From Qipengyuania vesicularis (GTDB taxonomy: Bacteria > Pseudomonadota > Alphaproteobacteria > Sphingomonadales > Sphingomonadaceae), in contig NZ_JAIGNJ010000003.1 in assembly GCF_019711415.1 (NCBI RefSeq), positions 248,001 to 312,000 on the forward strand: 64,000 bases of DNA. Direction: 5' to 3'. Below, piece by piece: positions 1 to 64,000 of the stretch (its first letter is position 1; the number at the start of each line of letters is the position of its first letter). The notes under the pieces were generated by a model. It was not told the origin of the DNA and made no database searches. It saw only the letters and a list, made by a program, of their open reading frames with translations. The position numbers and the translations under genes are program-made.

Positions 1-812
1 TGCGTCATCAGGCCTGTATCAACCAGCTCTGCTGCATTGGTGACGCGGTGGATGAACTTGCCGATCCAGTAGAGCGTTTGCAGGTCGCGAAGCCCGCCCT
101 TGCCGTCCTTGACATTGGGTTCGACCACGTAGCGGCTGTCGCCCATGCGCTTGTGGCGGTTGTTGCGTTCTTCCAGCTTCTGCGAGAGGAATGCGCGCTC
201 GTTGCCGCTGACAACCTCTCGCGTGTAGCGCCTTCCGCCTTCTTCGTAGAGATCGCGGTCGCCCCAGACGTAGCGCCCTTCCAGCAGGGCGGTGCGAATG
301 GTGAGGTCCTCCTTCGCCAGCCGGATGGCCTCGTCGATCGTGCGAGTGGAATGTCCGACCTTCAGGCCAAGGTCCCACAGCAGGTAGAGCATGGCTTCGA
401 CCACCTGCTCACACCATGCGTTGCGACGTTCGCCCACCAGGAATGCCACATCGACATCCGAATGCGGCGCCATCTCGCTGCGCCCGTATCCACCCACGGC
501 CATGATCGCGAGACGTTCGCCCCTGCTGCGATTGGGCGCAGGATAGGTGTGCTGCGTTACGTACTCATGGATGACGCGGATGAGCTGGTCGATCAGGAAG
601 GAATAGCCGCCGGCGATGGCATGGCCCGCCGACGGGCGCGCTTCGAGGCGCCGCTCCATCTCGGCCCGCCCGGCCTCAAGGGCCGACTTGAGCGCGTCGA
701 CCACGCTCTTACGCGAGTTGCTGCCGTGCTTTTCGACCAGCGCTTCGATCTCGGAGGCGAGCTTGCGCCGGTCGATGATCGCGCGCTGGTCGGGGATCGC
801 GGTGTTGCTCAA
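1..812 (-). CDS. glnD: [Protein-PII] uridylyltransferase GlnD, N-terminal part (truncated by window edge)
   Basis: This is the first ~270 residues of GlnD, the sensor enzyme that adds and removes UMP on PII proteins in response to glutamine; the full family is about 900 residues, so the HD and ACT regions lie outside the window. The nucleotidyltransferase signature is visible on the minus strand around 450-510 as GGYGRSEMAPHSDVD, followed by NVKDGKGGLRDLQTLYW near 75-125, a GlnD hallmark. The only plausible start in frame is TTG at 812 (SNTAIPDQRAIIDRR follows), with AAGGA about 12 nt upstream. It begins 3 nt after the stop of the upstream acyl-CoA ligase gene, so the two are probably cotranscribed. 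Confidence 0.9.
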   Translation of the reverse strand, partial: MSNTAIPDQRAIIDRRKLASEIEALVEKHGSNSRKSVVDALKSALEAGRAEMERRLEARPSAGHAIAGGYSFLIDQLIRVIHEYVTQHTYPAPNRSRGERLAIMAVGGYGRSEMAPHSDVDVAFLVGERRNAWCEQVVEAMLYLLWDLGLKVGHSTRTIDEAIRLAKEDLTIRTALLEGRYVWGDRDLYEEGGRRYTREVVSGNERAFLSQKLEERNNRHKRMGDSRYVVEPNVKDGKGGLRDLQTLYWIGKFIHRVTNAAELVDTGLMT

Positions 813-814
813 GC

Positions 815-2503
815 TTACGCGTAATCCTTAGCGTAGGTCGCCTTGACGGTACGCTTGTCGACCTTTTGCGTGCCAAGGCGCGGCAGCTGGTCCGTTGCGC
901 GCCACATGATGCCCGGGATCTTGAAGGCAGCGATATGCTCGCGCAGGAATGCCTGCAGTTCTTCCGGCGAGATATCCTGACCCTCATGTGTCAGGTAGAC
1001 GGCGGCAGGCACTTCGCCGAAACGCTCGTCGGGAAGGCCGAATACGCTGCACTCGGCAATCGCGTCATGTGCATAGATCGCCTCTTCCACCTCGATGCAG
1101 GAGATGTTCTCGCCACCCCGGATGATGATGTCCTTCTTGCGGTCGACTATGAAGAGATAATCGTCCTCGTCGAGATAGCCGAGATCGCCCGTGCGGAAGT
1201 AGGCATCGTCGGTATAGGCCGCTTTCGTGGCTTCCTCGTTCTTCCAGTAGCCGAGGAAATTGGCCGCCGAACGGATGCACACTTCGCCCACCTGGCCCTG
1301 CGCCAATTTCTTGCCGTCATCGTCGAGGATCGCAAGATCGACGAGGGGTTTCGACGGCATGCCGGTCGACCCGGGCTTGGCCATATAGTTTTCGTTGAGA
1401 TTGCCGCAGCCAACCGCATTGGTCTCGGTCAGTCCGTAACCGAGCAGCGGGAATCCTTCCGGGAAAGCGTCCTTGATCTTCTTCACATGTTCGGGTGGGC
1501 GCGCCGAGCCGCCGGCGGCAAAGCTCTTGCACTGGGAGATATCGAACTGGTCGCGTTCGGGGTGCGTCGCCATCTCGTAGCTCATCAGCGGCACACCGAC
1601 GAAGTAGGTGATCTTTTCTTCGTCGAGCAGGCGCAGCGCCTCGCGCGCATCCCACTTCGGCATCAGCACCAGCTTGCGGCCCAAGGCGAAGCTCTGGAGA
1701 AAAAGGGGCACTTCGCCGGTCACGTGGAACAGCGGGACCGCCACCAGCGCGGAAGGCTGGACGGTCGGCGCTTCGCCGCGTTCGGTCAGGATCTGCAGGA
1801 TCATGGCAGTCTGGGCGACGTAGTTCATCACACCCGAAACAACGCCGAGATGGTCCGAATAGGCGCCCTTGGGATGGCCGGTCGATCCCGATGTATAGAG
1901 AATGGTCGCCAGGTCATGCGGACCCAATTCGCCGATCATCTTCATCGCAGTATCGCCGGCTGCCCAGATCGGAGCGAGGCCTTCCTCAGGCGTGCCGTGG
2001 TCGAACACGACGATCTTCGCGCTGATATCGTGACCCTCCATGCGGGCGGCGCGCTGTTCGTCGGCGAGCACCAGCGAACATTCGCAAAGATCGATGCCGT
2101 AAGCCATTTCTTCGCCGGTCCACCAGCCGTTGAGCAACGTGGCGCATCCACCCGCCATCAGCGTGCCCATATAGGCGATGATCCAGTTCGCGGAGTTTCT
2201 CGCGGCAATGCCGACCCGGTCGCCCTTCCCCACGCCATGCCGGCTTGCCAGGCCATGCGCGACATGCGTCGCCGCAGCATATACCTCACCGAAGGTCAGG
2301 CGTAGGTCGCCATCGACCAGGAATAGCTCGTCCTTCTTCTCGTTGGCGAAATGCGCGAAGTAATGCGCAAGGCTCGGGGGCGCATTCTTGAAGACGGGCA
2401 TCTGCACACCGCGGCGTTCGATGGGGGTGGTTTCGAACATCTGGCCCGGTGCCGTCACGGCGGCGGTGAAACGATGAATATCCTTGTCGAGTTCGGTCGG
2501 CAT
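815..2503 (-). CDS. Class I adenylate-forming enzyme, acyl-CoA synthetase (562 aa)
   Basis: Activates a carboxylic acid with ATP and transfers it to CoA; the substrate cannot be read from the sequence but the length and layout fit medium/long-chain fatty acyl-CoA ligases. The P-loop TSGSTGHPKG lies at residues 204-213, GYGLTETNA follows in the middle, and the C-terminal hinge reads GDLGYLDEDDYLFIVDRKKD. The ATG at 2503 (MPTELDKD) is preferred over an in-frame upstream start because the extra 19 residues look non-coding. It lies immediately upstream of glnD with a 2-nt gap. Confidence 0.9.
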   Translation of the reverse strand: MPTELDKDIHRFTAAVTAPGQMFETTPIERRGVQMPVFKNAPPSLAHYFAHFANEKKDELFLVDGDLRLTFGEVYAAATHVAHGLASRHGVGKGDRVGIAARNSANWIIAYMGTLMAGGCATLLNGWWTGEEMAYGIDLCECSLVLADEQRAARMEGHDISAKIVVFDHGTPEEGLAPIWAAGDTAMKMIGELGPHDLATILYTSGSTGHPKGAYSDHLGVVSGVMNYVAQTAMILQILTERGEAPTVQPSALVAVPLFHVTGEVPLFLQSFALGRKLVLMPKWDAREALRLLDEEKITYFVGVPLMSYEMATHPERDQFDISQCKSFAAGGSARPPEHVKKIKDAFPEGFPLLGYGLTETNAVGCGNLNENYMAKPGSTGMPSKPLVDLAILDDDGKKLAQGQVGEVCIRSAANFLGYWKNEEATKAAYTDDAYFRTGDLGYLDEDDYLFIVDRKKDIIIRGGENISCIEVEEAIYAHDAIAECSVFGLPDERFGEVPAAVYLTHEGQDISPEELQAFLREHIAAFKIPGIMWRATDQLPRLGTQKVDKRTVKATYAKDYA

Positions 2504-2674
2504 GGTGGTGTAAGGTCCTCTCCGGTTGCGAGCGCGGGCATATCCGCATCTCCCCGGCAAAAGCCGGAGAAGGTGCGAGACAGGCTTTCCCCAAAAGGCC
2601 TGCTATGCCAAAAGCCGCATCCGAAACTGGTCGCGCATGTCGGCCTTCGAGACTTTCTCTAAGGGGATTAGACC
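2504..2674. other. Divergent intergenic region between acyl-CoA ligase and lgt
   Basis: The 171 bases separate two divergent genes and must hold both promoters. The only clear structure is a small hairpin at 2554-2567 (CCGGC-AAAA-GCCGG). The AAGGGG ribosome binding site of lgt is at 2661-2666. No convincing -35/-10 pair was found. Confidence 0.5.
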
Positions 2675-3553
2675 TTGCTGTCACTACTGGCTGCGAGCGC
2701 AGTTGCTTCCGAACCGATCCAATGGGCCGAACTCGGCCTGAGGCCGTACCTGTTCGAGCTCGGCAGCTTCCAGCTGCGCTACTATTCGCTCGCCTATCTC
2801 TTCGGCATCCTGTTTGCCTATTGGCACCTGTCGAGGATGATCAAGTCGCCCGGCTCGCCGCTGGCGCAGCGCCATGCCGACGACCTGTTCTTCTATTGCA
2901 CGCTCGGCGTTATCCTCGGCGGCAGGCTCGGCTATGCGGCCTTCTACCAGCCCGAGCTGTTCGGCGGGGTCGAATTGTTCCAGCTGTGGAATGGCGGAAT
3001 GAGCTTTCACGGCGGGGTGATCGGCGTGCTGGTCGCGATCAGCTGGGTCGCCTGGCGCGGCTCGCTCAACTGGCTGCGGGTGTGTGACTACATCGCCGTC
3101 AACGTCCCCATCGGCTACATGCTCGGCCGGATCGCGAACTTCATCAATGGCGAGCTTTTTGGCCGGCCCGTCGAAAGCGATGTACTCTGGGCGATGGTCT
3201 TCCCCGGCGGCGGTGATGTCGCGCGCCATCCCAGCCAGCTCTACCAGGCCGGGCTCGAAGGCCTGCTTCTCGGCCTGATCCTCATCGCTCTCTTCTGGAA
3301 AACGCGTGCACGCTACCGCCCGGGCCTGCTCGTCGGCCTGTTCACCGTCGGCATGGGCGTGGGGCGCTTCGTGAACGAGTTCTTCCGCGAACCCGATGCC
3401 CACCTGGCGCATCGCGTGGTCGAAACCGGCCTCAGCCAGGGGCAATGGCTGTCGCTACCGATGATCGGGATAGGGATCGCGGTAATGGTCTATGCGCTCG
3501 TTCGTCCTCCGGTCGGCGGCGCAAAGGCATCGGGCAAGCCGCAGCCCGCATGA
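2675..3553 (+). CDS. lgt: Prolipoprotein diacylglyceryl transferase Lgt
   Basis: Integral inner-membrane enzyme that transfers diacylglycerol from phosphatidylglycerol to the lipobox cysteine of prelipoproteins. At 292 residues it is of normal length, with several hydrophobic segments and the family signature GRIANFINGELFGRP (GR-x-x-NF-x-N-x-E-x-x-GRP), plus the earlier GGRLGYAAFY and the NGGMSFHGG stretch. The start is TTG at 2675 because AAGGGG sits 8 nt upstream and no ATG is available. Its stop overlaps the ATG of the methyltransferase (ATGA), implying translational coupling. Several predicted substrates (lipobox proteins at 7380, 28740, 32096 and 60251) lie in this window. Confidence 0.95.
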   Translation: MLSLLAASAVASEPIQWAELGLRPYLFELGSFQLRYYSLAYLFGILFAYWHLSRMIKSPGSPLAQRHADDLFFYCTLGVILGGRLGYAAFYQPELFGGVELFQLWNGGMSFHGGVIGVLVAISWVAWRGSLNWLRVCDYIAVNVPIGYMLGRIANFINGELFGRPVESDVLWAMVFPGGGDVARHPSQLYQAGLEGLLLGLILIALFWKTRARYRPGLLVGLFTVGMGVGRFVNEFFREPDAHLAHRVVETGLSQGQWLSLPMIGIGIAVMVYALVRPPVGGAKASGKPQPA

Positions 3554-4602
3554 GCGGCGCGAACCACACCGACCTCGCCAGCACTTTCCGCCGACTGATC
3601 GAACGCCACGGGCCAATGCCCGTGTCGCGTTACATGGGCGAGAGCAACGCGCGCTATTACGCGAGCCGCGATCCACTCGGCGCGGGCGGCGACTTCACGA
3701 CGGCACCAGAGATCAGCCAGATGTTCGGCGAGATGGTCGGCCTTTGGCTTGCCGACCTGTGGAGCCGCTCGGGCCGCCCCGATGCCGCCTATGTCGAGCT
3801 TGGCCCGGGGCGCGGGACGCTAGCGAGCGACGCCCTGCGCGCGATGACTAGCCAGGGCCTGCGCCCGCCGGTGCATCTGGTGGAAGGCTCCTCTGCGCTG
3901 CGAGAGGTTCAGTCGGGTGCGCTTTCCGGAGCGCAGTTCCACGACACGATAGACAGCTTGCCGGAGGATCATCCGCTCTACATCGTCGCCAATGAATTCC
4001 TCGACGCGCTGCCCATTCGCCAGCTGGTGATGACCGAGAAGGGCTGGCGCGAACGCATGATCGCGCTCGATGGCGAGCAATTCGTCTTCACCGCCGGACC
4101 GAACCCGATGGATGAAGCGGTGCCCGCAGAACGCCGCGCGCAGCCGGTCGGCACGGTGATCGAGACTTGCCCTGCGGCGGCCGCGACGATCGAGGCGATT
4201 GCCCGTCGGATCGACGTACAAGGGGGCTCAGCCCTATTCATCGATTATGGGTATCTTCAACCGCAGAACGGCGAAACGCTGCAAGCGGTAAGGACCCACC
4301 AGAAGGTCGGCGTATTCGATGCGCCGGGAGAGATGGACCTGACCGCGCTGGTCGATTTCGCGACGCTCGCCGACATCGCAGCGAAGGAGGGGCTGGCCGT
4401 CGAGACCGCGACCCAGGGGGCGTGGCTTGAAGCCATGGGCATGGGCTTGCGTGCCCAGGCCCTGAGCCAGCGCAGCCCCGAACGGGCGCAGGAGATCGCA
4501 GCGGCGCATGCGCGGCTGACGGGAACCGATGGCATGGGTGAGCTCTTCAAGGTCATGGCAATCACGCCTCGTGGAGGCGTGCGCGGTGCGGGCTTCGGCT
4601 GA
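3550..4602 (+). CDS. Class I SAM-dependent methyltransferase, NDUFAF7/COG1565 type
   Basis: The 350-residue protein resembles the MidA/NDUFAF7 family, which in mitochondria methylates an arginine of complex I subunit NDUFS2. Visible features: N-terminal GPMPVSRYM and the YYASRDPLGAGGDFTTAPEI-like stretch, the SAM-binding loop YVELGPGRGTL, and YIVANEFLDALPIRQ. ATG at 3550 overlaps the lgt stop codon; longer in-frame starts would run deep into lgt and are rejected. A role in complex I assembly is family knowledge and not shown here; lgt has no obvious functional link to it. Confidence 0.85.
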   Translation: MSGANHTDLASTFRRLIERHGPMPVSRYMGESNARYYASRDPLGAGGDFTTAPEISQMFGEMVGLWLADLWSRSGRPDAAYVELGPGRGTLASDALRAMTSQGLRPPVHLVEGSSALREVQSGALSGAQFHDTIDSLPEDHPLYIVANEFLDALPIRQLVMTEKGWRERMIALDGEQFVFTAGPNPMDEAVPAERRAQPVGTVIETCPAAAATIEAIARRIDVQGGSALFIDYGYLQPQNGETLQAVRTHQKVGVFDAPGEMDLTALVDFATLADIAAKEGLAVETATQGAWLEAMGMGLRAQALSQRSPERAQEIAAAHARLTGTDGMGELFKVMAITPRGGVRGAGFG

Positions 4603-4665
4603 GGTTCATCCCTCGTCCGTCATCACCGCTGTAACCCGCAAGGATCGCGGGACGAAGGAGAGAAC

Positions 4666-5079
4666 ATGATTGGTCGCTTCATTCCGCTCGCTGCCCTGTT
4701 CCTTGCTGCGCCGCTTGCCGCAGCCCAGCCGGTCGACGGCAAGTGGATTACGGCAGAGCGCGACGCCGTCATTACTGTCGGCGATTGCGGCAGCACGAAA
4801 TGCGGGCGGATATTGCGCTTCCTCGTCCCGCCGCCGCAAGGTGCGGACCAGCGCGACGTCAACAATCGCGACCCCGCCAAGCGCAGCCGCAAGCTCCTGG
4901 GCATGCCGGTCCTCTCCGGCTTCCGGGAAGAAGACGATCTGTGGCGCGGGCAGATTTACGATCCCAAGAGCGGCAAGACCTATCGCTCGGTCATTCGCCG
5001 CATCAATGCGACGACGCTCGAAGTGAAGGGATGCATCGGCCCCTTCTGCCAGACGCAGATCTGGAAACGGGCGAGCTAG
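4666..5079 (+). CDS. Secreted DUF2147 family protein (137 aa)
   Basis: Begins with a Sec signal peptide (MIGRFIPLAALFLAAPLAAAQP, likely cleaved after AAA) and continues as a small beta-rich domain typical of DUF2147: GKWITAERDAVITVGDCG at the start, YDPKSGKTYRS in the middle and VKGCIGPFCQTQIWKR at the end. Two cysteine pairs (DCGSTKCG and GCIGPFC) could form disulfides in the periplasm. Function is unknown for the family. A purine-rich AAGGAGAGAAC precedes the ATG. It is convergent with the ABC permease gene, stops 1 nt apart. Confidence 0.85.
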   Translation: MIGRFIPLAALFLAAPLAAAQPVDGKWITAERDAVITVGDCGSTKCGRILRFLVPPPQGADQRDVNNRDPAKRSRKLLGMPVLSGFREEDDLWRGQIYDPKSGKTYRSVIRRINATTLEVKGCIGPFCQTQIWKRAS

Positions 5080-5080
5080 C

Positions 5081-6619
5081 TCAAAGACCGGCGCGTTCGG
5101 CCAGCAGGCGAGCGGCGGCGTCGAATGAGAGCTTGTTGTCCTCACGATCGACAGCGAGGTTGGCCTCGCGCATCGCCTCGACATCAATGGCATCGACCAG
5201 CGGCTGCAAGGCCGAAACAAGCGCGGCATCGCGTGACGCGGCAGGACTTAGCACCAGCACCGCATCGTAGTTTGGGAAGGCCCGGCGCGGGTCTTCGAGG
5301 ATGACGAGATCGTCCGCCTCGATCCTTCCGTCGGAGGTATAGGCGCCGATCACATCGGCCTCGCCCGATTGCAGTGCGTTATACATGAAGGTGGGCGAGA
5401 AATTGCGCAGCTCGCCGAAGCGCAATCCATAGGCATCGCGCACCGCTATCCATTCGGGGCGTTCGAAGAACTCGGGGTCGCCGCCGATGGTCATCTGCTG
5501 CGCGACGCGCGACAGGTCGTCGATCGATTGGAGGCCCATGGCCTCCGCGCGGTCGCGCCGCACTGCCAAGCCGTAGGCGTTTTCGAAGCCCAGTCGGCCG
5601 AGCACCGAAATACCGGTGTTCTCGGTCTCCCACTCCACGATCTCGGCATACATCTGCTCGCGCGGCAGATTGTCCTCGCGCTTCATCTGGTTGGTCCAGA
5701 TCGTGCCCGTGTAGTCGACATAGATATCGATATCGCCGCTCGCAGCCGCGCTATGCGCCACTGCCGAGCCCAACCCGTCGCGATATTCGACCGCGAACCC
5801 TTCTGCTTGCAGTCTCTGCCCGATCAGGCGGGCAAGGATATATTGCTCCGAGAAGCCCTTCGCGCCGATGACGATATGGTCCTCGTCATCTCCTCCGCCG
5901 AACTGCGCGAAGAGCGCCGCACCGACTCCCAACACAACTGCTGCCAATCCACCTAGCCACAGGCCCCGGCGGCGTTCACGAAAGCCGCGTTCGATAAGGC
6001 CTAGCAGCGTATCTGCGACCAGCGCCAGCGATGCGCTCGCGATACAGCCCGCCAGCACGAGCACCCAGTTCTGCGTCTGCAGCCCGGCGAAGATCGGATC
6101 GCCGAGGCTCTTCTGGCCGATCGTCGTCGCCAGCGTCGCGGCGCCAATGGTCCAGACGGCAGCGGTGCGAATGCCCGCCATGATATAGGGCGCGGATAGC
6201 GGTGCCTCGACCAGCAGCAGGCGCTGGCGGAAGCTCATTCCCACCCCCTCTGCCGCCTCGATCACGCCGGGGTCGAGATTGGCCTGCGCGGTCACGGCGT
6301 TCCGAAGGATTGGCAGCAGCGCATAGAGGGCAAGGGCCAGCAGCGCCGGTAGGAAACCGAGCGTCGGGAGCCCCTCGCCGAATATGGCGCGCAGGCTCAG
6401 CAGGATCGGAAAGAACAGCGCCAGCAGGGCAAGCGCGGGGATCGTCTGGACGAGACTGGCAAAGGCTAGCGAGGCGCGCGCCACCCGTTCCGACCTGCTC
6501 GCCCAAACCGCCAGCGGCAGGGCCACCGCGATCCCGAGCGCAATGGCTGCTGCCGAAAGCAGCACATGTGCCGCAAGCTGGTCGCCGAGGCCAAGAAGAG
6601 CATCCCACAGGCCGTTCAC
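5081..6619 (-). CDS. Osmoprotectant-type ABC importer: permease fused to substrate-binding domain (512 aa)
   Basis: Two modules are fused. Residues 1-~210 are an OpuB/ProW-like permease with five or six membrane segments and the EAA-type loop VIEAAEGVGMSFRQRLLLVEAPLS. After a further membrane segment (about 215-240) residues ~250-512 form an OpuBC/ProX-type periplasmic domain (IVIGAKGFSEQYILA, DIDIYVDYTGTIW). Such fusions are known in glycine betaine, choline or carnitine transporters; the exact ligand is not readable. It starts with GTG at 6619, overlapping the ATPase stop by 4 nt (GTGA), so it is the third gene of a lipoprotein-ATPase-permease operon. Confidence 0.88.
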   Translation of the reverse strand: MNGLWDALLGLGDQLAAHVLLSAAAIALGIAVALPLAVWASRSERVARASLAFASLVQTIPALALLALFFPILLSLRAIFGEGLPTLGFLPALLALALYALLPILRNAVTAQANLDPGVIEAAEGVGMSFRQRLLLVEAPLSAPYIMAGIRTAAVWTIGAATLATTIGQKSLGDPIFAGLQTQNWVLVLAGCIASASLALVADTLLGLIERGFRERRRGLWLGGLAAVVLGVGAALFAQFGGGDDEDHIVIGAKGFSEQYILARLIGQRLQAEGFAVEYRDGLGSAVAHSAAASGDIDIYVDYTGTIWTNQMKREDNLPREQMYAEIVEWETENTGISVLGRLGFENAYGLAVRRDRAEAMGLQSIDDLSRVAQQMTIGGDPEFFERPEWIAVRDAYGLRFGELRNFSPTFMYNALQSGEADVIGAYTSDGRIEADDLVILEDPRRAFPNYDAVLVLSPAASRDAALVSALQPLVDAIDVEAMREANLAVDREDNKLSFDAAARLLAERAGL

Positions 6620-7383
6620 CGCGACAGCTCCGCCAGCCGTTCGGACTGGTGGCGTGGCACGGCGACCAGCGCCTGGGCGACCTCACCGCCCTTGCCTGCG
6701 ACCAGCGCGGCGGGCTGTTCGTCGGCAACGATAGCGCCCGCGTCCATCACCAGAACCCGCTCGGCGAGCAAGAGCGCTTCGGCCATGTCATGCGTGACCA
6801 TGATCGTCGTCAGCCCGAGCTCTCGGTGCAGGCCGCGAATCCGTTCGCCAAGTGCATCGCGCGTGACGGGATCGAGTGCCCCAAGCGGCTCGTCCATCAG
6901 AAGCAAATGCGGATCGCCCGCCAGTGCACGCGCAACGCCGACGCGCTGGCGCTGTCCGCCGGAAAGCTCGTCGGGCATGCGATCCGCCATATCGGGTTCC
7001 AGCTCTACCAGCTCGAGCAATTCGCCGACACGCTGGCGCGACAACCGCTCGCCTGCCAGCCGCGGGCCGATTGCGATGTTCTCCGCAACGCTCATGTGCG
7101 GGAACAGTCCGATCGACTGGAAGACATAACCGATCCGGCGCCGCAAGGCGGGCAGCGGAAGGCCGGTCACGTCATCGCCTTCGAAAAGCACTTCGCCCGA
7201 AGTCGGTTCGACCAGCCGGTTGACCGTCTTGAGCAGTGTGGACTTGCCCGATCCCGAAGCCCCGACCAGAGCCACGAACTGGCCGTGCGGGATGGTCAGC
7301 GAGACCCCGCCGACCGCGCTTGTTTCGCCATAGTGTTTGGCGATGTCACGAAATTCGAGTGCTGGCGCGCCGGGCGAATTCAC
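6616..7383 (-). CDS. ABC transporter ATPase for the osmoprotectant-type importer (255 aa)
   Basis: Nucleotide-binding subunit: Walker A GASGSGKS at residues 41-48, signature LSGGQRQRVGVARAL, Walker B LLLMDEPLGALD and switch histidine in MVTHDMAEAL. It resembles OpuBA/ProV but ends soon after the ATPase fold; the paired CBS domains that sense ionic strength in many OpuA/ProV proteins are absent, so activity may not be osmotically gated in the usual way. The GTG start at 7383 overlaps the lipoprotein stop (GTGA), and its own stop overlaps the permease GTG. Confidence 0.9.
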   Translation of the reverse strand: MNSPGAPALEFRDIAKHYGETSAVGGVSLTIPHGQFVALVGASGSGKSTLLKTVNRLVEPTSGEVLFEGDDVTGLPLPALRRRIGYVFQSIGLFPHMSVAENIAIGPRLAGERLSRQRVGELLELVELEPDMADRMPDELSGGQRQRVGVARALAGDPHLLLMDEPLGALDPVTRDALGERIRGLHRELGLTTIMVTHDMAEALLLAERVLVMDAGAIVADEQPAALVAGKGGEVAQALVAVPRHQSERLAELSR

Positions 7384-7835
7384 TCTTCGGCATCGCCCTC
7401 TTCGGCGGGCGGCGCATAATCCACGCGCTGGAGTTCGATCCGGCGGTCATTGGGGCCGTTGGCCACCATCGTGTCTCCCTTCACGCGACCCGGCACCCAG
7501 CATCGCTCGACCCCGCCATCGTCACCCGGCTTGAAGCAAAGCTGCTTGCCCTCGGGGCCCTCCGCAAAGCTCCATTCACCTTCCTGCCAGGGATCGCCAT
7601 TGCGCAGGTCCCGATAGGTGCCGTCCGCGTCGAACAGCGTGACATAACGCGCGCCATCTTCGGCCCGCACCATCCAGGCGGTTTCGGAAAAGCTGTCGGG
7701 CGCAGGCGAGCCTTCCGGGCCCTCGGCAATCTCTTCTCCGCCACCCTGGGTCGGCTCGACCGCCGGCGCTTCCTCGGCGGGTGTGCAGGCGGCCAGGAAG
7801 ATTGCTGCAAGAAAGACGCAGGATCGCAGGTGCAT
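7380..7835 (-). CDS. Small acidic lipoprotein, first gene of the ABC importer operon (151 aa)
   Basis: A lipoprotein signal peptide with lipobox LAAC (Cys17) is followed by a Glu/Pro-rich linker and a compact domain (SETAWMVRAEDGARYVTLFDADGTYRD, CFKPGDDGGVERCW). The two later cysteines may form a disulfide. I do not recognise a named family. Because its stop overlaps the ATPase GTG by 4 nt, it is very likely cotranscribed with the importer and may be an accessory envelope subunit, but it is too small and too unlike OpuBC to be the substrate-binding protein, which is already fused to the permease. Confidence 0.75.
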   Translation of the reverse strand: MHLRSCVFLAAIFLAACTPAEEAPAVEPTQGGGEEIAEGPEGSPAPDSFSETAWMVRAEDGARYVTLFDADGTYRDLRNGDPWQEGEWSFAEGPEGKQLCFKPGDDGGVERCWVPGRVKGDTMVANGPNDRRIELQRVDYAPPAEEGDAEE

Positions 7836-7914
7836 GACTTACTCCGATTGCGGGTTGCGGACAGTCATAGGCAGGCATGGGCGCAATGGCGACCCCCGCT
7901 TGCCAGAGACACCA

Positions 7915-9447
7915 TCAATCGAGGATGTTGCGGCGCGGGAAGACAATCCTCACCTCGAGACCGTCTTCGCTGTAGCTACGCTCGAACGAGCCGCCGAGCT
8001 GGCTTTCGATTGCCATTCTCAACAGCCGCGATCCGAAGCCTTCGTTCTCGTCGGGCGGGGTAAATCCGCAGGGGATCGCGACTTCGTCCCAAATGACGCA
8101 AACGGTCTCGTCAGCTTCGCAGCTATCCTCGACCGTGACTACGACCTTCCCTTCGGCGCAGGACAGGGCGCCATATTTTGCGGAGTTGGTGGCAAGTTCG
8201 TGGAAGATCAGCGCGAGCGGCGTGGCGGCGCGCTGCCCGATCTTCACGCCGGGTCCGCTGATGGTAAACCGCTCGCCAGTAGGACTGTCGTACGGGGCGA
8301 GCAGGTCGGCCAGCAGGCCCGAAAGCGTCTCGCCCTGCCGTCCGCCAAGAGGCCGGACATAGTCATGCGCCGTACCCAGCGCCCGCACCGTTTCGGAAAG
8401 GTCGCGGGCGAAGTCCTGGACCTCGTCCTTGCCGCGCGAACGGATGGCAATGAGGCCCGACACCACGGCGAAGATGTTCTTGATCCGGTGCGACAGTTCC
8501 CGCGCCAGAAGATCGCGCGATTCGGAAATGCGATGCGCCTTGTCGACATCGATGACGGTTCCGAACCAGCTCGTGGGCTGGCCTTCGGTGATCACGGGCA
8601 CGGCGCGCGACTGCACCCAGCAGTAGCTGCCGTCGGCGAGTTTCAAGCGCCATTCGTCCTCGAAAAGGCCTTCGGTCTCGACCGCGCTCAGGAATCTCGC
8701 CAGCGTTGCCTCCCAGTCTTCAGGGTGGATCGCGCGCTTCCAGTCTTCGGTGGTGGCCGGCGGCTCGATTCCGGTCAGTTCGCGCCACCGGGCGTTGACA
8801 TAGGTGAAGTTGCCCTGGTCGTCGGCGCGCCAGGCGATGCCCGGAACGCTGTCGATCATCCGGCGCAATTCGCGCTCCTGGTTCTCCAGCGTCTGGTTGA
8901 CATGGCGCCCGAGCCGCCGCTGGCCCAGCCGTCGCATCACCGACTGAGCGAGCACGGCAAGACCTTCGCGCTGGAGGTCCGTCAGGCCTTCACTGCGCGG
9001 CTCGGTATCGATGACGCAAAGGGCCCCGAGCGGTGCACCTTCGGCAGAAATCAGCGGATGACCGGCATAGAAGCGAATGTGGGGCTCACCGGTTACCAGC
9101 GGGTTGTCGGCAAAGAGCGGATCCTCCTGCGCATCACAAATCACCATCGGCTCCGTGCCGAGCATGGCATGGGCGCAGAAGCTGGTGGGGCGCGGTGTCG
9201 TCTCCTCTTCCATACCGAACCTGGCGAGGAAACGCTGGTGCTCCTTCTCGACCAAGGTGACGGTGGCCATCGGCGTATCGCAGAGCTTAGCTGCGAATTG
9301 CGCGATCTGCTGCAGCTCCTCGTCGCCCACGAGATCCTGTCCGCCATAGGTTGCGAGCACGGTCAGCCGCTCGTCCTCGCCGCAATAATGCTGCGAAGGC
9401 GGTTCATTGACCGGCCAGTTCGACCCCTGGGATGTCGGCATATCCAT
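7915..9447 (-). CDS. GAF-PAS sensor histidine kinase of the HWE family (510 aa)
   Basis: Cytoplasmic sensor kinase with no membrane segment. Residues ~35-170 form a GAF domain, ~190-305 a PAS domain (MIDSVPGIAWRADDQGNFTYVNARW) with a PAC tail, and ~310-510 an HWE kinase core. The phospho-acceptor is His320 in ELSHRIKNIFAVV; the family hallmarks are His416 in the N box HELATNSAKYGAL and the WxE motif at W453-E455. In sphingomonads such kinases often feed the PhyR-EcfG general stress response; no response regulator is encoded next to it. The PAS lacks the photoactive LOV cysteine motif, so blue-light sensing is unlikely. Confidence 0.9.
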   Translation of the reverse strand: MDMPTSQGSNWPVNEPPSQHYCGEDERLTVLATYGGQDLVGDEELQQIAQFAAKLCDTPMATVTLVEKEHQRFLARFGMEEETTPRPTSFCAHAMLGTEPMVICDAQEDPLFADNPLVTGEPHIRFYAGHPLISAEGAPLGALCVIDTEPRSEGLTDLQREGLAVLAQSVMRRLGQRRLGRHVNQTLENQERELRRMIDSVPGIAWRADDQGNFTYVNARWRELTGIEPPATTEDWKRAIHPEDWEATLARFLSAVETEGLFEDEWRLKLADGSYCWVQSRAVPVITEGQPTSWFGTVIDVDKAHRISESRDLLARELSHRIKNIFAVVSGLIAIRSRGKDEVQDFARDLSETVRALGTAHDYVRPLGGRQGETLSGLLADLLAPYDSPTGERFTISGPGVKIGQRAATPLALIFHELATNSAKYGALSCAEGKVVVTVEDSCEADETVCVIWDEVAIPCGFTPPDENEGFGSRLLRMAIESQLGGSFERSYSEDGLEVRIVFPRRNILD

Positions 9448-9490
9448 GGCTTCCCGCCAGTCTAGGATATAAACCTCTCTATTTCAAAGG

Positions 9491-9577
9491 CTTTCGCCGA
9501 TAGCGAGGCGCGCGATTCCTCCCCTTGTTTCATAGGTTTGCACCAGCCTTCCGCCTCGGCTATCGCGCGGCGAAGAA
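9491..9577. repeat. Long imperfect inverted repeat in divergent promoter region
   Basis: Between the divergent HWE kinase and ivd genes, CGATAGC-GAGGC (9498-9509) pairs with GCCTC-G-GCTATCG (9553-9565) across a 43-nt loop, with further complementarity (TTCGC with GCGAA) outside. It could be a folded leader, a regulator site or a degenerate mobile palindrome; nothing decides between these. Confidence 0.45.
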
Positions 9578-9617
9578 ATGACAGGGTGCGCCAGTCGCAT
9601 CCGGCTAGGAGAGACAC

Positions 9618-10784
9618 GTGCGCGCCACCCCCGATTTCGATTTCCAGCTCGGCGAAAGCGCCGACATGATCCGCGAAAGCGTCGGCCGTTTTGCCGATGA
9701 ACAGATCCAGCCGCTCGCCGAGAAGGTCGACCGCGAAGACTGGTTCCCCCGCGATCTGTGGCCCGCCATGGGCGAGCTGGGCCTCCACGGCATCACCGTG
9801 GCAGAAGAAGATGGCGGGCTTGGTCTCGGCTATCTCGAACATGTGATCGCGGTCGAGGAAGTCAGCCGGGCGAGCGCTTCGGTGGGCCTTTCCTACGGCG
9901 CGCATTCCAATCTCTGCGTCAACCAGATCGCCCGCTGGGGGAATGACGAACAGAAGGCGAAATACCTGCCCAAGCTTATAAGCGGCGAGCATGTCGGCAG
10001 CCTTGCGATGAGCGAGGCGAGCGCCGGGTCAGACGTCGTCTCGATGCGCACCAAGGCCGAGGCCGTGCAGGGTGGATACCTTCTCAACGGCACCAAGTTC
10101 TGGATCACCAACGCGCCCTATGCCGATACGCTGGTGGTCTATGCCAAGACCTCACCCGAAGCGGCCAGCCGCGGGATCACCACCTTCCTGATCGAGAAGG
10201 ACTTCGAAGGTTTCTCGATCGGCCAGAAGATCGAGAAAGTCGGCATGCGCGGCTCGCCCACGGCAGAGCTGGTGTTCGACGATTGCTTCGTGCCCGAAGA
10301 GAACGTGATGGGCCCCGAAAACGGCGGCGTCGGCGTGCTGATGAGCGGCCTCGACTACGAGCGCGTGGTGCTGGCCGGCCTTCAGCTCGGCGTGATGCAG
10401 GCCTGCCTCGACACGGTCATCCCTTACCTTCGCGAGCGCAAGCAGTTCGGAAAGCCCATCGGCAGCTTCCAGCTGATGCAGGCCAAGGTCGCCGACATGT
10501 ATGTCGCGCTGCAATCGGCCCGCGCCTACACCTATGCCGTGGCCAAGAGCTGTGATGCCAACAAGACCACTCGCTTCGACGCGGCAGGTGCGATCCTGCT
10601 GGCATCGGAAAACGCCTTCCGCGTCGCCGCCGAAAGCGTGCAGGCGCTGGGCGGCGCTGGCTACACGCTCGACTGGCCGGTCGAACGCTACATGCGCGAT
10701 GCGAAGCTGCTCGACATCGGCGCGGGCACGAATGAAATCCGCCGCATGCTGATCGGACGCGAATTGATCGGGGCTGCTGGGTGA
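9618..10784 (+). CDS. ivd: Isovaleryl-CoA dehydrogenase
   Basis: FAD-dependent acyl-CoA dehydrogenase (388 aa) that oxidises isovaleryl-CoA to 3-methylcrotonyl-CoA in leucine catabolism. The catalytic glutamate is Glu248 in GLDYERVVLAG, at the position used by isovaleryl-CoA dehydrogenases (helix G) and not the C-terminal position of most paralogs. Other family blocks: SLAMSEASAGSDV, KFWITNAPYAD, and the C-terminal QALGGAGYTLDWPVERYMRD with GAGTNEIRR. Start GTG at 9618 has AGGAGAG about 6 nt upstream. The stop overlaps the next gene (TGATG), and the carboxylase subunit for the next pathway step follows. Confidence 0.95.
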   Translation: MRATPDFDFQLGESADMIRESVGRFADEQIQPLAEKVDREDWFPRDLWPAMGELGLHGITVAEEDGGLGLGYLEHVIAVEEVSRASASVGLSYGAHSNLCVNQIARWGNDEQKAKYLPKLISGEHVGSLAMSEASAGSDVVSMRTKAEAVQGGYLLNGTKFWITNAPYADTLVVYAKTSPEAASRGITTFLIEKDFEGFSIGQKIEKVGMRGSPTAELVFDDCFVPEENVMGPENGGVGVLMSGLDYERVVLAGLQLGVMQACLDTVIPYLRERKQFGKPIGSFQLMQAKVADMYVALQSARAYTYAVAKSCDANKTTRFDAAGAILLASENAFRVAAESVQALGGAGYTLDWPVERYMRDAKLLDIGAGTNEIRRMLIGRELIGAAG

Positions 10785-11092
10785 TGCCGGTCTACATGAT
10801 CTCCCGCATGACGATCCACGATCGCGCCGAGTATGACAAATACGAAGAACGGTTCATGGAAATCTTCGACAAGTTCGATGGCACGCTGCTCAGCGTCGAC
10901 GAGGAACCTCAGGTCGTGGCTGGCGAATGGAAAGCCACGCGCTCGGTCCTCATGGAATTCCCGACCAAACCGCAGCTCTTCGCCTGGCTCACCTCGCCCG
11001 AGTACCTGGAAATCGGCAAGTTCCGCGATGCCGGGAGCACAGCCGAAGCCATAATCGTAAATGGCCTAGAGCCGGGAGACATGCCCTCGTGA
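10784..11092 (+). CDS. DUF1330 family small protein in the leucine catabolic operon
   Basis: About 102 residues with the ferredoxin-like DUF1330 layout: [21 protein letters not shown] at the N-terminus, then a repeat of beta strands ([16 protein letters not shown]) and [24 protein letters not shown]1330 proteins are small and of unknown function, related in fold to dimeric alpha-beta barrels. ATG at 10784 shares a base with the ivd stop; a GTG one codon earlier is equally possible. The stop overlaps the GTG of mccB. The tight sandwich between two leucine-degradation enzymes suggests a role in that pathway, but this is inference. Confidence 0.85.
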
Positions 11093-12696
11093 CCGCACCC
11101 GTTCTCACATCCACGCTCGATCGCGAGGCGCCCGACGCGAAGGCGCGCTTCGAGCATAACAAATCGCTCGCAGCAGACCTGCGCTCAACTGTCGCCGCCG
11201 CCGCTCTGGGCGGCTCCGAAGGCAGCCGCGAGCGGCATGTCGGGCGCGGCAAGCTCTTGCCGCGCGAGCGGGTGGAGCGCCTGCTCGATCCGGGCAGTCC
11301 GTTTCTCGAGATCGGCCAGCTTGCTGCCAATGGCATGTACAAGGATACGATCAACGGCGCGGGGATGATTGCCGGGATCGGGCGCGTGTCGGGGCGGCAG
11401 GTGATGATCGTGTGCAACGATGCCACCGTGAAGGGCGGCACCTACTATCCGATGACGGTCAAGAAGCACTTGCGCGCGCAGGAAATCGCACAGGAGAACC
11501 GGCTCCCGTGCATCTATCTCGTCGACAGCGGCGGGGCGAACTTGCCGCACCAGGCCGAGGTCTTCCCCGACCGCGACCATTTCGGGCGCATCTTCTTCAA
11601 CCAGGCGAACATGAGCGCGCTGGGCATCCCGCAGATTGCATGCGTCATGGGCAGCTGCACTGCAGGCGGCGCCTATGTGCCGGCCATGTCCGACGAGACG
11701 GTCATCGTGCGCAATCAGGGCACGATCTTCCTTGCCGGACCGCCGCTGGTGAAGGCCGCGACGGGCGAGGAAATCAGCGCCGAGGATCTTGGCGGCGGCG
11801 ACCTCCACGCCAAGAAATCGGGCGTGGCCGACCACCTCGCCGAGAATGACGAGCACGCGCTCACCATCGTGCGCGATATCGTCAGCCACCTTGGCGACAA
11901 TTACGCCGAGGCGAGGAACATCGACCTCAAGGAACCCCGCGCGCCCAAGTTCGATGCGGACGATCTCTATGCCCTCGTGCCCGATGATGTCCGAGCGCCC
12001 TATGACGTGAAGGAAGTCATCGCGCGCCTCGTCGACGGCAGCGAGTTCCACGAGTTCAAGGCGCAATACGGCAGCACGCTGGTCTGCGGCTTTGCCCATA
12101 TCTGGGGCATGCCGGTGGCGATCCTCGCCAATAATGGCGTGCTCTTTTCCGAAAGCGCGCAAAAGGGCGCGCATTTCATCGAACTCGCCTGCCAGCGCCG
12201 GATTCCGTTGCTGTTCCTCCAAAACATCTCCGGCTTCATGGTCGGCGGGAAATACGAAGCGGAAGGCATTGCCAAGCATGGCGCGAAGCTCGTGACAGCC
12301 GTTGCCACTGCCACCGTTCCGAAAGTCACCGTGGTCATCGGCGGCAGCTTCGGCGCGGGCAATTACGGTATGTGCGGCCGCGCCTATTCCCCGCGTTTCC
12401 TCTTCACCTGGCCCAACGCCCGCATCTCCGTGATGGGCGGCGAGCAGGCCGCATCGGTCCTCGCCACTGTCCACCGCGACGCGGACAGCTGGACCGAGGA
12501 ACAGGCCGAGGAATTCAAGGCCCCGATCCGCCAGAAATACGAAGACGAAGGCAACCCCTATTACGCCACCGCGCGCCTGTGGGACGACGGCGTGATCGAT
12601 CCGGTCCAGACGCGCGATGTCCTCGGCCTCGCCTTCGCCGCAACGCTCGAAGCGCCAATTCCCGAGAAACCGCAGTTCGGCGTGTTCAGGATGTAA
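11089..12696 (+). CDS. mccB: Methylcrotonyl-CoA carboxylase, carboxyltransferase (beta) subunit
   Basis: 535 residues, normal for the beta subunit, which transfers CO2 from biotin to 3-methylcrotonyl-CoA. The carboxyltransferase N and C lobes are both present, with [24 protein letters not shown] at the start, [17 protein letters not shown], and the C-lobe [25 protein letters not shown] stretch that distinguishes MCC from propionyl-CoA carboxylase in my reading. GTG at 11089 overlaps the DUF1330 stop. The biotin-carrying alpha subunit, the hydratase and HMG-CoA lyase are not in this window, so the pathway operon is split in this genome. Confidence 0.93.
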
Positions 12697-12766
12697 TCAG
12701 CGGAAAACCACGCATCCCTCTCGCTTTCCCTAGCGTAACTGCTAGGCGTGGGCGTCAGGAGAGAGA

Positions 12767-13396
12767 ATGCCGCAAGCCAATTTCAGGAAGCCATCGCTTC
12801 TGAGCCGCATCGTGCGGCGCGTCATCATGGTCCTCTATCGCTGGAAGGGCTGGAAGATCGACGGACGCCTTCCCGATCTCGCCAAGTTCGTGATCGCGGG
12901 AGCACCGCATACGTCGAACTGGGATTTCGTGTTCTTCATCGGCGCCACGGCAGAGGAAGGCGTGCATCCCAATTTCATGGGCAAGCACACGCTGTTCCAG
13001 GGCATGATGCGCAACTTTATGTTCGACATGGGCGGCATCCCGATCGATCGCACCAAGCGAGCCAACTATGTCGAGCAGGTGGCCGATGAATTTGCCAGGC
13101 GCGACCGGCTGGCGCTGGTGATTGCGGCGGAAGGCACGCGCTCCACCGACGGCAGCTGGAAATCGGGCTTCTACCATATCGCACGCGCCGCAAACGTGCC
13201 GATCGTGCCAGCCTATGTGAACAACGACACGATGACGCTGGGCTTCGGCCCGCCCATCGTACCGACCGAAAGCTATGGCGAAACGCTGGCTGAAATCGCA
13301 CGGTTCATGTGTTCGAAGCTGCCCGGATACGAGCGCTTCGCTATCCTGGAGGCACAGGCACAAGCCCTTATCGAAGAGGAACGCGCCCATGGTTGA
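12767..13396 (+). CDS. Lysophospholipid acyltransferase family protein (209 aa)
   Basis: Glycerolipid acyltransferase fold with the catalytic H-x4-D motif as HTSNWD at residues 48-53 and the phosphate-binding EGTRS motif (AAEGTRSTDGSWKSGF). It is short for PlsC and lacks a clear membrane anchor, so it could acylate lysophospholipids or another lipid alcohol. AGGAGAGAG precedes the ATG. Its 3' end overlaps the DUF1295 gene start by 8 nt, so the two are probably made together at the membrane. Confidence 0.82.
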   Translation: MPQANFRKPSLLSRIVRRVIMVLYRWKGWKIDGRLPDLAKFVIAGAPHTSNWDFVFFIGATAEEGVHPNFMGKHTLFQGMMRNFMFDMGGIPIDRTKRANYVEQVADEFARRDRLALVIAAEGTRSTDGSWKSGFYHIARAANVPIVPAYVNNDTMTLGFGPPIVPTESYGETLAEIARFMCSKLPGYERFAILEAQAQALIEEERAHG

Positions 13397-14183
13397 TATG
13401 CTACTGGTCAACGCCGTTATCCTTGTGGCGATCGTCCTCGTCCTCTGGGCGATCTCGGTGAAGATCGACGACGTGTCCTTCATCGATGCCTTCTGGGGGA
13501 CGGGAATGGCCCTGATGGCCTTCACCAGTTGGCTGCAGGCTGAGCGCGGAGTGCTCGCCAACCTCCTGCTCGCCATGACGGCCGCCTGGGGCCTGAGACT
13601 CGGCATCTACCTGATCCGGCGCTGGAGCGCGGAAGGTGAAGACAAACGTTATGAGCGCATGTTGCGCAAGGATCGCGAGAAGGGCCGCTTCGCCTTTGCC
13701 GCACTGACGAAGATTTGGCTCGGGCAGGCCGTGCTGCTCTTCCTCGTCTCCTCGCCCGCACAGCTGGGTATCCTGTCGAGCGAGGCAGGTCAGCCGATCA
13801 CGGCGCTCACCATGGCCGGCGTCGCACTCTACCTCGTTGGTATTATCTTCGAATGGGTGGGCGACTGGCAGCTGGCACGCTTCAAGGCAGACCCCGCCAA
13901 CAAGGGCCAGGTCATGGACAAGGGCCTGTGGCGCTACACCCGCCATCCCAACTATTTCGGTGATGCCTGTGCCTGGTGGGGTATCTGGCTGGTCGCGGCG
14001 AGCGTGAGCTGGGAGGTTGCGCTGTGGACCGTGGCAGGACCGCTGTTCCTAACCTTCACGCTGGTCAAGTGGTCAGGGGCTGCGCTGCTTGAGAAAGGCA
14101 TGAAGCACACCCGTCCCGGATACGAGGAATACAAGCGCAGGACGTCGGCCTTCATTCCGCTGCCACCCAAGAAATCCGGCTAG
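13389..14183 (+). CDS. DUF1295 membrane protein, steroid 5-alpha-reductase-like (264 aa)
   Basis: Polytopic membrane protein with about six to seven hydrophobic segments and the DUF1295/isoprenylcysteine methyltransferase-like C-terminal signature DKGLWRYTRHPNYFGDACAWWG, then EKGMKHTRPGYEEYKRRTSAFIP. Related proteins include steroid 5-alpha reductases and lipid desaturation or methylation enzymes; the substrate here is unknown. The ATG at 13389 overlaps the acyltransferase stop; SD-like GAGGAA lies just upstream. The pair suggests a lipid-modifying unit. Confidence 0.85.
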   Translation: MVDMLLVNAVILVAIVLVLWAISVKIDDVSFIDAFWGTGMALMAFTSWLQAERGVLANLLLAMTAAWGLRLGIYLIRRWSAEGEDKRYERMLRKDREKGRFAFAALTKIWLGQAVLLFLVSSPAQLGILSSEAGQPITALTMAGVALYLVGIIFEWVGDWQLARFKADPANKGQVMDKGLWRYTRHPNYFGDACAWWGIWLVAASVSWEVALWTVAGPLFLTFTLVKWSGAALLEKGMKHTRPGYEEYKRRTSAFIPLPPKKSG

Positions 14184-14219
14184 GATTGTCCCAGTGGGGG
14201 TTTAACCGCGCTCACGATA

Positions 14220-14234
14220 GTCTACATGGTAGAC
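14220..14234. promoter_or_regulatory. Perfect palindrome, probable operator of the TetR regulator
   Basis: GTCTAC-ATG-GTAGAC is a perfect 6-3-6 inverted repeat located 26 nt upstream of the TetR-family GTG start, a typical place for autorepression. The regulator-site link is inference. Confidence 0.5.
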
Positions 14235-14259
14235 CAGCGATCGTAACGAGGTTCGACAG

Positions 14260-14886
14260 GTGAGCGACGAGGATATCGAGCAACTACGCAGCCGTTTCGC
14301 GCGCGAGGCGATGGCGCTGATGGAGCGGACCGGCGAGGAGGTCTCGCGCACGCGGCTCGCAGCCGAGCTCAAGATCGCACGCGCCCGTCTCGATGCCGTT
14401 TTCCCCGAGGAAGGGGACATGCTCGAGGCGATTACTGCCGAATGGTTCGCGCCCAAGATCGCGGTGATGGACAAGGTGATGGCCAGCGGCCTCCCGCCAC
14501 GCCGCAAGCTCTATGAATTCATCGCCCGCCGCTACGTCCTGCTGCGCCAGAATTTCGCCGACGACCCGATCGCTTTCCGTCTCTATGTCGAGATGGGCGA
14601 ACGCTATTTCGAATACGCCCAGAGCTATATCGATCTTGGCGACCACTATCTGTGCGAAATCATCGCCGAAGCGCAGGCAGAGGGCCATCTCGAAGGCATG
14701 GATGTCGACTTCGCACGCTCGGTGATCAACCAGATGGTCGCTCCCTACCTCATGCCCTACTACATCGCGATGCTGGGCGACCGGCTGAGCGAGGACAAAC
14801 TCGCGCATATCGTCGACGCGATATTCGACGGGCTCGTTGCCAAGGATGGCGGCGCGCGCGGCACGAGCAAGCTCAACGCAGCCTGA
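14260..14886 (+). CDS. TetR/AcrR family transcriptional regulator (208 aa)
   Basis: An N-terminal helix-turn-helix of the TetR type spans residues ~5-50 (RFAREAMALMERTGEEVSRTRLAAELKIARARLDAVFP), followed by an all-helical ligand/dimer domain with FADDPIAFRLYVEMGERYFEYAQSY. The recognition helix is more divergent than usual (ARARLDAVFPEEGDM in place of the common tlYryF). GTG at 14260 is the likely start. A palindrome at 14220-14234 sits in its promoter. It ends one base before the GTG of the glycosyltransferase, so it probably regulates its own operon with that gene. Confidence 0.8.
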   Translation: MSDEDIEQLRSRFAREAMALMERTGEEVSRTRLAAELKIARARLDAVFPEEGDMLEAITAEWFAPKIAVMDKVMASGLPPRRKLYEFIARRYVLLRQNFADDPIAFRLYVEMGERYFEYAQSYIDLGDHYLCEIIAEAQAEGHLEGMDVDFARSVINQMVAPYLMPYYIAMLGDRLSEDKLAHIVDAIFDGLVAKDGGARGTSKLNAA

Positions 14887-14887
14887 T

Positions 14888-16120
14888 GTGGTGACGCCGC
14901 GGCGGATATTGATGCTCGGGCTCAATTACGCGCCCGAACCCATCGGCATCGGTCCCTATACCTCTGGTCTTGCCGAAGCGCTGGTCGAACGGGGCCACAC
15001 GGTCCAAGTCGTGGCGGGCCAGCCCTATTATCCCGAGTGGAAACTTTACCCGCGCTTCAAACGGCGATGGCAGTCGAGCGAGGAGAACGGGGTCAAGATC
15101 ACCCGCTGTCCGCACTACATCCCGTCCAACCCGACCGGCGCCAAACGGATGGCCCATCACGCCAGTTTCGCCAGCAGCTGCTATCCCGCAGCCCGCAAGG
15201 CTCGCCGCGAGCTCAATCCCGAGATTGTGTTCGCAATTGCGCCCTCCATGATTGCAGCTCCGGTTGCTCTACGGATGGCGCGCAGGGCCGACGTCCCGAT
15301 GTGGCTCCACGTGCAGGACTTCGAAGTTGGCGCAGCGCTTGCGACAGGCCTGATCGACAGTGCCAGCAGAACCGCCGATGCGGCGGCACGCTTCGAGGAC
15401 CGCATGCTGCGCTCGGCAGATCTCGTCTCAACGATCAGCGAGCCGATGTGCGACTTGCTCGAGCGCAAGGGGGTCGGATCGGAGCGCATACTGGAGATGC
15501 GCAACTGGGCCAATCACGCCGACACGATGGGACACGCCGATGCAGCCCGCTTCCGCAAGGAGTGGGGCCTCGAAGGCAAGACGGTCGCGCTCTACTCCGG
15601 CAATATAGCCAACAAGCAGGGTCTCGACATCGTGATCGAGGCAGCGCGGCAGATGGCCGACCGCGAGGATATCGTCTTCGTCATCTCCGGCGAGGGTCCC
15701 AACCGAGGCAGGCTAGAGCGGCTCGCCCAGGGCTTGCCAAACGTCCTCTTCCGCGATCTTCAGCCGGAAAAGAGCATCGGCGATCTGCTGACCATGGCCG
15801 ATATCCATTTGCTGCCGCAGCTGCACGATGCCGCCGACTTGGTCCTTCCCTCGAAGCTCGGGAATATGCTCGCATCGGGCCGTCCGGTCATCGCAACGGT
15901 GCGCCCGAATACGGGGATCGCCCGCGAGCTGGTCAATTGCGGCATCGTAGTCCCGCCCGAAGTGCCCGAGGCGATCGTTTCGGCCATCGCCGCACTCGCA
16001 TCGCATCCCGACTATCGCAAGACCATGGGAAGCGCGGCGGCTGCCCGGGCGCAGGAAGCCTGGTCGAAGCAATCGGTCGTCGACCGTTTCGAAGAGGGGC
16101 TCGATCGGATCCTGGGCTAG
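14888..16120 (+). CDS. WcaI-like GT4 family glycosyltransferase (410 aa)
   Basis: GT-B fold glycosyltransferase resembling colanic-acid WcaI/WbuB proteins: N-terminal ILMLGLNYAPEPIGIGPYTSGLAEAL, then GHTVQVVAGQPYYPEW, and the C-terminal donor domain with ALYSGNIANKQGLDIVIEAA, VISGEGPNRGRL, LPQLHDAADLVLPSKLGNMLASGRPVIA. Predicted to add a sugar to a cell-surface polysaccharide or lipid intermediate on the cytoplasmic face. Start is GTG at 14888 or 14891, right after the TetR stop (TGATGTGGTG); the ATG at 14886 is out of frame. Its TAG stop is shared head-on with the minus-strand glycosyltransferase. Confidence 0.88.
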   Translation: MVTPRRILMLGLNYAPEPIGIGPYTSGLAEALVERGHTVQVVAGQPYYPEWKLYPRFKRRWQSSEENGVKITRCPHYIPSNPTGAKRMAHHASFASSCYPAARKARRELNPEIVFAIAPSMIAAPVALRMARRADVPMWLHVQDFEVGAALATGLIDSASRTADAAARFEDRMLRSADLVSTISEPMCDLLERKGVGSERILEMRNWANHADTMGHADAARFRKEWGLEGKTVALYSGNIANKQGLDIVIEAARQMADREDIVFVISGEGPNRGRLERLAQGLPNVLFRDLQPEKSIGDLLTMADIHLLPQLHDAADLVLPSKLGNMLASGRPVIATVRPNTGIARELVNCGIVVPPEVPEAIVSAIAALASHPDYRKTMGSAAAARAQEAWSKQSVVDRFEEGLDRILG

Positions 16121-17358
16121 ATACCCAGTCCTGCGAGGACTCGTCCGACCCCGTCCCGATAGTTTGCGAAATCGCGCTGCGCCGCTTCCGCCATCGCGGC
16201 CTCGCGCATCGCGTGAAGAAGGTCGCGATCATCGATTAGCGCGAGCATGGCCTTCTCCAGTTCGTCGGCGTCTGGTCGTTCCCGAATGATTCCGCTGCTC
16301 TTGCTCGCCCCCAGCCCTGCAGCGGTGCTCTGGATGACCGCGAGGCCCGATGCCATGGCTTCGATCAGGACAATGGCAGAGCCTTCGAAGTGGCTCGGAA
16401 ACACAAGGGCGTGATGCGAGCGCATGATTGCGGGCATCTCGCTGCGCGTGACCGGGCCGAGGATGTCGACCCTGTCGCGATAGGGGGCGAGCATGCGTTC
16501 GGGCACCATCACGGGGCCTACGAGCGTAAGGCTGGCATCGGTGTGTGGTAGGCGCTCGATAGCCTCCAGCAGGTGCTGGACACCCTTGCGGGCCGATACC
16601 TGCCCAGCGAAGAGGAACCTCACCGGCTCATTGCGATCGACAGGCTGCGGGGTTTGCGCCCCGCCAAATAGCGCGGCGTCATAGGTATAGGGCAGCTGCA
16701 CCAGCTTTTCGGCGAGGCACGGTACTGGCGAATAATCGAGGATCGATTGCGCTACGAAGGGGCTCCCGCAGACGATCCGGTCGGCGCAATCATATTCGAT
16801 ATCGTTGCGCGCGATCTTGCGGTCTTCCATCGCCGGGAGGTCGCCCGAAAGCCAATCGCCATGGGTTGCAGCGATGCGTTCGATTTCCTCATTCCAGTAA
16901 CGCCAATCGGCAATGGTCCGATCGAGGATCTTGGGGCATCCGGCGGTTCGGGGATCGGAGAAGTCTGCGAAGGCGCTGTCGTCATACCCCCACAAGACAA
17001 GCGGACCTTCTTTCTCGGCGAGGCCCGCCGCGTACCTGCCGAACCGGGCATTGAGCGCAGCATCGATCGCGCGACCCAGTCGGGCGGCACCGAGCCGGGT
17101 CGCCAGCCGCTCAGGCAGTTCGAACCTCGGCTTTGCACGCACCAGTGCGGGGTCGAGAAGCGGGCTTGCAAAGCGCGACAGCTCGCGTTCGATTGGTCTG
17201 GCGATTGGCGCGGGCAGGCGGGAGACGAACGAGCGAACCCCGCTGTCCGGGTGATCGAAAAGTCCCGTGAGCAGGCAGTGAAGCTGCCCCAGGTCCTGCA
17301 ACGCAAGCGCGGTTTGCCTGCTGTGCTGCGTGCCGGGATGCAGGACCATCGTCTTCAT
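16117..17358 (-). CDS. GT4 family glycosyltransferase (413 aa)
   Basis: Second GT-B glycosyltransferase, with N-terminal MVLHPGTQHSRQTALALQDLGQLHCLLTG-type acceptor domain and a GT4 donor domain: VRFLFAGQVSARKGVQHLLEAIERL, LVGPVMVPERML, and the EX7E-like block ALVFPSHFEGSAIVLIEAMASGLAVI. ATG at 17358 (MKTMVLHP) is chosen because the 63 residues upstream in frame look non-coding. It faces the WcaI-like gene; the two TAG stops overlap within CTAG at 16117-16120. Sugar donor and acceptor are unknown. Confidence 0.85.
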   Translation of the reverse strand: MKTMVLHPGTQHSRQTALALQDLGQLHCLLTGLFDHPDSGVRSFVSRLPAPIARPIERELSRFASPLLDPALVRAKPRFELPERLATRLGAARLGRAIDAALNARFGRYAAGLAEKEGPLVLWGYDDSAFADFSDPRTAGCPKILDRTIADWRYWNEEIERIAATHGDWLSGDLPAMEDRKIARNDIEYDCADRIVCGSPFVAQSILDYSPVPCLAEKLVQLPYTYDAALFGGAQTPQPVDRNEPVRFLFAGQVSARKGVQHLLEAIERLPHTDASLTLVGPVMVPERMLAPYRDRVDILGPVTRSEMPAIMRSHHALVFPSHFEGSAIVLIEAMASGLAVIQSTAAGLGASKSSGIIRERPDADELEKAMLALIDDRDLLHAMREAAMAEAAQRDFANYRDGVGRVLAGLGI

Positions 17359-17467
17359 CGCGCGCAGGCTTAACGGGGAATGCGCCGATCGCAAAAACCA
17401 TTTTCCTACAGCGTCAAGCGTGATTAACCGATCTGGCTCATCATATTGCCAACAAGGAACCAAAGCG

Positions 17468-17899
17468 ATGAGTGATCCCATTCCCCTGCAGATCCCCGCA
17501 GGCTTCGCGCCGGCATTCGCGCTCGGTATCGACGATGGCCAGGGCAACCTCGAACTTGTCGCACAAGGCTCGCCCCTGCCGGTCTACCAGGCTGCTCCCG
17601 CTGCACCGGCGGCGCTTGACGGTCAAACCACCTCGAACGTCATCGTCGGCCCGTTCGCGCCGACCGTGGCCACCCCTGTGTTCCTGACCCTGGCAGGCGA
17701 CTGGGAGGGAACCGTGACGCTCAAGCGATCGACCGATGGTGGCGCAACGCTCCATCCGCTCACGGCGGCCGGGTCCGCATGGGGTATCTACCGCGCGAAT
17801 GCATGCGAGCCCGTCTGGGAGGAAGGCGAAGAAGACGCCACTCTCTGGCTCGATTGCGCAGTCAATTCGGGTACCCTTGCATACAGGCTCGCCCAATGA
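17468..17899 (+). CDS. Small beta-rich protein with phage structural-protein-like repeat (143 aa)
   Basis: A soluble, mostly beta protein without a signal peptide. Its second half has the pattern VFLTLAGDWEGTVTLKRSTDGG followed by TLHPL and, after a spacer, LWLDCAVNSGTLAYRLAQ. To me this resembles small virion-module proteins in alphaproteobacterial prophages that carry a G-x-V-x-L-x-R-S-x-D-G-G-x-T-x-H motif; that match is from memory and not checked. AAGGA lies 9 nt before the ATG. The stop overlaps the beta-helix protein ATG (ATGA), so the two proteins are made as a pair. Confidence 0.7.
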   Translation: MSDPIPLQIPAGFAPAFALGIDDGQGNLELVAQGSPLPVYQAAPAAPAALDGQTTSNVIVGPFAPTVATPVFLTLAGDWEGTVTLKRSTDGGATLHPLTAAGSAWGIYRANACEPVWEEGEEDATLWLDCAVNSGTLAYRLAQ

Positions 17900-19848
17900 G
17901 CGCGCTTGCCGTCCCCGCACTGGGGCTAGCCAACCGCGCCGCGCAGGCACTGCCCGCATTGTTCGGCGACCTCGCAGCACGCGCACCTGCCGATGACCTC
18001 GCCACCATCGATTCCATGGGCCACAGCGAACCGGGAAAGGGCGGCGCACGCTACATCTCCGATGCACTGTGCGACGCAGCCCTGCTTGCTGCTCACCCGC
18101 GGTTCGTTTTCGAAACTGCCAACGGCCGGATCTTCCGCCTTCTGCCCGAGGCAGGCTCCTTGTCGGTCGAGCAGGGCGGCGCATCGGGCGATGCAATTGC
18201 CAATGATCGTGACGCGGTCCAGGCGGCTATCGATTATGCCCATGCGATCGACGCGCGAGAAGTTCGCTTCGAGAGCGCGCGCTATCGCATCGATTGTCCG
18301 CCCAGGTTCTCACCCGCGGAGGAGACACGCGCCGAGGACGGTCATCCCATCGTAATCCGCAAGTCGATCGCCCTGCGCGGCTGCGCCCCGGTGCGGACCG
18401 AGCTGGTGTTTCGAGCACTCGACGGCGCCGATCCGGAAACGGACTTCCAGTTGGTCCCCACTTCGGCAACAAATCCATCGCTTGCGGTTTGGCGCGGGGG
18501 CGGCCTGTTCCTCCAGGGCGACATCTCCGATCCCGGCGAAGGGAGCCGCACGATAGGTCGTCTCGAGATCGAGCGAATGATCCTGTCGGGCGGGCGCCAG
18601 AACACCGGTTCCTGGACCTTCCCGGCCAATCCGATCGGCGGCGACGGCTGGGACGTGACCGATCGCGGGCTCTGGCTCCAGGATTGCTACGTCGGCGACA
18701 TCGTCATGCGTGATTGCGACATGCGCGGCTGGAAAGGCGAGATATTCTACCTCGCCGGAGAGGCCAATGCGGCCGAGAAAGTCGAGCTCACCAATTGTCA
18801 CTTCGCCACGTCCAATGGCAGCGCTTTCAATCCGGGTATTGATTGCGAGGTGCTCGCCACCGATTGCAGCTTCGGCGACACCTTCCAGGCGCAGGAGGAC
18901 GTGGCCAAGACCCGCGCGGTCTATCGCAATTGCCAGTGGTATGATTGCGATCACATCGGGCTTGGCTGCGGATCGGCCAATGGCGTCTATTACGCGCAGG
19001 CCTACCCCACCCGGCGCAACGACGCCGCCCCACCCGTCACGATCCTCGACAATTGCGAGTTCCGCTCGATCCGCTCGGTCAAGTTCACCAGCTGGGTGCG
19101 CGGGAACATCCGCACGATCGATTGCAGCGTGAATATCGACGGGAACGAGGCGCTCGCCCTGCGCGATCTCGACCTCACCATCGAGGCCTGGCTTGATCGC
19201 GAGAGCGGGATCCATGCGCTGACCTTCATGGGCGTCGACAGCCTAAGCGAACCGGTGCCGGGCGCGCCAGCGGGCATCTACAAGCTTCCCCCACAGCACG
19301 TCCGCCTGAGATTGTCGCACCACCGCACGCAGTTTGCGCGCGAGAACGGCGCGGAATGGCTGGGAAGCTGGTGGGACGGCTATATCGACCGCACGTGCCA
19401 GCTCCATGTGCAAGGCGACTGCGCGAGCGACCGGCTGCCCAATGGCGGGCTCAACCCGGTCTCCATGCCGCTGGTCACCTATTCGCATGGCGAAGCGACA
19501 AGCCTCTCCTGGGCGCGCGGCTGGTACAAGATCGATTCGATTTCAGGCTCTGGCGAAATCGCCCCGAGCGCGCCGCTGATGGTTCTGCACATGACCAGTG
19601 GCATCATCGCCGACATGACCTTGCGGCGCACACCGGCAGGCGGCGCACAGTTCGGCTATGCCGACCGGCAGCGCATCCGGATGATCAAGCAGGATGGCAC
19701 AGGATCGATCCGCTTCGTAAAGGGGGCATCGAACTCCTTCGCAGTGTCCGACACCCGGGTTCTCGCCAATGCGCACGACTGGATCGAGTTCAGCTACAAC
19801 AGCGAATTCCAACGTTGGGAGGAGGAGGGCTTCTTCTCCGACGCCTGA
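17896..19848 (+). CDS. Parallel beta-helix protein, tailspike or polysaccharide-lyase-like (650 aa)
   Basis: No signal peptide and no membrane segment. An N-terminal region (1-~110) is followed by a pectate-lyase-like run: DAVQAAIDYAHAIDAREVRFESARYRID (typical of beta-helix entry), then repeated rungs such as LQDCYVGDIVMRDCDMRGW, VELTNCHFATSNGSAF, CEVLATDCSFGDTF, AVYRNCQWYDCDHIGLG and TILDNCEFRSIRSVKF, each with the N/D-C-x-F/W turn. The last ~200 residues look like a separate beta domain ending GASNSFAVSDTRVLANAHDWIEFSYNSEFQRWEEEGFF. Phage tailspikes and capsular polysaccharide lyases share this plan. No phage neighbours are present; two glycosyltransferases precede it. Confidence 0.75.
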   Translation: MSALAVPALGLANRAAQALPALFGDLAARAPADDLATIDSMGHSEPGKGGARYISDALCDAALLAAHPRFVFETANGRIFRLLPEAGSLSVEQGGASGDAIANDRDAVQAAIDYAHAIDAREVRFESARYRIDCPPRFSPAEETRAEDGHPIVIRKSIALRGCAPVRTELVFRALDGADPETDFQLVPTSATNPSLAVWRGGGLFLQGDISDPGEGSRTIGRLEIERMILSGGRQNTGSWTFPANPIGGDGWDVTDRGLWLQDCYVGDIVMRDCDMRGWKGEIFYLAGEANAAEKVELTNCHFATSNGSAFNPGIDCEVLATDCSFGDTFQAQEDVAKTRAVYRNCQWYDCDHIGLGCGSANGVYYAQAYPTRRNDAAPPVTILDNCEFRSIRSVKFTSWVRGNIRTIDCSVNIDGNEALALRDLDLTIEAWLDRESGIHALTFMGVDSLSEPVPGAPAGIYKLPPQHVRLRLSHHRTQFARENGAEWLGSWWDGYIDRTCQLHVQGDCASDRLPNGGLNPVSMPLVTYSHGEATSLSWARGWYKIDSISGSGEIAPSAPLMVLHMTSGIIADMTLRRTPAGGAQFGYADRQRIRMIKQDGTGSIRFVKGASNSFAVSDTRVLANAHDWIEFSYNSEFQRWEEEGFFSDA

Positions 19849-19858
19849 TATCATGCAC

Positions 19859-19886
19859 GCGGGAGGGGATTAAATGCCCCTCCCGC
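19859..19886 (+). terminator. Strong hairpin after the beta-helix gene
   Basis: Perfect 10-bp stem GCGGGAGGGG / CCCCTCCCGC with an 8-nt loop (ATTAAATG), 10 nt after the beta-helix gene stop. The downstream bases are TTGCC, not a T run, so it may act as a factor-assisted terminator or an mRNA 3' end stabiliser. Confidence 0.65.
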
Positions 19887-19921
19887 TTGCCGCGCGGGGC
19901 GGCATGCGGAATCACTCTGTC

Positions 19922-20456
<535 letters not shown>

Positions 20457-20476
<20 letters not shown>

Positions 20477-21164
20477 CACCCCCTAGCTCACCAGCCTGCT
20501 TGGCCAACACTACCGGCGAAATCGGAAACCACCGATTCGCAGTGTCGGTCAGCAGTTTCTCGCCCGTCATGATGATGACTTCGGACCTGAGCAGCTCGTC
20601 GAGGACCGCCTCACCCATCCAGATTTCAATCAGCGACTGAAGCGGCGCGTGGACATAAAGATCGACAGGCTTGCCGGGATCCTTGTCACACAGATCGACT
20701 ACGTTTCTCTCGGCAACAATCCACCAGCGATTGTGCTCGTTGAGATCGCTCAGCGTGAAAGAGAAAACGGTCTCGCCATCGGGTAACTCAGCGGTGTTGA
20801 TCGTTCGGTGCAGGTCCCACATGGCGACGCCGACATCGATCTGATCCGCCCGCGTATGGCGCTCGGCCCAATTCTTTCCCCATTCGGCCAGCATCATGAC
20901 GATAGGCTGGGCCTCGCGGCCTGCGGGAGCCAGTCGATATACTGCCTGTTGGCCGGCATCGCCGCGTTTCACGATGAGCCCATCTTCGGTCAGCTTCTTG
21001 AGCCGCGCGCTCAGCACAGAAGGCGAAATGCGAGGCATCGCCGCGGTAAAGTCTGAGTAGCGGCTCGCACCGAGTGTCATGGCGCGCAGGATCTGCAGGA
21101 CCCATTTGTCGCCGAGTATGTCGGCGGCTTTCGTAGCGGGACAATGGCTAGCCAGTTCAGGCAA
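20457..21164 (-). CDS. HxlR family regulator with C-terminal SCP2-like domain (235 aa)
   Basis: Residues ~5-100 are an HxlR winged helix ([53 protein letters not shown]). The C-terminal ~110 residues ([40 protein letters not shown]) look like a sterol-carrier-protein-2 type fold, a known extension in some HxlR proteins that could bind a hydrophobic ligand. The start is TTG at 21164, supported by GAGGAGG 6-7 nt upstream. It is divergent from a 43-residue secreted peptide, with palindromes in between. Autoregulation through these is likely. Confidence 0.85.
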
Positions 21165-21227
21165 TGCAGCCTCCTCAGACCCAGGGCCGGGAGCGATTAA
21201 CTACCCTTTCCGGTCGATTTTCTCAAT

Positions 21228-21246
21228 CACTACGGATTTAGTAGTG
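21228..21246. promoter_or_regulatory. Inverted repeat in divergent HxlR promoter, candidate operator
   Basis: CACTAC-N7-GTAGTG is a perfect 6-bp inverted repeat about 64 nt upstream of the HxlR start and 116 nt upstream of the small peptide gene. HxlR regulators usually bind such dyads in divergent promoters; assignment is inference. Confidence 0.5.
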
Positions 21247-21280
21247 GCTTACTGCGAATTGCGTAGCGGCCTGCTTCGGA

Positions 21281-21296
21281 TCGCGAACTATCGCGA
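21281..21296. repeat. Two TCGCGA palindromes spaced one helical turn
   Basis: TCGCGA occurs at 21281-21286 and 21291-21296, a 10-bp period, within the same divergent promoter region. It could be a second regulator site, or chance in GC-rich DNA. Confidence 0.3.
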
Positions 21297-21361
21297 AATC
21301 GAGCCGGCAAGCACTTTCTCCTCGTCGCCAAAACAGGCGATCACGAACAAGGAGAAAGATC

Positions 21362-21493
21362 ATGAACAACTATATCACAAGCTTCATCTGCGCCGTGGCC
21401 GCCGTTCTGCTGACTGCAACATCGCTCGCGGAAGTGACTTCGGTTCCTGCCATGGATTTCGATCGTGGCGCCGGCACGGTTCTCGAAGCGTGA
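21362..21493 (+). CDS. Small predicted secreted peptide (43 aa)
   Basis: ATG at 21362 follows an excellent ribosome binding site (AAGGAGA, 6 nt spacing). The reading frame encodes MNNYITSFICAVAAVLLTAT, then SLAEVTSVPAMDFDRGAGT and VLEA, then TGA. The first ~23 residues are a convincing Sec signal peptide with a possible cleavage after SLA, leaving about 20 residues. It lies divergent from the HxlR regulator, the usual position of its target gene. Function unknown; a degraded remnant of a longer gene is possible, but no matching frame continues beyond the stop. Confidence 0.55.
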   Translation: MNNYITSFICAVAAVLLTATSLAEVTSVPAMDFDRGAGTVLEA

Positions 21494-21569
21494 GCAATAT
21501 CGGCCAATTAATCGTCCCGCCAGATGTTCGGTCAGAACGGCCGGCATCTGGTCGGGAATAATCGCACTC

Positions 21570-21587
21570 GCAGCGCCATGACGCTGC
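21570..21587 (+). terminator. Small hairpin between peptide gene and reductase
   Basis: GCAGCG-CCATGA-CGCTGC (6-bp perfect stem) followed by GTCTTTG. Weak terminator or attenuator candidate located between the 43-residue peptide gene and the saccharopine dehydrogenase-like gene. Confidence 0.35.
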
Positions 21588-21644
21588 GTCTTTGACTCTC
21601 GTTGCCACTGCGCGCACATCGGCTGCACAAAGTGGGAGAGTGAA

Positions 21645-22820
21645 ATGGCAGACCGCGAGTTCGATATCATCGTTTATGGCGCTACCGGCTATACCGGTCG
21701 TCTCGTCGCAGAGCATTTCGTACGCGAATATGGCGACAGTCCCGATGCGCCCAAATGGGCGATGGCCGGACGCAGCGAGGACAAGCTGACCGCGGTTCGT
21801 GACGAGATTGGCGCTCCTGCAACGACGCCCATGATCGTCGCCGATGCCTCCGACCCGGCCAGCCTCGAGGCGATGTGCAAGCGGACCAAGGTCGTCCTGA
21901 CGACGGTCGGTCCGTACCAGCTCTATGGCGACGCGCTGGTCGAAGCCTGCGTGAAGACCGGCACCGACTATGCCGACCTGTGCGGCGAACCTGCCTGGAT
22001 GGCCGACAAGATCGAGCAGCACCATGAAGCGGCCAAGGCCAGCGGCGCGCGCATCTGCTTCTCCTCGGGCTTCGACTCCATCCCTTTCGATCTCGGCGTC
22101 CTGATGCTCCAGAAGGAGGCTGTCGTTCGTCATGGAGCCCCGGCGCCCCGCGTCAAGGGGCGAGTGCGCGCCATGCAGGGCACCTTTTCCGGCGGTACGG
22201 CGGCAAGCCTCGGCGCGACGATGAAAGCGGCGATGAAAGATGCGAGCGTGATCGGCAAGCTACGCGATCCCTTCGCCCTGACCCCCGGTTTCGAAGGCCC
22301 GGACCAGCCTTCGGGCATGGTCCCGCGCTATGAAGACGCGCTGGGAAAATGGGCCGCGCCATTCGTCATGGCACCGATCAACACCAAGAATGTCCACCGC
22401 ACCAATTTCCTTCGCGGTCACCCCTATGGGGAGGACTTCCGCTATGACGAGATGGTGCTGACGAGCCCGGGCGACGCGGGCAAGGCTGCCGCGAATGCGC
22501 TTGTCGAGCTGGCCAAGAATCCTTTCGGAGCGAAACCCCCCAAGCCCGGCGAAGGGCCGAGCAAGGATGAGCGCGAGAACGGCTTCTACGACGTCGTATT
22601 TCGCGGCGAGTATCCCGACGGGAAGAGCATCACCTATGGCGTGAAGGGCAAATTCGATCCGGGCTACGGCTCGACCAGCCGCATGCTTGGAGAAACCGGC
22701 ATGGCGCTGCTCGAAAGCGACGCCGAAGGCGGTGTCGGCACTCCCGGCTCGTTCCTTGGCGAAGACCTCGTCGAGCGGCTGCGCGAGCACGCGCATCTTA
22801 CTTTCGAAGTCGAGGATTGA
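21645..22820 (+). CDS. Saccharopine dehydrogenase-like NAD(P)-binding protein (391 aa)
   Basis: Rossmann-fold oxidoreductase of the saccharopine dehydrogenase/trans-acting enoyl reductase group. The N-terminus IIVYGATGYTGRLVAEHF is the dinucleotide-binding loop; then TVGPYQLYGDALVEACVKTGTDYADLCGEPAWM, a family block, and SSGFDSIPFDLGVLML. In mycobacteria relatives reduce lipid intermediates and in eukaryotes they associate with membranes; here the substrate is unknown. GGGAGAG sits about 5 nt before the ATG. It may be part of the HxlR-controlled unit, although 150 nt separate it from the small peptide gene. Confidence 0.85.
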   Translation: MADREFDIIVYGATGYTGRLVAEHFVREYGDSPDAPKWAMAGRSEDKLTAVRDEIGAPATTPMIVADASDPASLEAMCKRTKVVLTTVGPYQLYGDALVEACVKTGTDYADLCGEPAWMADKIEQHHEAAKASGARICFSSGFDSIPFDLGVLMLQKEAVVRHGAPAPRVKGRVRAMQGTFSGGTAASLGATMKAAMKDASVIGKLRDPFALTPGFEGPDQPSGMVPRYEDALGKWAAPFVMAPINTKNVHRTNFLRGHPYGEDFRYDEMVLTSPGDAGKAAANALVELAKNPFGAKPPKPGEGPSKDERENGFYDVVFRGEYPDGKSITYGVKGKFDPGYGSTSRMLGETGMALLESDAEGGVGTPGSFLGEDLVERLREHAHLTFEVED

Positions 22821-22828
22821 GCAGAGAA

Positions 22829-22849
22829 GGGGAGCGCGGGGCGCTCCCC
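22829..22849. terminator. Bidirectional-type intrinsic terminator
   Basis: GGGGAGCG-CGGGG-CGCTCCCC, a perfect 8-bp stem followed on the plus strand by TGTTCCTTTTC, lies between the convergent reductase and TonB receptor genes. Confidence 0.75.
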
Positions 22850-22862
22850 TGTTCCTTTTCGG

Positions 22863-25052
22863 TTACAGGCTTAGTCGTACCGCAACGCTGATGTTGCGAC
22901 CCGCCAGCGGCACGAACTCCTTCGTGAAGCTGGAATGGCGGCGACCGGTCTCATCGAAGATGTTCTCGGCCTTCAGGATGACCGCCAGCGTCGGGTCATC
23001 CTCGAACGGACGCCAGGTGGCCGAAGCGTTGACGAAGGTGAAGCCTTCGGTCGCGGTTTCGAAGGGTGCGACTTCGTCCTGGTCGCCGAACCATTCGACC
23101 TCGCCGCGCAAGGTCAGATTGCCCGCGTCAGCTTCGAGAGCACCCAGCAGGCTGAGCGGCGGTATGCGCGGCACGTTGAAGCCGTTGTCGAGCTCGGCAT
23201 CGATATAGGACGCCCGCACATCGGCGGTGAGATCGAGACCCGGCGTGTCGAGGAAGGTCCACGCCATTTCGCCTTCGATACCGGTATAGGTTGCCCCTTC
23301 CTGGAGATAGACGAAGACCGGTAGTTCATCCTCTTCCTCACCGGTTTCGCTCAGGTAGATGAAGTCGTCGAACCACTGGCGATAGGCGGCAAGGGAAAGG
23401 TCGACCGGCCCGAGGCTTCCGCGTGCGAACACTTCCACCCCCCAAGCCTTCTCCAGCTTGAGATCGACATCGCCGATCTCGAATTGCTGGGTCGCAATAT
23501 GCGGGCCCTCGGAGAACAATTCCTCGGCGCTGGGCGCACGAGCGACACGCGACAGGTTCACGCCGGTGCGGAATTCAGGCGTCACGTCATAGGCAAGGCC
23601 GATCGCGCCGGAGACCGATTGGAAGTCGCGTTCGACGCCGAGCGGGACCGATTTGACATCCGTCAGCTCGAGCCGGAGAGCCCCTTCGAGTTGCAGCGGG
23701 CCGTTGCCGTATTCCTGCAAGGCAAAAAAGGACAGTTGCTCCGTATTGTTGGGCGCGACATAGGCTTCGGCACCTTCGGCGGCGAAGTCGCGGATGTAGA
23801 GCTGGGTACCGATCGAACCACGCAGCGCGCCGTCGGGATTCTGCACCAGTTCCGCGCGCGCTTCGATGCCTTCGACATCGAATACGGTGCCGACTTCATC
23901 GCCCTCGAATTCGGTGTGCGTGTAGTCGGAATAGCCCGCGCGCAGTTTCAGCCGCTGGAAGAAGCCGTCGCCCAGAAGGAAATCCCCGCGCATGTCCGCG
24001 CGATATTGGCGCAAGCCGATGCTGACGGTTTCGGGGCCTTCTTCCTCCTCGGCCTCGCCGCCACCTTCTTCACCTTCTTCGTGGTGGTGCGCGCCGGGCA
24101 GGATCGGAACGCCGTAGAAGGTGTCGTACACGCCGACGGAGACGCCGAGGGTCGAGCCGTTGCGGAAGAAGGCAAGGCCGCCGTTCAGCGCCCAGGTTTC
24201 CGTTCCGCTGTTGAAGAGCGTGCCTTCCGCATTGGCGGCTTCGCGCAGCTCTTCGGCTTCCTCGAACTCGCCTTCCGCCTCTTCTTCCGCTGCATCTGCA
24301 AGCAAATCGGCGCGAAGATCGCTGGAAAGGACGAAGCCGGGAACCTCGAGATCGTCGGTCTCGCGATAAACGCCGTCGACATGCGCCACGAACCCGCCGC
24401 CAAGCGGCACGTCGAGCGAGGCACCGCCTTCTCGTAGATCAGAGGCTGTATCGGCACGCAGGAGAGCATCGATGTGGATTGCCTCGTCACCGAGGCGGCG
24501 CGGAATGCGCTTGTCGATGATATTGACCGCGCCCCCGATTGCCTGACTGCCATAAAGCAGGACGGCGGGGCCGCGCAGGACCTCGATACTTTCGGCGGTC
24601 AGCGGATCGATCGACACCGCATGGTCGGCAGAGGTGTTGGAGACATCGATCGCACCGATTCCGTCGATCAGCACCTTCACACGTTCACCCGAAAATCCGC
24701 GCAGGATCGGTCGCGATGCTCCGGGCGCGAAGCCGGTTGCGGTGACACCAGGCTGGCTTGCGAGGACCTCTCCCAGCTGGCCAGCCATATTCTCGGCCAG
24801 TTCCTCGCCTTCGATTACGCTGGCGCCAGCGAGCAGGTCGAACTGACGCAAGCCCTCTGCGCTGACGATGATCGTCCCATCGGGCGAAATCCTCCGGTTG
24901 TGAAGGTCGTCCTCGGTTGCGGATATCTCCTCCGATTCCGATGCATCGTCGGTGGGTTGGCCCTGCGCCACCGCGGGGGCAGCGATGGCTACGGCGATAA
25001 GGGAAAGCGAGGCAGCGAGCCCGCGGCGAGCGATCACGGTTTGATACAACAT
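22863..25052 (-). CDS. TonB-dependent receptor, probable zinc-type (ZnuD-like) (729 aa)
   Basis: Outer-membrane beta-barrel receptor. Signal peptide MLYQTVIARRGLAASLSLIA continuing to AVAQG, plug domain with GQLGEVLASQPGVTATGFAPGASRPILRGFSGERVKVLIDGIG (approximately residues 85-130) and the typical barrel end RHSSFTKEFVPLAGRNISVAVRLSL. Two extracellular loops are very acidic, one of them with HHHEEGEEGGGEAEEEEG (about 24030-24090), like the metal-capturing loop of ZnuD. This favours Zn2+ or another divalent metal over siderophores, but it is inference. A palindrome at 25067-25081 lies just upstream. The gene is single, with no TonB or ABC partners nearby. Confidence 0.88.
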   Translation of the reverse strand: MLYQTVIARRGLAASLSLIAVAIAAPAVAQGQPTDDASESEEISATEDDLHNRRISPDGTIIVSAEGLRQFDLLAGASVIEGEELAENMAGQLGEVLASQPGVTATGFAPGASRPILRGFSGERVKVLIDGIGAIDVSNTSADHAVSIDPLTAESIEVLRGPAVLLYGSQAIGGAVNIIDKRIPRRLGDEAIHIDALLRADTASDLREGGASLDVPLGGGFVAHVDGVYRETDDLEVPGFVLSSDLRADLLADAAEEEAEGEFEEAEELREAANAEGTLFNSGTETWALNGGLAFFRNGSTLGVSVGVYDTFYGVPILPGAHHHEEGEEGGGEAEEEEGPETVSIGLRQYRADMRGDFLLGDGFFQRLKLRAGYSDYTHTEFEGDEVGTVFDVEGIEARAELVQNPDGALRGSIGTQLYIRDFAAEGAEAYVAPNNTEQLSFFALQEYGNGPLQLEGALRLELTDVKSVPLGVERDFQSVSGAIGLAYDVTPEFRTGVNLSRVARAPSAEELFSEGPHIATQQFEIGDVDLKLEKAWGVEVFARGSLGPVDLSLAAYRQWFDDFIYLSETGEEEDELPVFVYLQEGATYTGIEGEMAWTFLDTPGLDLTADVRASYIDAELDNGFNVPRIPPLSLLGALEADAGNLTLRGEVEWFGDQDEVAPFETATEGFTFVNASATWRPFEDDPTLAVILKAENIFDETGRRHSSFTKEFVPLAGRNISVAVRLSL

Positions 25053-25066
25053 ATCGCCCTACTAGC

Positions 25067-25081
25067 GTTGCGATTTGCAAC
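25067..25081. promoter_or_regulatory. Palindrome upstream of the TonB receptor, candidate metal-regulator site
   Basis: GTTGC-GATTT-GCAAC, a perfect 5-bp inverted repeat 15 nt before the receptor start; further GCAAC/GCAAA copies follow at about 25083 and beyond. It does not match the Fur or Zur consensus I know, so the regulator is undefined. Confidence 0.35.
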
Positions 25082-25167
25082 TGCAACCAATTTCGCGACG
25101 AACTGCAAATAGGCACGACGAATTGCAACCAGCGTGCGGTTGGATCGAAGTCTCGACTGGGAGAAAA

Positions 25168-25242
25168 TGGAGCGGGCGAGGCGATTCGAACGCCCGACCC
25201 CAACCTTGGCAAGGTTGTGCTCTACCCCTGAGCTACGCCCGC
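25168..25242 (-). tRNA. tRNA-Gly (anticodon GCC)
   Basis: A complete 75-nt cloverleaf on the minus strand: acceptor stem GCGGGCG / CGCCCGC with discriminator T and an encoded CCA, D-arm GCTCAGGGGTAGAGC, anticodon arm CAACC-TTGCCAA-GGTTG with GCC at the wobble to third positions, and T-arm GGGCG-TTCGAAT-CGCC-type loop. It lies alone between the TonB receptor and cnoX. No integrase or attachment duplication is seen beside it. Confidence 0.97.
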
Positions 25243-25428
25243 TCACTGACGCTCGCCGAGCCGCATGGCCCGGTGGGGAGGCGCGCAACTAGCAACGCCT
25301 TATGAGTCCCGCAAGCAAAAAAATGCGCTTTTTTGACCCGCGACGAACCAACGCGTACGGCCCTTCACATTGGCGCTTCAAGACCCACATGGGCGGGCAG
25401 ACAATTCTATTTCCGAAAGGCGGTTTAC

Positions 25429-26361
25429 GTGGCGAGCATGGGTTTGAGCATCGACGAGCAGAAGGCAGTCGAGAAGTTCAAGAAGGACGTCGTCGAACCT
25501 TCGATGACGAAGCTCGTCATCCTCGACTTCTTTGCCGAGTGGTGTGGTCCCTGCAAGGCCGTCGCCCCGATGCTGGAAAAGGTCGCGGCAGAGTATGCCG
25601 ACAAGGGCGTGGTGCTGGTCAAGGTCGATGTCGACAAGGAACAGTTCATCGCGGCCCAGTTCCAGGTTCAGTCGATCCCGACGATCTATGCCATGTTCCA
25701 GGGCAAGCCGGTCGCCGACCTGACGCAGGCGCGCAGCGAATCGCAGATGAAGGAAGTGCTCGACCAGATCCTCGCGCAGCTGCCGATCCAGGGCGGCGAG
25801 GCTGGTGACCAGCAAGCGCAGATGGCCGCGCAGGTCGAGCAATATATCGCCATGGGCGAGCAAATCCTCACCGAAGGCGACGCTGCGCGTGCGGCGGGCA
25901 TCTTCGGCCAGGTCGCCGAGATGGCACCCGACAATCCCGCTGCACACGCCGGACTGATCCGCGCACTGGTCCAGGCCGACCAGGTGGAGGAAGCGAAGGC
26001 GGTCTTGCAGGCTGCCGAGGCCAATTCGGCAATCGCCGCGGATCCGCAGATCGCCAATGCCAAGGCCGCGCTCGAGCTTGCAGGCAACAAGGTGGACGAT
26101 GGCGAACTCACCGCCCTGCGCGAGAAGGCGCAGGCCGATCCATCGGACATGGACGCCCGCCTCGCCTATGCCGAGGCAGCCTTCGCTGCCGGGGATCGCG
26201 ATGCCGCTGCGGACGAACTGCTGGCGATGGTCGAAGCCGATCGCGAGTGGAACGATGGCGCGGCGCGCACCAAGCTGCTCGACATTTTCAATGCCGTAGG
26301 TCTCGAGGACCCCTGGGTGGTCTCGACCCGGCGCCGCCTTTCTAAGCTGTTGTTTGGGTGA
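25429..26361 (+). CDS. cnoX: Thioredoxin-TPR chaperone CnoX/YbbN (310 aa)
   Basis: Thioredoxin domain at residues ~8-115 with an intact active site WCGPCK (Cys39, Cys42), VDVDKEQFIAAQFQVQSIPTIYAMFQGKPV, followed by a C-terminal TPR region of ~190 residues rich in helices (AMGEQILTEGDAARAAGIFGQVAEMAPDNPAAHAGL). This is the CnoX plan: a holdase that protects proteins from chlorine/oxidative damage and hands clients to GroEL. The CGPC motif suggests retained redox activity, unlike the E. coli protein. GTG at 25429 has AAAGG 7 nt upstream; ATG at 25438 is the alternative. The next gene starts within its stop region. Confidence 0.88.
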   Translation: MASMGLSIDEQKAVEKFKKDVVEPSMTKLVILDFFAEWCGPCKAVAPMLEKVAAEYADKGVVLVKVDVDKEQFIAAQFQVQSIPTIYAMFQGKPVADLTQARSESQMKEVLDQILAQLPIQGGEAGDQQAQMAAQVEQYIAMGEQILTEGDAARAAGIFGQVAEMAPDNPAAHAGLIRALVQADQVEEAKAVLQAAEANSAIAADPQIANAKAALELAGNKVDDGELTALREKAQADPSDMDARLAYAEAAFAAGDRDAAADELLAMVEADREWNDGAARTKLLDIFNAVGLEDPWVVSTRRRLSKLLFG

Positions 26362-26368
26362 GCGCAGC

Positions 26369-26980
26369 TTGACCAAGAGGCTCTCCATCTTTCCCCTGCC
26401 CGGCGCGATCCTGTTCCCGGGCCTGCAATTGCCCCTGCATATCTTCGAGCCGCGCTACCGCGAGCTGGTCGGGAGCGCGCTCGCCAAGGACCGACTGATC
26501 GGCATGGTGCAGCCGCAGCGCAATGCCGAAGGCTCCCCGCTGTACGCCGTGGGCTGCGTCGGACGGATCGGCGATGTCGAGGCGCTGGAGGATGGGCGCT
26601 ATAATATCGTGCTCGAGGGCGAGGCGCGTTTCCGTATCCTGCGCGAGCTCGAAGTGACCACCGCATTCCGGCAGGTCGAGGCCGAGATGATCGAGGATCG
26701 CGAGAGCGAGGTTCTTGCCAGCGTCGAGCGCGCAGGCTTCGAATTCGAAGCCAGACGTTTTGCCACAATGCAGGGCTATTCGGTCGACTGGGACTCGGTC
26801 GAGCGGCTGGATGACGAGACGCTGATCAACGGCGTCGCGCAGATCGCGCCTTTCGACAGCGCAGCCAAGCAGGCACTGCTGGAAGCCGAAAGCCTGTCCG
26901 ACCGCTGCGAATTGATGATCCAGCTGATGCAATTCTTCGCGCTGCGCGACGACGGCGACGAGATCGTCACCCTGCAATAG
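26369..26980 (+). CDS. LON N-terminal domain protein (203 aa)
   Basis: A stand-alone Lon substrate-binding domain without ATPase or protease parts. Hallmarks: LSIFPLPGAILFPGLQLPLHIFEPRYRELV, IGMVQPQ, GCVGRIGDVEALEDGRYNIVLEGEARFRI. Such proteins are widespread in alphaproteobacteria next to thioredoxin-like genes; function not settled, possibly peptide binding in proteostasis. No ATG exists near the start: TTG at 26369 (TKRLSIFP) fits the family N-terminus, while TTG at 26354 would overlap the cnoX stop. The adjacency to cnoX suggests a shared protein quality control operon. Confidence 0.85.
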   Translation: MTKRLSIFPLPGAILFPGLQLPLHIFEPRYRELVGSALAKDRLIGMVQPQRNAEGSPLYAVGCVGRIGDVEALEDGRYNIVLEGEARFRILRELEVTTAFRQVEAEMIEDRESEVLASVERAGFEFEARRFATMQGYSVDWDSVERLDDETLINGVAQIAPFDSAAKQALLEAESLSDRCELMIQLMQFFALRDDGDEIVTLQ

Positions 26981-27036
26981 GCAACTGCAATGTGCGAAGC
27001 GGAGTCGCATCTTAGCTCTTCGCTGTCGGGGAAGGG

Positions 27037-27052
27037 CGAACTAAACAGTTCG
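27037..27052. promoter_or_regulatory. Palindrome overlapping the ribosome binding region of the TetR gene
   Basis: CGAACT-AAAC-AGTTCG, a perfect 6-4-6 inverted repeat ending 2 nt before the TetR-family ATG at 27055. Binding there would block both transcription and translation initiation, so autorepression is likely (inference). Confidence 0.55.
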
Positions 27053-27054
27053 TT

Positions 27055-27696
27055 ATGAATGCGCCGCAATCCGAACTGACAAGGGCCGAGGCCACCCGGT
27101 TACGCATCCTCGATGCGGCGGCCGGCCTGTTCTGGAGGCGTAGCTTCCACGGTGTCTCGATCGACGAGATCGCCGCGCGGAGCGAAGTCAACAAGGCGAC
27201 AATCTATCGCTACTACCTCGACAAATCGGAGCTCGCCCTCGCGGCTATCGCACATAATGGCGACACCGTTCTCCAAGGAATTTTCGCTCCGGTTTTCGAG
27301 CATTACAGCTCCGCGGAAGACCGGCTGGAACGCGTCTTCTTGTGCCTCTACGAAGCGCACCGCGCGTTCGACGAACGCGAAGGCGACCTGTTCGGTTGCC
27401 CGATTGCCGGGCTCGCCCTTGAACTGGGACAAGACATGCCGGATCTGCGGGCCGAGGCGCAGAAGATCTTCGACAAGGTAGAGGCGCACATGCTCGAGAT
27501 AGCGATTTGCGCGCCGCAGCCGCGAGCTTCCGCTCGCGAGACCGCGCGCATGCTCGTCCAGCTTCTGCACGGGGCATTCACGTCCGCTCGGCTCTCGGTC
27601 GATCCCTTGCGCGTAGTCGATGCGGGTAATGCCGCGCTGATCCTGCTCGGAAGCGAGAGGCGTATCGCCATTCCCGAAGACAGGAGGATCTCATGA
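27055..27696 (+). CDS. TetR/AcrR family regulator (213 aa)
   Basis: Classical TetR helix-turn-helix at residues ~15-60: ATRLRILDAAAGLFWRRSFHGVSIDEIAARSEVNKATIYRYYLDKSELALAAI. The C-terminal domain with GCPIAGLALELGQDMPDLRAEAQKIFDK resembles the YxaF/LmrA group. Its stop overlaps the MAPEG gene start (ATGA), so the regulator probably controls itself and that membrane protein through the palindrome at 27037-27052. The inducer is unknown, possibly an electrophile or drug given the MAPEG partner. Confidence 0.9.
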   Translation: MNAPQSELTRAEATRLRILDAAAGLFWRRSFHGVSIDEIAARSEVNKATIYRYYLDKSELALAAIAHNGDTVLQGIFAPVFEHYSSAEDRLERVFLCLYEAHRAFDEREGDLFGCPIAGLALELGQDMPDLRAEAQKIFDKVEAHMLEIAICAPQPRASARETARMLVQLLHGAFTSARLSVDPLRVVDAGNAALILLGSERRIAIPEDRRIS

Positions 27697-28115
27697 ACCT
27701 GCCAATTTACAGCGCCCTTCTCGCTGCCTTCCTGGTGGTGCTCCAAGTCGGCCTGATGATGTCGGTGGGCTTTCACAGGCTCCAGGGCCAGTACATTGGC
27801 ATCGGCAACGACCGCCAACTCGAGCGTAAGGTGCGCCGCCATGGCAATCTAGCCGAGAATGCGGGCCTCTTCATTGCGGCGCTTGCTTTGCTGGAACTGA
27901 TCGTTGGTTCGACACAGGGAGTTCTCATACTGTGCATCGCATTCGCCGTCGTGCGCGCCGCCCATGCATTTGGCTTTTCATCGCTGGCCGGATCGCACGG
28001 CGACAATGTGACCGGCGGGCGCAGGGTTTTCGCTGTTGGTAGGATGATAGGCGCGTTCGGAACCGCGATCGTTGCAGTCGCAATCGCGGCGTCGATCATG
28101 ATCGCCTTGCTCTAA
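27693..28115 (+). CDS. MAPEG family membrane protein (140 aa)
   Basis: Four predicted membrane helices and the MAPEG signature RKVRRHGNLAENAGLFIAALALLELI. MAPEG proteins include microsomal glutathione transferases and eicosanoid enzymes; bacterial members may conjugate glutathione to hydrophobic electrophiles. Translationally coupled to the upstream TetR regulator, which fits inducible detoxification. AGGAGG-like GGAGGATCTC lies ~7 nt before the ATG. The stop overlaps the convergent marC stop within CTAA. Confidence 0.88.
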   Translation: MNLPIYSALLAAFLVVLQVGLMMSVGFHRLQGQYIGIGNDRQLERKVRRHGNLAENAGLFIAALALLELIVGSTQGVLILCIAFAVVRAAHAFGFSSLAGSHGDNVTGGRRVFAVGRMIGAFGTAIVAVAIAASIMIALL

Positions 28116-28735
28116 ATCCCGAAGCTGCCTTTCAGCCCATCGATCACATATTGCGCAGCAAGCGCTGCCAGGAGCACGCCCAAAAGGCGCGTGATGACGG
28201 CTTCGACCCGGTCGCCGAACAGCTTCATGAGCGGGCCGGCAGCGACCAGCGCGAGCATCGTAAGGAAGAGCACCGAGGCCAATGCTCCGAGCACGACGAG
28301 CGATTCCTCGGTGCCGTCCGCTTCGTTCATCAGCAGCATGATCGCGGCGATCGCTCCGGGGCCGGCCAGCATCGGCATGGCCATGGGGAAGACCGAAACG
28401 TCTTCCACCTCGGGAGTGGCGGCGACCTTCTCCGCCCGCTCCTCGCGGCGCTGGGTGCGCTTCTCGAAAACCATCTCAAAGGCGATCCAAAAGAGCATGA
28501 AACCGCCCGCGATACGGAAGCTGTTGAGCTCGATATGAAGTGCCCCGAGCAGGTCTTCGCCGAACAGGGCGAAGATCAGCAGGATAATGCCCGCGATAAA
28601 TGTCGCGCGGATCGCCATGTTGCGGCGCTGTGCCTGCGTGGCGCCCTTTGTCAGACCGGCATAGATCGGAGCGCAGCCCGGTGGGTCGATCACCACGAAG
28701 AGCGTAATGAAGGCGGAGATGAAGAGCTGGGTCAT
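28112..28735 (-). CDS. MarC family integral membrane protein (207 aa)
   Basis: Six-helix MarC/YchE/YhgN protein: FISAFITLFVVIDPPGCAPIYAGLT at the start, FRIAGGFMLFWIAFEMVFEKR, SVFPMAMPMLAGPGAIAAIMLLM, RLLGVLLAALAAQYVIDGL at the end. Once thought to be linked to multiple antibiotic resistance, the role is unproven. ATG at 28735 is selected; upstream in-frame residues are arginine-rich and non-family-like. It follows the NTF2-like lipoprotein gene by 4 nt on the same strand, at the end of a run folD-lipoprotein-marC. Confidence 0.9.
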   Translation of the reverse strand: MTQLFISAFITLFVVIDPPGCAPIYAGLTKGATQAQRRNMAIRATFIAGIILLIFALFGEDLLGALHIELNSFRIAGGFMLFWIAFEMVFEKRTQRREERAEKVAATPEVEDVSVFPMAMPMLAGPGAIAAIMLLMNEADGTEESLVVLGALASVLFLTMLALVAAGPLMKLFGDRVEAVITRLLGVLLAALAAQYVIDGLKGSFGI

Positions 28736-28739
28736 GGCG

Positions 28740-29450
28740 TCACCCGCATGTCGGCGCCTCGGCTCCTTCGGGAGCTTGTGGAGCATCGGCCTGCCGGCGG
28801 AAAATCTCCACCATTTCGTCACCCTGCTTTACGGAGACCATGAAAGTCCGCGAGCAGTCGGGCGCGATGCGTGTAGCCCATGCAAGGCTGCCGTCGGCGG
28901 AATTGCCTGCCGAATGATCGGCAGAGGGCGTCGGCACGAAGCGCGATGCGCGCGGGGACGAGCAATCGGCGACATTGGCCGGGATCAGCTCCGGCTGGAC
29001 GTGATCGTCCTCGAGCTCGAAGCCCTGATCGACGACCCAGCGATATTCGCCATCGGCCTGCCGTTCCCAGATCGTGGCAAACCGGCCCTTGCGTCCACTG
29101 GGATAGGTGGCTGGGCCAGTAGATAGCGCGTAGTCTCCGCTGCAGCTCGACCAGACGAGATCGGGACCCCAGACGATCGGCTCGGCCGGATCGGGCACGT
29201 CCTTGAGCGCTTCCTGTACGAGGACGATTCCCGGCGAAGCCATCACGGCATCATCGGTCGCGTAATGGCGAAACGCGGTCCAGGTGCCTTCATCCCGGGC
29301 CATGCGCGCGAAGGCGAGCTCGGTGGCGATGACCTTGCCTGGATTGGCTACGGGCTGGAGGAAACGGCCGTAGCGCTCACGCGGAGCCTGCGGCCCCATG
29401 CAAGCCGCAACGGCGAGCGCGGTCAAGCAGGCAAGGGCGTGGCGCAGCAT
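28740..29450 (-). CDS. Lipoprotein with SnoaL/NTF2-like domain (236 aa)
   Basis: Lipobox LAVAAC near residue 16, then ATELAFARMARDEGTWTAFRHYATDDAVMASPG and later DLVWSSCSGDYALSTGPATYPSGRKGRFATIWERQADGEYRWVVDQGFEL, the pattern of DUF4440/SnoaL-like cone folds often found as exported proteins in sphingomonads. The C-terminal third carries three cysteines (ADCSSP, PDCSRT, PTCG). Function unknown. The ATG at 29450 overlaps the folD stop (TGATG), so translation is coupled to folD, though no folate role is evident. Confidence 0.75.
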   Translation of the reverse strand: MLRHALACLTALAVAACMGPQAPRERYGRFLQPVANPGKVIATELAFARMARDEGTWTAFRHYATDDAVMASPGIVLVQEALKDVPDPAEPIVWGPDLVWSSCSGDYALSTGPATYPSGRKGRFATIWERQADGEYRWVVDQGFELEDDHVQPELIPANVADCSSPRASRFVPTPSADHSAGNSADGSLAWATRIAPDCSRTFMVSVKQGDEMVEIFRRQADAPQAPEGAEAPTCG

Positions 29451-30343
29451 CAGAGCTCTTCCGGAACGTCGAAACCGGCATTGCGGTAGGCCGCGACCAG
29501 CGTGTTGCGCAGCAGCACCGCGATGGTCATCGGCCCGACACCGCCCGGCACCGGAGTGATCGCGCTGGCAACGCCCTGCGCTGCCGCATAGTCGACATCG
29601 CCGACCAGCCGCCCCTTCTGCTCGCCCTCTGCAGGCGGCAGGCGGTTGATGCCGACGTCGATCACCGTAGCACCGTCCTTGAGCCATTCGGCCTTCACCA
29701 TCTCCGCGCGGCCGACTGCGGCGACGACGATGTCCGCGCGCTTGACCACGGCGGGCAAGTCCTTCGTCCGGCTGTGCGCGATCGTGACGGTGGCATTGGC
29801 ATCGAGCAGCAGCTGCGCCATCGGCTTGCCGACGATGTTCGAGCGACCGATGACGACCGCTTCGAGACCGGAAAGATCGCCCAGGCGATCGGTCAGCAAC
29901 ATCATGCAGCCAAGCGGCGTGCAGGGGACGAAGCCACTCTGCCCCACCGCAAGGCGACCGGCATTGGTGACGTGGAAACCGTCGACATCCTTGTCCGGGC
30001 TGATGCTTGCGATAACCGCCTGTTCGTCGAGATGGTCGGGCAGTGGCAGCTGGACGAGGATACCGTCCACCGCATCGTCATTGTTGAGCTGGTCGACCAG
30101 CGCCAGCAGGTCAGCCTCTGACGTATCGGCGGGCAGGCGGTGCTCGAAGCTTGCCATGCCCGCGGCGACCGTCGCCTTGTGCTTGGAGCCTACATAGACC
30201 TGGCTCGCGGGATCTTCGCCCACAAGCACCACGGCAAGGCCCGCTTTGCGGCCCGCCTTGCTTGCGAACTGCAAAGCGAGTGCCCCGACCCGCTCGCGCA
30301 GCAGCGCTGCAAAGGCTTTCCCGTCGATCCGCTCGGCGGTCAT
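29450..30343 (-). CDS. folD: Bifunctional methylenetetrahydrofolate dehydrogenase/cyclohydrolase FolD
   Basis: 297 residues, full length. Interconverts 5,10-methylene-, methenyl- and 10-formyl-THF using NADP. Family blocks: [23 protein letters not shown] (with the catalytic lysine in YVxxKxK), [52 protein letters not shown] (NADP site) and [17 protein letters not shown]. The ATG at 30343 overlaps the yggT stop by 4 nt. yggT-folD-lipoprotein-marC are all on the minus strand and closely spaced, suggesting one transcript. Confidence 0.97.
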
Positions 30344-30624
30344 GCGCCGAGAATGATGTTGCGCAGAACAATCAGGATGATCTGCAGGAGGATGATCACG
30401 ACGAGCGGCGAGAAGTCGATCGCTCCTGTATTCGGCATCAGTTTTCGAATGGGCCTCAGGACAGGATCGAGCAGCCGGTTGATGGCTTCGTAGAAGCTCA
30501 TCAGGAATTCGTTGCGTCCGACCACGTTGAAGGCGAACAAAAGGCCGATGATGAACTGGATGATGATCAGCATCACGAAGATGGACGCGATCATGTCTAT
30601 GATCTGGTAGAGGGTGATGAGCAC
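30340..30624 (-). CDS. YggT family membrane protein (94 aa)
   Basis: Two hydrophobic helices flanking the conserved amphipathic loop [37 protein letters not shown], which is the YggT signature. Relatives have been linked to cell division, osmotic tolerance and SepF-like contexts, but function is unproven. GTG at 30624 is the start. Overlaps folD by 4 nt. Confidence 0.9.
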
Positions 30625-30700
30625 TTCGGTTTAATCCCGTGTGATGTGAAGCAATCCCGTTGCACCTGCCTCTACAAGAGGTGCGACATGCTCGCCACCC

Positions 30701-31609
30701 CTAAGCTTTGCTTATCAAGGTCCCCGCACCGCGCGCGGTGAAGAATTCGAGCAGCATGGCATGCGGCACGCGTCCGTCGAGGACGACAGCCGCCTCGCAT
30801 CCTGCCTCCACTGCGCGGACGCAGGTTTCGAGCTTGGGGATCATGCCGCCGCTGATCGTCCCGTCTTCGCGTAATCTGGCGATGTCCGCCGGCGAAAGGT
30901 CGGTCAGAAGCTTACCCTGCTTGTCGAGCACGCCGTCGACATCGGTCAGCAGCAACAGCCTTGCCGCTCCGAGAGCCGCTGCGAGCGCGCCAGCCATGGT
31001 GTCGGCGTTGATATTGTAGGTATGGCCGTCCTCACCGCTGCCGATGGGGGCGACGACCGGGATCATGCCTGCAGCAGTGGCGGTCTCGATGATGGTGGTG
31101 TCGACAGCGCAGGGTTCACCCACGAAGCCGAGGTCGAGCGCCTTCTCGATATTGCTTCCCGGGTCCCTCGTCGTGCGCTCCAGCTTGCGCGCGGTGACGA
31201 GGCCGCCGTCCTTGCCCGAAAGGCCCACCGCCTTGCCACCGGCGCGCGCGATCGACCCGACGATAGCCTTGTTGATCGCGCCCGAGAGGACCATCTCCGC
31301 CACTTCGGCGGTCGCCTTGTCGGTGACACGTAACCCGTCGACGAAGCGCGTCTCCACGCCCAGCTTCTCCAGCATCGCCCCGATCTGCGGTCCGCCGCCA
31401 TGGACGACGACCGGATTGATCCCTACCGCCTTCAGCAGCACCACGTCCTCGGCGAATTCGCGCGCCGCGTCATCGTCGCCCATGGCGTTGCCGCCGTATT
31501 TCACGACGAAGCTCTTGCCGGCATAGCGCTGGAAATAGGGCAGTGCCTCGATCAGCGTCTGCGCCTTGCTGCTGGCGTCGCGCATTTCGGTGGGGTCGGT
31601 ATGGGTCAT
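30701..31609 (-). CDS. argB: Acetylglutamate kinase
   Basis: Second enzyme of arginine biosynthesis, phosphorylating N-acetylglutamate. 302 residues from ATG at 31609 ([11 protein letters not shown]). Family motifs: [11 protein letters not shown] (ATP lysine), [109 protein letters not shown] at 31669 would add 20 residues; neither start has a strong ribosome binding site. Arginine feedback residues cannot be judged. No other arg gene is adjacent. Confidence 0.96.
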
Positions 31610-31694
31610 CGAATGGAAAACGCCTGCGCTGAGACCGGGAATGGACAACGCAGGCGTTAGCTTGCTCACCGCAGGGGCGAAAGAAATTTAAGGT

Positions 31695-31994
31695 TTACTC
31701 GGTCGTGTCGGAACTGGTGACAACTTTCGCTTCGCCGCCTTCGGCGGAGATCGTCGTGTCGTCTTCCGCGCCGTTGACAGCAGGCAGATCGTCTTCGCCG
31801 CCTTCGACTGCGCCGACATCCTGATAGAGCCGCTCTTCCTGCGACGTCGTCGCGTAGTCGGGGATTTCCTCGGGACCATCTTCGGTCACAAGCATGAAGA
31901 AAAGGCCGATAGCGACGATCGCGAAGACCACGATCACGCCCACCCACATCGTGCGGGTTCCGGGAGCCTTGCTGTCGGGGACGGGGTCGTTCAT
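31695..31994 (-). CDS. Small single-pass membrane protein with acidic tail (99 aa)
   Basis: A short N-terminal cytoplasmic part (NDPVPDSKAPGTRT), one transmembrane helix (MWVGVIVVFAIVAIGLFFMLV) and a long acidic, Thr/Ser-ended tail probably in the periplasm (EDGPEEIPDYATTSQEERLYQDVG and beyond). AAGGAGAAAT precedes the ATG at 31994. No known domain; similar short proteins are common in sphingomonads but I cannot name a family. 85 nt upstream of argB, perhaps the same transcript. Confidence 0.7.
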   Translation of the reverse strand: MNDPVPDSKAPGTRTMWVGVIVVFAIVAIGLFFMLVTEDGPEEIPDYATTSQEERLYQDVGAVEGGEDDLPAVNGAEDDTTISAEGGEAKVVTSSDTTE

Positions 31995-32095
31995 GGTTCG
32001 ATTTCTCCTTGGTCTGTCTGAATAATGGCCCGAAAGCGGCAGCGTTCCGACGATGGCCCTTCCCGCAGCTACTTTAATGACTACAGTGCGCGGCC

Positions 32096-32734
32096 ATGAG
32101 ACAGTCTCTCTTGCTCGCTCCGCTTGCCCTCGCAGGCTGCGCCTCCACTCCCGATGTGGCCCAGCTCCCGCCCAGCCAGGAGGCTTTCTGGGACGCGCTC
32201 CAAAGCCATTGCGGCAAGGCCTACCAAGGCTCTCTGGCGAGCAGCGACGCGCGCGATGCGGACTGGCAAGGCCGCGCAATGATCGCGCATTGGGCCGAGT
32301 GCAGCGAGACGCGCGTCGCGATTGCCTTCCATGTAGAGACGGAGATGGAGTATGCGGTCGGTGAAGCCGTCTGGGACCGCAGCCGCACCTGGCTCGTCAC
32401 CCGCACCGCCGAGGGCCTGCGCCTCAAGCACGATCACCGCCACGAGGATGGCGAGGAAGATGCGGTCACGCAGTATGGCGGCGACACGCTCTCAGCCGGC
32501 ACGGCACGGGTTCAGGACTTCCCGGTCGATGCCTTTTCTATCGCCATGTTCGAGCGTGAGGGGCTCGATGCGTCGCTGACAAATGTCTGGCGGGTAGAGG
32601 TGGATCCGGCAGGTTCGAGCGGCGCGCCCTTTGCCTACCAGCTCACCCGGCGCAACGACCCCACCCGCCTGTTCCGTGTCGAATTCGATGCAAGCGAGCC
32701 GGTTCCGGCACCGCCACCTGCCTGGGGTTGGTAG
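32096..32734 (+). CDS. Predicted lipoprotein, unknown function (212 aa)
   Basis: Signal peptide with lipobox LAGC (Cys15, RQSLLLAPLALAGCAS). The mature part begins with PPSQEAFWDALQSHCGKAYQG, then RAMIAHWAECSETRVAIAFHVE, RTWLVTRTAEGLRLKHDHRHEDGEED, and ends in a proline-rich tail. This looks like a beta-rich lipocalin-like exported protein family of Erythrobacter/Sphingomonas species; no named function. It is transcribed alone, convergent with the NTF2-like gene one base away. Confidence 0.75.
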   Translation: MRQSLLLAPLALAGCASTPDVAQLPPSQEAFWDALQSHCGKAYQGSLASSDARDADWQGRAMIAHWAECSETRVAIAFHVETEMEYAVGEAVWDRSRTWLVTRTAEGLRLKHDHRHEDGEEDAVTQYGGDTLSAGTARVQDFPVDAFSIAMFEREGLDASLTNVWRVEVDPAGSSGAPFAYQLTRRNDPTRLFRVEFDASEPVPAPPPAWGW

Positions 32735-32735
32735 G

Positions 32736-33278
32736 CTAGTCCTTCTCAAGACCTTCTGGCGGATAGGCGGGCGCAGGACCGTGATCGATACTCAGGCTTT
32801 CCAATAGCCGGAAGCGCTCCTCGTCCGGCATCCATTGCCAGATGTGGAGATAGCGACCGCCGCCGGTCTGGACCCAGCCGATGTCCTGTCCGCGCCATTC
32901 CAGGAAGGTGTGATGCGCCTCTTCCAGCGCGCCCCAGCTGCCCAGCTTCTTGATTGTCCGGCTTCCCGGGACGAGCAGGCGACGGTTCTTGTAACCTTCC
33001 GCATCGCCGCCCGGTGCGCGACGCGCGCATTGCTTGCGGGCGCTTTGAATCATCTGATCGGCACTGCTTGCGGGCAGGCCCCCAAGATCGTGGATCATCC
33101 GGTAATCCGGGTGCAACAGATCGGCGACCGCATCTGGATCGCAGCCTTCGAAGAAGCCCCAGAACAACTGCGCATCGTTGGCTTCGATCCGCTCGACCAT
33201 CTCTTCCCCGGTCGGCATGGCGGCAGATCCGGCAAGAGGGGCAGCTTGCGCAAGGATTAAGGCAGCCAGTGTTTTCAT
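32736..33278 (-). CDS. Exported DUF4440/NTF2-like protein (180 aa)
   Basis: Signal peptide (MKTLAALILAQAAPLAGSAA) followed by an NTF2-like cone fold: EMVERIEANDAQLFWGFFEGCDPDAVADLLHPDYRMIHDLGG, and TFLEWRGQDIGWVQTGGGRYLHIWQWMPDEERFRLLES. A small-molecule binding or enzymatic role is possible; the family is too diverse to say. It is monocistronic on the minus strand. Confidence 0.75.
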   Translation of the reverse strand: MKTLAALILAQAAPLAGSAAMPTGEEMVERIEANDAQLFWGFFEGCDPDAVADLLHPDYRMIHDLGGLPASSADQMIQSARKQCARRAPGGDAEGYKNRRLLVPGSRTIKKLGSWGALEEAHHTFLEWRGQDIGWVQTGGGRYLHIWQWMPDEERFRLLESLSIDHGPAPAYPPEGLEKD

Positions 33279-33333
33279 GATCTTATCTCTCGTCCTACGG
33301 TGTATTGCCTACATAGGACACGACGAGATCGCG

Positions 33334-34260
33334 TCAACCTCCCCGACTCATTCGCGCGTCGATCTCCTCCGCCAGCGAAGCGTAATCCTTGTGACCGGTG
33401 ACTGGCTCGACCCGCTCGGCCCACATGTGGTCTATCGCCTCGACGACCGACGATGGCAGGACCTTGCTGTCGCTGCCCTTGGCCTGGACCTTGGAAGAAT
33501 CGCTGGCCGCCGGAATGCCGAGATGCTCCTCCATCGCGTTGCATACCATCGCATCATCGAAGCGATCCTTGTGCGCGACCATAAACTCGCGCGAGGCGCA
33601 GTGCGCCACCATGGCCACCTGTTTCTCGTCGACATCGATGCCCAGGAAGCCGGCCACCTTGCGGATCATCGCCGGCTGGTTCTTCGCTGCCCAGCGATAG
33701 GTGACGAGCAGTGTGTCCGGTTCTTCGCGACGCGCATACCAGCTCAGCAAATGCGTAAAGTAGTCGCAGCCGCCCGGACCGCCGCCCAGCCAGAAAGGCA
33801 TGAAGTCCTCGAGCGAGATCGACCCATGTTCCATGTGCCAGCCGTCGAAGAACCGATAGAGCGAGACATAGGTCTCATGCGGATCGCGCAGGGTCACGAT
33901 GTAGCGCGAGCCCGACGGCAGGCGCTCATATTCGCGATGGCTCTTGAAACCGCGAGGCTGTGCCCGCTGCGGCACATTGACGTGGAAGTCGAGCAGGGTT
34001 GCCGTATCCTCCCACGGGGTCATCCGGCTGATGTCGTCGAAATCCATGTCGGTTTCGCCGGTCGCCGCCACCATGCGCAGCTGGTGGAACATCTGCTGGG
34101 TCATGGTCGTGCCGCTCTTGGCCCAGCTGGTGATGAAGACATCATCCGGTTCGGAGTCGATCCCGTGATGTGGCTGAAGCTCGGTCACTTCCGCCATCGC
34201 GCCGAAGTTTATCCCGGCTTCCTCCACGGTCCGCGCGCGGCGGCCAAGCCCAAGCACCAT
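33334..34260 (-). CDS. Sulfotransferase domain protein (308 aa)
   Basis: PAPS-dependent sulfotransferase fold. The 5'-phosphosulfate loop is DVFITSWAKSGTTMTQQM (residues 41-58) and the 3'-phosphate site is SRYIVTLRDPHETYVSLYRFF. A cytosolic-type enzyme without signal peptide or TM. Acceptor unknown: sphingomonads may sulfate lipids, phenols or polysaccharides. ATG at 34260 has GGGGAGGGGAA just upstream. No PAPS-synthesis genes are adjacent. Confidence 0.88.
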   Translation of the reverse strand: MVLGLGRRARTVEEAGINFGAMAEVTELQPHHGIDSEPDDVFITSWAKSGTTMTQQMFHQLRMVAATGETDMDFDDISRMTPWEDTATLLDFHVNVPQRAQPRGFKSHREYERLPSGSRYIVTLRDPHETYVSLYRFFDGWHMEHGSISLEDFMPFWLGGGPGGCDYFTHLLSWYARREEPDTLLVTYRWAAKNQPAMIRKVAGFLGIDVDEKQVAMVAHCASREFMVAHKDRFDDAMVCNAMEEHLGIPAASDSSKVQAKGSDSKVLPSSVVEAIDHMWAERVEPVTGHKDYASLAEEIDARMSRGG

Positions 34261-34457
34261 GTTCCCCTCCCCCGAAATGAGGCGACCCGGCGCATGCGAG
34301 AATAGCAAGCCTACGTCGAACAGGGAAGCGGCGCTCCGTGCACGCACGAAACCGACAGGTGACTACATCCCGGCGATAGCGCAGGCGCTTGTAAGATTTG
34401 GCTTTCCGTCGCGGAGAAGGTATCGTCACGGGCGGTATTCCTAGGGGAGGGCACAGA

Positions 34458-34892
34458 ATGAGCGACGACACCCGCAATCTCGAAGGCGACCGCGTGCGGA
34501 TGGGCAGCGAACCTGCGCGCTTCGGTGACCGCCCGCCGCCGCAGCGAGGCGGTGACAATGGCTTCGACCTCAATCGCCCGACGATCGTCAACCTACTCTA
34601 TCTCGCCAGCTTCCTCACCGGCATCACCGGCCTCGTCGGCATCGTGCTCGCCCATGTCTGGCAGGACGATCGCGAGAACGAGGCGTGGATGGAATCGCAC
34701 CTGACCTATCTCATCCGCACCTTCTGGATCGGCTTTCTCGCCAGCATCGTGGCCTTCGTCCTCAGCGTGATCCTGATCGGCTTGCTGCTGTTCCCGGTGA
34801 TCGCCATTTGGTTCGGCGCGCGCAGCGTGGTGAGCCTGATGAAGGCCCAAAAACGCGAGCCGATGCCCGACCCCAAGACGCTGCTGATCTAG
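34458..34892 (+). CDS. DUF4870-like small membrane protein (144 aa)
   Basis: Hydrophilic N-terminus of ~45 residues, then three hydrophobic segments: VNLLYLASFLTGITGLVGIVLAHVW, a linker with LTYLIRTFWIGFLASIVAFVLSVILIG and LLLFPVIAIWFGARSVVSLMKA. The arrangement (N)LLYL..FLTGI..hVGhhLAhhW..HLTYLIRT is that of DUF4870 proteins. AGGGGAGG lies about 8 nt before the ATG. TAG stop overlaps the convergent DUF465 stop within CTAG. Confidence 0.82.
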   Translation: MSDDTRNLEGDRVRMGSEPARFGDRPPPQRGGDNGFDLNRPTIVNLLYLASFLTGITGLVGIVLAHVWQDDRENEAWMESHLTYLIRTFWIGFLASIVAFVLSVILIGLLLFPVIAIWFGARSVVSLMKAQKREPMPDPKTLLI

Positions 34893-35137
34893 GCGCGCGC
34901 CTGCGCCACGATGGCGGTGATCTCGTCGAGCAGGGCGAGGCGCTGCTTCTTGAGCGTCTCGAACCGCTCGTCGCTGGCCGCCTCGGTCTCGGCCTCGATC
35001 CGGTGCACCTGGCGGTTCACCTCGTGATATTCGTCGGCTAGCCGCGCGTAATGCGCATCCTCCTGCTTGAGACGCGTCACCAGGTCGCGATCGCGCGCGA
35101 AGATGGTCGTCAGTTCATTGGGCGTATGCTGCGACAT
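34889..35137 (-). CDS. YdcH/DUF465 family coiled-coil protein (82 aa)
   Basis: A short helical protein: FARDRDLVTRLKQEDAHYARLADEYHEVNRQVHRIEAETEAASDERFETLKKQRLALLDEITAIV, the DUF465 pattern of two coiled-coil helices with the HxRLxxEYHEVNRxVHRxE core. Unknown function. ATG at 35137 fits the family start; upstream in-frame residues are rejected as they bear no family features. Confidence 0.9.
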   Translation of the reverse strand: MSQHTPNELTTIFARDRDLVTRLKQEDAHYARLADEYHEVNRQVHRIEAETEAASDERFETLKKQRLALLDEITAIVAQARA

Positions 35138-35318
35138 GAGGCTGGTCCTTTTGCTGTCTGTTGCTGAACGGGATAGCGCGACTGGTCCGGCCCGGCTTTG
35201 CGCCAGATCAAAAACCGAGCACGCCAGATCGCGGAGTTCGGCGAGGCTTTCCCCGGGCGCACGGGGGGTTGCGCGCTTTGCGCTAGGCTCAAGGCGCGGA
35301 GGCGGATAGCCTGATTGC

Positions 35319-35828
35319 ATGAGCCGGATCACCGCCCCGCCCCTGCCGGATGACAGCCTGCTTGCCCGCCACCGCGGGCCTGAATGCTATCGCGACGCCT
35401 TCCGCGTGGAGGTGCAGGGCGATGTCTCGCTGGCCCAGTTCATCACCGCATTCTTCGGCAGCGGTGCATTCCGGCCCGAGCGCACGGCGCTTCGCCTGAT
35501 CGGGCGTGGGGCAGGACAGGCGGAGATCGCCGCGCTCGCCGATGGCCACGCGAATCGCTTCGCCGCGTGGGAGCTCGAGGCGCGCGAAGAGAACGAGCTG
35601 CTGATGCACGACTTTCTCGACAAGACCTGCTGCTGGCTGGCCGTGTCCCCCGGTGGAGAGGCACCCGATCTTGCGGCAGGCCTTCCCCGCCCGGGAGCCG
35701 GACGAACCTATCTCTGGTTCGGCACAGGCGTGCGCGATTTCGAGGGGCCGATCATCAGCCGGCTGCGCGAGGCGCACCGCTGGTATGCATGCTGGCTGCT
35801 GGCGGGCGCGGCGAGGCGCCTCGGCTGA
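35319..35828 (+). CDS. Hypothetical protein, possibly DUF2867-like (169 aa)
   Basis: Soluble, no signal peptide. Features: CYRDAFRVEVQGDVSLAQFITAFFGSGAFRPERTALRLIG, ANRFAAWELEAREENELLMHDFLDKTCCWLAVSP, RTYLWFGTGVRDFEG and REAHRWYACWLLAGAARRL. The D-A-F-x-V opening and closing H-R-x-Y-A-x-x-L-L remind me of DUF2867, which is uncertain. It sits alone between DUF465 and a DUF6891-like gene, which it meets tail to tail. Confidence 0.7.
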   Translation: MSRITAPPLPDDSLLARHRGPECYRDAFRVEVQGDVSLAQFITAFFGSGAFRPERTALRLIGRGAGQAEIAALADGHANRFAAWELEAREENELLMHDFLDKTCCWLAVSPGGEAPDLAAGLPRPGAGRTYLWFGTGVRDFEGPIISRLREAHRWYACWLLAGAARRLG

Positions 35829-35831
35829 GCC

Positions 35832-36536
35832 TCAGGCCGCGTAGGCGCTGCGGCGTTTCCAGTCGAGCGGGACGCCGATCTTCATGCCCCAGCTGCCGTT
35901 CCAGTCGGTCGGCAGGTCGTGTGCCTTGAGCTCCGCGACGATCTCGCGCGCAATGCCGAGCGCTGGACCCTCGCCTTCCTCGCAGGCACCGTAGCTGAGA
36001 TAGACCCCGCCGCCTTCGACCGCGCTTTCGGTGTCCTGCCAGTGGAAGAAGGTGTAGCCGCGCGCGGCGCCGCCCGCTTCGGTCACTGCCTCGATCTCGT
36101 CCCAGATCTCGGCTGAACCGCAGGTGCTGCAGCAGGTGAAGTGTTCGCGCGAGACGATGCCCTTCGCTTCCAGCGCGGTGAAGGCGGCGTGGAGTCGGTC
36201 GTAATCGGTGACCTCGGGCCAGTCGGCCTGCAGCGCGCGGTGTTCGGCGACGAGATCGGGCCACAGGTTGAGCGCAAGCGCGCGCAGGGCCGCCTCGTCC
36301 TCATGCTCGTCCAGGAAAATGTCGACCGCACCGTCGATGATATAGTCCTCGTCCTCGTAACCTGCCGCGATCTCCCGCCGCAGGTGCCCGCGGATCTCGT
36401 CTGCCAGTTCGGGTGCGACCGGTCCGGGAGATGCCTTTTCCTCCCCCTCGCGGACGAAGGGCCCGGGGGCATCGATCCGGGGCGTCCCCTCTTCCCTGTC
36501 CGAACCGCCGAACAGCCAGTTCCAGATCGACGACAT
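35832..36536 (-). CDS. DUF6891-like protein with CCxTCG motif (234 aa)
   Basis: Cytosolic, acidic. A charged N-terminal tail is followed by IRGHLRREIAAGYEDEDYIIDGAVDIFLDE, TDYDRLHAAFTALEAKGIVSREHFTCCSTCGSAEIWDEI, and YTFFHWQDTESAVEGGGVYLSYGA. The CCSTCG cluster and the HxQDTExA block are typical of DUF6891 proteins of unknown function. ATG at 36536 is selected over an upstream start 21 nt away because AAGGAGAG directly precedes it. Confidence 0.78.
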   Translation of the reverse strand: MSSIWNWLFGGSDREEGTPRIDAPGPFVREGEEKASPGPVAPELADEIRGHLRREIAAGYEDEDYIIDGAVDIFLDEHEDEAALRALALNLWPDLVAEHRALQADWPEVTDYDRLHAAFTALEAKGIVSREHFTCCSTCGSAEIWDEIEAVTEAGGAARGYTFFHWQDTESAVEGGGVYLSYGACEEGEGPALGIAREIVAELKAHDLPTDWNGSWGMKIGVPLDWKRRSAYAA

Positions 36537-36641
36537 GCGACACTCTCCTTGCGACAACCATGGTCGACCCTAGCGCTTGCGGAGGGGATTTCCAGCAGCG
36601 CAAGCTCGACCATCCGCAGCAATCGCGCCAAAGGTTTGAGC

Positions 36642-37142
36642 ATGGGTAAACGAGCAAGCTTCGGCCGGCGGCGCGCGAACTGGCGCAGGAGGGCGGCGAA
36701 GGTCGCGCTGCCGCTGCTGGTCCTTGCGCTCGCGCTGGCATGGTGGGCCTATGGCGACCGGCTGGGCCCCGCACCCGAGCTCGCCCAGGTCGACATGCGC
36801 TTCGGGATTTGCGGAGAGCGTGGCGGCGCGGCCTGCGTGATCGACGGCGACACCGTGGCGATCGGCCAGCGCCGCGTACGCCTGACCGGCTATGACGCGC
36901 CCGAACTCGACGGCGCCTGCGAGGCCGAGCGCACAAAGGCCCGCGAGGCACAGCGCGCCCTCCACCGCTGGATCGCCCGCGGAAGTTTCAGCTGGACCGG
37001 CGGCGAAGAGCCCCCACGCGACCGCTACGGCCGCGAGCTACGCGAAGCACGGCGGGACGATGAGATGCTGGCGGACTATATGATTGGTTTAGGGCTGGCC
37101 GAGGGCAGCGGTTGGGGCACGGTGCGGCGGGAGTGGTGTTGA
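36642..37142 (+). CDS. Thermonuclease-like (SNase fold) protein with N-terminal membrane anchor (166 aa)
   Basis: Basic N-terminus, one hydrophobic segment (VALPLLVLALALAWWAYG), then a staphylococcal-nuclease fold: VIDGDTVAIGQRRVRLTGYDAPELDGACEAERTKAREA, RDRYGRELREARRDDEMLADYMIGLGLA. The catalytic Asp/Arg/Glu positions (DGDT, RLTGYDAPE, RDRYGR) appear kept, so it may be an anchored periplasmic nuclease. The C-terminus (WGTVRREWC) is slightly shorter than many relatives. Confidence 0.85.
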   Translation: MGKRASFGRRRANWRRRAAKVALPLLVLALALAWWAYGDRLGPAPELAQVDMRFGICGERGGAACVIDGDTVAIGQRRVRLTGYDAPELDGACEAERTKAREAQRALHRWIARGSFSWTGGEEPPRDRYGRELREARRDDEMLADYMIGLGLAEGSGWGTVRREWC

Positions 37143-37190
37143 TGCATCGGGTGCGAGACAGGCTGGCGCGATTGCGATAGCCTTGCACCC

Positions 37191-37592
37191 ATGAACAGCC
37201 TGCGCGCCGGTACGGCCTATTGGGCCATGGTCTTTGCCCTTGGCTTCGTGCTCGGGACTGTGCGCGTGCTGTGGGGTGCGGAGGCAATCGGCGAGACCGC
37301 GTTCATCCTGATCGAGCTGCCGGTGATGCTCGCTGCCAGCACCCTTGCTGCGCGCTGGCTGCTGCGTCGGTTCGCCATCGACACCGCGGGCGAGGCGCTC
37401 GCCATGGGCGCTCTCGCTTTCGCGCTGCTGATCCTGGCCGAACTGGCGCTGGCGACAGGACTGTCCGGCATGACCGCCCGCGAATGGCTGATGGAGGCGT
37501 GGCAGGTGCCGGGGATTTACGGGACGCTGGGGCAGATCCTCTTCGGGTTGATCCCATCGCTGCTGATTGTCGCAAGGCGAGCGACGCGCTAA
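37191..37592 (+). CDS. Small four-helix membrane protein (133 aa)
   Basis: Four hydrophobic helices: AMVFALGFVLGTVRVLWG, TAFILIELPVMLAASTLAARWLLRRF, ALAMGALAFALLILAELALATGL, LGQILFGLIPSLLIVARR. No catalytic motif. Similar small membrane proteins occur in many alphaproteobacteria without a known role. It follows the nuclease-like gene by 48 nt on the same strand, possibly one transcript. Confidence 0.75.
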   Translation: MNSLRAGTAYWAMVFALGFVLGTVRVLWGAEAIGETAFILIELPVMLAASTLAARWLLRRFAIDTAGEALAMGALAFALLILAELALATGLSGMTAREWLMEAWQVPGIYGTLGQILFGLIPSLLIVARRATR

Positions 37593-37636
37593 CGGGCCCG
37601 CCCCCACACAAGAGGAGGCGACAATGACCCAATATC

Positions 37637-37871
37637 GTGACTACGACGCGCTCCCGTCCTTTCGAGCGGACCTCGAAACGGCGTAAGGGCTTCCCGAGCG
37701 AGACGCGCGTGAAGCGCGGACATCGGACCATCAAGAATGGCGAAGTGGAACTGCTCGAGAAACTCGGGCGGAACGACCCGTGCCCCTGCGGTTCGGGGAA
37801 GAGATTTCAAACGCTGCTGCCTGAAGTCGGGCCGCTATGACGGCGCCGAACGGCGGGACTATTGGCGGTGA
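37637..37871 (+). pseudogene. SEC-C motif protein disrupted by a frameshift
   Basis: From GTG at 37637 the frame reads [52 protein letters not shown], then loses the motif and stops at 37838-37840. Removing one T from TTT at 37805-37807 restores the SEC-C zinc motif ([13 protein letters not shown]) and continues [16 protein letters not shown] to TGA at 37869-37871. SEC-C domains bind zinc and occur in SecA and many small proteins. A strong ribosome binding site (GAGGAGG) precedes an ATG at 37624 in a different frame, hinting at a second indel. Either a true decayed gene or a sequencing error. Confidence 0.7.
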
Positions 37872-37901
37872 TGATGGCGGGCGGGGATGGTTGGCGATAC
37901 T

Positions 37902-39344
37902 CTAGGACTGACGCTCTTCTCGGAGCTTTGCAAATTCCTTCAGGCCAGGATGGACCTTCAACCGACTAGCGCCGTTGTCCCAGCCCGCCTGTGGATCCGT
38001 ATACTGAAAGACCCAGCCGCTACCACCCTTACCAATGCCTCGACGATAACCGATCACGGAAAAACGATACAAGATTTCCAACGCTTCTTCGCCGTCGTAG
38101 TCATTTTTCTTTGACCGCCGTTGCTCGTAAGCTTCCAAGAAATCGTTCTTCGGGAAGGTGATTGTCACCAATTCAGAGAACACTCTGATTGCATCCGTCC
38201 ACTTTTCCCAGTGGGGCCCGAGCTCATCGTCGAGCTCCTGCTTCAAATAACGGGAATATGGCTCTCGGGCCAATTGGATGTCGTCATTGTCGAACGTGTC
38301 AGCCTCGGCCTCTCGATCAAGGCTTATTGCCAAGGCACAGTTGAGAAACTGGATTACATCTCGCGGTCGCAAGAAAGTTCGAGCGATGATGTGATTCCAT
38401 TTGGGTTGCGAGCCCCTCATCACATCGCCATTATCCAGATCTTTCCAACTAAATTTTGCACCCAGCTTCGCCTTGATGCGCTCGTTGACGAGGGCCAGCA
38501 GGGAGTCACTGTCCCATTCGAGATCCACGGCGGCAGTTTGAGAGATTTTATTTTTATCTGAGAAGCGAAATTCATCCCAGATATCCGTTCTAAGGTAGGC
38601 GACTGGAATTATTTTCGTCTCGAAACCAGCCATTCGTCTTATAGAACGACAGGCAAGCACCAAACCGATTATCATTCGTTCGTGTGTTTCGTTTATTTCG
38701 GAGAGGCCTTGATCCAGCTCATCAAAGTGGATCAAAATCTTGGAGTGCCCGATTTGGCTGCCTATCGTGAATGCTGCATCCAGCAAGATATCGGTCAGGG
38801 CATCTACCTCATGTGCAAGATCTCCCTTCTCCGTCTCTAATTCCACACCACCAAGGGCATTACCCATTATGCTTGGCTGAAATGAAGCTTTTGAAAGCTT
38901 TAATCGTGGCGGACGAAGGATGTTGGGCAGAGTGGGTCTCGTGCCGCCGTAATTGTCTTGAAGAAAAGTATTAGCAGCCCGCTGGCTGTCCGTAATAATG
39001 CGCTTTGACGCCTCTAGGAGCATCGATAGAGCTTTGACCGCTATTAGATAGCGCCACGACGAAACATACGATTCAATCTCAGAAGCACCAGAATTTCGAC
39101 GCCGCTCATGCAGCGCCCACGGATAATCGCGCAGGCTCAGCGATGCCGAAAGATAATCACCCTTCGGTTCTTCAAAATACTTAGCGATCGCCGTTTTGCC
39201 AGATCCTTTCCGGCCCAGTACGATCAAGGCATCGCCCGCCTCTACACGGCCCACCGCTTCGGTTTTTAAGAAGTAGCTTAGGACTGCATCGTCATCCTCG
39301 GCTGCTACATCACCGAATGTCCCTATCTCGGCGTGAAGTCCCAT
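37902..39344 (-). CDS. P-loop ATPase resembling the Sll1717 family, coupled to nrdB (480 aa)
   Basis: Starts MGLHAEIGTFGDVAAEDDDAVLSYFL, then Walker A GRKGSGKT at residues 44-51 and Walker B ILIHFDELD at ~203-211, followed by MIIGLVLACRSIRRM and IIPVAYLRTDIWDEF, the ASCE/KAP-like plan of Sll1717-type ATPases. The C-terminus (EALEILYRFSVIGYRRG, SGWVFQYTDP, KVHPGLKEFAKLRE) looks like a winged helix. Base composition is visibly AT-richer than the neighbours, a sign of transfer. Its ATG overlaps the last base of the nrdB TAA (TAATG), so it is translated with nrdB. Relatives are often found in defence contexts, but no partner gene is present. Confidence 0.8.
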   Translation of the reverse strand: MGLHAEIGTFGDVAAEDDDAVLSYFLKTEAVGRVEAGDALIVLGRKGSGKTAIAKYFEEPKGDYLSASLSLRDYPWALHERRRNSGASEIESYVSSWRYLIAVKALSMLLEASKRIITDSQRAANTFLQDNYGGTRPTLPNILRPPRLKLSKASFQPSIMGNALGGVELETEKGDLAHEVDALTDILLDAAFTIGSQIGHSKILIHFDELDQGLSEINETHERMIIGLVLACRSIRRMAGFETKIIPVAYLRTDIWDEFRFSDKNKISQTAAVDLEWDSDSLLALVNERIKAKLGAKFSWKDLDNGDVMRGSQPKWNHIIARTFLRPRDVIQFLNCALAISLDREAEADTFDNDDIQLAREPYSRYLKQELDDELGPHWEKWTDAIRVFSELVTITFPKNDFLEAYEQRRSKKNDYDGEEALEILYRFSVIGYRRGIGKGGSGWVFQYTDPQAGWDNGASRLKVHPGLKEFAKLREERQS

Positions 39345-40402
39345 TACTCCGCCGCCACAGCCCCTTCGCCCTCGCCGAACAGGCCCGGGCCGTCGGTCTC
39401 GGCCTCTTCCTCGTTCGCGGCCTTGGCTTTCTGGCGCTTGTCGAAGCTCGACCACACGTCGTTCCAATTGCCCTTGGTCGCGCCCTTGGAATATTCGGTC
39501 GCGCGGGTTTCGAAGAAGTTGGCGTGCTCCACACCGTTGAGCAGCGGGGCGAGCCAGGGGAGCGGGTGGTCGTCGACCATGTAGATCGGGTCGAGATTCA
39601 GCTGACCCAGGCGCCAGTCAGCGATGTAGCGGATGTACTTCTTGATATCCTTCGCCGTCATGCCGGACACGGGGCCCATTTCGAAGGCGAGGTCGATGAA
39701 GTTGTCTTCCAGACGCACCGTCTTCTGGCAGATGTCGATGATGTCTTCCTTGACCGCCTTGGTCAGGCAGTCGCGCTCGCGCACGAACTCGTGGAACATG
39801 CGGATGATGCCTTCGCAGTGCAGGCTTTCGTCGCGCACCGACCAGCTGACGATTTGCCCCATGCCCTTCATCTTGTTGAAGCGCGGGAAGTTCATCAGCA
39901 TGGCGAAACTGGCGAAGAGCTGCATGCCTTCGGTGAAGGCGCCGAACATGGCGAGCGTCCGGGCAATGTCTTCATCGTTGTCGACGCCGAACTGCTGCAT
40001 GTAATTGTGCTTGTCGGCCATCTCCTCGTAATCGAGGAAGGCGCTGTACTCGCTTTCGGGCATGCCGATGGTGTCGAGCAGGTGCGAGTACGCCGCGATG
40101 TGCACCGTCTCCATGTTGGAGAAGGCGGTGAGCATCATCTTGACCTCGGTCGGCTTGAACACGCGGCCGTATTTGTCGTGGTAGCAATCCTGCACCTCGA
40201 CATCGGCCTGGGTGAAGAAACGGAAGATCTGCGTGAGCAGGTTGCGCTCGTGCTCGGTCAGCTTCTGCGCCCAGTCGCGGCAGTCTTCGCCCAGCGGAAC
40301 TTCTTCCGGCATCCAGTGGATCTGCTGCTGACGCTTCCAGAATTCATAGGCCCAGGGGTATTCGAAGGGCTTGTAGGTCTTGCGGGCTTCGAGCAACGAC
40401 AT
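39344..40402 (-). CDS. nrdB: Ribonucleotide reductase class Ia beta subunit NrdB
   Basis: Holds the di-iron/tyrosyl radical cofactor that activates NrdA. In 352 residues the metal ligands are visible: Asp67 (TQADVEV), Glu98 and His101 (METVH), Glu158 (FTEGM), Glu192 and His195 (RDESLH). The radical tyrosine is Tyr105 (HIAAY), four residues after His101 as in E. coli. The tail after ~335 is acidic and glycine-rich (ETDGPGLFGEGEGAVAAE), the part that docks on NrdA. nrdA is about 7 kb away on the same strand, so they are not in one operon. The stop overlaps the ATPase start. Upstream the minus strand has a TATATA -10-like element near 40435. Confidence 0.96.
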   Translation of the reverse strand: MSLLEARKTYKPFEYPWAYEFWKRQQQIHWMPEEVPLGEDCRDWAQKLTEHERNLLTQIFRFFTQADVEVQDCYHDKYGRVFKPTEVKMMLTAFSNMETVHIAAYSHLLDTIGMPESEYSAFLDYEEMADKHNYMQQFGVDNDEDIARTLAMFGAFTEGMQLFASFAMLMNFPRFNKMKGMGQIVSWSVRDESLHCEGIIRMFHEFVRERDCLTKAVKEDIIDICQKTVRLEDNFIDLAFEMGPVSGMTAKDIKKYIRYIADWRLGQLNLDPIYMVDDHPLPWLAPLLNGVEHANFFETRATEYSKGATKGNWNDVWSSFDKRQKAKAANEEEAETDGPGLFGEGEGAVAAE

Positions 40403-40646
40403 CTTGTGTTCTCCGGCGAGTCAGCGTGAGCAGACTATATAGGGAATCACAGCGGCGATTCGAAGGCAAGGGGGAATGATTCGGCGGGGATAAGCTGCGG
40501 GTAAGTCGGGATTGCCGTGGCTCGCCGGCATCAGTTTGGGACAGATTGCGCAAGGCGATTGGTCAAGCCCATGCCAAACGTCTAGGAAATCGGTCCGTGG
40601 CCCTTGCTGGCCGCAGTGTGCATGCACGGATAGGACGACGCTGACC
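40403..40646. other. Divergent intergenic region between nrdB and the adenylation fusion gene
   Basis: These 244 bases must carry both promoters. A palindrome CTATATAG lies at about 40433-40440, too short for the NrdR consensus but usable as a -10 element for nrdB. An AGGA at 40632-40635 serves the downstream gene. Plus-strand reading through this region is open but looks non-coding. Confidence 0.45.
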
Positions 40647-43244
40647 TTGCCTGATCGTATCGTATCGAGCGCTGCCGGTGGAAGCCTCGCGCTCCGCGAC
40701 AACACTTGGATCGGTGCCGACAAGGTGAGCGGGCTGGAATTCCTCCGGCTGGCACAGCTAGCGTGGGACGAACGCGCGGTGCTGATGATCGGCAAGGCAC
40801 CCTCTGCCGGGATCGAGCCCGAGGAATGGCACACGCCCGCGCCCGGTGGCGGCTGGTGGGATGCCGGCTTCACCCCGGACGATGCAGAGGCGCTGGCGCA
40901 GGTCTCTACCACATCGGGCACGACCGGAGAGCCAAAGGCGATCGCTATTTCCCGCCGCGCGGTGAGCGACACGGTCGCCCGGCTGGTCGAGCATATGGAG
41001 CTCGACAGTTCCCTGCGCGAATATGTCGGCGTGCCGGTGACCTTCAGTTTCGGCCTTGCGCGCACCCGCGCAGCAGGCGCCGTGGGCGGCTCTGTCTATC
41101 TCCCTGAAAACGGGTTCCGTCCGGACGAGATCGCGCGGATGCTGGCAGCGGGCGAGATCAATGCGCTGAGCGCGGTGCCGACCATGCTGCGCACGCTGAT
41201 CGCCAATCCCGAACTGGTAGCGAGCGCGGGCGACAAGCTGCGCTGGCTCGAGATCGGCAGCCAGTACATGTCTGGCGAGGAGAAGCGGGCCATCCGCGAT
41301 CTCTTCCCCAATGCGGTGATCCTCCAGCACTATGGCCTCACCGAAGCCTCGCGTTCCACATTCCTGCGTATCGACAAGGTGAGCGATGCCGAGCTCGAGA
41401 GCGTCGGCAGAGCGGTGGGCGATGGCGAGGTACGGATCGACGGCGAAGGGCACATCGCCGTGCGCGGGTCACACCTCGCCAGCGGCATCCTCCGCGACGG
41501 CGCGCTGCAGCCGCTTGTCGGAGAAGATGGCTGGCTGACCACTTCCGACCTCGGCGAAATCCGCGATGGTGCGGTCTTCTATTCGGGCCGCAGCGACGAT
41601 GTCGCCAATATCGGCGGTATCAAGGTTTCTGCCGAACATTTCGAACGCGGCGTGGCGCGACGGCTCGGTACACCACTCTTCGGCGCGGCCTGCGTGATGG
41701 AGGACAGCCAGCGCGGTCAGAAGCTGGGCGTTGCCATCCTGCCCGCGGCGCCCGAGATCTGGCGCGAGGCGCTGGCGGCAGAGGCGGCGGAAGCGGGCCT
41801 CGCGATGGCGGACCTCGCCGCAGTCGAATTGGATGAACTACCCCGCACAGGCACAGGCAAGGTCCAGCGCAATGTGCTCGCAGAGATCATCGCCGAGCAG
41901 GCCACTGCCCGACGCGAGATCCGCGCGGATGGCCCCGAAGAAGAACTGAGCGAGGAAGAAGAGCGCATCGCGGCCATCTGGCGCGATGTCCTCAACGTCC
42001 CCTCCGTCCGGCGGCACGATACCTTCTTCGACCTCGGCGGGGATTCGCTCTCGGCCATCTCGGTGATGCTACGGATGGAACAGGCGGGGATTCCCGAGGG
42101 CCTGAGCCAGCAGATTTTCGAGGGCCGCAGCATTGCAGAGATCGCCGCCGGCACGGGCGAACCCGGCGCAGTGCGTCCGCCGTCGCTCCAGTCGATCTCG
42201 GCCAATGCGATCAACTTTACCCGCGGCATCCTCGTCCTGATCGTGATCGGGGCGCACTGGGGCCCGTTTCTCTGGACCAAGGCTGGCCGGGCAGGCGAGA
42301 TTTTCGCCGAATGGAGCTGGCCGCTCTTCCGCTTCGGCACCCCGGGTTTTGCGATGGTCTTTGGCCTCGGTCTCGGCTTCTTCTGGTCCCAGACCGCGCG
42401 CGACGATCCGGCGCGGCTGAAGCAGCGGATCCGGATCAGCCTTCTGGTCGTGGGATTGGGTTTCGCGCTGATCGCCTCGATCAAGGCCTTGCAGGTGACG
42501 CTCGCGGGCGAGGCGCTCGGCCCGGACTGGCCCGACAGGTTCTTTTACGACGTTCTGCTATTCTACGTCCTTGCGGTGGCGTCGCTCTATCCCCTGTTGC
42601 GCCTGGTCGTGAAATCCCGCCAGCCGGTGGTTGCTGCGCTGGTCGGAATGGCGCTGGCGTTCCTCGCGTTCGAACTGCTCAACCCGCTCGCCGACATCGA
42701 TGTGCACGGCTTTGCCAAGCTTGCCATCACCATGCTCACCGCCGGATATGGCTATCCGCGCATGATGGGTTTCGTGCTCGCCGGCCTTGCTGCCGGGCTC
42801 TGGATCAAGGCGCATAGCGACGATCCGCGTTTGGGCGTGACGACGGCTCTTGCAGGTCTCGCCCTTGTCCTTGGCGGAATTGTCCTTTCCTTCCTGCTCG
42901 GCATCGAGGAACGCTGGTTCATCGGACCGCCGAGCGGTGCCGCGATCGTCTCTTACGTCGGAGCGATGCTGTTGCTGTTCGCTGCTGCCCATGGCTGGCA
43001 GCGGCGACTGGGCGGCCACCTCAACCTTGCATTTCGGGTAACTGTGCTGCTGGGCATGCTCTCGCTCCCGGCATACGTCCTCCATGGTGCCGCCTTCCCC
43101 ATGCGCGAACTCCTTGGGAATGCGGGCCTGCCGACTGCCCTGGGGGTTGGAATCCCGGTATTCCTCGTCATGGGACTGCTCGCGATTGCGCTGCGCAAGG
43201 CCTATCTCACCTACTACGGGACGCGAGCTGCGCGGTCTGCCTAG
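40647..43244 (+). CDS. Adenylation domain - carrier domain - membrane acyltransferase fusion (865 aa)
   Basis: Three modules in one chain. Residues ~1-440: adenylation domain with TSGTTGEPKAIA at ~89-100, HYGLTEASR, a GRSDDVANIGGIKVSAE hinge and LPRTGTGKVQRN; its N-terminal lobe is about 70 residues shorter than usual. Residues ~445-520: carrier with attachment Ser467 in FFDLGGDSLS. Residues ~525-865: about ten membrane helices beginning FTRGILVLIVIGAHWGPF, the Arg/His opening of acyltransferase-3 (OafA-type) proteins. Predicted to activate an acid, hold it as a thioester, and pass it to an acceptor at the inner membrane, comparable in logic to DltA-DltC-DltB. Start TTG 40647 (MPDRIVSS) is tentative; no ATG is suitable. 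Confidence 0.85.
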   Translation: MPDRIVSSAAGGSLALRDNTWIGADKVSGLEFLRLAQLAWDERAVLMIGKAPSAGIEPEEWHTPAPGGGWWDAGFTPDDAEALAQVSTTSGTTGEPKAIAISRRAVSDTVARLVEHMELDSSLREYVGVPVTFSFGLARTRAAGAVGGSVYLPENGFRPDEIARMLAAGEINALSAVPTMLRTLIANPELVASAGDKLRWLEIGSQYMSGEEKRAIRDLFPNAVILQHYGLTEASRSTFLRIDKVSDAELESVGRAVGDGEVRIDGEGHIAVRGSHLASGILRDGALQPLVGEDGWLTTSDLGEIRDGAVFYSGRSDDVANIGGIKVSAEHFERGVARRLGTPLFGAACVMEDSQRGQKLGVAILPAAPEIWREALAAEAAEAGLAMADLAAVELDELPRTGTGKVQRNVLAEIIAEQATARREIRADGPEEELSEEEERIAAIWRDVLNVPSVRRHDTFFDLGGDSLSAISVMLRMEQAGIPEGLSQQIFEGRSIAEIAAGTGEPGAVRPPSLQSISANAINFTRGILVLIVIGAHWGPFLWTKAGRAGEIFAEWSWPLFRFGTPGFAMVFGLGLGFFWSQTARDDPARLKQRIRISLLVVGLGFALIASIKALQVTLAGEALGPDWPDRFFYDVLLFYVLAVASLYPLLRLVVKSRQPVVAALVGMALAFLAFELLNPLADIDVHGFAKLAITMLTAGYGYPRMMGFVLAGLAAGLWIKAHSDDPRLGVTTALAGLALVLGGIVLSFLLGIEERWFIGPPSGAAIVSYVGAMLLLFAAAHGWQRRLGGHLNLAFRVTVLLGMLSLPAYVLHGAAFPMRELLGNAGLPTALGVGIPVFLVMGLLAIALRKAYLTYYGTRAARSA

Positions 43245-43312
43245 GCGGGCAGTTGCGAAACCCAGTGAGCGCCCAGGCTGAGGGCAGTGCCCTCTTGCAT
43301 GCGACGAGCCGC

Positions 43313-43338
43313 GGAACATGCGTGCGGTCTGATCCGTT
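43313..43338 (+). promoter_or_regulatory. EcfG-type general stress response promoter
   Basis: GGAAC (43313-43317), a 17-nt spacer, then CGTT (43335-43338), an exact match to the alphaproteobacterial EcfG consensus GGAAC-N16/17-CGTT. It lies 24 nt upstream of the ATG of the small acidic protein at 43362. Confidence 0.75.
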
Positions 43339-43361
43339 GATTGTGTAAAGGAGATTTTCAC

Positions 43362-43652
43362 ATGGGTGACTACGCACCGGAAGACCAACGCGCCGTCCAC
43401 AATGACAATGATGCCACCTGGCGCGAGCAGGAAGAGGGCGCTCAGGACGACAGCGCGAGAGCGCAGCCCGGCTATGGCAACGCACGAAACGCCGAAGGCC
43501 AGATGGACCAGGATGTCGCCACCAGCTCGCTGGGCGACCGACCTCTCGCACAGGGCAGCAAGGCTTCCGCCATTGCGCAGCCCGGCGAGATTTCCAGCCG
43601 CCCCGACGAGCGCGCTGCCGCCGATGCCGACCGGCCTCTGGGCGAAAGCTAA
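43362..43652 (+). CDS. Small acidic, disordered stress-type protein (96 aa)
   Basis: Highly hydrophilic with no hydrophobic core: DYAPEDQRAVHNDNDATWRE, then EEGAQDDSARAQPGYGNARN, DQDVATSSLGDRPLAQ and a closing RPDERAAADADRPLGES. Composition (D, E, A, Q, N, G, R) and length resemble intrinsically disordered stress protectants. AAGGAG lies ~8 nt before the ATG, and a consensus EcfG promoter is upstream, so it is likely induced by the general stress response. No family name recognised. Confidence 0.8.
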   Translation: MGDYAPEDQRAVHNDNDATWREQEEGAQDDSARAQPGYGNARNAEGQMDQDVATSSLGDRPLAQGSKASAIAQPGEISSRPDERAAADADRPLGES

Positions 43653-43726
43653 GACCAGTTTCACAGTACGGGGCTAAGCGGATTTGTCCGGTTTTCCCCT
43701 TTTGCGGGCAAGTCTCGCAACCCCGG

Positions 43727-43752
43727 CGCCCCGCCCCTCAAAAGGCGGGGCG
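43727..43752. terminator. Strong hairpin between convergent genes
   Basis: CGCCCCGCC-CCTCAAAA-GGCGGGGCG: a perfect 9-bp stem located between the convergent ends of the acidic stress protein gene (43652) and the membrane protein gene (43796). No clear T tract on either side; probably a shared terminator or 3' end structure. Confidence 0.6.
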
Positions 43753-43795
43753 TCATACGTCTGGCGTCCTGCATTCGGGCGTTCCGCAGGAGTCT

Positions 43796-44299
43796 CTAAG
43801 GCTGCATTACCTGCGTGATGTAAAATATGAGCCCGATCGAAACCACGAGGGCAAATGCGAGCCCGATCTTCGCTTCGCGCGGATAGACAGTCGGCCCGGG
43901 AGCTTCACCCTCCTGTTCTTCCTCCCCGATGCGCCCCCTGTTCTGGGCAAAGAGGACCGCCGCAGCGACTGCCGCAGGGGCCAGTGCGAGATCTTCGGCG
44001 CTCACGACATCGACCAGCACCACGGGCAGCGCGAGCTGGAGCGTCATCTGTAAGGATACGGACAGAACCCGCAGGATATCGAAGCGGTCCGGCTCTTCGT
44101 TCTGGTGCCATTGCAGGTCGCGAAGTTCCTCCGGATGGGCACCTCCTTCGCAGCGAAGCAACCGATCGATGCGCCACTGCCAATAGGAATACCGGATGTG
44201 CGGCCAGCTCTCGAGGGTCAGCGCGAAGATGAACGCCGCGAGCAGCCAGCCCCAGCTCCAGCCGCTGATCCCGTCGAAAAGTGTGAGAAATTCCCCCAT
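43796..44299 (-). CDS. Membrane protein of unknown function (167 aa)
   Basis: One N-terminal helix (WGWLLAAFIFALTL), a cytoplasmic stretch of ~55 residues (RYSYWQWRIDRLLRCEGGAHPEELRDLQWHQNEEPDRFDILRV), then helices LQMTLQLALPVVLVDVV, LALAPAAVAAAVLF and IGLAFALVVSIGLIFYITQ. No known motif. It is divergent from the DUF2171 gene. Confidence 0.72.
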   Translation of the reverse strand: MGEFLTLFDGISGWSWGWLLAAFIFALTLESWPHIRYSYWQWRIDRLLRCEGGAHPEELRDLQWHQNEEPDRFDILRVLSVSLQMTLQLALPVVLVDVVSAEDLALAPAAVAAAVLFAQNRGRIGEEEQEGEAPGPTVYPREAKIGLAFALVVSIGLIFYITQVMQP

Positions 44300-44380
44300 G
44301 GCAATTCGTCTATCCGGCCCATTTCATTCTGGCCATTCCTCACTGAATCCCCAACCCGTGCACCAGCCTCGACGAAGCGT

Positions 44381-44405
44381 GGACCGATAACCGATGCCGC
44401 CCGTT
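44381..44405 (+). promoter_or_regulatory. Near-consensus EcfG promoter
   Basis: GGACC (44381-44385), 16-nt spacer, CGTT (44402-44405), one mismatch to GGAAC-N16/17-CGTT, 38 nt before the DUF2171 ATG. Weaker than the site at 43313. Confidence 0.4.
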
Positions 44406-44442
44406 GGTAAGGTATAAGCAACGCAAAACAAAAGGGTTTTAC

Positions 44443-44688
44443 ATGTTTGAGAAGCTACGCATCAAGGAACACATGGAAGTCACCAATTGTAACGGAGAAC
44501 ATGTCGGCACGGTCGACGCCGTACAGGATGACGCCATCAAGCTGACCAAGTCGGACAGCGCAGACGACATGCACCATTTCCTCTCGCTCGACGATGTCGA
44601 GAAGATCGATGACAATCGTGTCTATCTGAAGGAAGGCGCACGCATCCCCGAAGGCCTCGGCAACAAGGCCGTCATGGAAGACGCCTAA
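44443..44688 (+). CDS. DUF2171 family protein (81 aa)
   Basis: Small PRC-barrel-like protein: IKEHMEVTNCNGEHVGTVDAVQDDAIKLTKSD, HHFLSLDDVEKIDDNRVYL. The h-x-G-x-x-V-G-x-V-D pattern and length define DUF2171, commonly stress-induced in sphingomonads. The ATG follows AAAGGG. A near-match EcfG promoter and a strong terminator frame it as a single-gene transcript. Confidence 0.88.
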   Translation: MFEKLRIKEHMEVTNCNGEHVGTVDAVQDDAIKLTKSDSADDMHHFLSLDDVEKIDDNRVYLKEGARIPEGLGNKAVMEDA

Positions 44689-44720
44689 GATTTCCGACCG
44701 GATTTGATCCGGTATCGAAC

Positions 44721-44755
44721 AGCCCCGCTGCCCCATCTCGGGCGGCGGGGCTTTT
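44721..44755 (+). terminator. Intrinsic terminator after DUF2171 gene
   Basis: AGCCCCGC-T-GCCC stem pairing with GGGC-G-GCGGGGCT, loop near 44734-44739, followed by TTTTCTTG. A second hairpin ACCGGAT-TTG-ATCCGGT (about 44697-44713) precedes it. Confidence 0.85.
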
Positions 44756-44824
44756 CTTGTGTGCCCTGCACCGCGGAAAAGCGAGATTGATAAACCCTCG
44801 CATTGTCATAAAGTGGTCGCGATA

Positions 44825-46021
44825 ATGGAGCGGGCGCGAAACAGGACCGTTCCCGGTCATGCCGGGATCATGGACTGGTGGCGGTGGAAACCGACCCCCT
44901 GCCCTGTGCACCTGCGCGACAAGCTGAAAGCTGTCATCGAGGATCGCCAGTATCGCGAGGCGCGGTTCCTTACCCGGCTTGGAATGGCGGCCGCGGTCCT
45001 CTCACTGATGGTCGATGTCATCACTATGCCGGACCTTGTCGGCCAGATCGCACTGGTTCGGCTGGGGAGCGTCATCCCGGTGCAGATTGCCGCGCTTGCA
45101 ATGCCGCGGAGCCAGCTGGGCTGGCAGAAATTCCTCATGGGCCTTTCGCTCAGCCTGTTCTGCCTCAGCCTCGTCTACGCGAGTTCGCTGGCCCCTGCTC
45201 CTGCAGACGCGTTCCTCGCCATGGGTCTTGTCATGATGCTCGGCATTGCGGTTCCGCTCCTGCCCCTGAAGGCATGGGAGCTTGCGCTGTTCGTGATCGG
45301 GACGCTGCTGATGGCCGGCCTGCTGATGCTGTTACTGAATGCGCAACCCGCTTTCCTGCAGATCTACTTCGTCATCCTTTGCCTTTCTTCCGGCGGAGCG
45401 ATGGTGCTCGCCCGGCGAGTCCGATGGCTCGACCGGAACACGGCTCTCATGGCGATCCAGGCCCAGGAGCACGCGGCCGATCTCGAAAGCAGCAATGCAC
45501 GGCTGACCCAATTGTCGATGCAGGATCCGCTTACCAATCTGGCCAACCGTCGTTGGGCCGAAGTCGCCTTTGCCAGCAACTATGCGGTCACGCCGGAGGA
45601 GGCGCCCGGCTACACTGCATTGCTGCTCCTCGATCTCGACCATTTCAAGGCGTTCAATGACAGCTGGGGCCATGACATCGGCGATCGCTGCCTCGTCGCC
45701 GTCGCCGAAGTCATGCGCCATACGACTAGCACCCATGGAGGCCTGGCCGCCCGGTTCGGCGGCGAGGAGTTCGTTGTCCTCATGCGGGTCGGATCGATCT
45801 CGGATGCCCTGCGCATCGCCGAGGACCTGCGCGTAGGGGTGGAACGGATCGAGATTGAAAGCGAAGCGATGGGCCGGACGGTCAGCTGCACGACCAGCAT
45901 CGGCGTAGCCGTCCACGAGGCTGCCAGCCCGCCGTCGCTATCTGACATGCTCAAGCGAGCGGACGCGGCGCTCTACGAAGCCAAGGATGCGGGACGTAAT
46001 CGTTTCAAGCTGGCTGCCTGA
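44825..46021 (+). CDS. Membrane-anchored diguanylate cyclase (GGDEF) (398 aa)
   Basis: Six or so N-terminal membrane helices (residues ~45-215) and a C-terminal GGDEF domain with DPLTNLANRRW, LLLLDLDHFKAFNDSWGHDIGDRCL and active-site RFGGEEFVVLM. It should make c-di-GMP from two GTP. The RxxD inhibitory site five residues before GGEEF is absent (HGGLAARF), so product feedback may be missing. Start: ATG 44825 or ATG 44870 (MDWWRW); ribosome sites are weak for both. Two PilZ proteins that might read c-di-GMP are encoded at 51.7-52.6 kb. Confidence 0.9.
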   Translation: MERARNRTVPGHAGIMDWWRWKPTPCPVHLRDKLKAVIEDRQYREARFLTRLGMAAAVLSLMVDVITMPDLVGQIALVRLGSVIPVQIAALAMPRSQLGWQKFLMGLSLSLFCLSLVYASSLAPAPADAFLAMGLVMMLGIAVPLLPLKAWELALFVIGTLLMAGLLMLLLNAQPAFLQIYFVILCLSSGGAMVLARRVRWLDRNTALMAIQAQEHAADLESSNARLTQLSMQDPLTNLANRRWAEVAFASNYAVTPEEAPGYTALLLLDLDHFKAFNDSWGHDIGDRCLVAVAEVMRHTTSTHGGLAARFGGEEFVVLMRVGSISDALRIAEDLRVGVERIEIESEAMGRTVSCTTSIGVAVHEAASPPSLSDMLKRADAALYEAKDAGRNRFKLAA

Positions 46022-46039
46022 CTCGCAATGTAGTGACAG

Positions 46040-47062
46040 TTACCAGTAGGTGCTGGCAGATCGGCTTCGGATGACCTGGTTTGCCCGCAAGACCGAGGGC
46101 AGGGATGCGGCAAATGCCAGCACGCGGATCGGGAGGGTCGTTGCCCACGTCCAGCGCGACTGGTTCCTCCTGCGCACAAGGCGCGAGAACACGAGTTCAT
46201 TCGGCACGACCCAGCCCTTGTCGCCGACGCGGCTGGTAACGACATCGTCGACCCATTGGGGATCGGTCTCGTTCTTTTGGCGAATCCACTCGCCGGCATG
46301 CGTTCCCAATCCGAGCGCCTGGAAGTGCTCGATAAGCCAGCGGTTGATGAGGGTACCAACCATCATGCGTTGTTCGTGATGGAAGAAGCCCCGGATCGAT
46401 TCCGCGGCATAGAAATGGGTCGGTATCTCGGGCTGCCGGACGTTCTCGATCGGACCGGGCAGCGTGAATCCCTCGGTGGTTACAATGGCGTTGAGGAAAC
46501 CGTCCTCCCCGGGAAGGTCGTTCGGCAACCATATCTCCCGCAGCACCTCCGCCCGCGCGACGTAGCATGAGCCGTTGATGACATTGGTATAGCCCGTCTG
46601 CTGCGATGCTGCGAGCGACAGCCGTTCGACGACGTTCTGCTGCTTTTTGCGCACGGTGTCCTTGATGGGCTTTCCGCTGACGACCGAGACGTCGGGGTCG
46701 GCAAGAAGGATGGCCAACAGGTCTTCGAGGACATGGTCGTGCGCCAGTTCGATATCGCCATCGAGGAATACGAGGAGTTCGTTGGACGGATCGCTGAGCT
46801 CGTGCACCGCCGTATTCCAGCTCCGGCTCTTGCCGCCTTGCTTCAGCTCCTCGACCCGGAATGTAATGCCGTCCATGGCCCTGAAGATCGGGCGCGATTG
46901 CTGGGCGACCTCTGCGGTGTTGTCGGTGCAGCCGTTCGGGACGACGAGGATCTCTATCGCATGGTCGCGGCCAAGGAGGCTTTGGCGCGAGAGCGAGGTA
47001 AGGCACTGCGTGATCCGCGCTGCCTCATCCTTGCACAGGATTATTACCCCTATTCGCGACAC
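46040..47062 (-). CDS. GT2 family glycosyltransferase (340 aa)
   Basis: GT-A glycosyltransferase: IGVIILCKDEAARITQCLTSLSRQS, IEILVVPNGCTDNTAEVA, LLVFLDGDIELAHDHVLEDL (metal-binding DGD) and LPNDLPGEDGFLNAIVTTEGF (ED/E acid block). No transmembrane helices, except weak hydrophobicity at ~305-320, so it probably uses a soluble or lipid-linked acceptor. GTG at 47062 is the start. It is convergent with the diguanylate cyclase gene, 18 nt apart; a functional link to c-di-GMP is conceivable but unproven. Confidence 0.85.
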   Translation of the reverse strand: MSRIGVIILCKDEAARITQCLTSLSRQSLLGRDHAIEILVVPNGCTDNTAEVAQQSRPIFRAMDGITFRVEELKQGGKSRSWNTAVHELSDPSNELLVFLDGDIELAHDHVLEDLLAILLADPDVSVVSGKPIKDTVRKKQQNVVERLSLAASQQTGYTNVINGSCYVARAEVLREIWLPNDLPGEDGFLNAIVTTEGFTLPGPIENVRQPEIPTHFYAAESIRGFFHHEQRMMVGTLINRWLIEHFQALGLGTHAGEWIRQKNETDPQWVDDVVTSRVGDKGWVVPNELVFSRLVRRRNQSRWTWATTLPIRVLAFAASLPSVLRANQVIRSRSASTYW

Positions 47063-47171
47063 TGATTCGAAGACCCCTGCCCTGTTTGGTCAACGGCTAT
47101 CCTATCCATGAATGCCTAATGCTTTACAACCACGAAGCAAATTCGGGCGCGTCGCCTCGCTCGATTTGTTG

Positions 47172-47210
47172 GGAAATAGAAAAGCCGGCCGCCTAACATA
47201 TTCGGTCGGC
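47172..47210 (-). terminator. Intrinsic terminator of the nrdA transcript
   Basis: On the minus strand an 8-bp stem (47203-47210 with 47184-47191, one wobble pair) is followed by TTTTCTATTT. It lies just past the small membrane protein gene that overlaps nrdA. Confidence 0.75.
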
Positions 47211-47224
47211 ATCGAATTTCGGGC

Positions 47225-47581
47225 TTATTGACCATCGCTGTTTCGGGCACTCCGGCCCCGGACCAGCACCGCCTTCCGCAAAGCCCGCTCCAGCCAGATT
47301 GCAGTGAACAGGGGAAGATATGCCATCCAGCCTAGAAGGAGCCAGCCGCGCGGACCTTCTGCAAGCGAACAGCTGACCATCTCGGCAAAGCGCGCACGGC
47401 GACCGATGCTTGGCTCTGCATGGCACGTGACATCGACCGCCAGCCATTGCTGGAGCTGGCCAATTCCGAAGTACCAGACCAGCGCTAACCCCGCGAAAAC
47501 AGCCAACGCCGCCCAGCTGACCCTCAGGGTGAGCGGAGCGGCGCCGGAAGCTTTGTCAGGATTTACTGGCAGGCGAGGCAT
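47225..47581 (-). CDS. Small two-helix membrane protein overlapping nrdA (118 aa)
   Basis: Two hydrophobic segments (WAALAVFAGLALVWYFG and GWLLLGWMAYLPLFTAIWL) around a loop with two cysteines (TCHAEPSIGRRARFAEMVSCSLAEG), probably periplasmic and possibly disulfide-linked. ATG at 47581 lies inside nrdA, 19 nt before the end of the nrdA stop codon, so translation is coupled. It is followed by an intrinsic terminator. No family recognised; the association with nrdA is notable. Confidence 0.72.
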   Translation of the reverse strand: MPRLPVNPDKASGAAPLTLRVSWAALAVFAGLALVWYFGIGQLQQWLAVDVTCHAEPSIGRRARFAEMVSCSLAEGPRGWLLLGWMAYLPLFTAIWLERALRKAVLVRGRSARNSDGQ

Positions 47582-49596
47582 TCCTCGTAATCGGTCTGCT
47601 CTGCAGCCAGTTCATACTTCGCCGCATCGGCCGTGTTGTCGGCTTCCACGCCGCCGGCGAAACCGGCGCGCTGCACCGACTTCGAGCGGAGGTAGTAGAG
47701 CGACTTGATGCCCTTCTCCCAGGCCTGGAAGTGCAGCATCATCAGGTCCCACTTGTCGACGTCTGCCGGGATGAACAGGTTCAGCGACTGCGCCTGATCG
47801 ATATAAGGTGCGCGGTCGGCCGCGAATTCGAGCAGCCAGCGCTGGTCGATCTCGAAGCTGGTCTTGAAGGTCGCCTTTTCTTCCGGCGTCAGGAAGTCGA
47901 GGTGCTGGACGCTGCCGCCCTTCTCGAGGATCGAATTCCAGATCGCGGTCGAATTCTTGCTCTTCTTGTCGAGCAGCTTTTCCAGATACGGGTTCTTCAC
48001 GATGAAGCTGCCCGAGAGGGTCTTGTGCGTGTAGATGTTCGCCGGGATCGGCTCGATGCACGCACTGGTGCCGCCGCAGATGATGCTGATCGAGGCAGTC
48101 GGTGCGATCGCCATCTTGCAGCTGAAACGCTCCATCGCGCCCATCTCTTCGGCATCGGGGCATGCGCCCCGTTCTTTCGCGAGCATCATGGATGCTTCCG
48201 AAGCCTTGCCCTGGATGTGCTTGAACATCTTCAGGTTCCAGACCTTGGCCATCGGGCTTTCGAAACCGATGCCCTTCTGCTGGAGGAAGGAGTGGAAGCC
48301 CATCACGCCGAGGCCGACCGAGCGTTCGCGCATCGCAGAATACTTCGCGCGGGCCATCTCGTCGGGTGCGCGGTCGATATAGTCCTGCAGCACGTTGTCG
48401 AGGAAGCGCATGATGTCTTCGATGAACTGCTTTTCCGTGTTCCACTCGTCCCACTTCTCGATGTTGAGCGAGGACAGGCAGCACACGGCCGTGCGGTCGT
48501 TGCCGAGGTGGTCGATGCCGGTCGGCAGGGTGATTTCGGCGCACAGGTTCGAGGTCGATACCTTGAGGCCGAGTTCGCGGTGATGCTTGGGCATCATGCG
48601 GTTCACCGTGTCGGAGAACACGATATAGGGTTCGCCCGTGGCGAGGCGGGTTTCGACCAGCTTCTGGAACAGCGAGCGTGCATCGACCGTCTTGCGGACC
48701 GATCCGTCCTTCGGGCTGACGAGATCGAACTCCTCGCCATTGCGCACCGCTTCCATGAAGGCATCGGTGACGAGCACGCCGTGATGCAGGTTCAATGCCT
48801 TGCGGTTGAAGTCGCCCGAAGGCTTACGGATCTCGAGGAACTCCTCGATCTCCGGGTGTGTGACGTCGATGTAGCAGGCGGCCGAACCGCGGCGCAGCGA
48901 ACCCTGCGAGATCGCGAGGGTCAGCGAGTCCATCACGCGCACGAAAGGAATGATGCCGCTGGTCTTGCCGTTGAGGCCGACCGGCTCGCCGATACCGCGG
49001 ACATTGCCCCAATAGGTGCCGATGCCGCCGCCCTTTGACGCGAGCCACACGTTCTCGTTCCAGGTGCCCACGATACCATCGAGGCTGTCGGAAACCGAAT
49101 TGAGGTAGCAGCTGATCGGCAGGCCGCGCGTCGTGCCGCCGTTCGAGAGAACGGGCGTCGCCGGCATGAACCACAGCTTCGAGATATAGTCGTAGAGACG
49201 CTGCGCATGGTCGGCATCGTCGGCGAAATAATCGGCGACGCGCGCGAACAGGTCCTGATAGGTTTCGCCGGGCAGTAGGTAACGGTCTTCGAGCGTTTCC
49301 TTGCCGAATTCGGTCAGCAGGTCGTTGCGGCTGTCGTCCGTCTTCACGTCGAAGCGGCGATCGAGCACCTTCTTGCTGTCGTCGGCCTTGGCGGCAGCCT
49401 TGGCGACTTCGGCCATGGCACCGGCCATGGCTTCGCCGGCCTTCGCAGCGACCAGGTCTTCGCTACCCTTGTCCTCGCTTTCCATGCTCACCGCCTTCTT
49501 GGCCTTCTTCGGTTCTGCGGGTGCGGTGTCTTCGACAGTGTCCTGAGTGTCCAGATCCAGTCCCATCGCCGCTTCGTCTCCGCTCTTGAAATCCAT
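47563..49596 (-). CDS. nrdA: Ribonucleotide reductase class Ia alpha subunit NrdA
   Basis: Large catalytic subunit (677 aa) reducing NDPs to dNDPs. Visible: Cys163 (GLPISCYLN), Asn350, Cys352 and Glu354 (SNLCAEITLP), Cys372/Cys373 (TAVCCLSSLN), the radical-transfer tyrosine pair in KSLYYLRS, and the C-terminal thiol pair CLAC. The first ~75 residues are an Ala/Lys/Glu-rich low complexity tail, not an ATP-cone, so the dATP on/off allosteric site of E. coli NrdA appears to be missing. ATG at 49596. nrdB lies 7 kb downstream on the same strand; no nrdR-like repressor is present. Confidence 0.96.
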   Translation of the reverse strand: MDFKSGDEAAMGLDLDTQDTVEDTAPAEPKKAKKAVSMESEDKGSEDLVAAKAGEAMAGAMAEVAKAAAKADDSKKVLDRRFDVKTDDSRNDLLTEFGKETLEDRYLLPGETYQDLFARVADYFADDADHAQRLYDYISKLWFMPATPVLSNGGTTRGLPISCYLNSVSDSLDGIVGTWNENVWLASKGGGIGTYWGNVRGIGEPVGLNGKTSGIIPFVRVMDSLTLAISQGSLRRGSAACYIDVTHPEIEEFLEIRKPSGDFNRKALNLHHGVLVTDAFMEAVRNGEEFDLVSPKDGSVRKTVDARSLFQKLVETRLATGEPYIVFSDTVNRMMPKHHRELGLKVSTSNLCAEITLPTGIDHLGNDRTAVCCLSSLNIEKWDEWNTEKQFIEDIMRFLDNVLQDYIDRAPDEMARAKYSAMRERSVGLGVMGFHSFLQQKGIGFESPMAKVWNLKMFKHIQGKASEASMMLAKERGACPDAEEMGAMERFSCKMAIAPTASISIICGGTSACIEPIPANIYTHKTLSGSFIVKNPYLEKLLDKKSKNSTAIWNSILEKGGSVQHLDFLTPEEKATFKTSFEIDQRWLLEFAADRAPYIDQAQSLNLFIPADVDKWDLMMLHFQAWEKGIKSLYYLRSKSVQRAGFAGGVEADNTADAAKYELAAEQTDYEECLACQ

Positions 49597-49720
49597 CGCT
49601 ACCCCGCCGTTCTGTGTGTGCCCGCGGCGGGTCCTGCGCTCCCCGCCTGTTCGCATTGTGTTCGAGTCGGCGAGTTCCCGTCCCGCCTAGCATCGAAAGC
49701 CGTGGGAAGAGTACGAAAAC

Positions 49721-49739
49721 TTATCCAGTTTTCTCCACA
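49721..49739 (+). promoter_or_regulatory. Two tandem DnaA-box-like sites
   Basis: TTATCCAGT (49721-49729) and TTCTCCACA (49731-49739) match TTATCCACA with two and one mismatches, spaced exactly one helical turn. They lie 125-143 nt upstream of the nrdA start; DnaA control of nrd genes is known in E. coli. Confidence 0.45.
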
Positions 49740-49761
49740 GACCGGGGCCGAAAACCTCCGC

Positions 49762-49778
49762 ACTCCCATATGGGGAGT
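49762..49778. promoter_or_regulatory. Palindrome in the nrdA upstream region
   Basis: ACTCCC-ATATG-GGGAGT, perfect 6-bp arms. Candidate operator; regulator unknown. Confidence 0.4.
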
Positions 49779-50083
49779 CGAAGCAAAATCGCTAGGTCTT
49801 GTAGGTACCCCCAGGCAACCGACCACTAGATACTGAATCAGACACGATTCCGGCGCAAGAGGGATAACGCAATTTTAACCGCCGATTTGGCTGTGGCGGC
49901 GGGTGTATGGGATTGGTGCAACGCAGCGACGCGTGGACAAAGCTGGCTTTGCGGAATCGCAAGCCCAAAAATGCATTCGGTGAAAAAATTTTGCGGGCAA
50001 AAATTGTGCTGCCGACTTGTGAATCAATCGAATCGGGGGCTGCAATTTTGTTGCCCGTTGGCGCCGGGCGCAGCTAACATCGC

Positions 50084-50674
50084 ATGATGTTCGAGACGGT
50101 CCCGACCGATGTATTGGGCGATCTGAAGCATCGCCACGGCGAGCCCCAGCGCTACTATCACGACTGGTCGCATGTAGAGGCACTATGCAGTCACCTGGAG
50201 GCTGCGGGCGCGCGCGTCCGCAACCGGGAGGCAGTGCTCTACGCAATCCTGTTTCACGATGCGGTCTATGACCCCCGCGCCAAGGACAACGAGCGGCAGA
50301 GCGCAGCGCTGTTCCGCGCTGCCGACCTCCCGATCGACCCGGCCACGCGCAAACTCGCGGAGGCCATGATCCTCGCGACGGAAGGGCACATCATGCCGGA
50401 CATCGCTGGCGACGATGGCTCGGACATCGCGCATTTTCTCGACATGGACCTTGGCATCCTCGGCGCAAGCGAAGAGCGCTTCGACATTTACGAGGACCAG
50501 ATCCGCCGCGAATACAGCCATGTTCCGGACGAAGCCTTCCGCAAGGGCCGCGCAGCCGTGCTCGAAAGCTTCGCCGGCCGCGAAAGACTCTATTTCAGCG
50601 AATGGGGACGAGACCGGTTCGAAGAGCGAGCCCGCCGAAATCTTGCACGCTCGCTGGAACGGCTGCGCGCCTAG
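50084..50674 (+). CDS. HD-domain metal-dependent phosphohydrolase, COG4339 type (196 aa)
   Basis: HD superfamily: RYYHDWSHVEAL (first His pair), LYAILFHDAVYD (HD motif, His58-Asp59) and FLDMDLGILGA (second Asp). The family (COG4339) is a predicted metal-dependent phosphohydrolase, substrate unknown. ATG ATG at 50084/50087; either could initiate. It overlaps the alpha/beta hydrolase stop by 4 nt. Confidence 0.88.
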   Translation: MMFETVPTDVLGDLKHRHGEPQRYYHDWSHVEALCSHLEAAGARVRNREAVLYAILFHDAVYDPRAKDNERQSAALFRAADLPIDPATRKLAEAMILATEGHIMPDIAGDDGSDIAHFLDMDLGILGASEERFDIYEDQIRREYSHVPDEAFRKGRAAVLESFAGRERLYFSEWGRDRFEERARRNLARSLERLRA

Positions 50675-51561
50675 CCTGCCGACGCGCTGGCATGGCCCGC
50701 AATTTCGCCGGCCAGCTCGTCTACCAGATCCAGCGGCAAGTCATGGCCCCATCCCGGGATCGTCTTGAGTTTCGCTCCGGCGATGCAATCCGCCGTGTCG
50801 TGACCGCCTTCGCAGGGCACCAGCGGATCGTCCTCTCCGTGCAGGACGAGGGTTGGAACCTGGATACCGCGGAGCATGTCGCGGCGGTCACCGTCGGCAA
50901 CGATCGCCGAGAGGTGCCGCGTGGGCCCTTCGGGATAAAAGCTGCGGCGCACGTTGACCCGCGTCCTTTCTCGCAGGCGCTCTTCGGGTGAGGGATAGCC
51001 CGGCGAACCGATCGTGCGTGCAAGCATGATGCCATGATCGACCAACACTTCCTCATCCGCGCTCTTGGGACGCTTGACGAGCGCCTGCAGCGCCTCCTTG
51101 CGCGCAGGGGGTAGCTTCGGATTGCCCGTGGTCGAGAAGATCTGCGTGAAGCTGAGGCACCGCTCGGGATATTTCGCGGCGACGTGCTGGGCGATCATCC
51201 CGCCCATGCTGGCACCGACGATATGTGCCCTGTCGATCTCCAGAGCATCGAGCAGCCCGATTCCGTCGGCCGCCATGTCCGCCAGCGTGTAGGGTACGCT
51301 GGGTGTGAGGCCGATCTTGGAAAGCAGCGTCATCTTGATCAGGCCGGGCGCCTTCACGCCATGGAACTTGTGGCTGAGCCCGATGTCGCGATTGTCGTAG
51401 CGAATGACGCGAAAGCCGCGCCCGGCGAGTTCCTCCACCAGCTCTTCGGGCCACAAGGTCAGCTGCGCACCGAAGCCCATGATCAGCAGCATCGCAGGAT
51501 GCGAAGGATCGCCATGTTCCTCGTAATGGATGTCGATCCCGTTTGCTGTCACCTTCGGCAC
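50671..51561 (-). CDS. Alpha/beta hydrolase (296 aa)
   Basis: Classic fold with nucleophile Ser118 in VGASMGGMIAQ, oxyanion LIMGFGAQLTLW, Asp in LHGEDDPLVP and His in GWGHDLPLDLV. Family includes lipases, esterases and 2-hydroxy-6-oxohepta-dienoate-type hydrolases; substrate cannot be predicted. GTG at 51561. Single-gene context. Confidence 0.88.
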   Translation of the reverse strand: MPKVTANGIDIHYEEHGDPSHPAMLLIMGFGAQLTLWPEELVEELAGRGFRVIRYDNRDIGLSHKFHGVKAPGLIKMTLLSKIGLTPSVPYTLADMAADGIGLLDALEIDRAHIVGASMGGMIAQHVAAKYPERCLSFTQIFSTTGNPKLPPARKEALQALVKRPKSADEEVLVDHGIMLARTIGSPGYPSPEERLRERTRVNVRRSFYPEGPTRHLSAIVADGDRRDMLRGIQVPTLVLHGEDDPLVPCEGGHDTADCIAGAKLKTIPGWGHDLPLDLVDELAGEIAGHASASAG

Positions 51562-51749
51562 GCGCCTCTCCTCTCATCCGATGATTGGAGGTGTAACTGG
51601 CACCAATACCCTGCCCTTGTCCATCGGATCGCTCTCGCAACTGAATTTATAGTAAACGAAAAGTAAATATCCACACTGTATTGTCGCCCGTATACAATTC
51701 ATCGTGGAGAAGGGTTTGTAATATATAGAGGTGGGTGAAAGGGGTCGCC

Positions 51750-52064
51750 GTGTACACCGAACGTCGAAATGAAGACCGCCGGGATTCCAAGGAGAGCGTG
51801 CGCTTCGAATTGTGCGGGCAGCTACACTTTGGGACCATGCGCAACCTCTCGCAGGCCGGATGCATGATCGAATCCCCGGGGATCGAGGCGGAAATCGGCG
51901 CACGATGCGAAATCCGGCTTATTCCCGGCTACGTCGCGAGCGGGCGGATTGCCTGGCAATTGGGAGAAGCGATCGGGATTTCGTTCCACCTGCCGATCCC
52001 CATCGGCCTTGTGCGAGAATATTCCCTCGATGACTGGCCGATGCGCGCGGAAAACATCCAGTAG
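51750..52064 (+). CDS. PilZ domain protein, c-di-GMP effector type (104 aa)
   Basis: A single PilZ domain. The c-di-GMP motifs are present: arginine block TERRNEDRRDSK and NLSQAGCMIE (N-x-S-x-x-G). GTG at 51750 has AAAGGGG 5 nt upstream; a GTG 15 nt earlier is possible. It stands before a second PilZ gene; c-di-GMP could come from the cyclase at 44.8 kb. Confidence 0.85.
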   Translation: MYTERRNEDRRDSKESVRFELCGQLHFGTMRNLSQAGCMIESPGIEAEIGARCEIRLIPGYVASGRIAWQLGEAIGISFHLPIPIGLVREYSLDDWPMRAENIQ

Positions 52065-52184
52065 AGCGCGGCAGCCTGGCATCGGCGATGAATAAGTAAT
52101 TGTTCCGCTTCGCAAATATTCAGATGTAATAGTTGTTAAACTGTTTTCGCTATTGTCTGAGATGCGAACTGGTCGGAGGTCGAT

Positions 52185-52559
52185 ATGGACCAAAGAAAAT
52201 CGGAACGGCTTGATGTCGAAGGCACGATCCTGTGCCTCGTCGGCGGCCGCATTTCTGAGGACCGACTGGCCGATCTTTCACTCTCGGGATGCCGCCTGCT
52301 TGGGGTCGACCACAAGATTTCAGAGGGAACCGAGCTCGACCTGACGCTTCTTGCCGGTGTCACCGCCAAAGGCGTGGTCCGCTGGTCGCGCAATGGCAGC
52401 GTCGGTATCGAGTTCGGCGAGGAACTCAGCACGGCTACACTGCGGTATTTCACGCTGGACCGGTCCGGCCAGCTCGTCATCGACAACACGCTAGATACGT
52501 TCGGCCGCAAATTGCCGCCGCTGCAGAAACTCGATCCCGAGGACGAATTGCTGCCCTGA
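52185..52559 (+). CDS. PilZ domain protein, c-di-GMP effector type (124 aa)
   Basis: Second PilZ protein: QRKSERLDVEG (R-x-x-x-R) and DLSLSGCRLLG (D-x-S-x-x-G), then VRWSRNGSVGIEF and a C-terminal tail DNTLDTFGRKLPPLQKLDPEDELLP. ATG at 52185 follows GGAGG. Probably a paralog of the preceding PilZ gene though sequence identity is low. Confidence 0.87.
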   Translation: MDQRKSERLDVEGTILCLVGGRISEDRLADLSLSGCRLLGVDHKISEGTELDLTLLAGVTAKGVVRWSRNGSVGIEFGEELSTATLRYFTLDRSGQLVIDNTLDTFGRKLPPLQKLDPEDELLP

Positions 52560-52571
52560 GTAAGCTCAGCC

Positions 52572-54158
52572 TTAGGGAACCAGCAGCGTATCGCGCGCCA
52601 CCGGATCGGTTTCCGGATAGTCGAGGATGAAATGAAGCCCACGACTTTCGTGACGCTTCAACGCACTCTTCACGATCAGGTCGGCGCATTCGATCAGGTT
52701 TCTCAGTTCGATCAGGTCGGTGGTCACGCGGAAGTGGCCGTAGTAATCCTCCACCTCGCCGCGCAGCATGCGGATCCGGTGCGCGGCGCGCTCAAGTCGC
52801 TTGGTGGTGCGCACGATGCCGACGTAATTCCACATGAAGCGGCGAATCTCGGTCCAGTTCTGCTTGATGACGACCTCTTCATCGGAATCGGTCACACGGC
52901 TTTCGTCCCACGGAAGGATCGCGGGCGGATCGTCGAGCTTGTCCCAGCATTCGAGAATGTCCCTCGCCGCAGCCTCTCCGAAAACGAAGCATTCGAGCAG
53001 TGAATTGGACGCAAGGCGGTTGGCGCCGTGGAGGCCGCTTTCAGTCACCTCGCCCGCGGCCCATAGTCCCGGCAGGTCGGTCTTCGCATCGAGCCCGATC
53101 TTCACCCCGCCGCAGGTGTAATGCTGCGCCGGCACGACCGGGATCGGCCCCTTGGTCATGTCGATCCCGAGGCCCATCAGCTTCTCATGGATGGTTGGGA
53201 AATGCTGCTTCACGAATTCGGGTGGCTCGTGGCTGATGTCGAGATGGACATAGTCGAGGCCGTAGCGCTTGATCTGGTCGTCATTCGCACGCGCCACAAT
53301 ATCGCGCGGGGCAAGCTCCATCCGCTCGGCATCGTATTGCGCCATGTAGCGTTCGCCGGTGACGGGGTTGAACAAGCGCCCGCCTTCGCCGCGCACCGCC
53401 TCCGTGATGAGGAAGTTCTTGACCTCGAGATTGTAGAGGCAGGTTGGGTGGAACTGCATCATCTCCATGTTCGAGACTCGCGCGCCAGCACGCCAGGCCA
53501 TGGCGATCCCATCACCGGTTGCACCGCGAGGGGCGGTGGAGAAGAGATAGACGCGGCCCGCACCGCCCGCCGCGAGCACGGTGGCCCGCGCAACATGGCT
53601 CACCACCTTCCCGCTGTCTTCGTCCAGAGCGTAAGCGCCCCAGACCCTGCCTGAACCCGAATACTCTTCCTGGTTGCGACCCGTAATAAGGTCGATGCAG
53701 CTCTGGTGCGGCAGCAGGGTGATGTTCGGATTTTCTTCCGCCGCCTTGAGCAGCGCAGCCTGCACCGCCCATCCGGTCGCATCGTTCACATGGACGATCC
53801 GGCGATGCGAATGGCCGCCCTCCCGCGTGAGGTGGAGGTCACCTTCCTCACGGTTGAAGGGCACACCCAGTTCGCACAGCCGGTCGATCGCTTCCGGAGC
53901 ACGCTCGATGACGAATTCGACCGTCTCCAGATCGTTGAGCCCGCCGCCAGCCACCATCGTGTCGCGAATGTGATTCTCGAAAGTGTCGCCAGCATCTAGA
54001 ACAGCCGCGATCCCGCCCTGTGCCCAGGCAGTGGAGCCGCTCGTCAGCTTGCCCTTGGCGAGCACGAGCACCTTCTTGCTCTGCGCGAGTTCGAGCGCCG
54101 CGGTCAGCCCGGCGGCACCCGATCCGATGACGAGAACGTCGTAGGTCTGGTCAGTCAT
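52572..54158 (-). CDS. nadB: L-aspartate oxidase NadB
   Basis: First enzyme of de novo NAD synthesis: oxidises L-aspartate to iminoaspartate with FAD. 528 residues; N-terminal FAD loop VLVIGSGAAGLTAALELA, AWAQGGIAAVLDAGDTFENHIRDTMVAGGGL, REGGHSHRRIVHVNDATG, MMQFHPTCLYN, ITEAVRGEGGRLFN, HYTCGGVKIGLDAKTDLPGLWAAGEVTESGLHGANRLASNSLLE. Distinguished from succinate dehydrogenase SdhA by this layout. ATG at 54158. nadA and nadC are not adjacent. Confidence 0.95.
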   Translation of the reverse strand: MTDQTYDVLVIGSGAAGLTAALELAQSKKVLVLAKGKLTSGSTAWAQGGIAAVLDAGDTFENHIRDTMVAGGGLNDLETVEFVIERAPEAIDRLCELGVPFNREEGDLHLTREGGHSHRRIVHVNDATGWAVQAALLKAAEENPNITLLPHQSCIDLITGRNQEEYSGSGRVWGAYALDEDSGKVVSHVARATVLAAGGAGRVYLFSTAPRGATGDGIAMAWRAGARVSNMEMMQFHPTCLYNLEVKNFLITEAVRGEGGRLFNPVTGERYMAQYDAERMELAPRDIVARANDDQIKRYGLDYVHLDISHEPPEFVKQHFPTIHEKLMGLGIDMTKGPIPVVPAQHYTCGGVKIGLDAKTDLPGLWAAGEVTESGLHGANRLASNSLLECFVFGEAAARDILECWDKLDDPPAILPWDESRVTDSDEEVVIKQNWTEIRRFMWNYVGIVRTTKRLERAAHRIRMLRGEVEDYYGHFRVTTDLIELRNLIECADLIVKSALKRHESRGLHFILDYPETDPVARDTLLVP

Positions 54159-54291
54159 GCGGGCGTCATGGCGCGCCAAACGACACGCGGCAAGCGGAGA
54201 ACGATTCGCCGAAAACACGGTTAACGTGTAATAATCTCGGAAATAGGGACGCGAATCGACAGGGACTCGGGGCTTTGGAGGGTCGATAACA

Positions 54292-54480
54292 ATGAAAATG
54301 GGTCTGCTTGCTTGCGCCTTCGGGCGTCACTCGGTCGACTACGCGAACATGCGCAAGGCCGGTGGCTCGCACGTCTGTAAATGTCGCAATTGCAAGACAC
54401 CGATGGAAGAAGTCGAGCCGCATGTCTGGGACGTGCTGCGCGTGAAGGATGCAGGCCTAGGCCCGCGCCATTTCAGCTGA
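54292..54480 (+). CDS. Small zinc-ribbon-like protein (62 aa)
   Basis: Begins MKMGLLACAFGRHSVDYANM, followed by SHVCKCRNCKTPMEEVEPHVWDVLRVKDAGLG. Four cysteines lie in CAFGRH...CKCRNC, a likely metal-binding knuckle. A conserved short family of sphingomonads from memory, without assigned function. The region upstream is divergent with nadB. Confidence 0.7.
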   Translation: MKMGLLACAFGRHSVDYANMRKAGGSHVCKCRNCKTPMEEVEPHVWDVLRVKDAGLGPRHFS

Positions 54481-54503
54481 CTTCTTGACAGAGCCGGCGC
54501 GGC

Positions 54504-55442
54504 TCAGCCCGCGCCGGTCAACTGCACGAACACGTCTTCCAGATCTGCCTCGCGGGTGGTGACGTCGTCGATCCCGTAGCCATGTGACTGCACCAGCGCG
54601 AGGACCTGTCCCGCGCTCGCCTTGTCGCGGTCATAGGTAATGTCGAGGCGGCGCGTATCGACCACCTCGGCCTTGAGGAAGGCCTCCTCCATGATCGGTC
54701 CGCCAAGGTCCTTGTCGACGCTGACCGAGACGATCTTCTCGCGCGCCATGCCGACCAGTTCGCCGGTCGGCTTGTTGGCGATAAGTTCGCCATGGTTGAT
54801 GATCGCGATGCGGTCGCACAGCTGCTCCGCCTCTTCGAGGTAATGTGTGGTAAGCACCACGGTCACGCCCTCGCTGTTCAGCTCCTGCACCAGTTCCCAT
54901 AGCTGGCGGCGCAGCTCCACATCCACGCCCGCGGTCGGCTCGTCGAGCACGAGGATGGGCGGCGAGTGCACCATGGCCTTGGCGATCAGCAACCGCCGCT
55001 TCATCCCGCCTGAGAGCGTGCGGGCATAGGCATTGCGCTTGTCCGAAAGGTGGACGGCGGCAAGCAGTTCCTCGCTCCGGCGATCCCCCTTGCCGATGCC
55101 GTAGAAGCCGCCCTGGTTTTCCAGCACCTCGAAGGGCGTGAAGAAGGGATCGAAGACAATTTCTTGCGGCACGATGCCGATCGAGCGCTTGGCGTTGCGC
55201 GGCTGCTCGTCGATGTCGAAGCCCCAGATTTCGGCATTGCCCGAGGTCTTGCGCACGAGGCCTGCGAGGATGTTGATGATCGTCGACTTGCCCGCACCAT
55301 TGGGCCCGAGGAGGCCGAATACACCGCCCTGCGGCACATCGAAGCTAACGCCTTTGAGCGCCAGCTTGCCCTCGTCGCCCGGCCCGCTGGGGGCATAGCG
55401 TTTGACGAGATTGTCGATCCGGATCGCAGGAGGCGTGGTCAT
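54504..55442 (-). CDS. ABC transporter ATP-binding protein, exporter type (312 aa)
   Basis: Walker A GPNGAGKST, signature TLSGGMKRRLLIAKAM, Walker B LVLDEPTAGVD, switch TTHYLEEAEQLCD, then a ~85-residue C-terminal domain typical of CcmA/DrrA/YadG type ATPases (VSVSVDKDLGGP). These work with ABC-2 permeases, but no permease gene is adjacent here, so the partner is elsewhere. ATG at 55442 is preferred; a GTG 9 nt upstream is possible. Confidence 0.88.
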   Translation of the reverse strand: MTTPPAIRIDNLVKRYAPSGPGDEGKLALKGVSFDVPQGGVFGLLGPNGAGKSTIINILAGLVRKTSGNAEIWGFDIDEQPRNAKRSIGIVPQEIVFDPFFTPFEVLENQGGFYGIGKGDRRSEELLAAVHLSDKRNAYARTLSGGMKRRLLIAKAMVHSPPILVLDEPTAGVDVELRRQLWELVQELNSEGVTVVLTTHYLEEAEQLCDRIAIINHGELIANKPTGELVGMAREKIVSVSVDKDLGGPIMEEAFLKAEVVDTRRLDITYDRDKASAGQVLALVQSHGYGIDDVTTREADLEDVFVQLTGAG

Positions 55443-55496
55443 GCCGGTCACCTATCCTCTTGAGCGCCGTGGTCAAACCCATTATCGGCGTGCCCC

Positions 55497-55757
55497 ATGA
55501 GTCTGCCTCCTCCCGAAGTGTCCAAGGTCACCACTCCTCGCGTGTGGTGCGATGGCGCGACCGATATCCGCACCGGCAAGAACTATCGCGCCGCCGCGCT
55601 CGGCCACCCCAAGGTCTATCTGCAGATCGACGAGCATGGCTATGTCGATTGCGGCTATTGCGACCGGCGTTTCGTGCTGGAAGGCGGCCCTGCGGACGGC
55701 GTGGACCAGTCGACCCTGATGGATATTTCCGAAGGCGGCGATCCCGGTCATCGCTAA
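55497..55757 (+). CDS. Zinc-finger protein of the NDUFS6/complex I type (86 aa)
   Basis: VDCGYCDRRFVLEGG with upstream VWCDGATDIR matches the zinc-finger proteins related to mitochondrial complex I subunit NDUFS6 (zf-CHCC), found in alphaproteobacteria. Cysteines and a His complete the site (GHPKVYLQIDEHGY). Likely a complex I accessory protein. ATG at 55497. Confidence 0.85.
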   Translation: MSLPPPEVSKVTTPRVWCDGATDIRTGKNYRAAALGHPKVYLQIDEHGYVDCGYCDRRFVLEGGPADGVDQSTLMDISEGGDPGHR

Positions 55758-55771
55758 CTCCGCCCAGTATT

Positions 55772-55876
55772 TCGTCATCGCGAGCGGCGCAGCCGCGCGG
55801 CGATCCATCACGCATCGCCTGCTGAGGCACATGATCGATGGATTGCCGCGTCGCCTTAGGCTCCTCGCAATGACGA
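55772..55876. repeat. 105-bp imperfect palindromic intergenic repeat
   Basis: Two inverted arms of ~40 bp. The left begins TCGTCATCGCGAG and ends GATCCATC; the reverse complement of the right begins TCGTCATTGCGAG and ends CAATCCATCG. The GTCATTGCGAG...CAATCCATC pattern is a common alphaproteobacterial intergenic palindrome from memory (REP/MITE-like). It lies between the zinc finger and tldD genes. Confidence 0.75.
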
Positions 55877-55917
55877 GATAGGGTGACGTTGCCCCATTTC
55901 GTGCCTATCTCAGGCGC

Positions 55918-57345
55918 ATGACCGCACCGACCACCGATCCGCTTTCGCTCGTTTACGGCAACAATCTCTCGCCCGAAGAAGCGCAGTCGCTCACCCGCAA
56001 GCTGCTGACCCGCTGCGACGATGGCGAGCTCTACCTCCAGTTCATCGCCTCCGAAGCTTTCGGTTTCGACGACGGCCGATTGAAGACGGCCGACTATTCG
56101 CGCGACTCCGGTTTCGGCCTGCGCGGCGTTTCGGGCGAAACCACCGGCTTTGCCCATGCGAACGAGATCAGTGCTGCAGCGATCAGCCGCGCGGGCGAAA
56201 CGCTGAAGCTGCTCGATGCGACACAAAGCCCGCTCGCAGCACCTCCCGAGCGGACCAATCGCCATCTCTATACCGACGCTTGCCCGCTCGACCTCGTGCC
56301 CTTCGAGGAGAAGGTCGCGCTGCTGGAAAAGATCGATGCAGTGGCCCGCGCGAAAGATCCCCGCGTGGCGCAGGTTTCGGCCAGCCTCCTGGCCAATTGG
56401 AGCGTGGTCGAGATCGTCCGGCCCGATGGCTATACCGCGCGCGACATTCGCCCGCTTGTGCGTCTCAACATCCAGGTCGTCGCCGAACAGAACGGGCGGC
56501 GCGAGACCGGCTTTTTCGGCATGGGTGGCCGCTATCTCTACGACCGCCTGTTCGACGAGGGCGCCTGGATGCGGGCGATCGACGAGGCGGTGCGCCAGGC
56601 GCTGGTCAATCTCGACAGCGTGGCCGCACCCGCGGGCGAGCAGACCGTACTGCTGGGTCCCGGCTGGCCGGGCGTGCTGCTGCACGAGGCAGTCGGCCAC
56701 GGGCTGGAAGGCGATTTCAACCGCAAGGGCACGAGCGTCTTTTCGGGCCGGATCGGCGAACGCGTCGCCGCGCCCGGTGTCACCGTAGTGGACGATGGCA
56801 ACATGGCCGAACGCCGCGGCTCGCTCAGCATCGACGACGAAGGCACGCCGACGCGCGAGACGGTCCTCATCGAAGACGGTATCCTCAAGGGCTACATGCA
56901 GGATCGCCTCAATGCCCGCCTCATGGGTGTCGAGCCGACCGGCAATGGTCGGCGCGAAAGCTACCAGCACGCCCCCATGCCGCGCATGACCAACACCTTC
57001 ATGCGCAGCGGCGAGGACGATCCCGAGGAACTGCTGAGCCGCATGGACGACGGCATCTACGCCACCAGCTTCGGCGGCGGACAGGTCGACATCACCAGCG
57101 GCAAGTTCGTCTTCGCCTGTACCGAGGCCTATAAGGTCGAGAAGGGCAAGATCGTGCATCCCATTAAGGGCGCGACGCTGATCGGGGATGGCCCGAGCGT
57201 GCTCACAAGGGTGAAGGGTATCGGCAACGACATGGCGCTGGACGAGGGCGTCGGCATTTGCGGCAAGGGCGGCCAAAGCGTGCCCGCCGGCGTGGGCCAG
57301 CCAACCCTTCTGATCGACGGGATCACGGTCGGCGGCACGGGCTAA
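55918..57345 (+). CDS. tldD: Metalloprotease TldD
   Basis: 475 residues, TldD of the TldD/TldE heterodimer that processes microcin B17 and degrades unfolded peptides. The HExxxH zinc site is HEAVGHGLEGDF at residues 256-267; other blocks are SGFGLRGVSGETTGFAHANE, LFDEGAWMRAIDEAVRQAL, GVTVVDDGNMAERRGSLSIDDEGTPTRETVLIEDGILKGYM and IYATSFGGGQVDITSGKFVFACTEAYKVE. TldE (PmbA) is not in this window. Confidence 0.95.
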   Translation: MTAPTTDPLSLVYGNNLSPEEAQSLTRKLLTRCDDGELYLQFIASEAFGFDDGRLKTADYSRDSGFGLRGVSGETTGFAHANEISAAAISRAGETLKLLDATQSPLAAPPERTNRHLYTDACPLDLVPFEEKVALLEKIDAVARAKDPRVAQVSASLLANWSVVEIVRPDGYTARDIRPLVRLNIQVVAEQNGRRETGFFGMGGRYLYDRLFDEGAWMRAIDEAVRQALVNLDSVAAPAGEQTVLLGPGWPGVLLHEAVGHGLEGDFNRKGTSVFSGRIGERVAAPGVTVVDDGNMAERRGSLSIDDEGTPTRETVLIEDGILKGYMQDRLNARLMGVEPTGNGRRESYQHAPMPRMTNTFMRSGEDDPEELLSRMDDGIYATSFGGGQVDITSGKFVFACTEAYKVEKGKIVHPIKGATLIGDGPSVLTRVKGIGNDMALDEGVGICGKGGQSVPAGVGQPTLLIDGITVGGTG

Positions 57346-57349
57346 GAAC

Positions 57350-57847
57350 GTGTTTCCAAGCGGACCGGTCGGACCTCTCCTGAGGTGGCCCGCACGAAAG
57401 CAGTGGCGCAACTGCAAGTGGATCGCCGCCCTAGGAGCTGTCGGCATTTCGGTTGTTGTCTGGCAGAGCCGGATCGTCGGCTTCGATCCTGAAGCCATAG
57501 ACGTGACAGAGTTGACAATCCTCGCCACAATATTTGTCGTCCCGGCACTCGGCGAAGAGCTTCTCTTCAGATGGGCGCTCTTTCCGCGCCAGGGTGTCAG
57601 GCACCGCTGGCTGCTCGTAACGCTTTCAGTCGCGCTGTTCGTGTTGTGGCACCCGCTCCAAGCATGGACCGGTCTTGGCCCGGTATGGAGCGAGCTGTTC
57701 CTCCACCCCGCCTTCCTCGCATGCGTCGCTATCTTGGGAGTCACGCTGGCAGCGCTCAGGGATGCGAGCAGTTCCCTATGGCCTCCGATCTTTTTTCACT
57801 GGGCAGTAGTAGCGGCATGGAAGCTGCTGTTCGGCGGCCCATTCTGA
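57350..57847 (+). CDS. CPBP family intramembrane metalloprotease (165 aa)
   Basis: Four helices with the three CPBP/Abi motifs: ALGEELLFRWALF (EExxxR), LFVLWHPLQAW (FxxxH) and IFFHWAVVAAW (HxxxB-type third motif). Shorter than most family members (200-280 aa), lacking extra N-terminal helices. In eukaryotes the family processes prenylated CAAX proteins; bacterial roles include self-immunity. Starts 4 nt after tldD, so likely in one transcript with it. Confidence 0.83.
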   Translation: MFPSGPVGPLLRWPARKQWRNCKWIAALGAVGISVVVWQSRIVGFDPEAIDVTELTILATIFVVPALGEELLFRWALFPRQGVRHRWLLVTLSVALFVLWHPLQAWTGLGPVWSELFLHPAFLACVAILGVTLAALRDASSSLWPPIFFHWAVVAAWKLLFGGPF

Positions 57848-57883
57848 GCGTCAGCGTGCATTCAGATCGTGTTTGATATATAT

Positions 57884-57900
57884 TCTCCTTCAATAGGAGA
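57884..57900 (+). promoter_or_regulatory. Hairpin that sequesters the ribosome binding site
   Basis: TCTCCT-TCAAT-AGGAGA, a perfect 6-bp stem whose 3' arm is the Shine-Dalgarno sequence (AGGAGA), 6 nt before the ATG at 57907. AT-rich DNA (TTTGATATATATT) lies upstream. Could be a thermosensor-like or protein-controlled switch. Confidence 0.55.
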
Positions 57901-57906
57901 CTCGCC

Positions 57907-58320
57907 ATGATCAAACGCATTGCCTTGTCGGCCGCTGCTATCGGCCTCCTCGCCGCCCCTGCCGTGCAGGCCGACGAGACCACCGAGATGACCAAGGGCG
58001 AGAAAAAGCTGGCCAAGATGCTCGAGGGGCGCGTGGCGGGCGAGCCGGAAAGCTGCATTACAACCTTCGGGTCGCGCGCGATCACGCGGATCGAAGATAC
58101 AGCGCTGGTTTACAAGAGCGGCGACACGCTCTGGGTGAATTACACCAAGACGCCAGATGCGATCGACGATGACGACTACATGCTGATCCGGCGCTTCAGC
58201 GGCTCGCAATTGTGCAAGACCGACCAGATCGAGTTGCGCGACCGCTTCGGCAACTTCTTCAGCGGTGTGATCTTCCTCGACGATTTCGTGCCCTATCGCC
58301 TTGCAGAGGCCGAAGGCTGA
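57907..58320 (+). CDS. Exported protein of unknown function (137 aa)
   Basis: Signal peptide IKRIALSAAAIGLLAAPAVQADE, then KLAKMLEGRVAGEPESCITTFGSRAITRIEDTALVYKSGDTLWVNYTK, and FSGSQLCKTDQIELRDRFGNFFSGVIFLDDFVPY. This pattern (GRVAGEPxSCI, LC, LDDFVPY) recurs in a sphingomonad family of small periplasmic proteins. The two Cys (ESCI, QLCK) may form a disulfide. Its ribosome site is buried in a hairpin. Confidence 0.78.
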   Translation: MIKRIALSAAAIGLLAAPAVQADETTEMTKGEKKLAKMLEGRVAGEPESCITTFGSRAITRIEDTALVYKSGDTLWVNYTKTPDAIDDDDYMLIRRFSGSQLCKTDQIELRDRFGNFFSGVIFLDDFVPYRLAEAEG

Positions 58321-58330
58321 CCGACACAAG

Positions 58331-58882
58331 GTGAGCGCCGCAACACGCCCATGTGCGCGGGAAATCCTGCGCACATGGTTCCATGAACTCGACAGCAGCG
58401 ACTGGTACGGTGGCGGCGAAGCCGTCGACAAGCTGCTGCGCGATCGATACGCGGCGCTCCTCCCCATGCTCGGCCAGCGCCCGGCCAGCGATTTCCTCGG
58501 CGATCGCAAGACAGCCCTCGCGGCCATACTCCTGTTCGACCAGTTCACTCGCAATATCCATCGCGGCAGCGCGCGAACCTTCGCCTACGACCCGCTCGCG
58601 CGGGCGATCACCCGTGGCGTGATCGGCAGGCTATGGCTGCCCTTGTACGACCGGCGCGAGCGTCAGTTCGCCCTGATGCCGCTGATGCATAGCGAAAAAG
58701 TCGGCGATCAGCGGCTCTCACTCGACCTATTCGCCGAACACGCTCCGGACGCCCTCTCCTTCGCCCGGTCGCATTGGCGGATGGTAGCCCGTTTCGGCCG
58801 CTTTCCTCATCGTAACCGTCTGCTTGGCCGCACAACGACCGACGCCGAACAACGCGCGATCGATGCCGGTTTCAGCTGGTGA
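58331..58882 (+). CDS. DUF924 family protein (183 aa)
   Basis: Helical protein with AREILRTWFHELDSSDWYGGGEAVDKLLRDRY, ALAAILLFDQFTRNIHRGSARTFAYDPLA, FALMPLMHSEKVGDQRLSLDLF and FGRFPHRNRLLGRTTT, the DUF924 signature (LDQFxRN, PLMHSE, FPHRN). Function unknown; TPR-like. GTG at 58331 fits the family start. Confidence 0.9.
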   Translation: MSAATRPCAREILRTWFHELDSSDWYGGGEAVDKLLRDRYAALLPMLGQRPASDFLGDRKTALAAILLFDQFTRNIHRGSARTFAYDPLARAITRGVIGRLWLPLYDRRERQFALMPLMHSEKVGDQRLSLDLFAEHAPDALSFARSHWRMVARFGRFPHRNRLLGRTTTDAEQRAIDAGFSW

Positions 58883-59522
58883 TGGCAGGATAGGCCTCGC
58901 AAAGCTGCGAGACGGGACAAGTATCGCATCTCGGGCCGCGCGAGATGCACACGCGCTTGCCGAACTGGATAAGCCAGAAATGGCCATCGGCGAGCGCCCA
59001 TTCCGGTGAGCGTTCCTCCAGCTGCTGCGCGGTCCTGTCCGCGGTCTTGGCATCGGTCAGCCCGATCCGGTTGCAGACGCGGTGGACATGCGTATCGACC
59101 GCAATCACATCCTTCCCGAAGGTGAAGCTCAGGACGATATCGGCGCATTTGCGGCCTATCCCGGGCAGCCTCATCAGCCCCTCGCGGGTATCGGGCACCA
59201 CGCCGTCATGCTCCGCCAGCAGCGCCTCGCAAAACCGGCGGATGGACCGCGTCTTGATATTGTAAAGGCCGCAGGGCTTGATCGCAGCAGCGATATCCCG
59301 GTCGACGAGCGCCAGCATGTCTTCGGGCGTCGTGGCGAGCGCGAAGAGGGCACGCGCGGCTTTCGCGGTGTTGCGATCGAGCGATTGCGCGGAGAGCATG
59401 CAGGAGATGCACGACCGGAACGCGTCGGGCTGGCCTTTCGGCCCCTTCGCATCCGACGTGCGGCCCGGCATTGCGCGCGAGAGGATACGGAAGACGTCTT
59501 CGACCTGGTGCTCGTCAAGCAT
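58872..59522 (-). CDS. nth: Endonuclease III family DNA glycosylase (216 aa)
   Basis: HhH-GPD protein with LPGIGRKCADIVLSF (catalytic Lys), VIAVDTHVHRVCNRIGLT (catalytic Asp) and a [4Fe-4S] loop C-x6-C-x2-C-x5-C (CISRGPRCDTCPVSQLC). These mark Nth, which cuts oxidised pyrimidines and AP sites. ATG at 59522. It overlaps DUF924 tail to tail by 11 nt; a second, more divergent family member starts 6 nt upstream on the same strand. Confidence 0.88.
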   Translation of the reverse strand: MLDEHQVEDVFRILSRAMPGRTSDAKGPKGQPDAFRSCISCMLSAQSLDRNTAKAARALFALATTPEDMLALVDRDIAAAIKPCGLYNIKTRSIRRFCEALLAEHDGVVPDTREGLMRLPGIGRKCADIVLSFTFGKDVIAVDTHVHRVCNRIGLTDAKTADRTAQQLEERSPEWALADGHFWLIQFGKRVCISRGPRCDTCPVSQLCEAYPAITS

Positions 59523-59528
59523 GGCGGG

Positions 59529-60242
59529 TCAGCGCTTGCCGACGCGCTCGGTTCCGGTCTTGCACAGCGAGAGTGCCAAGCACTCCACACAAGCGGGCGC
59601 GGCAGGCCGGCAGGAAGTCTGGCCCAGTTTTTTCATCAGCAGGTGGTGCTCGTCGAAGTCCGCCCCGCCCCATTCCTCGGGCATGACCGGCATGATCGCT
59701 TCGAAGGCGCGGTCGGTGCTGGCCTTGGACGGAACCAGACCCATTCGCTGGAGTATCCGCGTGTGATGCCCGTCCAGCACGATGGCGCGGCGATCGAGAG
59801 TGCTCGCATTCATCACCCCGGCGGCAATCTTGCGTCCTATCCCGGGCAATTGCTCGAGCCAGCGCATGGCCTCGAGCGTCTCCATCCCTGCAAGGTGAGA
59901 AAGGTCCACCGAACCACGACGCTCGACCAGCGCGGTGAGGCTGGATTTAAGGCGCTCGGCAGCGATGTTTGGATAGGTCTGCGTCGCGAGTTCGGCCTGC
60001 AATTCCGTCAGCGGCGCCTCCGCCACCGCTTCCCACGATCCATAGCGTCTCAGCAACCGGTCGGTAGCGGCATTGGATACTTCGGACCTGGTCCGGGCCC
60101 CGATCACACCCTGGACCAACACCCATTCCGGCCGCCGCCATTCCGCCGCCGCCCGCTCGATCCGTCCGAAACGCTGGACGAGCAGGGCCTGTAGCCGCCG
60201 CAGCGTCTCAGAGCGCGGATCAGGGCCGAGGGGAAGCTGCAT
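59529..60242 (-). CDS. Second endonuclease III family protein, divergent (237 aa)
   Basis: Also HhH-GPD: QLPGIGRKIAAGVMNASTLDRRAIVLDGHHTRILQRMGL keeps the Lys and Asp positions, and CRPAAPACVECLALSLC keeps the Fe-S cysteine spacing. The N-terminal half (LVQGVIGARTRSEVSNAATDRLLRRYGSWEAVAEAPLTELQAEL) is typical. Different recognition residues suggest another lesion specificity (e.g. thymine glycol/uracil-like/AP). It precedes nth by 6 nt, so the two paralogs form a tandem operon. Confidence 0.8.
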   Translation of the reverse strand: MQLPLGPDPRSETLRRLQALLVQRFGRIERAAAEWRRPEWVLVQGVIGARTRSEVSNAATDRLLRRYGSWEAVAEAPLTELQAELATQTYPNIAAERLKSSLTALVERRGSVDLSHLAGMETLEAMRWLEQLPGIGRKIAAGVMNASTLDRRAIVLDGHHTRILQRMGLVPSKASTDRAFEAIMPVMPEEWGGADFDEHHLLMKKLGQTSCRPAAPACVECLALSLCKTGTERVGKR

Positions 60243-60250
60243 GCGGAAAG

Positions 60251-61129
60251 CTAGTTGTTCGCAAACCGCTCTACGAAATCGCCCACCCCTTCCATGTCGT
60301 CGAAGCCGAAGATGTAGGCGATCTCGACCGTATCCGAGAAGTCGAGCCCGCCGGCCGCGACTGCGGGATTCACATAGGCGGCCTTGGGATTGTGATGATC
60401 GGACAGGCGCTTCGCCTCTGCCCAGATCGGCCCGACGAGCGGGTCGGCGAGCAGCGCCGCCCAGTGCGAGCCGTCCTCCGTATTGAAGGCGGGCGAGCCA
60501 TTGTCAGGGAAATTCCCGTCCTGCACCCGATGATAGCGGGTGTTGTAGACGACGGTCTGCATGGCCTCCTTGCTGGACATGCTCTCGTTCCAATAGCTGT
60601 GCTGGACGACATGGACGCTCATCCACATCGCGCGCGGCAGCTTTTCTACCGCGGCGGCCGTGACATCGGATTGGCCAGCCTCAGCGACCCACACGCGGCC
60701 ACCTGCGGCAATGGTATCCTCCATCCGCTCGGCTAGCGTGGCGATGGTCTGCGCGCGCGCTCCGTGTGCGTCGAGCCACTGGTCGCCGAATGCGAGGTCG
60801 AAGAGCCTCGGCGCGACGAGGAACTCGCCACCCTGCGATCCATAAGCCCCGGAGGTGGCGATATAGTCCACGCAGGCAAAGTCGGGATGCTTTAGAACCG
60901 AGCCAAGCCCAGCGACAGCCTGGAGATCGTCGACATCGGGCTTGCTGTCATAATTCGCGACGAGCAGGTCGAGCGAGGTGTCGAAGAGGCCGATTGTCCC
61001 GGTATTCGTGCATTCGCGACCGGACTTGGAGAAGGCCAGCGGCGTGCCAACCTCCCAGCTCGCGCAGCCTGCCAACCCTATTGAAGCGCTGATCGCAAGG
61101 GATTTGATGAGAACTGATATTCTGGGCAT
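60251..61129 (-). CDS. Nucleoside hydrolase-like (DUF1593-like) lipoprotein (292 aa)
   Basis: Lipobox LAGC (Cys21, LAISASIGLAGCASW). The domain has a nucleoside-hydrolase-like acidic cluster NYDSKPDVDDLQAVAGLGSVL and later MWMSVHVVQHSYWNE, TVVYNTRYHRVQDGNF and YVNPAVAAGGLDFSDTVEIAYIFGFDD. Possibly a surface-exposed hydrolase or a binding protein; substrate unknown. ATG 61129 is chosen over longer in-frame starts. Confidence 0.72.
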   Translation of the reverse strand: MPRISVLIKSLAISASIGLAGCASWEVGTPLAFSKSGRECTNTGTIGLFDTSLDLLVANYDSKPDVDDLQAVAGLGSVLKHPDFACVDYIATSGAYGSQGGEFLVAPRLFDLAFGDQWLDAHGARAQTIATLAERMEDTIAAGGRVWVAEAGQSDVTAAAVEKLPRAMWMSVHVVQHSYWNESMSSKEAMQTVVYNTRYHRVQDGNFPDNGSPAFNTEDGSHWAALLADPLVGPIWAEAKRLSDHHNPKAAYVNPAVAAGGLDFSDTVEIAYIFGFDDMEGVGDFVERFANN

Positions 61130-61185
61130 TCTTCCTCCGCTTCGAGGAAGATACGTCCGAGGCGGGGCAAGAGTGCCCGAGAAAT

Positions 61186-62124
61186 TCACTCGCTCGGATA
61201 CCTCGCCAGCCATTCCGAACGGGCTTGTTGGATCGGCTCGTTTTCGCCACTAGCCGTCATGGCTGCAAATCCGGCGTCGTGAACGGGATCGTAGACCACC
61301 AGCGATTTGTAAGCGCCATTGCTGCCGGTTTGCCAGCTGAGAACTGGCGAGTTGCGGATCGCTCGGAAACGTCCCCCCAAGCTATAGGACTCCTCGCTGG
61401 TGGTAATGGCGGTCAGCGCACTCACGCTGCGCGGCGATAATCCGCCTTGATGCGGAAAGCGGGCCAGCGCCAGCAGGTCGACCGGAGTAGTCGCCAGTCC
61501 CCCGGCACACCGCAAGAAGCTGGGCAAAGGTCTCCCTGCCTCGCTGGGGGTAACCAGAATGCGATCGTCCGAAGCTCCGATTACCCAGCTCGATCCCATC
61601 CCCGCCGGAAGCAGGACCAGCTCCGGCAGTGCTTGAGTGAGGGGACGCCCGCTGACTTTTTCCAGGATGGCCTGCACGATAATCCAATTTACGAGATCAT
61701 AGGACCATCTCGAACCCGGCTCGACAGGCGAAAGCTCGCTCGCAAAAGCCAGCACTCCATCTTCGGCGCTATCGACTCTTGATACCTCTTCGGGGGCGCT
61801 CCGCAGACGTGGCAAGAGGCCGTCGGCAATGCCACTCCTGTTCGCCAGCACATCGCGCAAGCGAACTGAAGCGACAGCGCTTTCCCTGAGCTGGGGGAGT
61901 ATGCTCCCGATCGGGTCGTCGAGATCGAGCAGGCCCTTGTCGGTCAGGCGCAGGATGGCAATCGTGCAGGCAAATTTCGAGATCGAGCCCGCCTCATAGG
62001 CGGCACCGGGAAGTTCGGAACTGAGAGATACCCTCCCCGAAGTGAGCTCCGCAAATGAGAATTCGGAAGCGGTCGCGGGGACCGCGCTTGCGGCCAATGC
62101 AAGCGCGAACAGAGAACGAAACAT
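61186..62124 (-). CDS. Beta-lactamase-family serine hydrolase, exported (312 aa)
   Basis: Signal peptide FRSLFALALAASAVPATASE, then the SxxK motif EAGSISKFACTIAI, LRDVLANRSGIADGL, and SYDLVNWIIVQAIL in the place of the YxN motif; the last triad element reads WQTGS in place of K/H-T/S-G. This resembles class C/penicillin-binding-like esterases with altered motifs, so beta-lactam hydrolysis is doubtful. ATG at 62124. Starts 8 nt after guaA. Confidence 0.8.
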   Translation of the reverse strand: MFRSLFALALAASAVPATASEFSFAELTSGRVSLSSELPGAAYEAGSISKFACTIAILRLTDKGLLDLDDPIGSILPQLRESAVASVRLRDVLANRSGIADGLLPRLRSAPEEVSRVDSAEDGVLAFASELSPVEPGSRWSYDLVNWIIVQAILEKVSGRPLTQALPELVLLPAGMGSSWVIGASDDRILVTPSEAGRPLPSFLRCAGGLATTPVDLLALARFPHQGGLSPRSVSALTAITTSEESYSLGGRFRAIRNSPVLSWQTGSNGAYKSLVVYDPVHDAGFAAMTASGENEPIQQARSEWLARYPSE

Positions 62125-62132
62125 CCGGGGAC

Positions 62133-63707
62133 CTATTCCCACTCGATCGTGCCGGGCGGCTTCGAGGTATAGTCGTAAACCACACGGTTGATGCCCTTCA
62201 CCTCGTTGATGATTCGCGTGGCCACGCGGCTGAGGAAGGCGGCGTCGAAGGGGTAGATGTCGGCGGTCATGCCGTCGGTGCTGGTAACGGCGCGCAGGGC
62301 GCAGACGCTGTCATAGGTGCGCCCGTCGCCCATCACGCCGACGGTCTTGACCGGCAGCAGGACGGCGAAGGCCTGCCAGATCGCGTCGTAGAGGCCGGCG
62401 TTGCGGATTTCCTCGAGATAGATGGCGTCGGCCTTGCGCAGGATGTCGCAGCGTTCCTTGGTGACCTCGCCCGGGATGCGAATTGCTAGGCCGGGTCCGG
62501 GGAAGGGATGGCGGCCGACGAAGACGTCGGGGAGGCCGAGTTCGCGGCCGAGATCGCGCACTTCGTCCTTGAACAGTTCGCGCAGCGGCTCGACCAGCTC
62601 CATGTTCATGCGCTCGGGCAGGCCGCCCACATTGTGGTGGCTCTTGATCGTGACCGAGGGCCCGCCGGTGAAGCTGACGCTTTCGATGACGTCGGGATAG
62701 AGCGTGCCTTGCGCGAGGAAATCCGCGCCGCCGATCTTCTTCGCCTCGGCTTCGAACAAATCGATGAAGGCGCCACCGATGAACTTGCGCTTCTTTTCGG
62801 GGTCGGTCTGACCTTCGAGGCCGCCGAGGAACATGTCCTCCGCATTCACATGGACGAGCGGGATATTGTAATGGTCGCGAAACAGGGTGACGACCTGTTC
62901 GGCCTCGTTCATCCGCATGAGGCCGTGATCGACGAAGACGCAGGTCAGCTGGTCGCCGATGGCCTCGTGGATGAGGACCGCGGCAACCGCGCTGTCGACG
63001 CCGCCCGACAGGCCGCAGATGACCTTACCGTCACCCACCTGCGCGCGGATTTCCTCGATCTTGGTCTTGCGGAACTCGGCCATCGTCCAGTCGCCCTTGA
63101 GGCCGCAGACATGGCGTACGAAATTGGCGAGCAGCTTGCCGCCGTCGGGCGTATGGACCACTTCGGGGTGGAACTGCGTGCCGTAATAGCGGCGCTCGTC
63201 GTCGGCGATCAGCGCGAAGGGCGCGCCGGGGCTGGTGGCGACGATGCGGAAGCCTTCCGCGATGCGGGTGACCTTGTCGCCATGGCTCATCCACACCTGG
63301 TGCGTCTCACCCGGCTTCCAGAGGCCGTCGAACAGCACGCATTCCTCGGTCACTTCGCAAAAAGCGCGGCCGAACTCTCCGCCTTCACCGGTTTCGTGAC
63401 CGGGACGAACCTCGCCGCCCAATTGCTCGGTCATGACCTGCTGGCCATAACAGATGCCGAGGATCGGGACCTTGCTTTCGAAGATCACCTCGGGCGCGCG
63501 CGGACTGTCGCGGTCGGGCACGCTGGCCGGGCTGCCGGACAAGATCACGCCCTTTGGCCTGAGGCGATGAAATGCCTCTTCCGCCTGGGTGAAAGGGGCG
63601 ATCTCCGAGTAGACACCGGCTTCGCGCACGCGGCGTGCGATGAGCTGGGTTACCTGGCTGCCGAAATCGACGATGAGGATGGAATCGGGGAGGTGCGCGC
63701 TGTCCAT
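62133..63707 (-). CDS. guaA: GMP synthase (glutamine-hydrolysing)
   Basis: 524 residues. N-terminal glutamine amidotransferase ([30 protein letters not shown] with catalytic Cys, QFHPEV His-Glu), PPase ATP-pyrophosphatase ([21 protein letters not shown]) and C-terminal GMP-synthase domain ([71 protein letters not shown]). Converts XMP to GMP. ATG at 63707. Confidence 0.97.
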
Positions 63708-63814
63708 GCGGGCGGCGTTAGAATTGCCGGGCCACACTGTCCAGCCACGCGCACATGCTCCCAACACCCACGCGCCGACGCATCACCGGCGCGCGGGTAT
63801 TTGGTCATTGCATC

Positions 63815-64000
63815 TCAGCCGTTGACGCGGTCGCGGATGACGGGATCCCAGACCATGGGATTCTGCTGGCCGGCCCTGGTGAACCGCAGCTGGTACTTGT
63901 GCTCGGGGATCCGGCCGCGGTCTTGCTCACTATCGTACACCTGGAGTTCGGAGCCCGAAGTGCGGGTGATGGTGAAGTCGGTGGGGTTCGTTATGATAAT
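63815..64000 (-). CDS. C-terminal 61 residues of an unidentified gene
   Basis: Minus-strand frame open to the window edge: TNPTDFTITRTSGSELQVYD and KYQLRFTRAGQQNPMVWDPVI, ending RDRVNG and TGA at 63815-63817. Soluble, beta-rich, no recognised family. The start lies beyond 64000. Codon use is like the neighbours. Confidence 0.6.
   Translation of the reverse strand: MIITNPTDFTITRTSGSELQVYDSEQDRGRIPEHKYQLRFTRAGQQNPMVWDPVIRDRVNG

Follow-up and report, generated by a model that had tools for sequence, protein, structure and literature searches.

What does a bacterium do with a single protein that seems equipped for activating an acid, keeping it bound to a carrier and handing it to a membrane acyltransferase? 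The question is raised by one gene of the window, that is, the whole stretch of 64,000 nucleotides of Qipengyuania vesicularis DNA analysed here, from a source genome of 2.71 Mb. A sequence-only reading had proposed that activation, loading and transfer take place in this one chain, with the logic of the Dlt system and a membrane partner other than DltB. The domains, the predicted fold and the relatives are in line with this proposal, the activity itself being predicted. Acyltransferase-3 (AT3)/TmAT enzymes modify surface sugars widely, and a natural fusion of adenylation (A), carrier and TmAT domains provides a direct way to ask whether the TmAT pore takes an acyl group from a carrier protein. 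It also allows one to ask which residues set the choice of donor, and whether non-acetyl acids reach surface glycans by a carrier route.

Three domains in one chain

The features of the gene and its product are collected in Table 1. The A domain matches the AMP-binding profile (PF00501) with 89 bits for a cut-off of 29.9 and, together with its core motifs, this identifies an adenylating enzyme of the ANL type. The three AMP-forming motifs named in the sequence-only reading are all present in frame, and the arginine that follows the A5 motif is kept in 25 of 25 A-domain rows of the alignment. The N-lobe preceding the P-loop is about 73 residues shorter than that of MatB (window residue 76 aligns with MatB residue 149). 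Its unusual shortness, already remarked upon, is thus borne out, and being common to the clade it is not a local truncation.

The carrier domain scores 40.9 bits on the PP-binding profile (PF00550, cut-off 20.8) and bears the attachment serine predicted in LGGDSLS. In some relatives the carrier falls below the Pfam cut-off (L033, L034, L040, L041) or goes unreported at E ≤ 0.01 (L067, L069, P0002), with the attachment serine present in each. A single ACPS-family PPTase was found in the source genome, AcpS-like by its reading and its neighbours. No condensation, thioesterase or reductase domain was found in the chain with Pfam.

Table 1. Position of the fusion gene, its domains and motifs, and one nearby gene in the window
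Feature	Position	Strand	Basis
Single-gene insert, between nrdB and small divergent gene	40507..43288	+	Flanks match empty sites in same-genus genomes
A-carrier-TmAT fusion frame	40512..43244	+	Open frame; 865 residues if the start is TTG 40647
Adenylation domain, residues 17-420, short N-lobe	40695..41906	+	Pfam, predicted model, MatB alignment
P-loop motif TSGTTGEPK, residues 89-97	40911..40937	+	Sequence, alignment
A5 motif GLTEAS (residues 230-235), then Arg236, Ser237	41334..41357	+	Sequence, alignment
A10 motif TGTGKVQRN, residues 401-409, catalytic-lysine position Lys405	41847..41873	+	Sequence, alignment
Carrier domain, residues 436-503	41952..42155	+	Pfam, predicted model
Ser467, phosphopantetheine attachment position	42045..42047	+	Ser in 26/26 rows of alignment A1
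Membrane domain, residues 514-864, TmAT-superfamily fold	42186..43238	+	Predicted model, structure matches
R-X10-H motif, Arg526 and His537; RGILVLIVIGAH, residues 526-537	42222..42257	+	Sequence, alignments
His813, conserved His in C-terminal part of membrane domain	43083..43085	+	13/14 letters in alignment A1
GT2 glycosyltransferase	46040..47062	-	No counterpart seen in 14 same-genus nrdA-nrdB regions

The nature of the membrane part called for more care. Structure prediction of the full chain, a check proposed with the sequence-only reading, gave a membrane model that matches TmAT structures and places it within the TmAT superfamily by its core fold, HGSNAT being matched by Foldseek at E 0.056–0.32 only. 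The R-X10-H motif lies in TMH1 as expected, and a chance motif hit is ruled out by the predicted fold. The AT3 profile (PF01757) finds nothing in the window at E ≤ 0.01 with the whole chain, nor at E ≤ 10 with the membrane segment, so that its gathering score is not reached. At E ≤ 0.1, 5 of 14 membrane domains of the same type (type I, see below) match PF01757, the best at 4.3e-10, leaving the window and eight others without a match.

The carrier-membrane protein of L038, one of the relatives, reaches 38.4 bits on PF01757 (cut-off 31) over positions 3–324 of 326 and is 33% identical to window residues 430–858. A profile of type I compared with an AT3 set (five type II domains and four unfused AT3s) gives 33% probability (E 4e-4), the alignment covering the first helices and keeping the R-X10-H motifs in register; the comparison of types I and III gives 1.1%. 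With hhalign, three other membrane proteins score 0.07–0.4%, these being single sequences and therefore weaker tests than profiles. An MBOAT membrane partner is unsupported, as the membrane model matches TmAT structures and an MBOAT-like neighbour, assigned by eye, scores 0.15%.

As modelled, the membrane part has a divergent form of the TmAT fold that the Pfam AT3 profile does not detect in the window, and it is classed as such and not as a Pfam AT3 member. The earlier description as acyltransferase-3 type stands through the predicted fold, the R-X10-H motif and the homologues, but the window itself lacks the PF01757 match. That the protein combines a genuine fusion with a TmAT fold is virtually certain.

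A rare but recurrent architecture

A search for the same order of domains found it repeatedly, in genomes of the order Sphingomonadales and in others. Twenty-eight open frames, that of the window included, were read as chains. Among 26 relatives with an A domain, L037 stops at a contig edge and the other 25 run in frame into the membrane domain; with 25 of 25 readable relatives fused, a sequencing error or the splitting of the gene in relatives is ruled out, and the fusion first read from the window is genuine. Two of three plasmid relatives are also fused. The third, L105 (8857–11076, on a Neorhizobium galegae plasmid), has an in-frame interruption within its A domain and is annotated as two proteins.

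The gene occurs sporadically and in few genomes. In the family, 10 of 199 genomes gave a match at E ≤ 1e-40. At the stricter E ≤ 1e-60, matches came from 8 of 396 genomes in the order, from 1 of 385 in the class, which is the source genome of the window itself, and from 10 of 295 in the family to which a Lutimaribacter genome (G880) belongs. These counts include the query's own genome, and scoring was confined to the two to four best candidates in each genome. A pattern search of genome contigs yielded 4 loci from 16 pattern stretches. One relative is recorded plainly as 'AMP-binding protein', and no A-carrier-AT3 protein appeared in the literature titles and abstract openings searched, although one may still exist in print.

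At least three types of membrane half can be told apart by alignment and reading. Type I is that of the window, type II is close to classic AT3 (105, 102 and 75 bits on PF01757 in the three scanned, L032, L033 and L069) and type III is weak on this profile (22–28 bits in four scanned, cut-off 31). R-X10-H is complete in 25 of the 27 chains reaching it. In the two exceptions, the arginine is replaced by K (L036) or the histidine by R (the L038 copy that has an A domain). The latter chain (8451–11060) forms a tandem pair with the next protein (11015–12379), which has a carrier and an intact membrane domain without an A domain; by their sequences, the two look as if they shared the work.

Going further, a second clade carries the same architecture with a full N-lobe. 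Its reference, gene P0002 of L033, scores 132.5 bits for AMP-binding and 107 for PF01757; its carrier motif was seen by eye, with no Pfam carrier match at E ≤ 0.01. With P0002 as query, matches at E ≤ 1e-60 came from 16 of 396 genomes of the order, among which G417 belongs to the genus of the window. Of the 17 listed places, 8 lie in frames longer than 800 residues and 9 in frames of 463–562 residues, which is A-domain length only, and each of seven fetched full-N-lobe loci holds one long A-carrier-AT3 chain. The A-domain tree, built without L037 and the shorter L038 protein and with 5 of 8 full-N-lobe chains as outgroup, separates 26 short-N-lobe from 5 full-N-lobe rows with 100/100 support, showing that the short N-lobe belongs to a clade and that the architecture is recurrent. 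The same tree requires five changes of membrane type for a minimum of two, which suggests a swapping of membrane halves among A-domain lineages; the sequences go no further than suggesting it, since starred branches force only one change per group.

A surface glycan as possible acceptor

No biosynthetic cluster had been noticed around the gene. This holds in the window, where it is a lone insert, but not in the relatives: polysaccharide-type or AT3 genes lie nearby in all eight loci scanned for them (L038, L030, L009, L029, L041, L033, L032, L010), the proteins having been picked by eye from gene lists and further neighbours possibly missed by a gene caller that is a simple script. At L038, dTDP-rhamnose genes, a WecG-type transferase and exosortase XrtD exceed the cut-off, and a PEP-CTERM-type ATPase and TPR proteins fall below it. 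Both L029 and L030 contain genes for a sugar-phosphate transferase and for an AT3, with Wzy_C in addition in L029; an AT3 is a neighbour in L032 and in L033, the latter having a GT2 as well. The neighbours are GT1, GT2 and sulfotransferases in L009, a Wzx-type protein, GTs and GH16 in L041, and GT2 and GT25 in L010. In four more loci the scan covered a single neighbour, a TauD in L062, L064 and L036 and an AAA ATPase in L061, which says nothing for or against a given acceptor; the remaining loci were read by eye. L061 also has, by eye, an MBOAT-like and an AT3-SGNH-like protein (10814–12259 and 2579–4468) near the fusion gene; three kinds of membrane acyltransferase may thus share one cluster.

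As the window gene stands alone, its acceptor has to be judged from these relatives. The polysaccharide-type or AT3 neighbours in the eight loci make a surface glycan the better candidate; between the two acceptors offered by the sequence-only reading, a lipid or a cell-wall sugar, the lipid is therefore disfavoured, though not in every relative. We lean slightly towards a surface glycan. A lipid, a peptide or a small secreted metabolite as target, in place of a polysaccharide, is somewhat unlikely: it would suit the window and some relatives such as L068, L069 and the plasmid locus L104, where no glycan-cluster genes were seen by eye, and would resemble the case of GWT1 (8xij), a TmAT-fold acyltransferase acting on a lipid-linked precursor, but it sits poorly with the neighbours of the eight scanned loci.

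The GT2 glycosyltransferase listed in Table 1 is a possible partner of the fusion protein. Its similarity to the GT2 genes next to the fusion gene in Lutimaribacter is weak (E 4e-10 and 2e-7). Elsewhere, the source genome has four PF01757 matches and one Bac_transf.

The fused carrier as probable donor

In the available text of PMC9833829, the CoA 3'-phosphate is contacted by Arg14 of R-X10-H and by residues including Arg74 of the RXXR motif in TMH3; the RXXR arginines of OafB, Arg71 and Arg74, lie 57 and 60 residues after Arg14. We counted strict R..R patterns 45–92 residues after the R-X10-H arginine, the place being set by offset and not by structural alignment. The strict motif occurs in 3 of 15 fused type I chains (3.2 expected by shuffling), 0 of 5 of type II, 0 of 7 of type III and 0 of 8 of the full-N clade, hence 3/35 fused chains vs 23/33 unfused AT3s (5.9 expected by shuffling for the latter). 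With K allowed, the counts are 12/35 (8/15 in type I) vs 31/33. Fisher's test gives p = 2e-7 for both the strict and the relaxed motif, uncorrected for relatedness. The unfused sample comprises 30 returned loci (L042 included) and L043–L045, with proteins of AT3-SGNH length among them, and may favour canonical motifs as it consists largely of the best-scoring match of each genome. Nine unfused AT3s from the fetched loci (four Pfam-scanned, five named by eye), have the strict motif in eight cases.

This depletion of RXXR in carrier-fused AT3s relative to unfused ones is, as a sequence comparison, a new point. Type II domains and P0002 lack the motif while scoring 75–107 bits on PF01757 (four scanned), which suggests that the loss follows fusion and not general divergence, as if the donor had changed from CoA to the fused carrier. 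The window has neither the strict nor the relaxed motif at the place set by offset, and in this it departs from a canonical CoA-using AT3. It keeps a basic cluster, RLKQRIR, near the expected place, and it keeps Arg526. The latter counts against a carrier donor, which has no 3'-phosphate, the phosphate to which this arginine is assigned in the available text of PMC9833829.

Other features of the family concern the carrier itself. Between the A and membrane domains, L036 has two carriers, L064 three and L062 four, and in each a TauD/TfdA dioxygenase gene lies directly upstream of the fusion gene on the same strand. Among 29 loci searched (the window and three plasmid loci included), the oxygenase occurs in these three only. 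Elsewhere, oxygenases of this kind, SyrP for example, can work on substrates bound to a carrier.

In an alternative account, the membrane domain would be an ordinary CoA-using AT3, the acyl group made by the A-carrier half would go to CoA or to another enzyme, and the fusion would only co-localise the two. The kept Arg526 and basic cluster agree with it, as do the donors named in the available text of PMC9558356 and PMC9833829, acetyl-CoA or acyl-CoA, the former source favouring acyl-CoA over ACP. It is nevertheless unlikely, given the depletion of RXXR across fused types I, II and III and the full-N clade, the tandem carriers placed directly before the membrane domain, and the second L038 protein, which has no A domain and keeps its carrier with the membrane part. 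A carrier acting in cis, and not free acyl-CoA, is quite probably the donor.

The probable substrate

The sequence-only reading had left the choice between a common cellular acid and an amino acid. The position of the usual Asp235, set by hand alignment to GrsA numbering, corresponds to Ser134 and is serine in 25 of 25 A-domain rows, unlike an NRPS A domain for amino acids; this disfavours an alpha-amino acid. Judging from the sequence, the substrate is probably a carboxylic acid without a canonical alpha-amino group. The loading of an amino acid, as by DltA or Pls/PosA, with aminoacylation of a surface polymer, is quite unlikely in view of this serine and of the best sequence matches of the A domain alone, which are CahJ salicylate ligase, MatB and DHB ligases.

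The gene and its insertion site

The frame first read from position 40647 extends upstream to the TTG at 40512 and is open across 910 codons. The TTG at 40647 is a tentative start, as no ATG was seen near it and residues 1–12 are disordered in the predicted model. The gene is a lone 2.8-kb insert adjoining nrdB: homology with same-genus genomes spans nrdB and continues upstream to about 40506, then resumes at 43289, two points that sit 19 bases apart in the empty site of L082. It is absent from all 14 same-genus nrdA-nrdB regions fetched, of which L094 has nrdA and nrdB arranged differently and L088 gives a 25% hit to another frame past nrdA. No terminal repeats were recognised at the insert ends, leaving a mobile-element insertion unsupported. 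The G+C content (0.654 for the insert, 0.627 for the window) is not telling, nor is a scan for promoters and terminators, and the ribosome-site pattern is no better than chance.

The nrdA-nrdB interval (40403–47562 in the window; L082–L095 in the genus) is itself a variable site, where 13 of 14 fetched regions have DUF2171, and where GGDEF, a 167-residue protein and further genes are present in some and missing in others. In L028, from another genus, a relative of the fusion gene occupies the same interval on the opposite side of DUF2171. Divergent from nrdB, the window encodes a small acidic protein (43362–43652, plus strand; MGDYAPEDQ...), with similar genes, by eye, at the same place in several same-genus genomes. 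Beside nrdB (37902–39467, minus strand) stands a P-loop ATPase that NCBIfam assigns to the Sll1717 family with 314 bits for a cut-off of 75, in a stretch where G+C drops below that of the surroundings (down to 0.49). An anti-phage family model matches it weakly, with 40 bits for a cut-off of 370.

The copy in the window might also be an orphan gene, acquired and now functionless. This would fit its isolation as a lone insert, its lack of a match in 20 listed same-genus genomes (E ≤ 1e-60) as in the 14 regions, and a promoter scan that found no sigma-70-like promoter, but is quite unlikely for a long open frame with its named catalytic motifs and Ser467 intact.

Proposed mechanism

We propose a three-domain enzyme that would acylate an acceptor outside the cytoplasm, the likeliest being a surface polysaccharide or the lipid-linked precursor of one. 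The A domain would activate, at the expense of ATP, a carboxylic acid without a canonical alpha-amino group, which would then be loaded on the phosphopantetheine arm at Ser467, as the order of domains suggests. By analogy with the AT3 mechanism, the holo-carrier would reach from the cytoplasm with its arm into the pore of the TmAT domain and its ten helices. On the far side, the acceptor would receive the acyl group with the help of His537. A donor in cis would be consistent with the depletion of the CoA 3'-phosphate motif. Taken as a whole, this carrier-fed reading is on balance probable.

A wider view is about evenly balanced. The fusions could form a yet unrecognised class of surface-glycan assembly lines, in which acids are activated, tailored on the carrier in some members (TauD hydroxylation, two to four tandem carriers) and threaded from carrier to TmAT pore. 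In this view, A domains of at least two clades would have joined TmAT domains of three types repeatedly, with a convergent loss of the CoA-phosphate motif.

Comparison with known systems

With the AT3/TmAT superfamily (OafB, HGSNAT, GWT1), the fusion protein shares the TmAT fold and R-X10-H. It differs by the cytoplasmic A and carrier domains placed in front, and fused members usually miss RXXR. The AT3 fusions named in the available text of PMC9558356, PMC12423673 and PMC9833829 involve SGNH, alanine or serine racemase and NRF domains, besides unnamed others in Eukarya.

NRPS-like A-PCP proteins (McyG A-PCP, PA1221, the EntE-EntB fusion) have the same arrangement of A and carrier domains; in the fusion protein, a membrane acyltransferase follows the carrier. 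MatB malonyl-CoA synthetase and aryl-acid ligases are unlike it in being stand-alone, with a full N-lobe and CoA or aryl-carrier products. The Pls/PosA polyamino-acid synthetases resemble the fusion protein in having A-T domains followed by membrane helices. They are set apart by loading lysine or ornithine and by ending in condensation-like domains.

The Dlt system distributes its functions over separate proteins (DltA, DltC, DltB), whereas the fusion is one chain and lacks Asp235. The DltB partner has the MBOAT fold and that of the fusion, as modelled, the TmAT fold; the available text of PMC12423673 describes DltB as structurally distinct from TmAT. By analogy, the fusion is best read as a Dlt-like machine for activation, loading and transfer in one chain, with a TmAT domain in place of the MBOAT partner. 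If true, it would be a convergent Gram-negative counterpart to the Dlt pathway.
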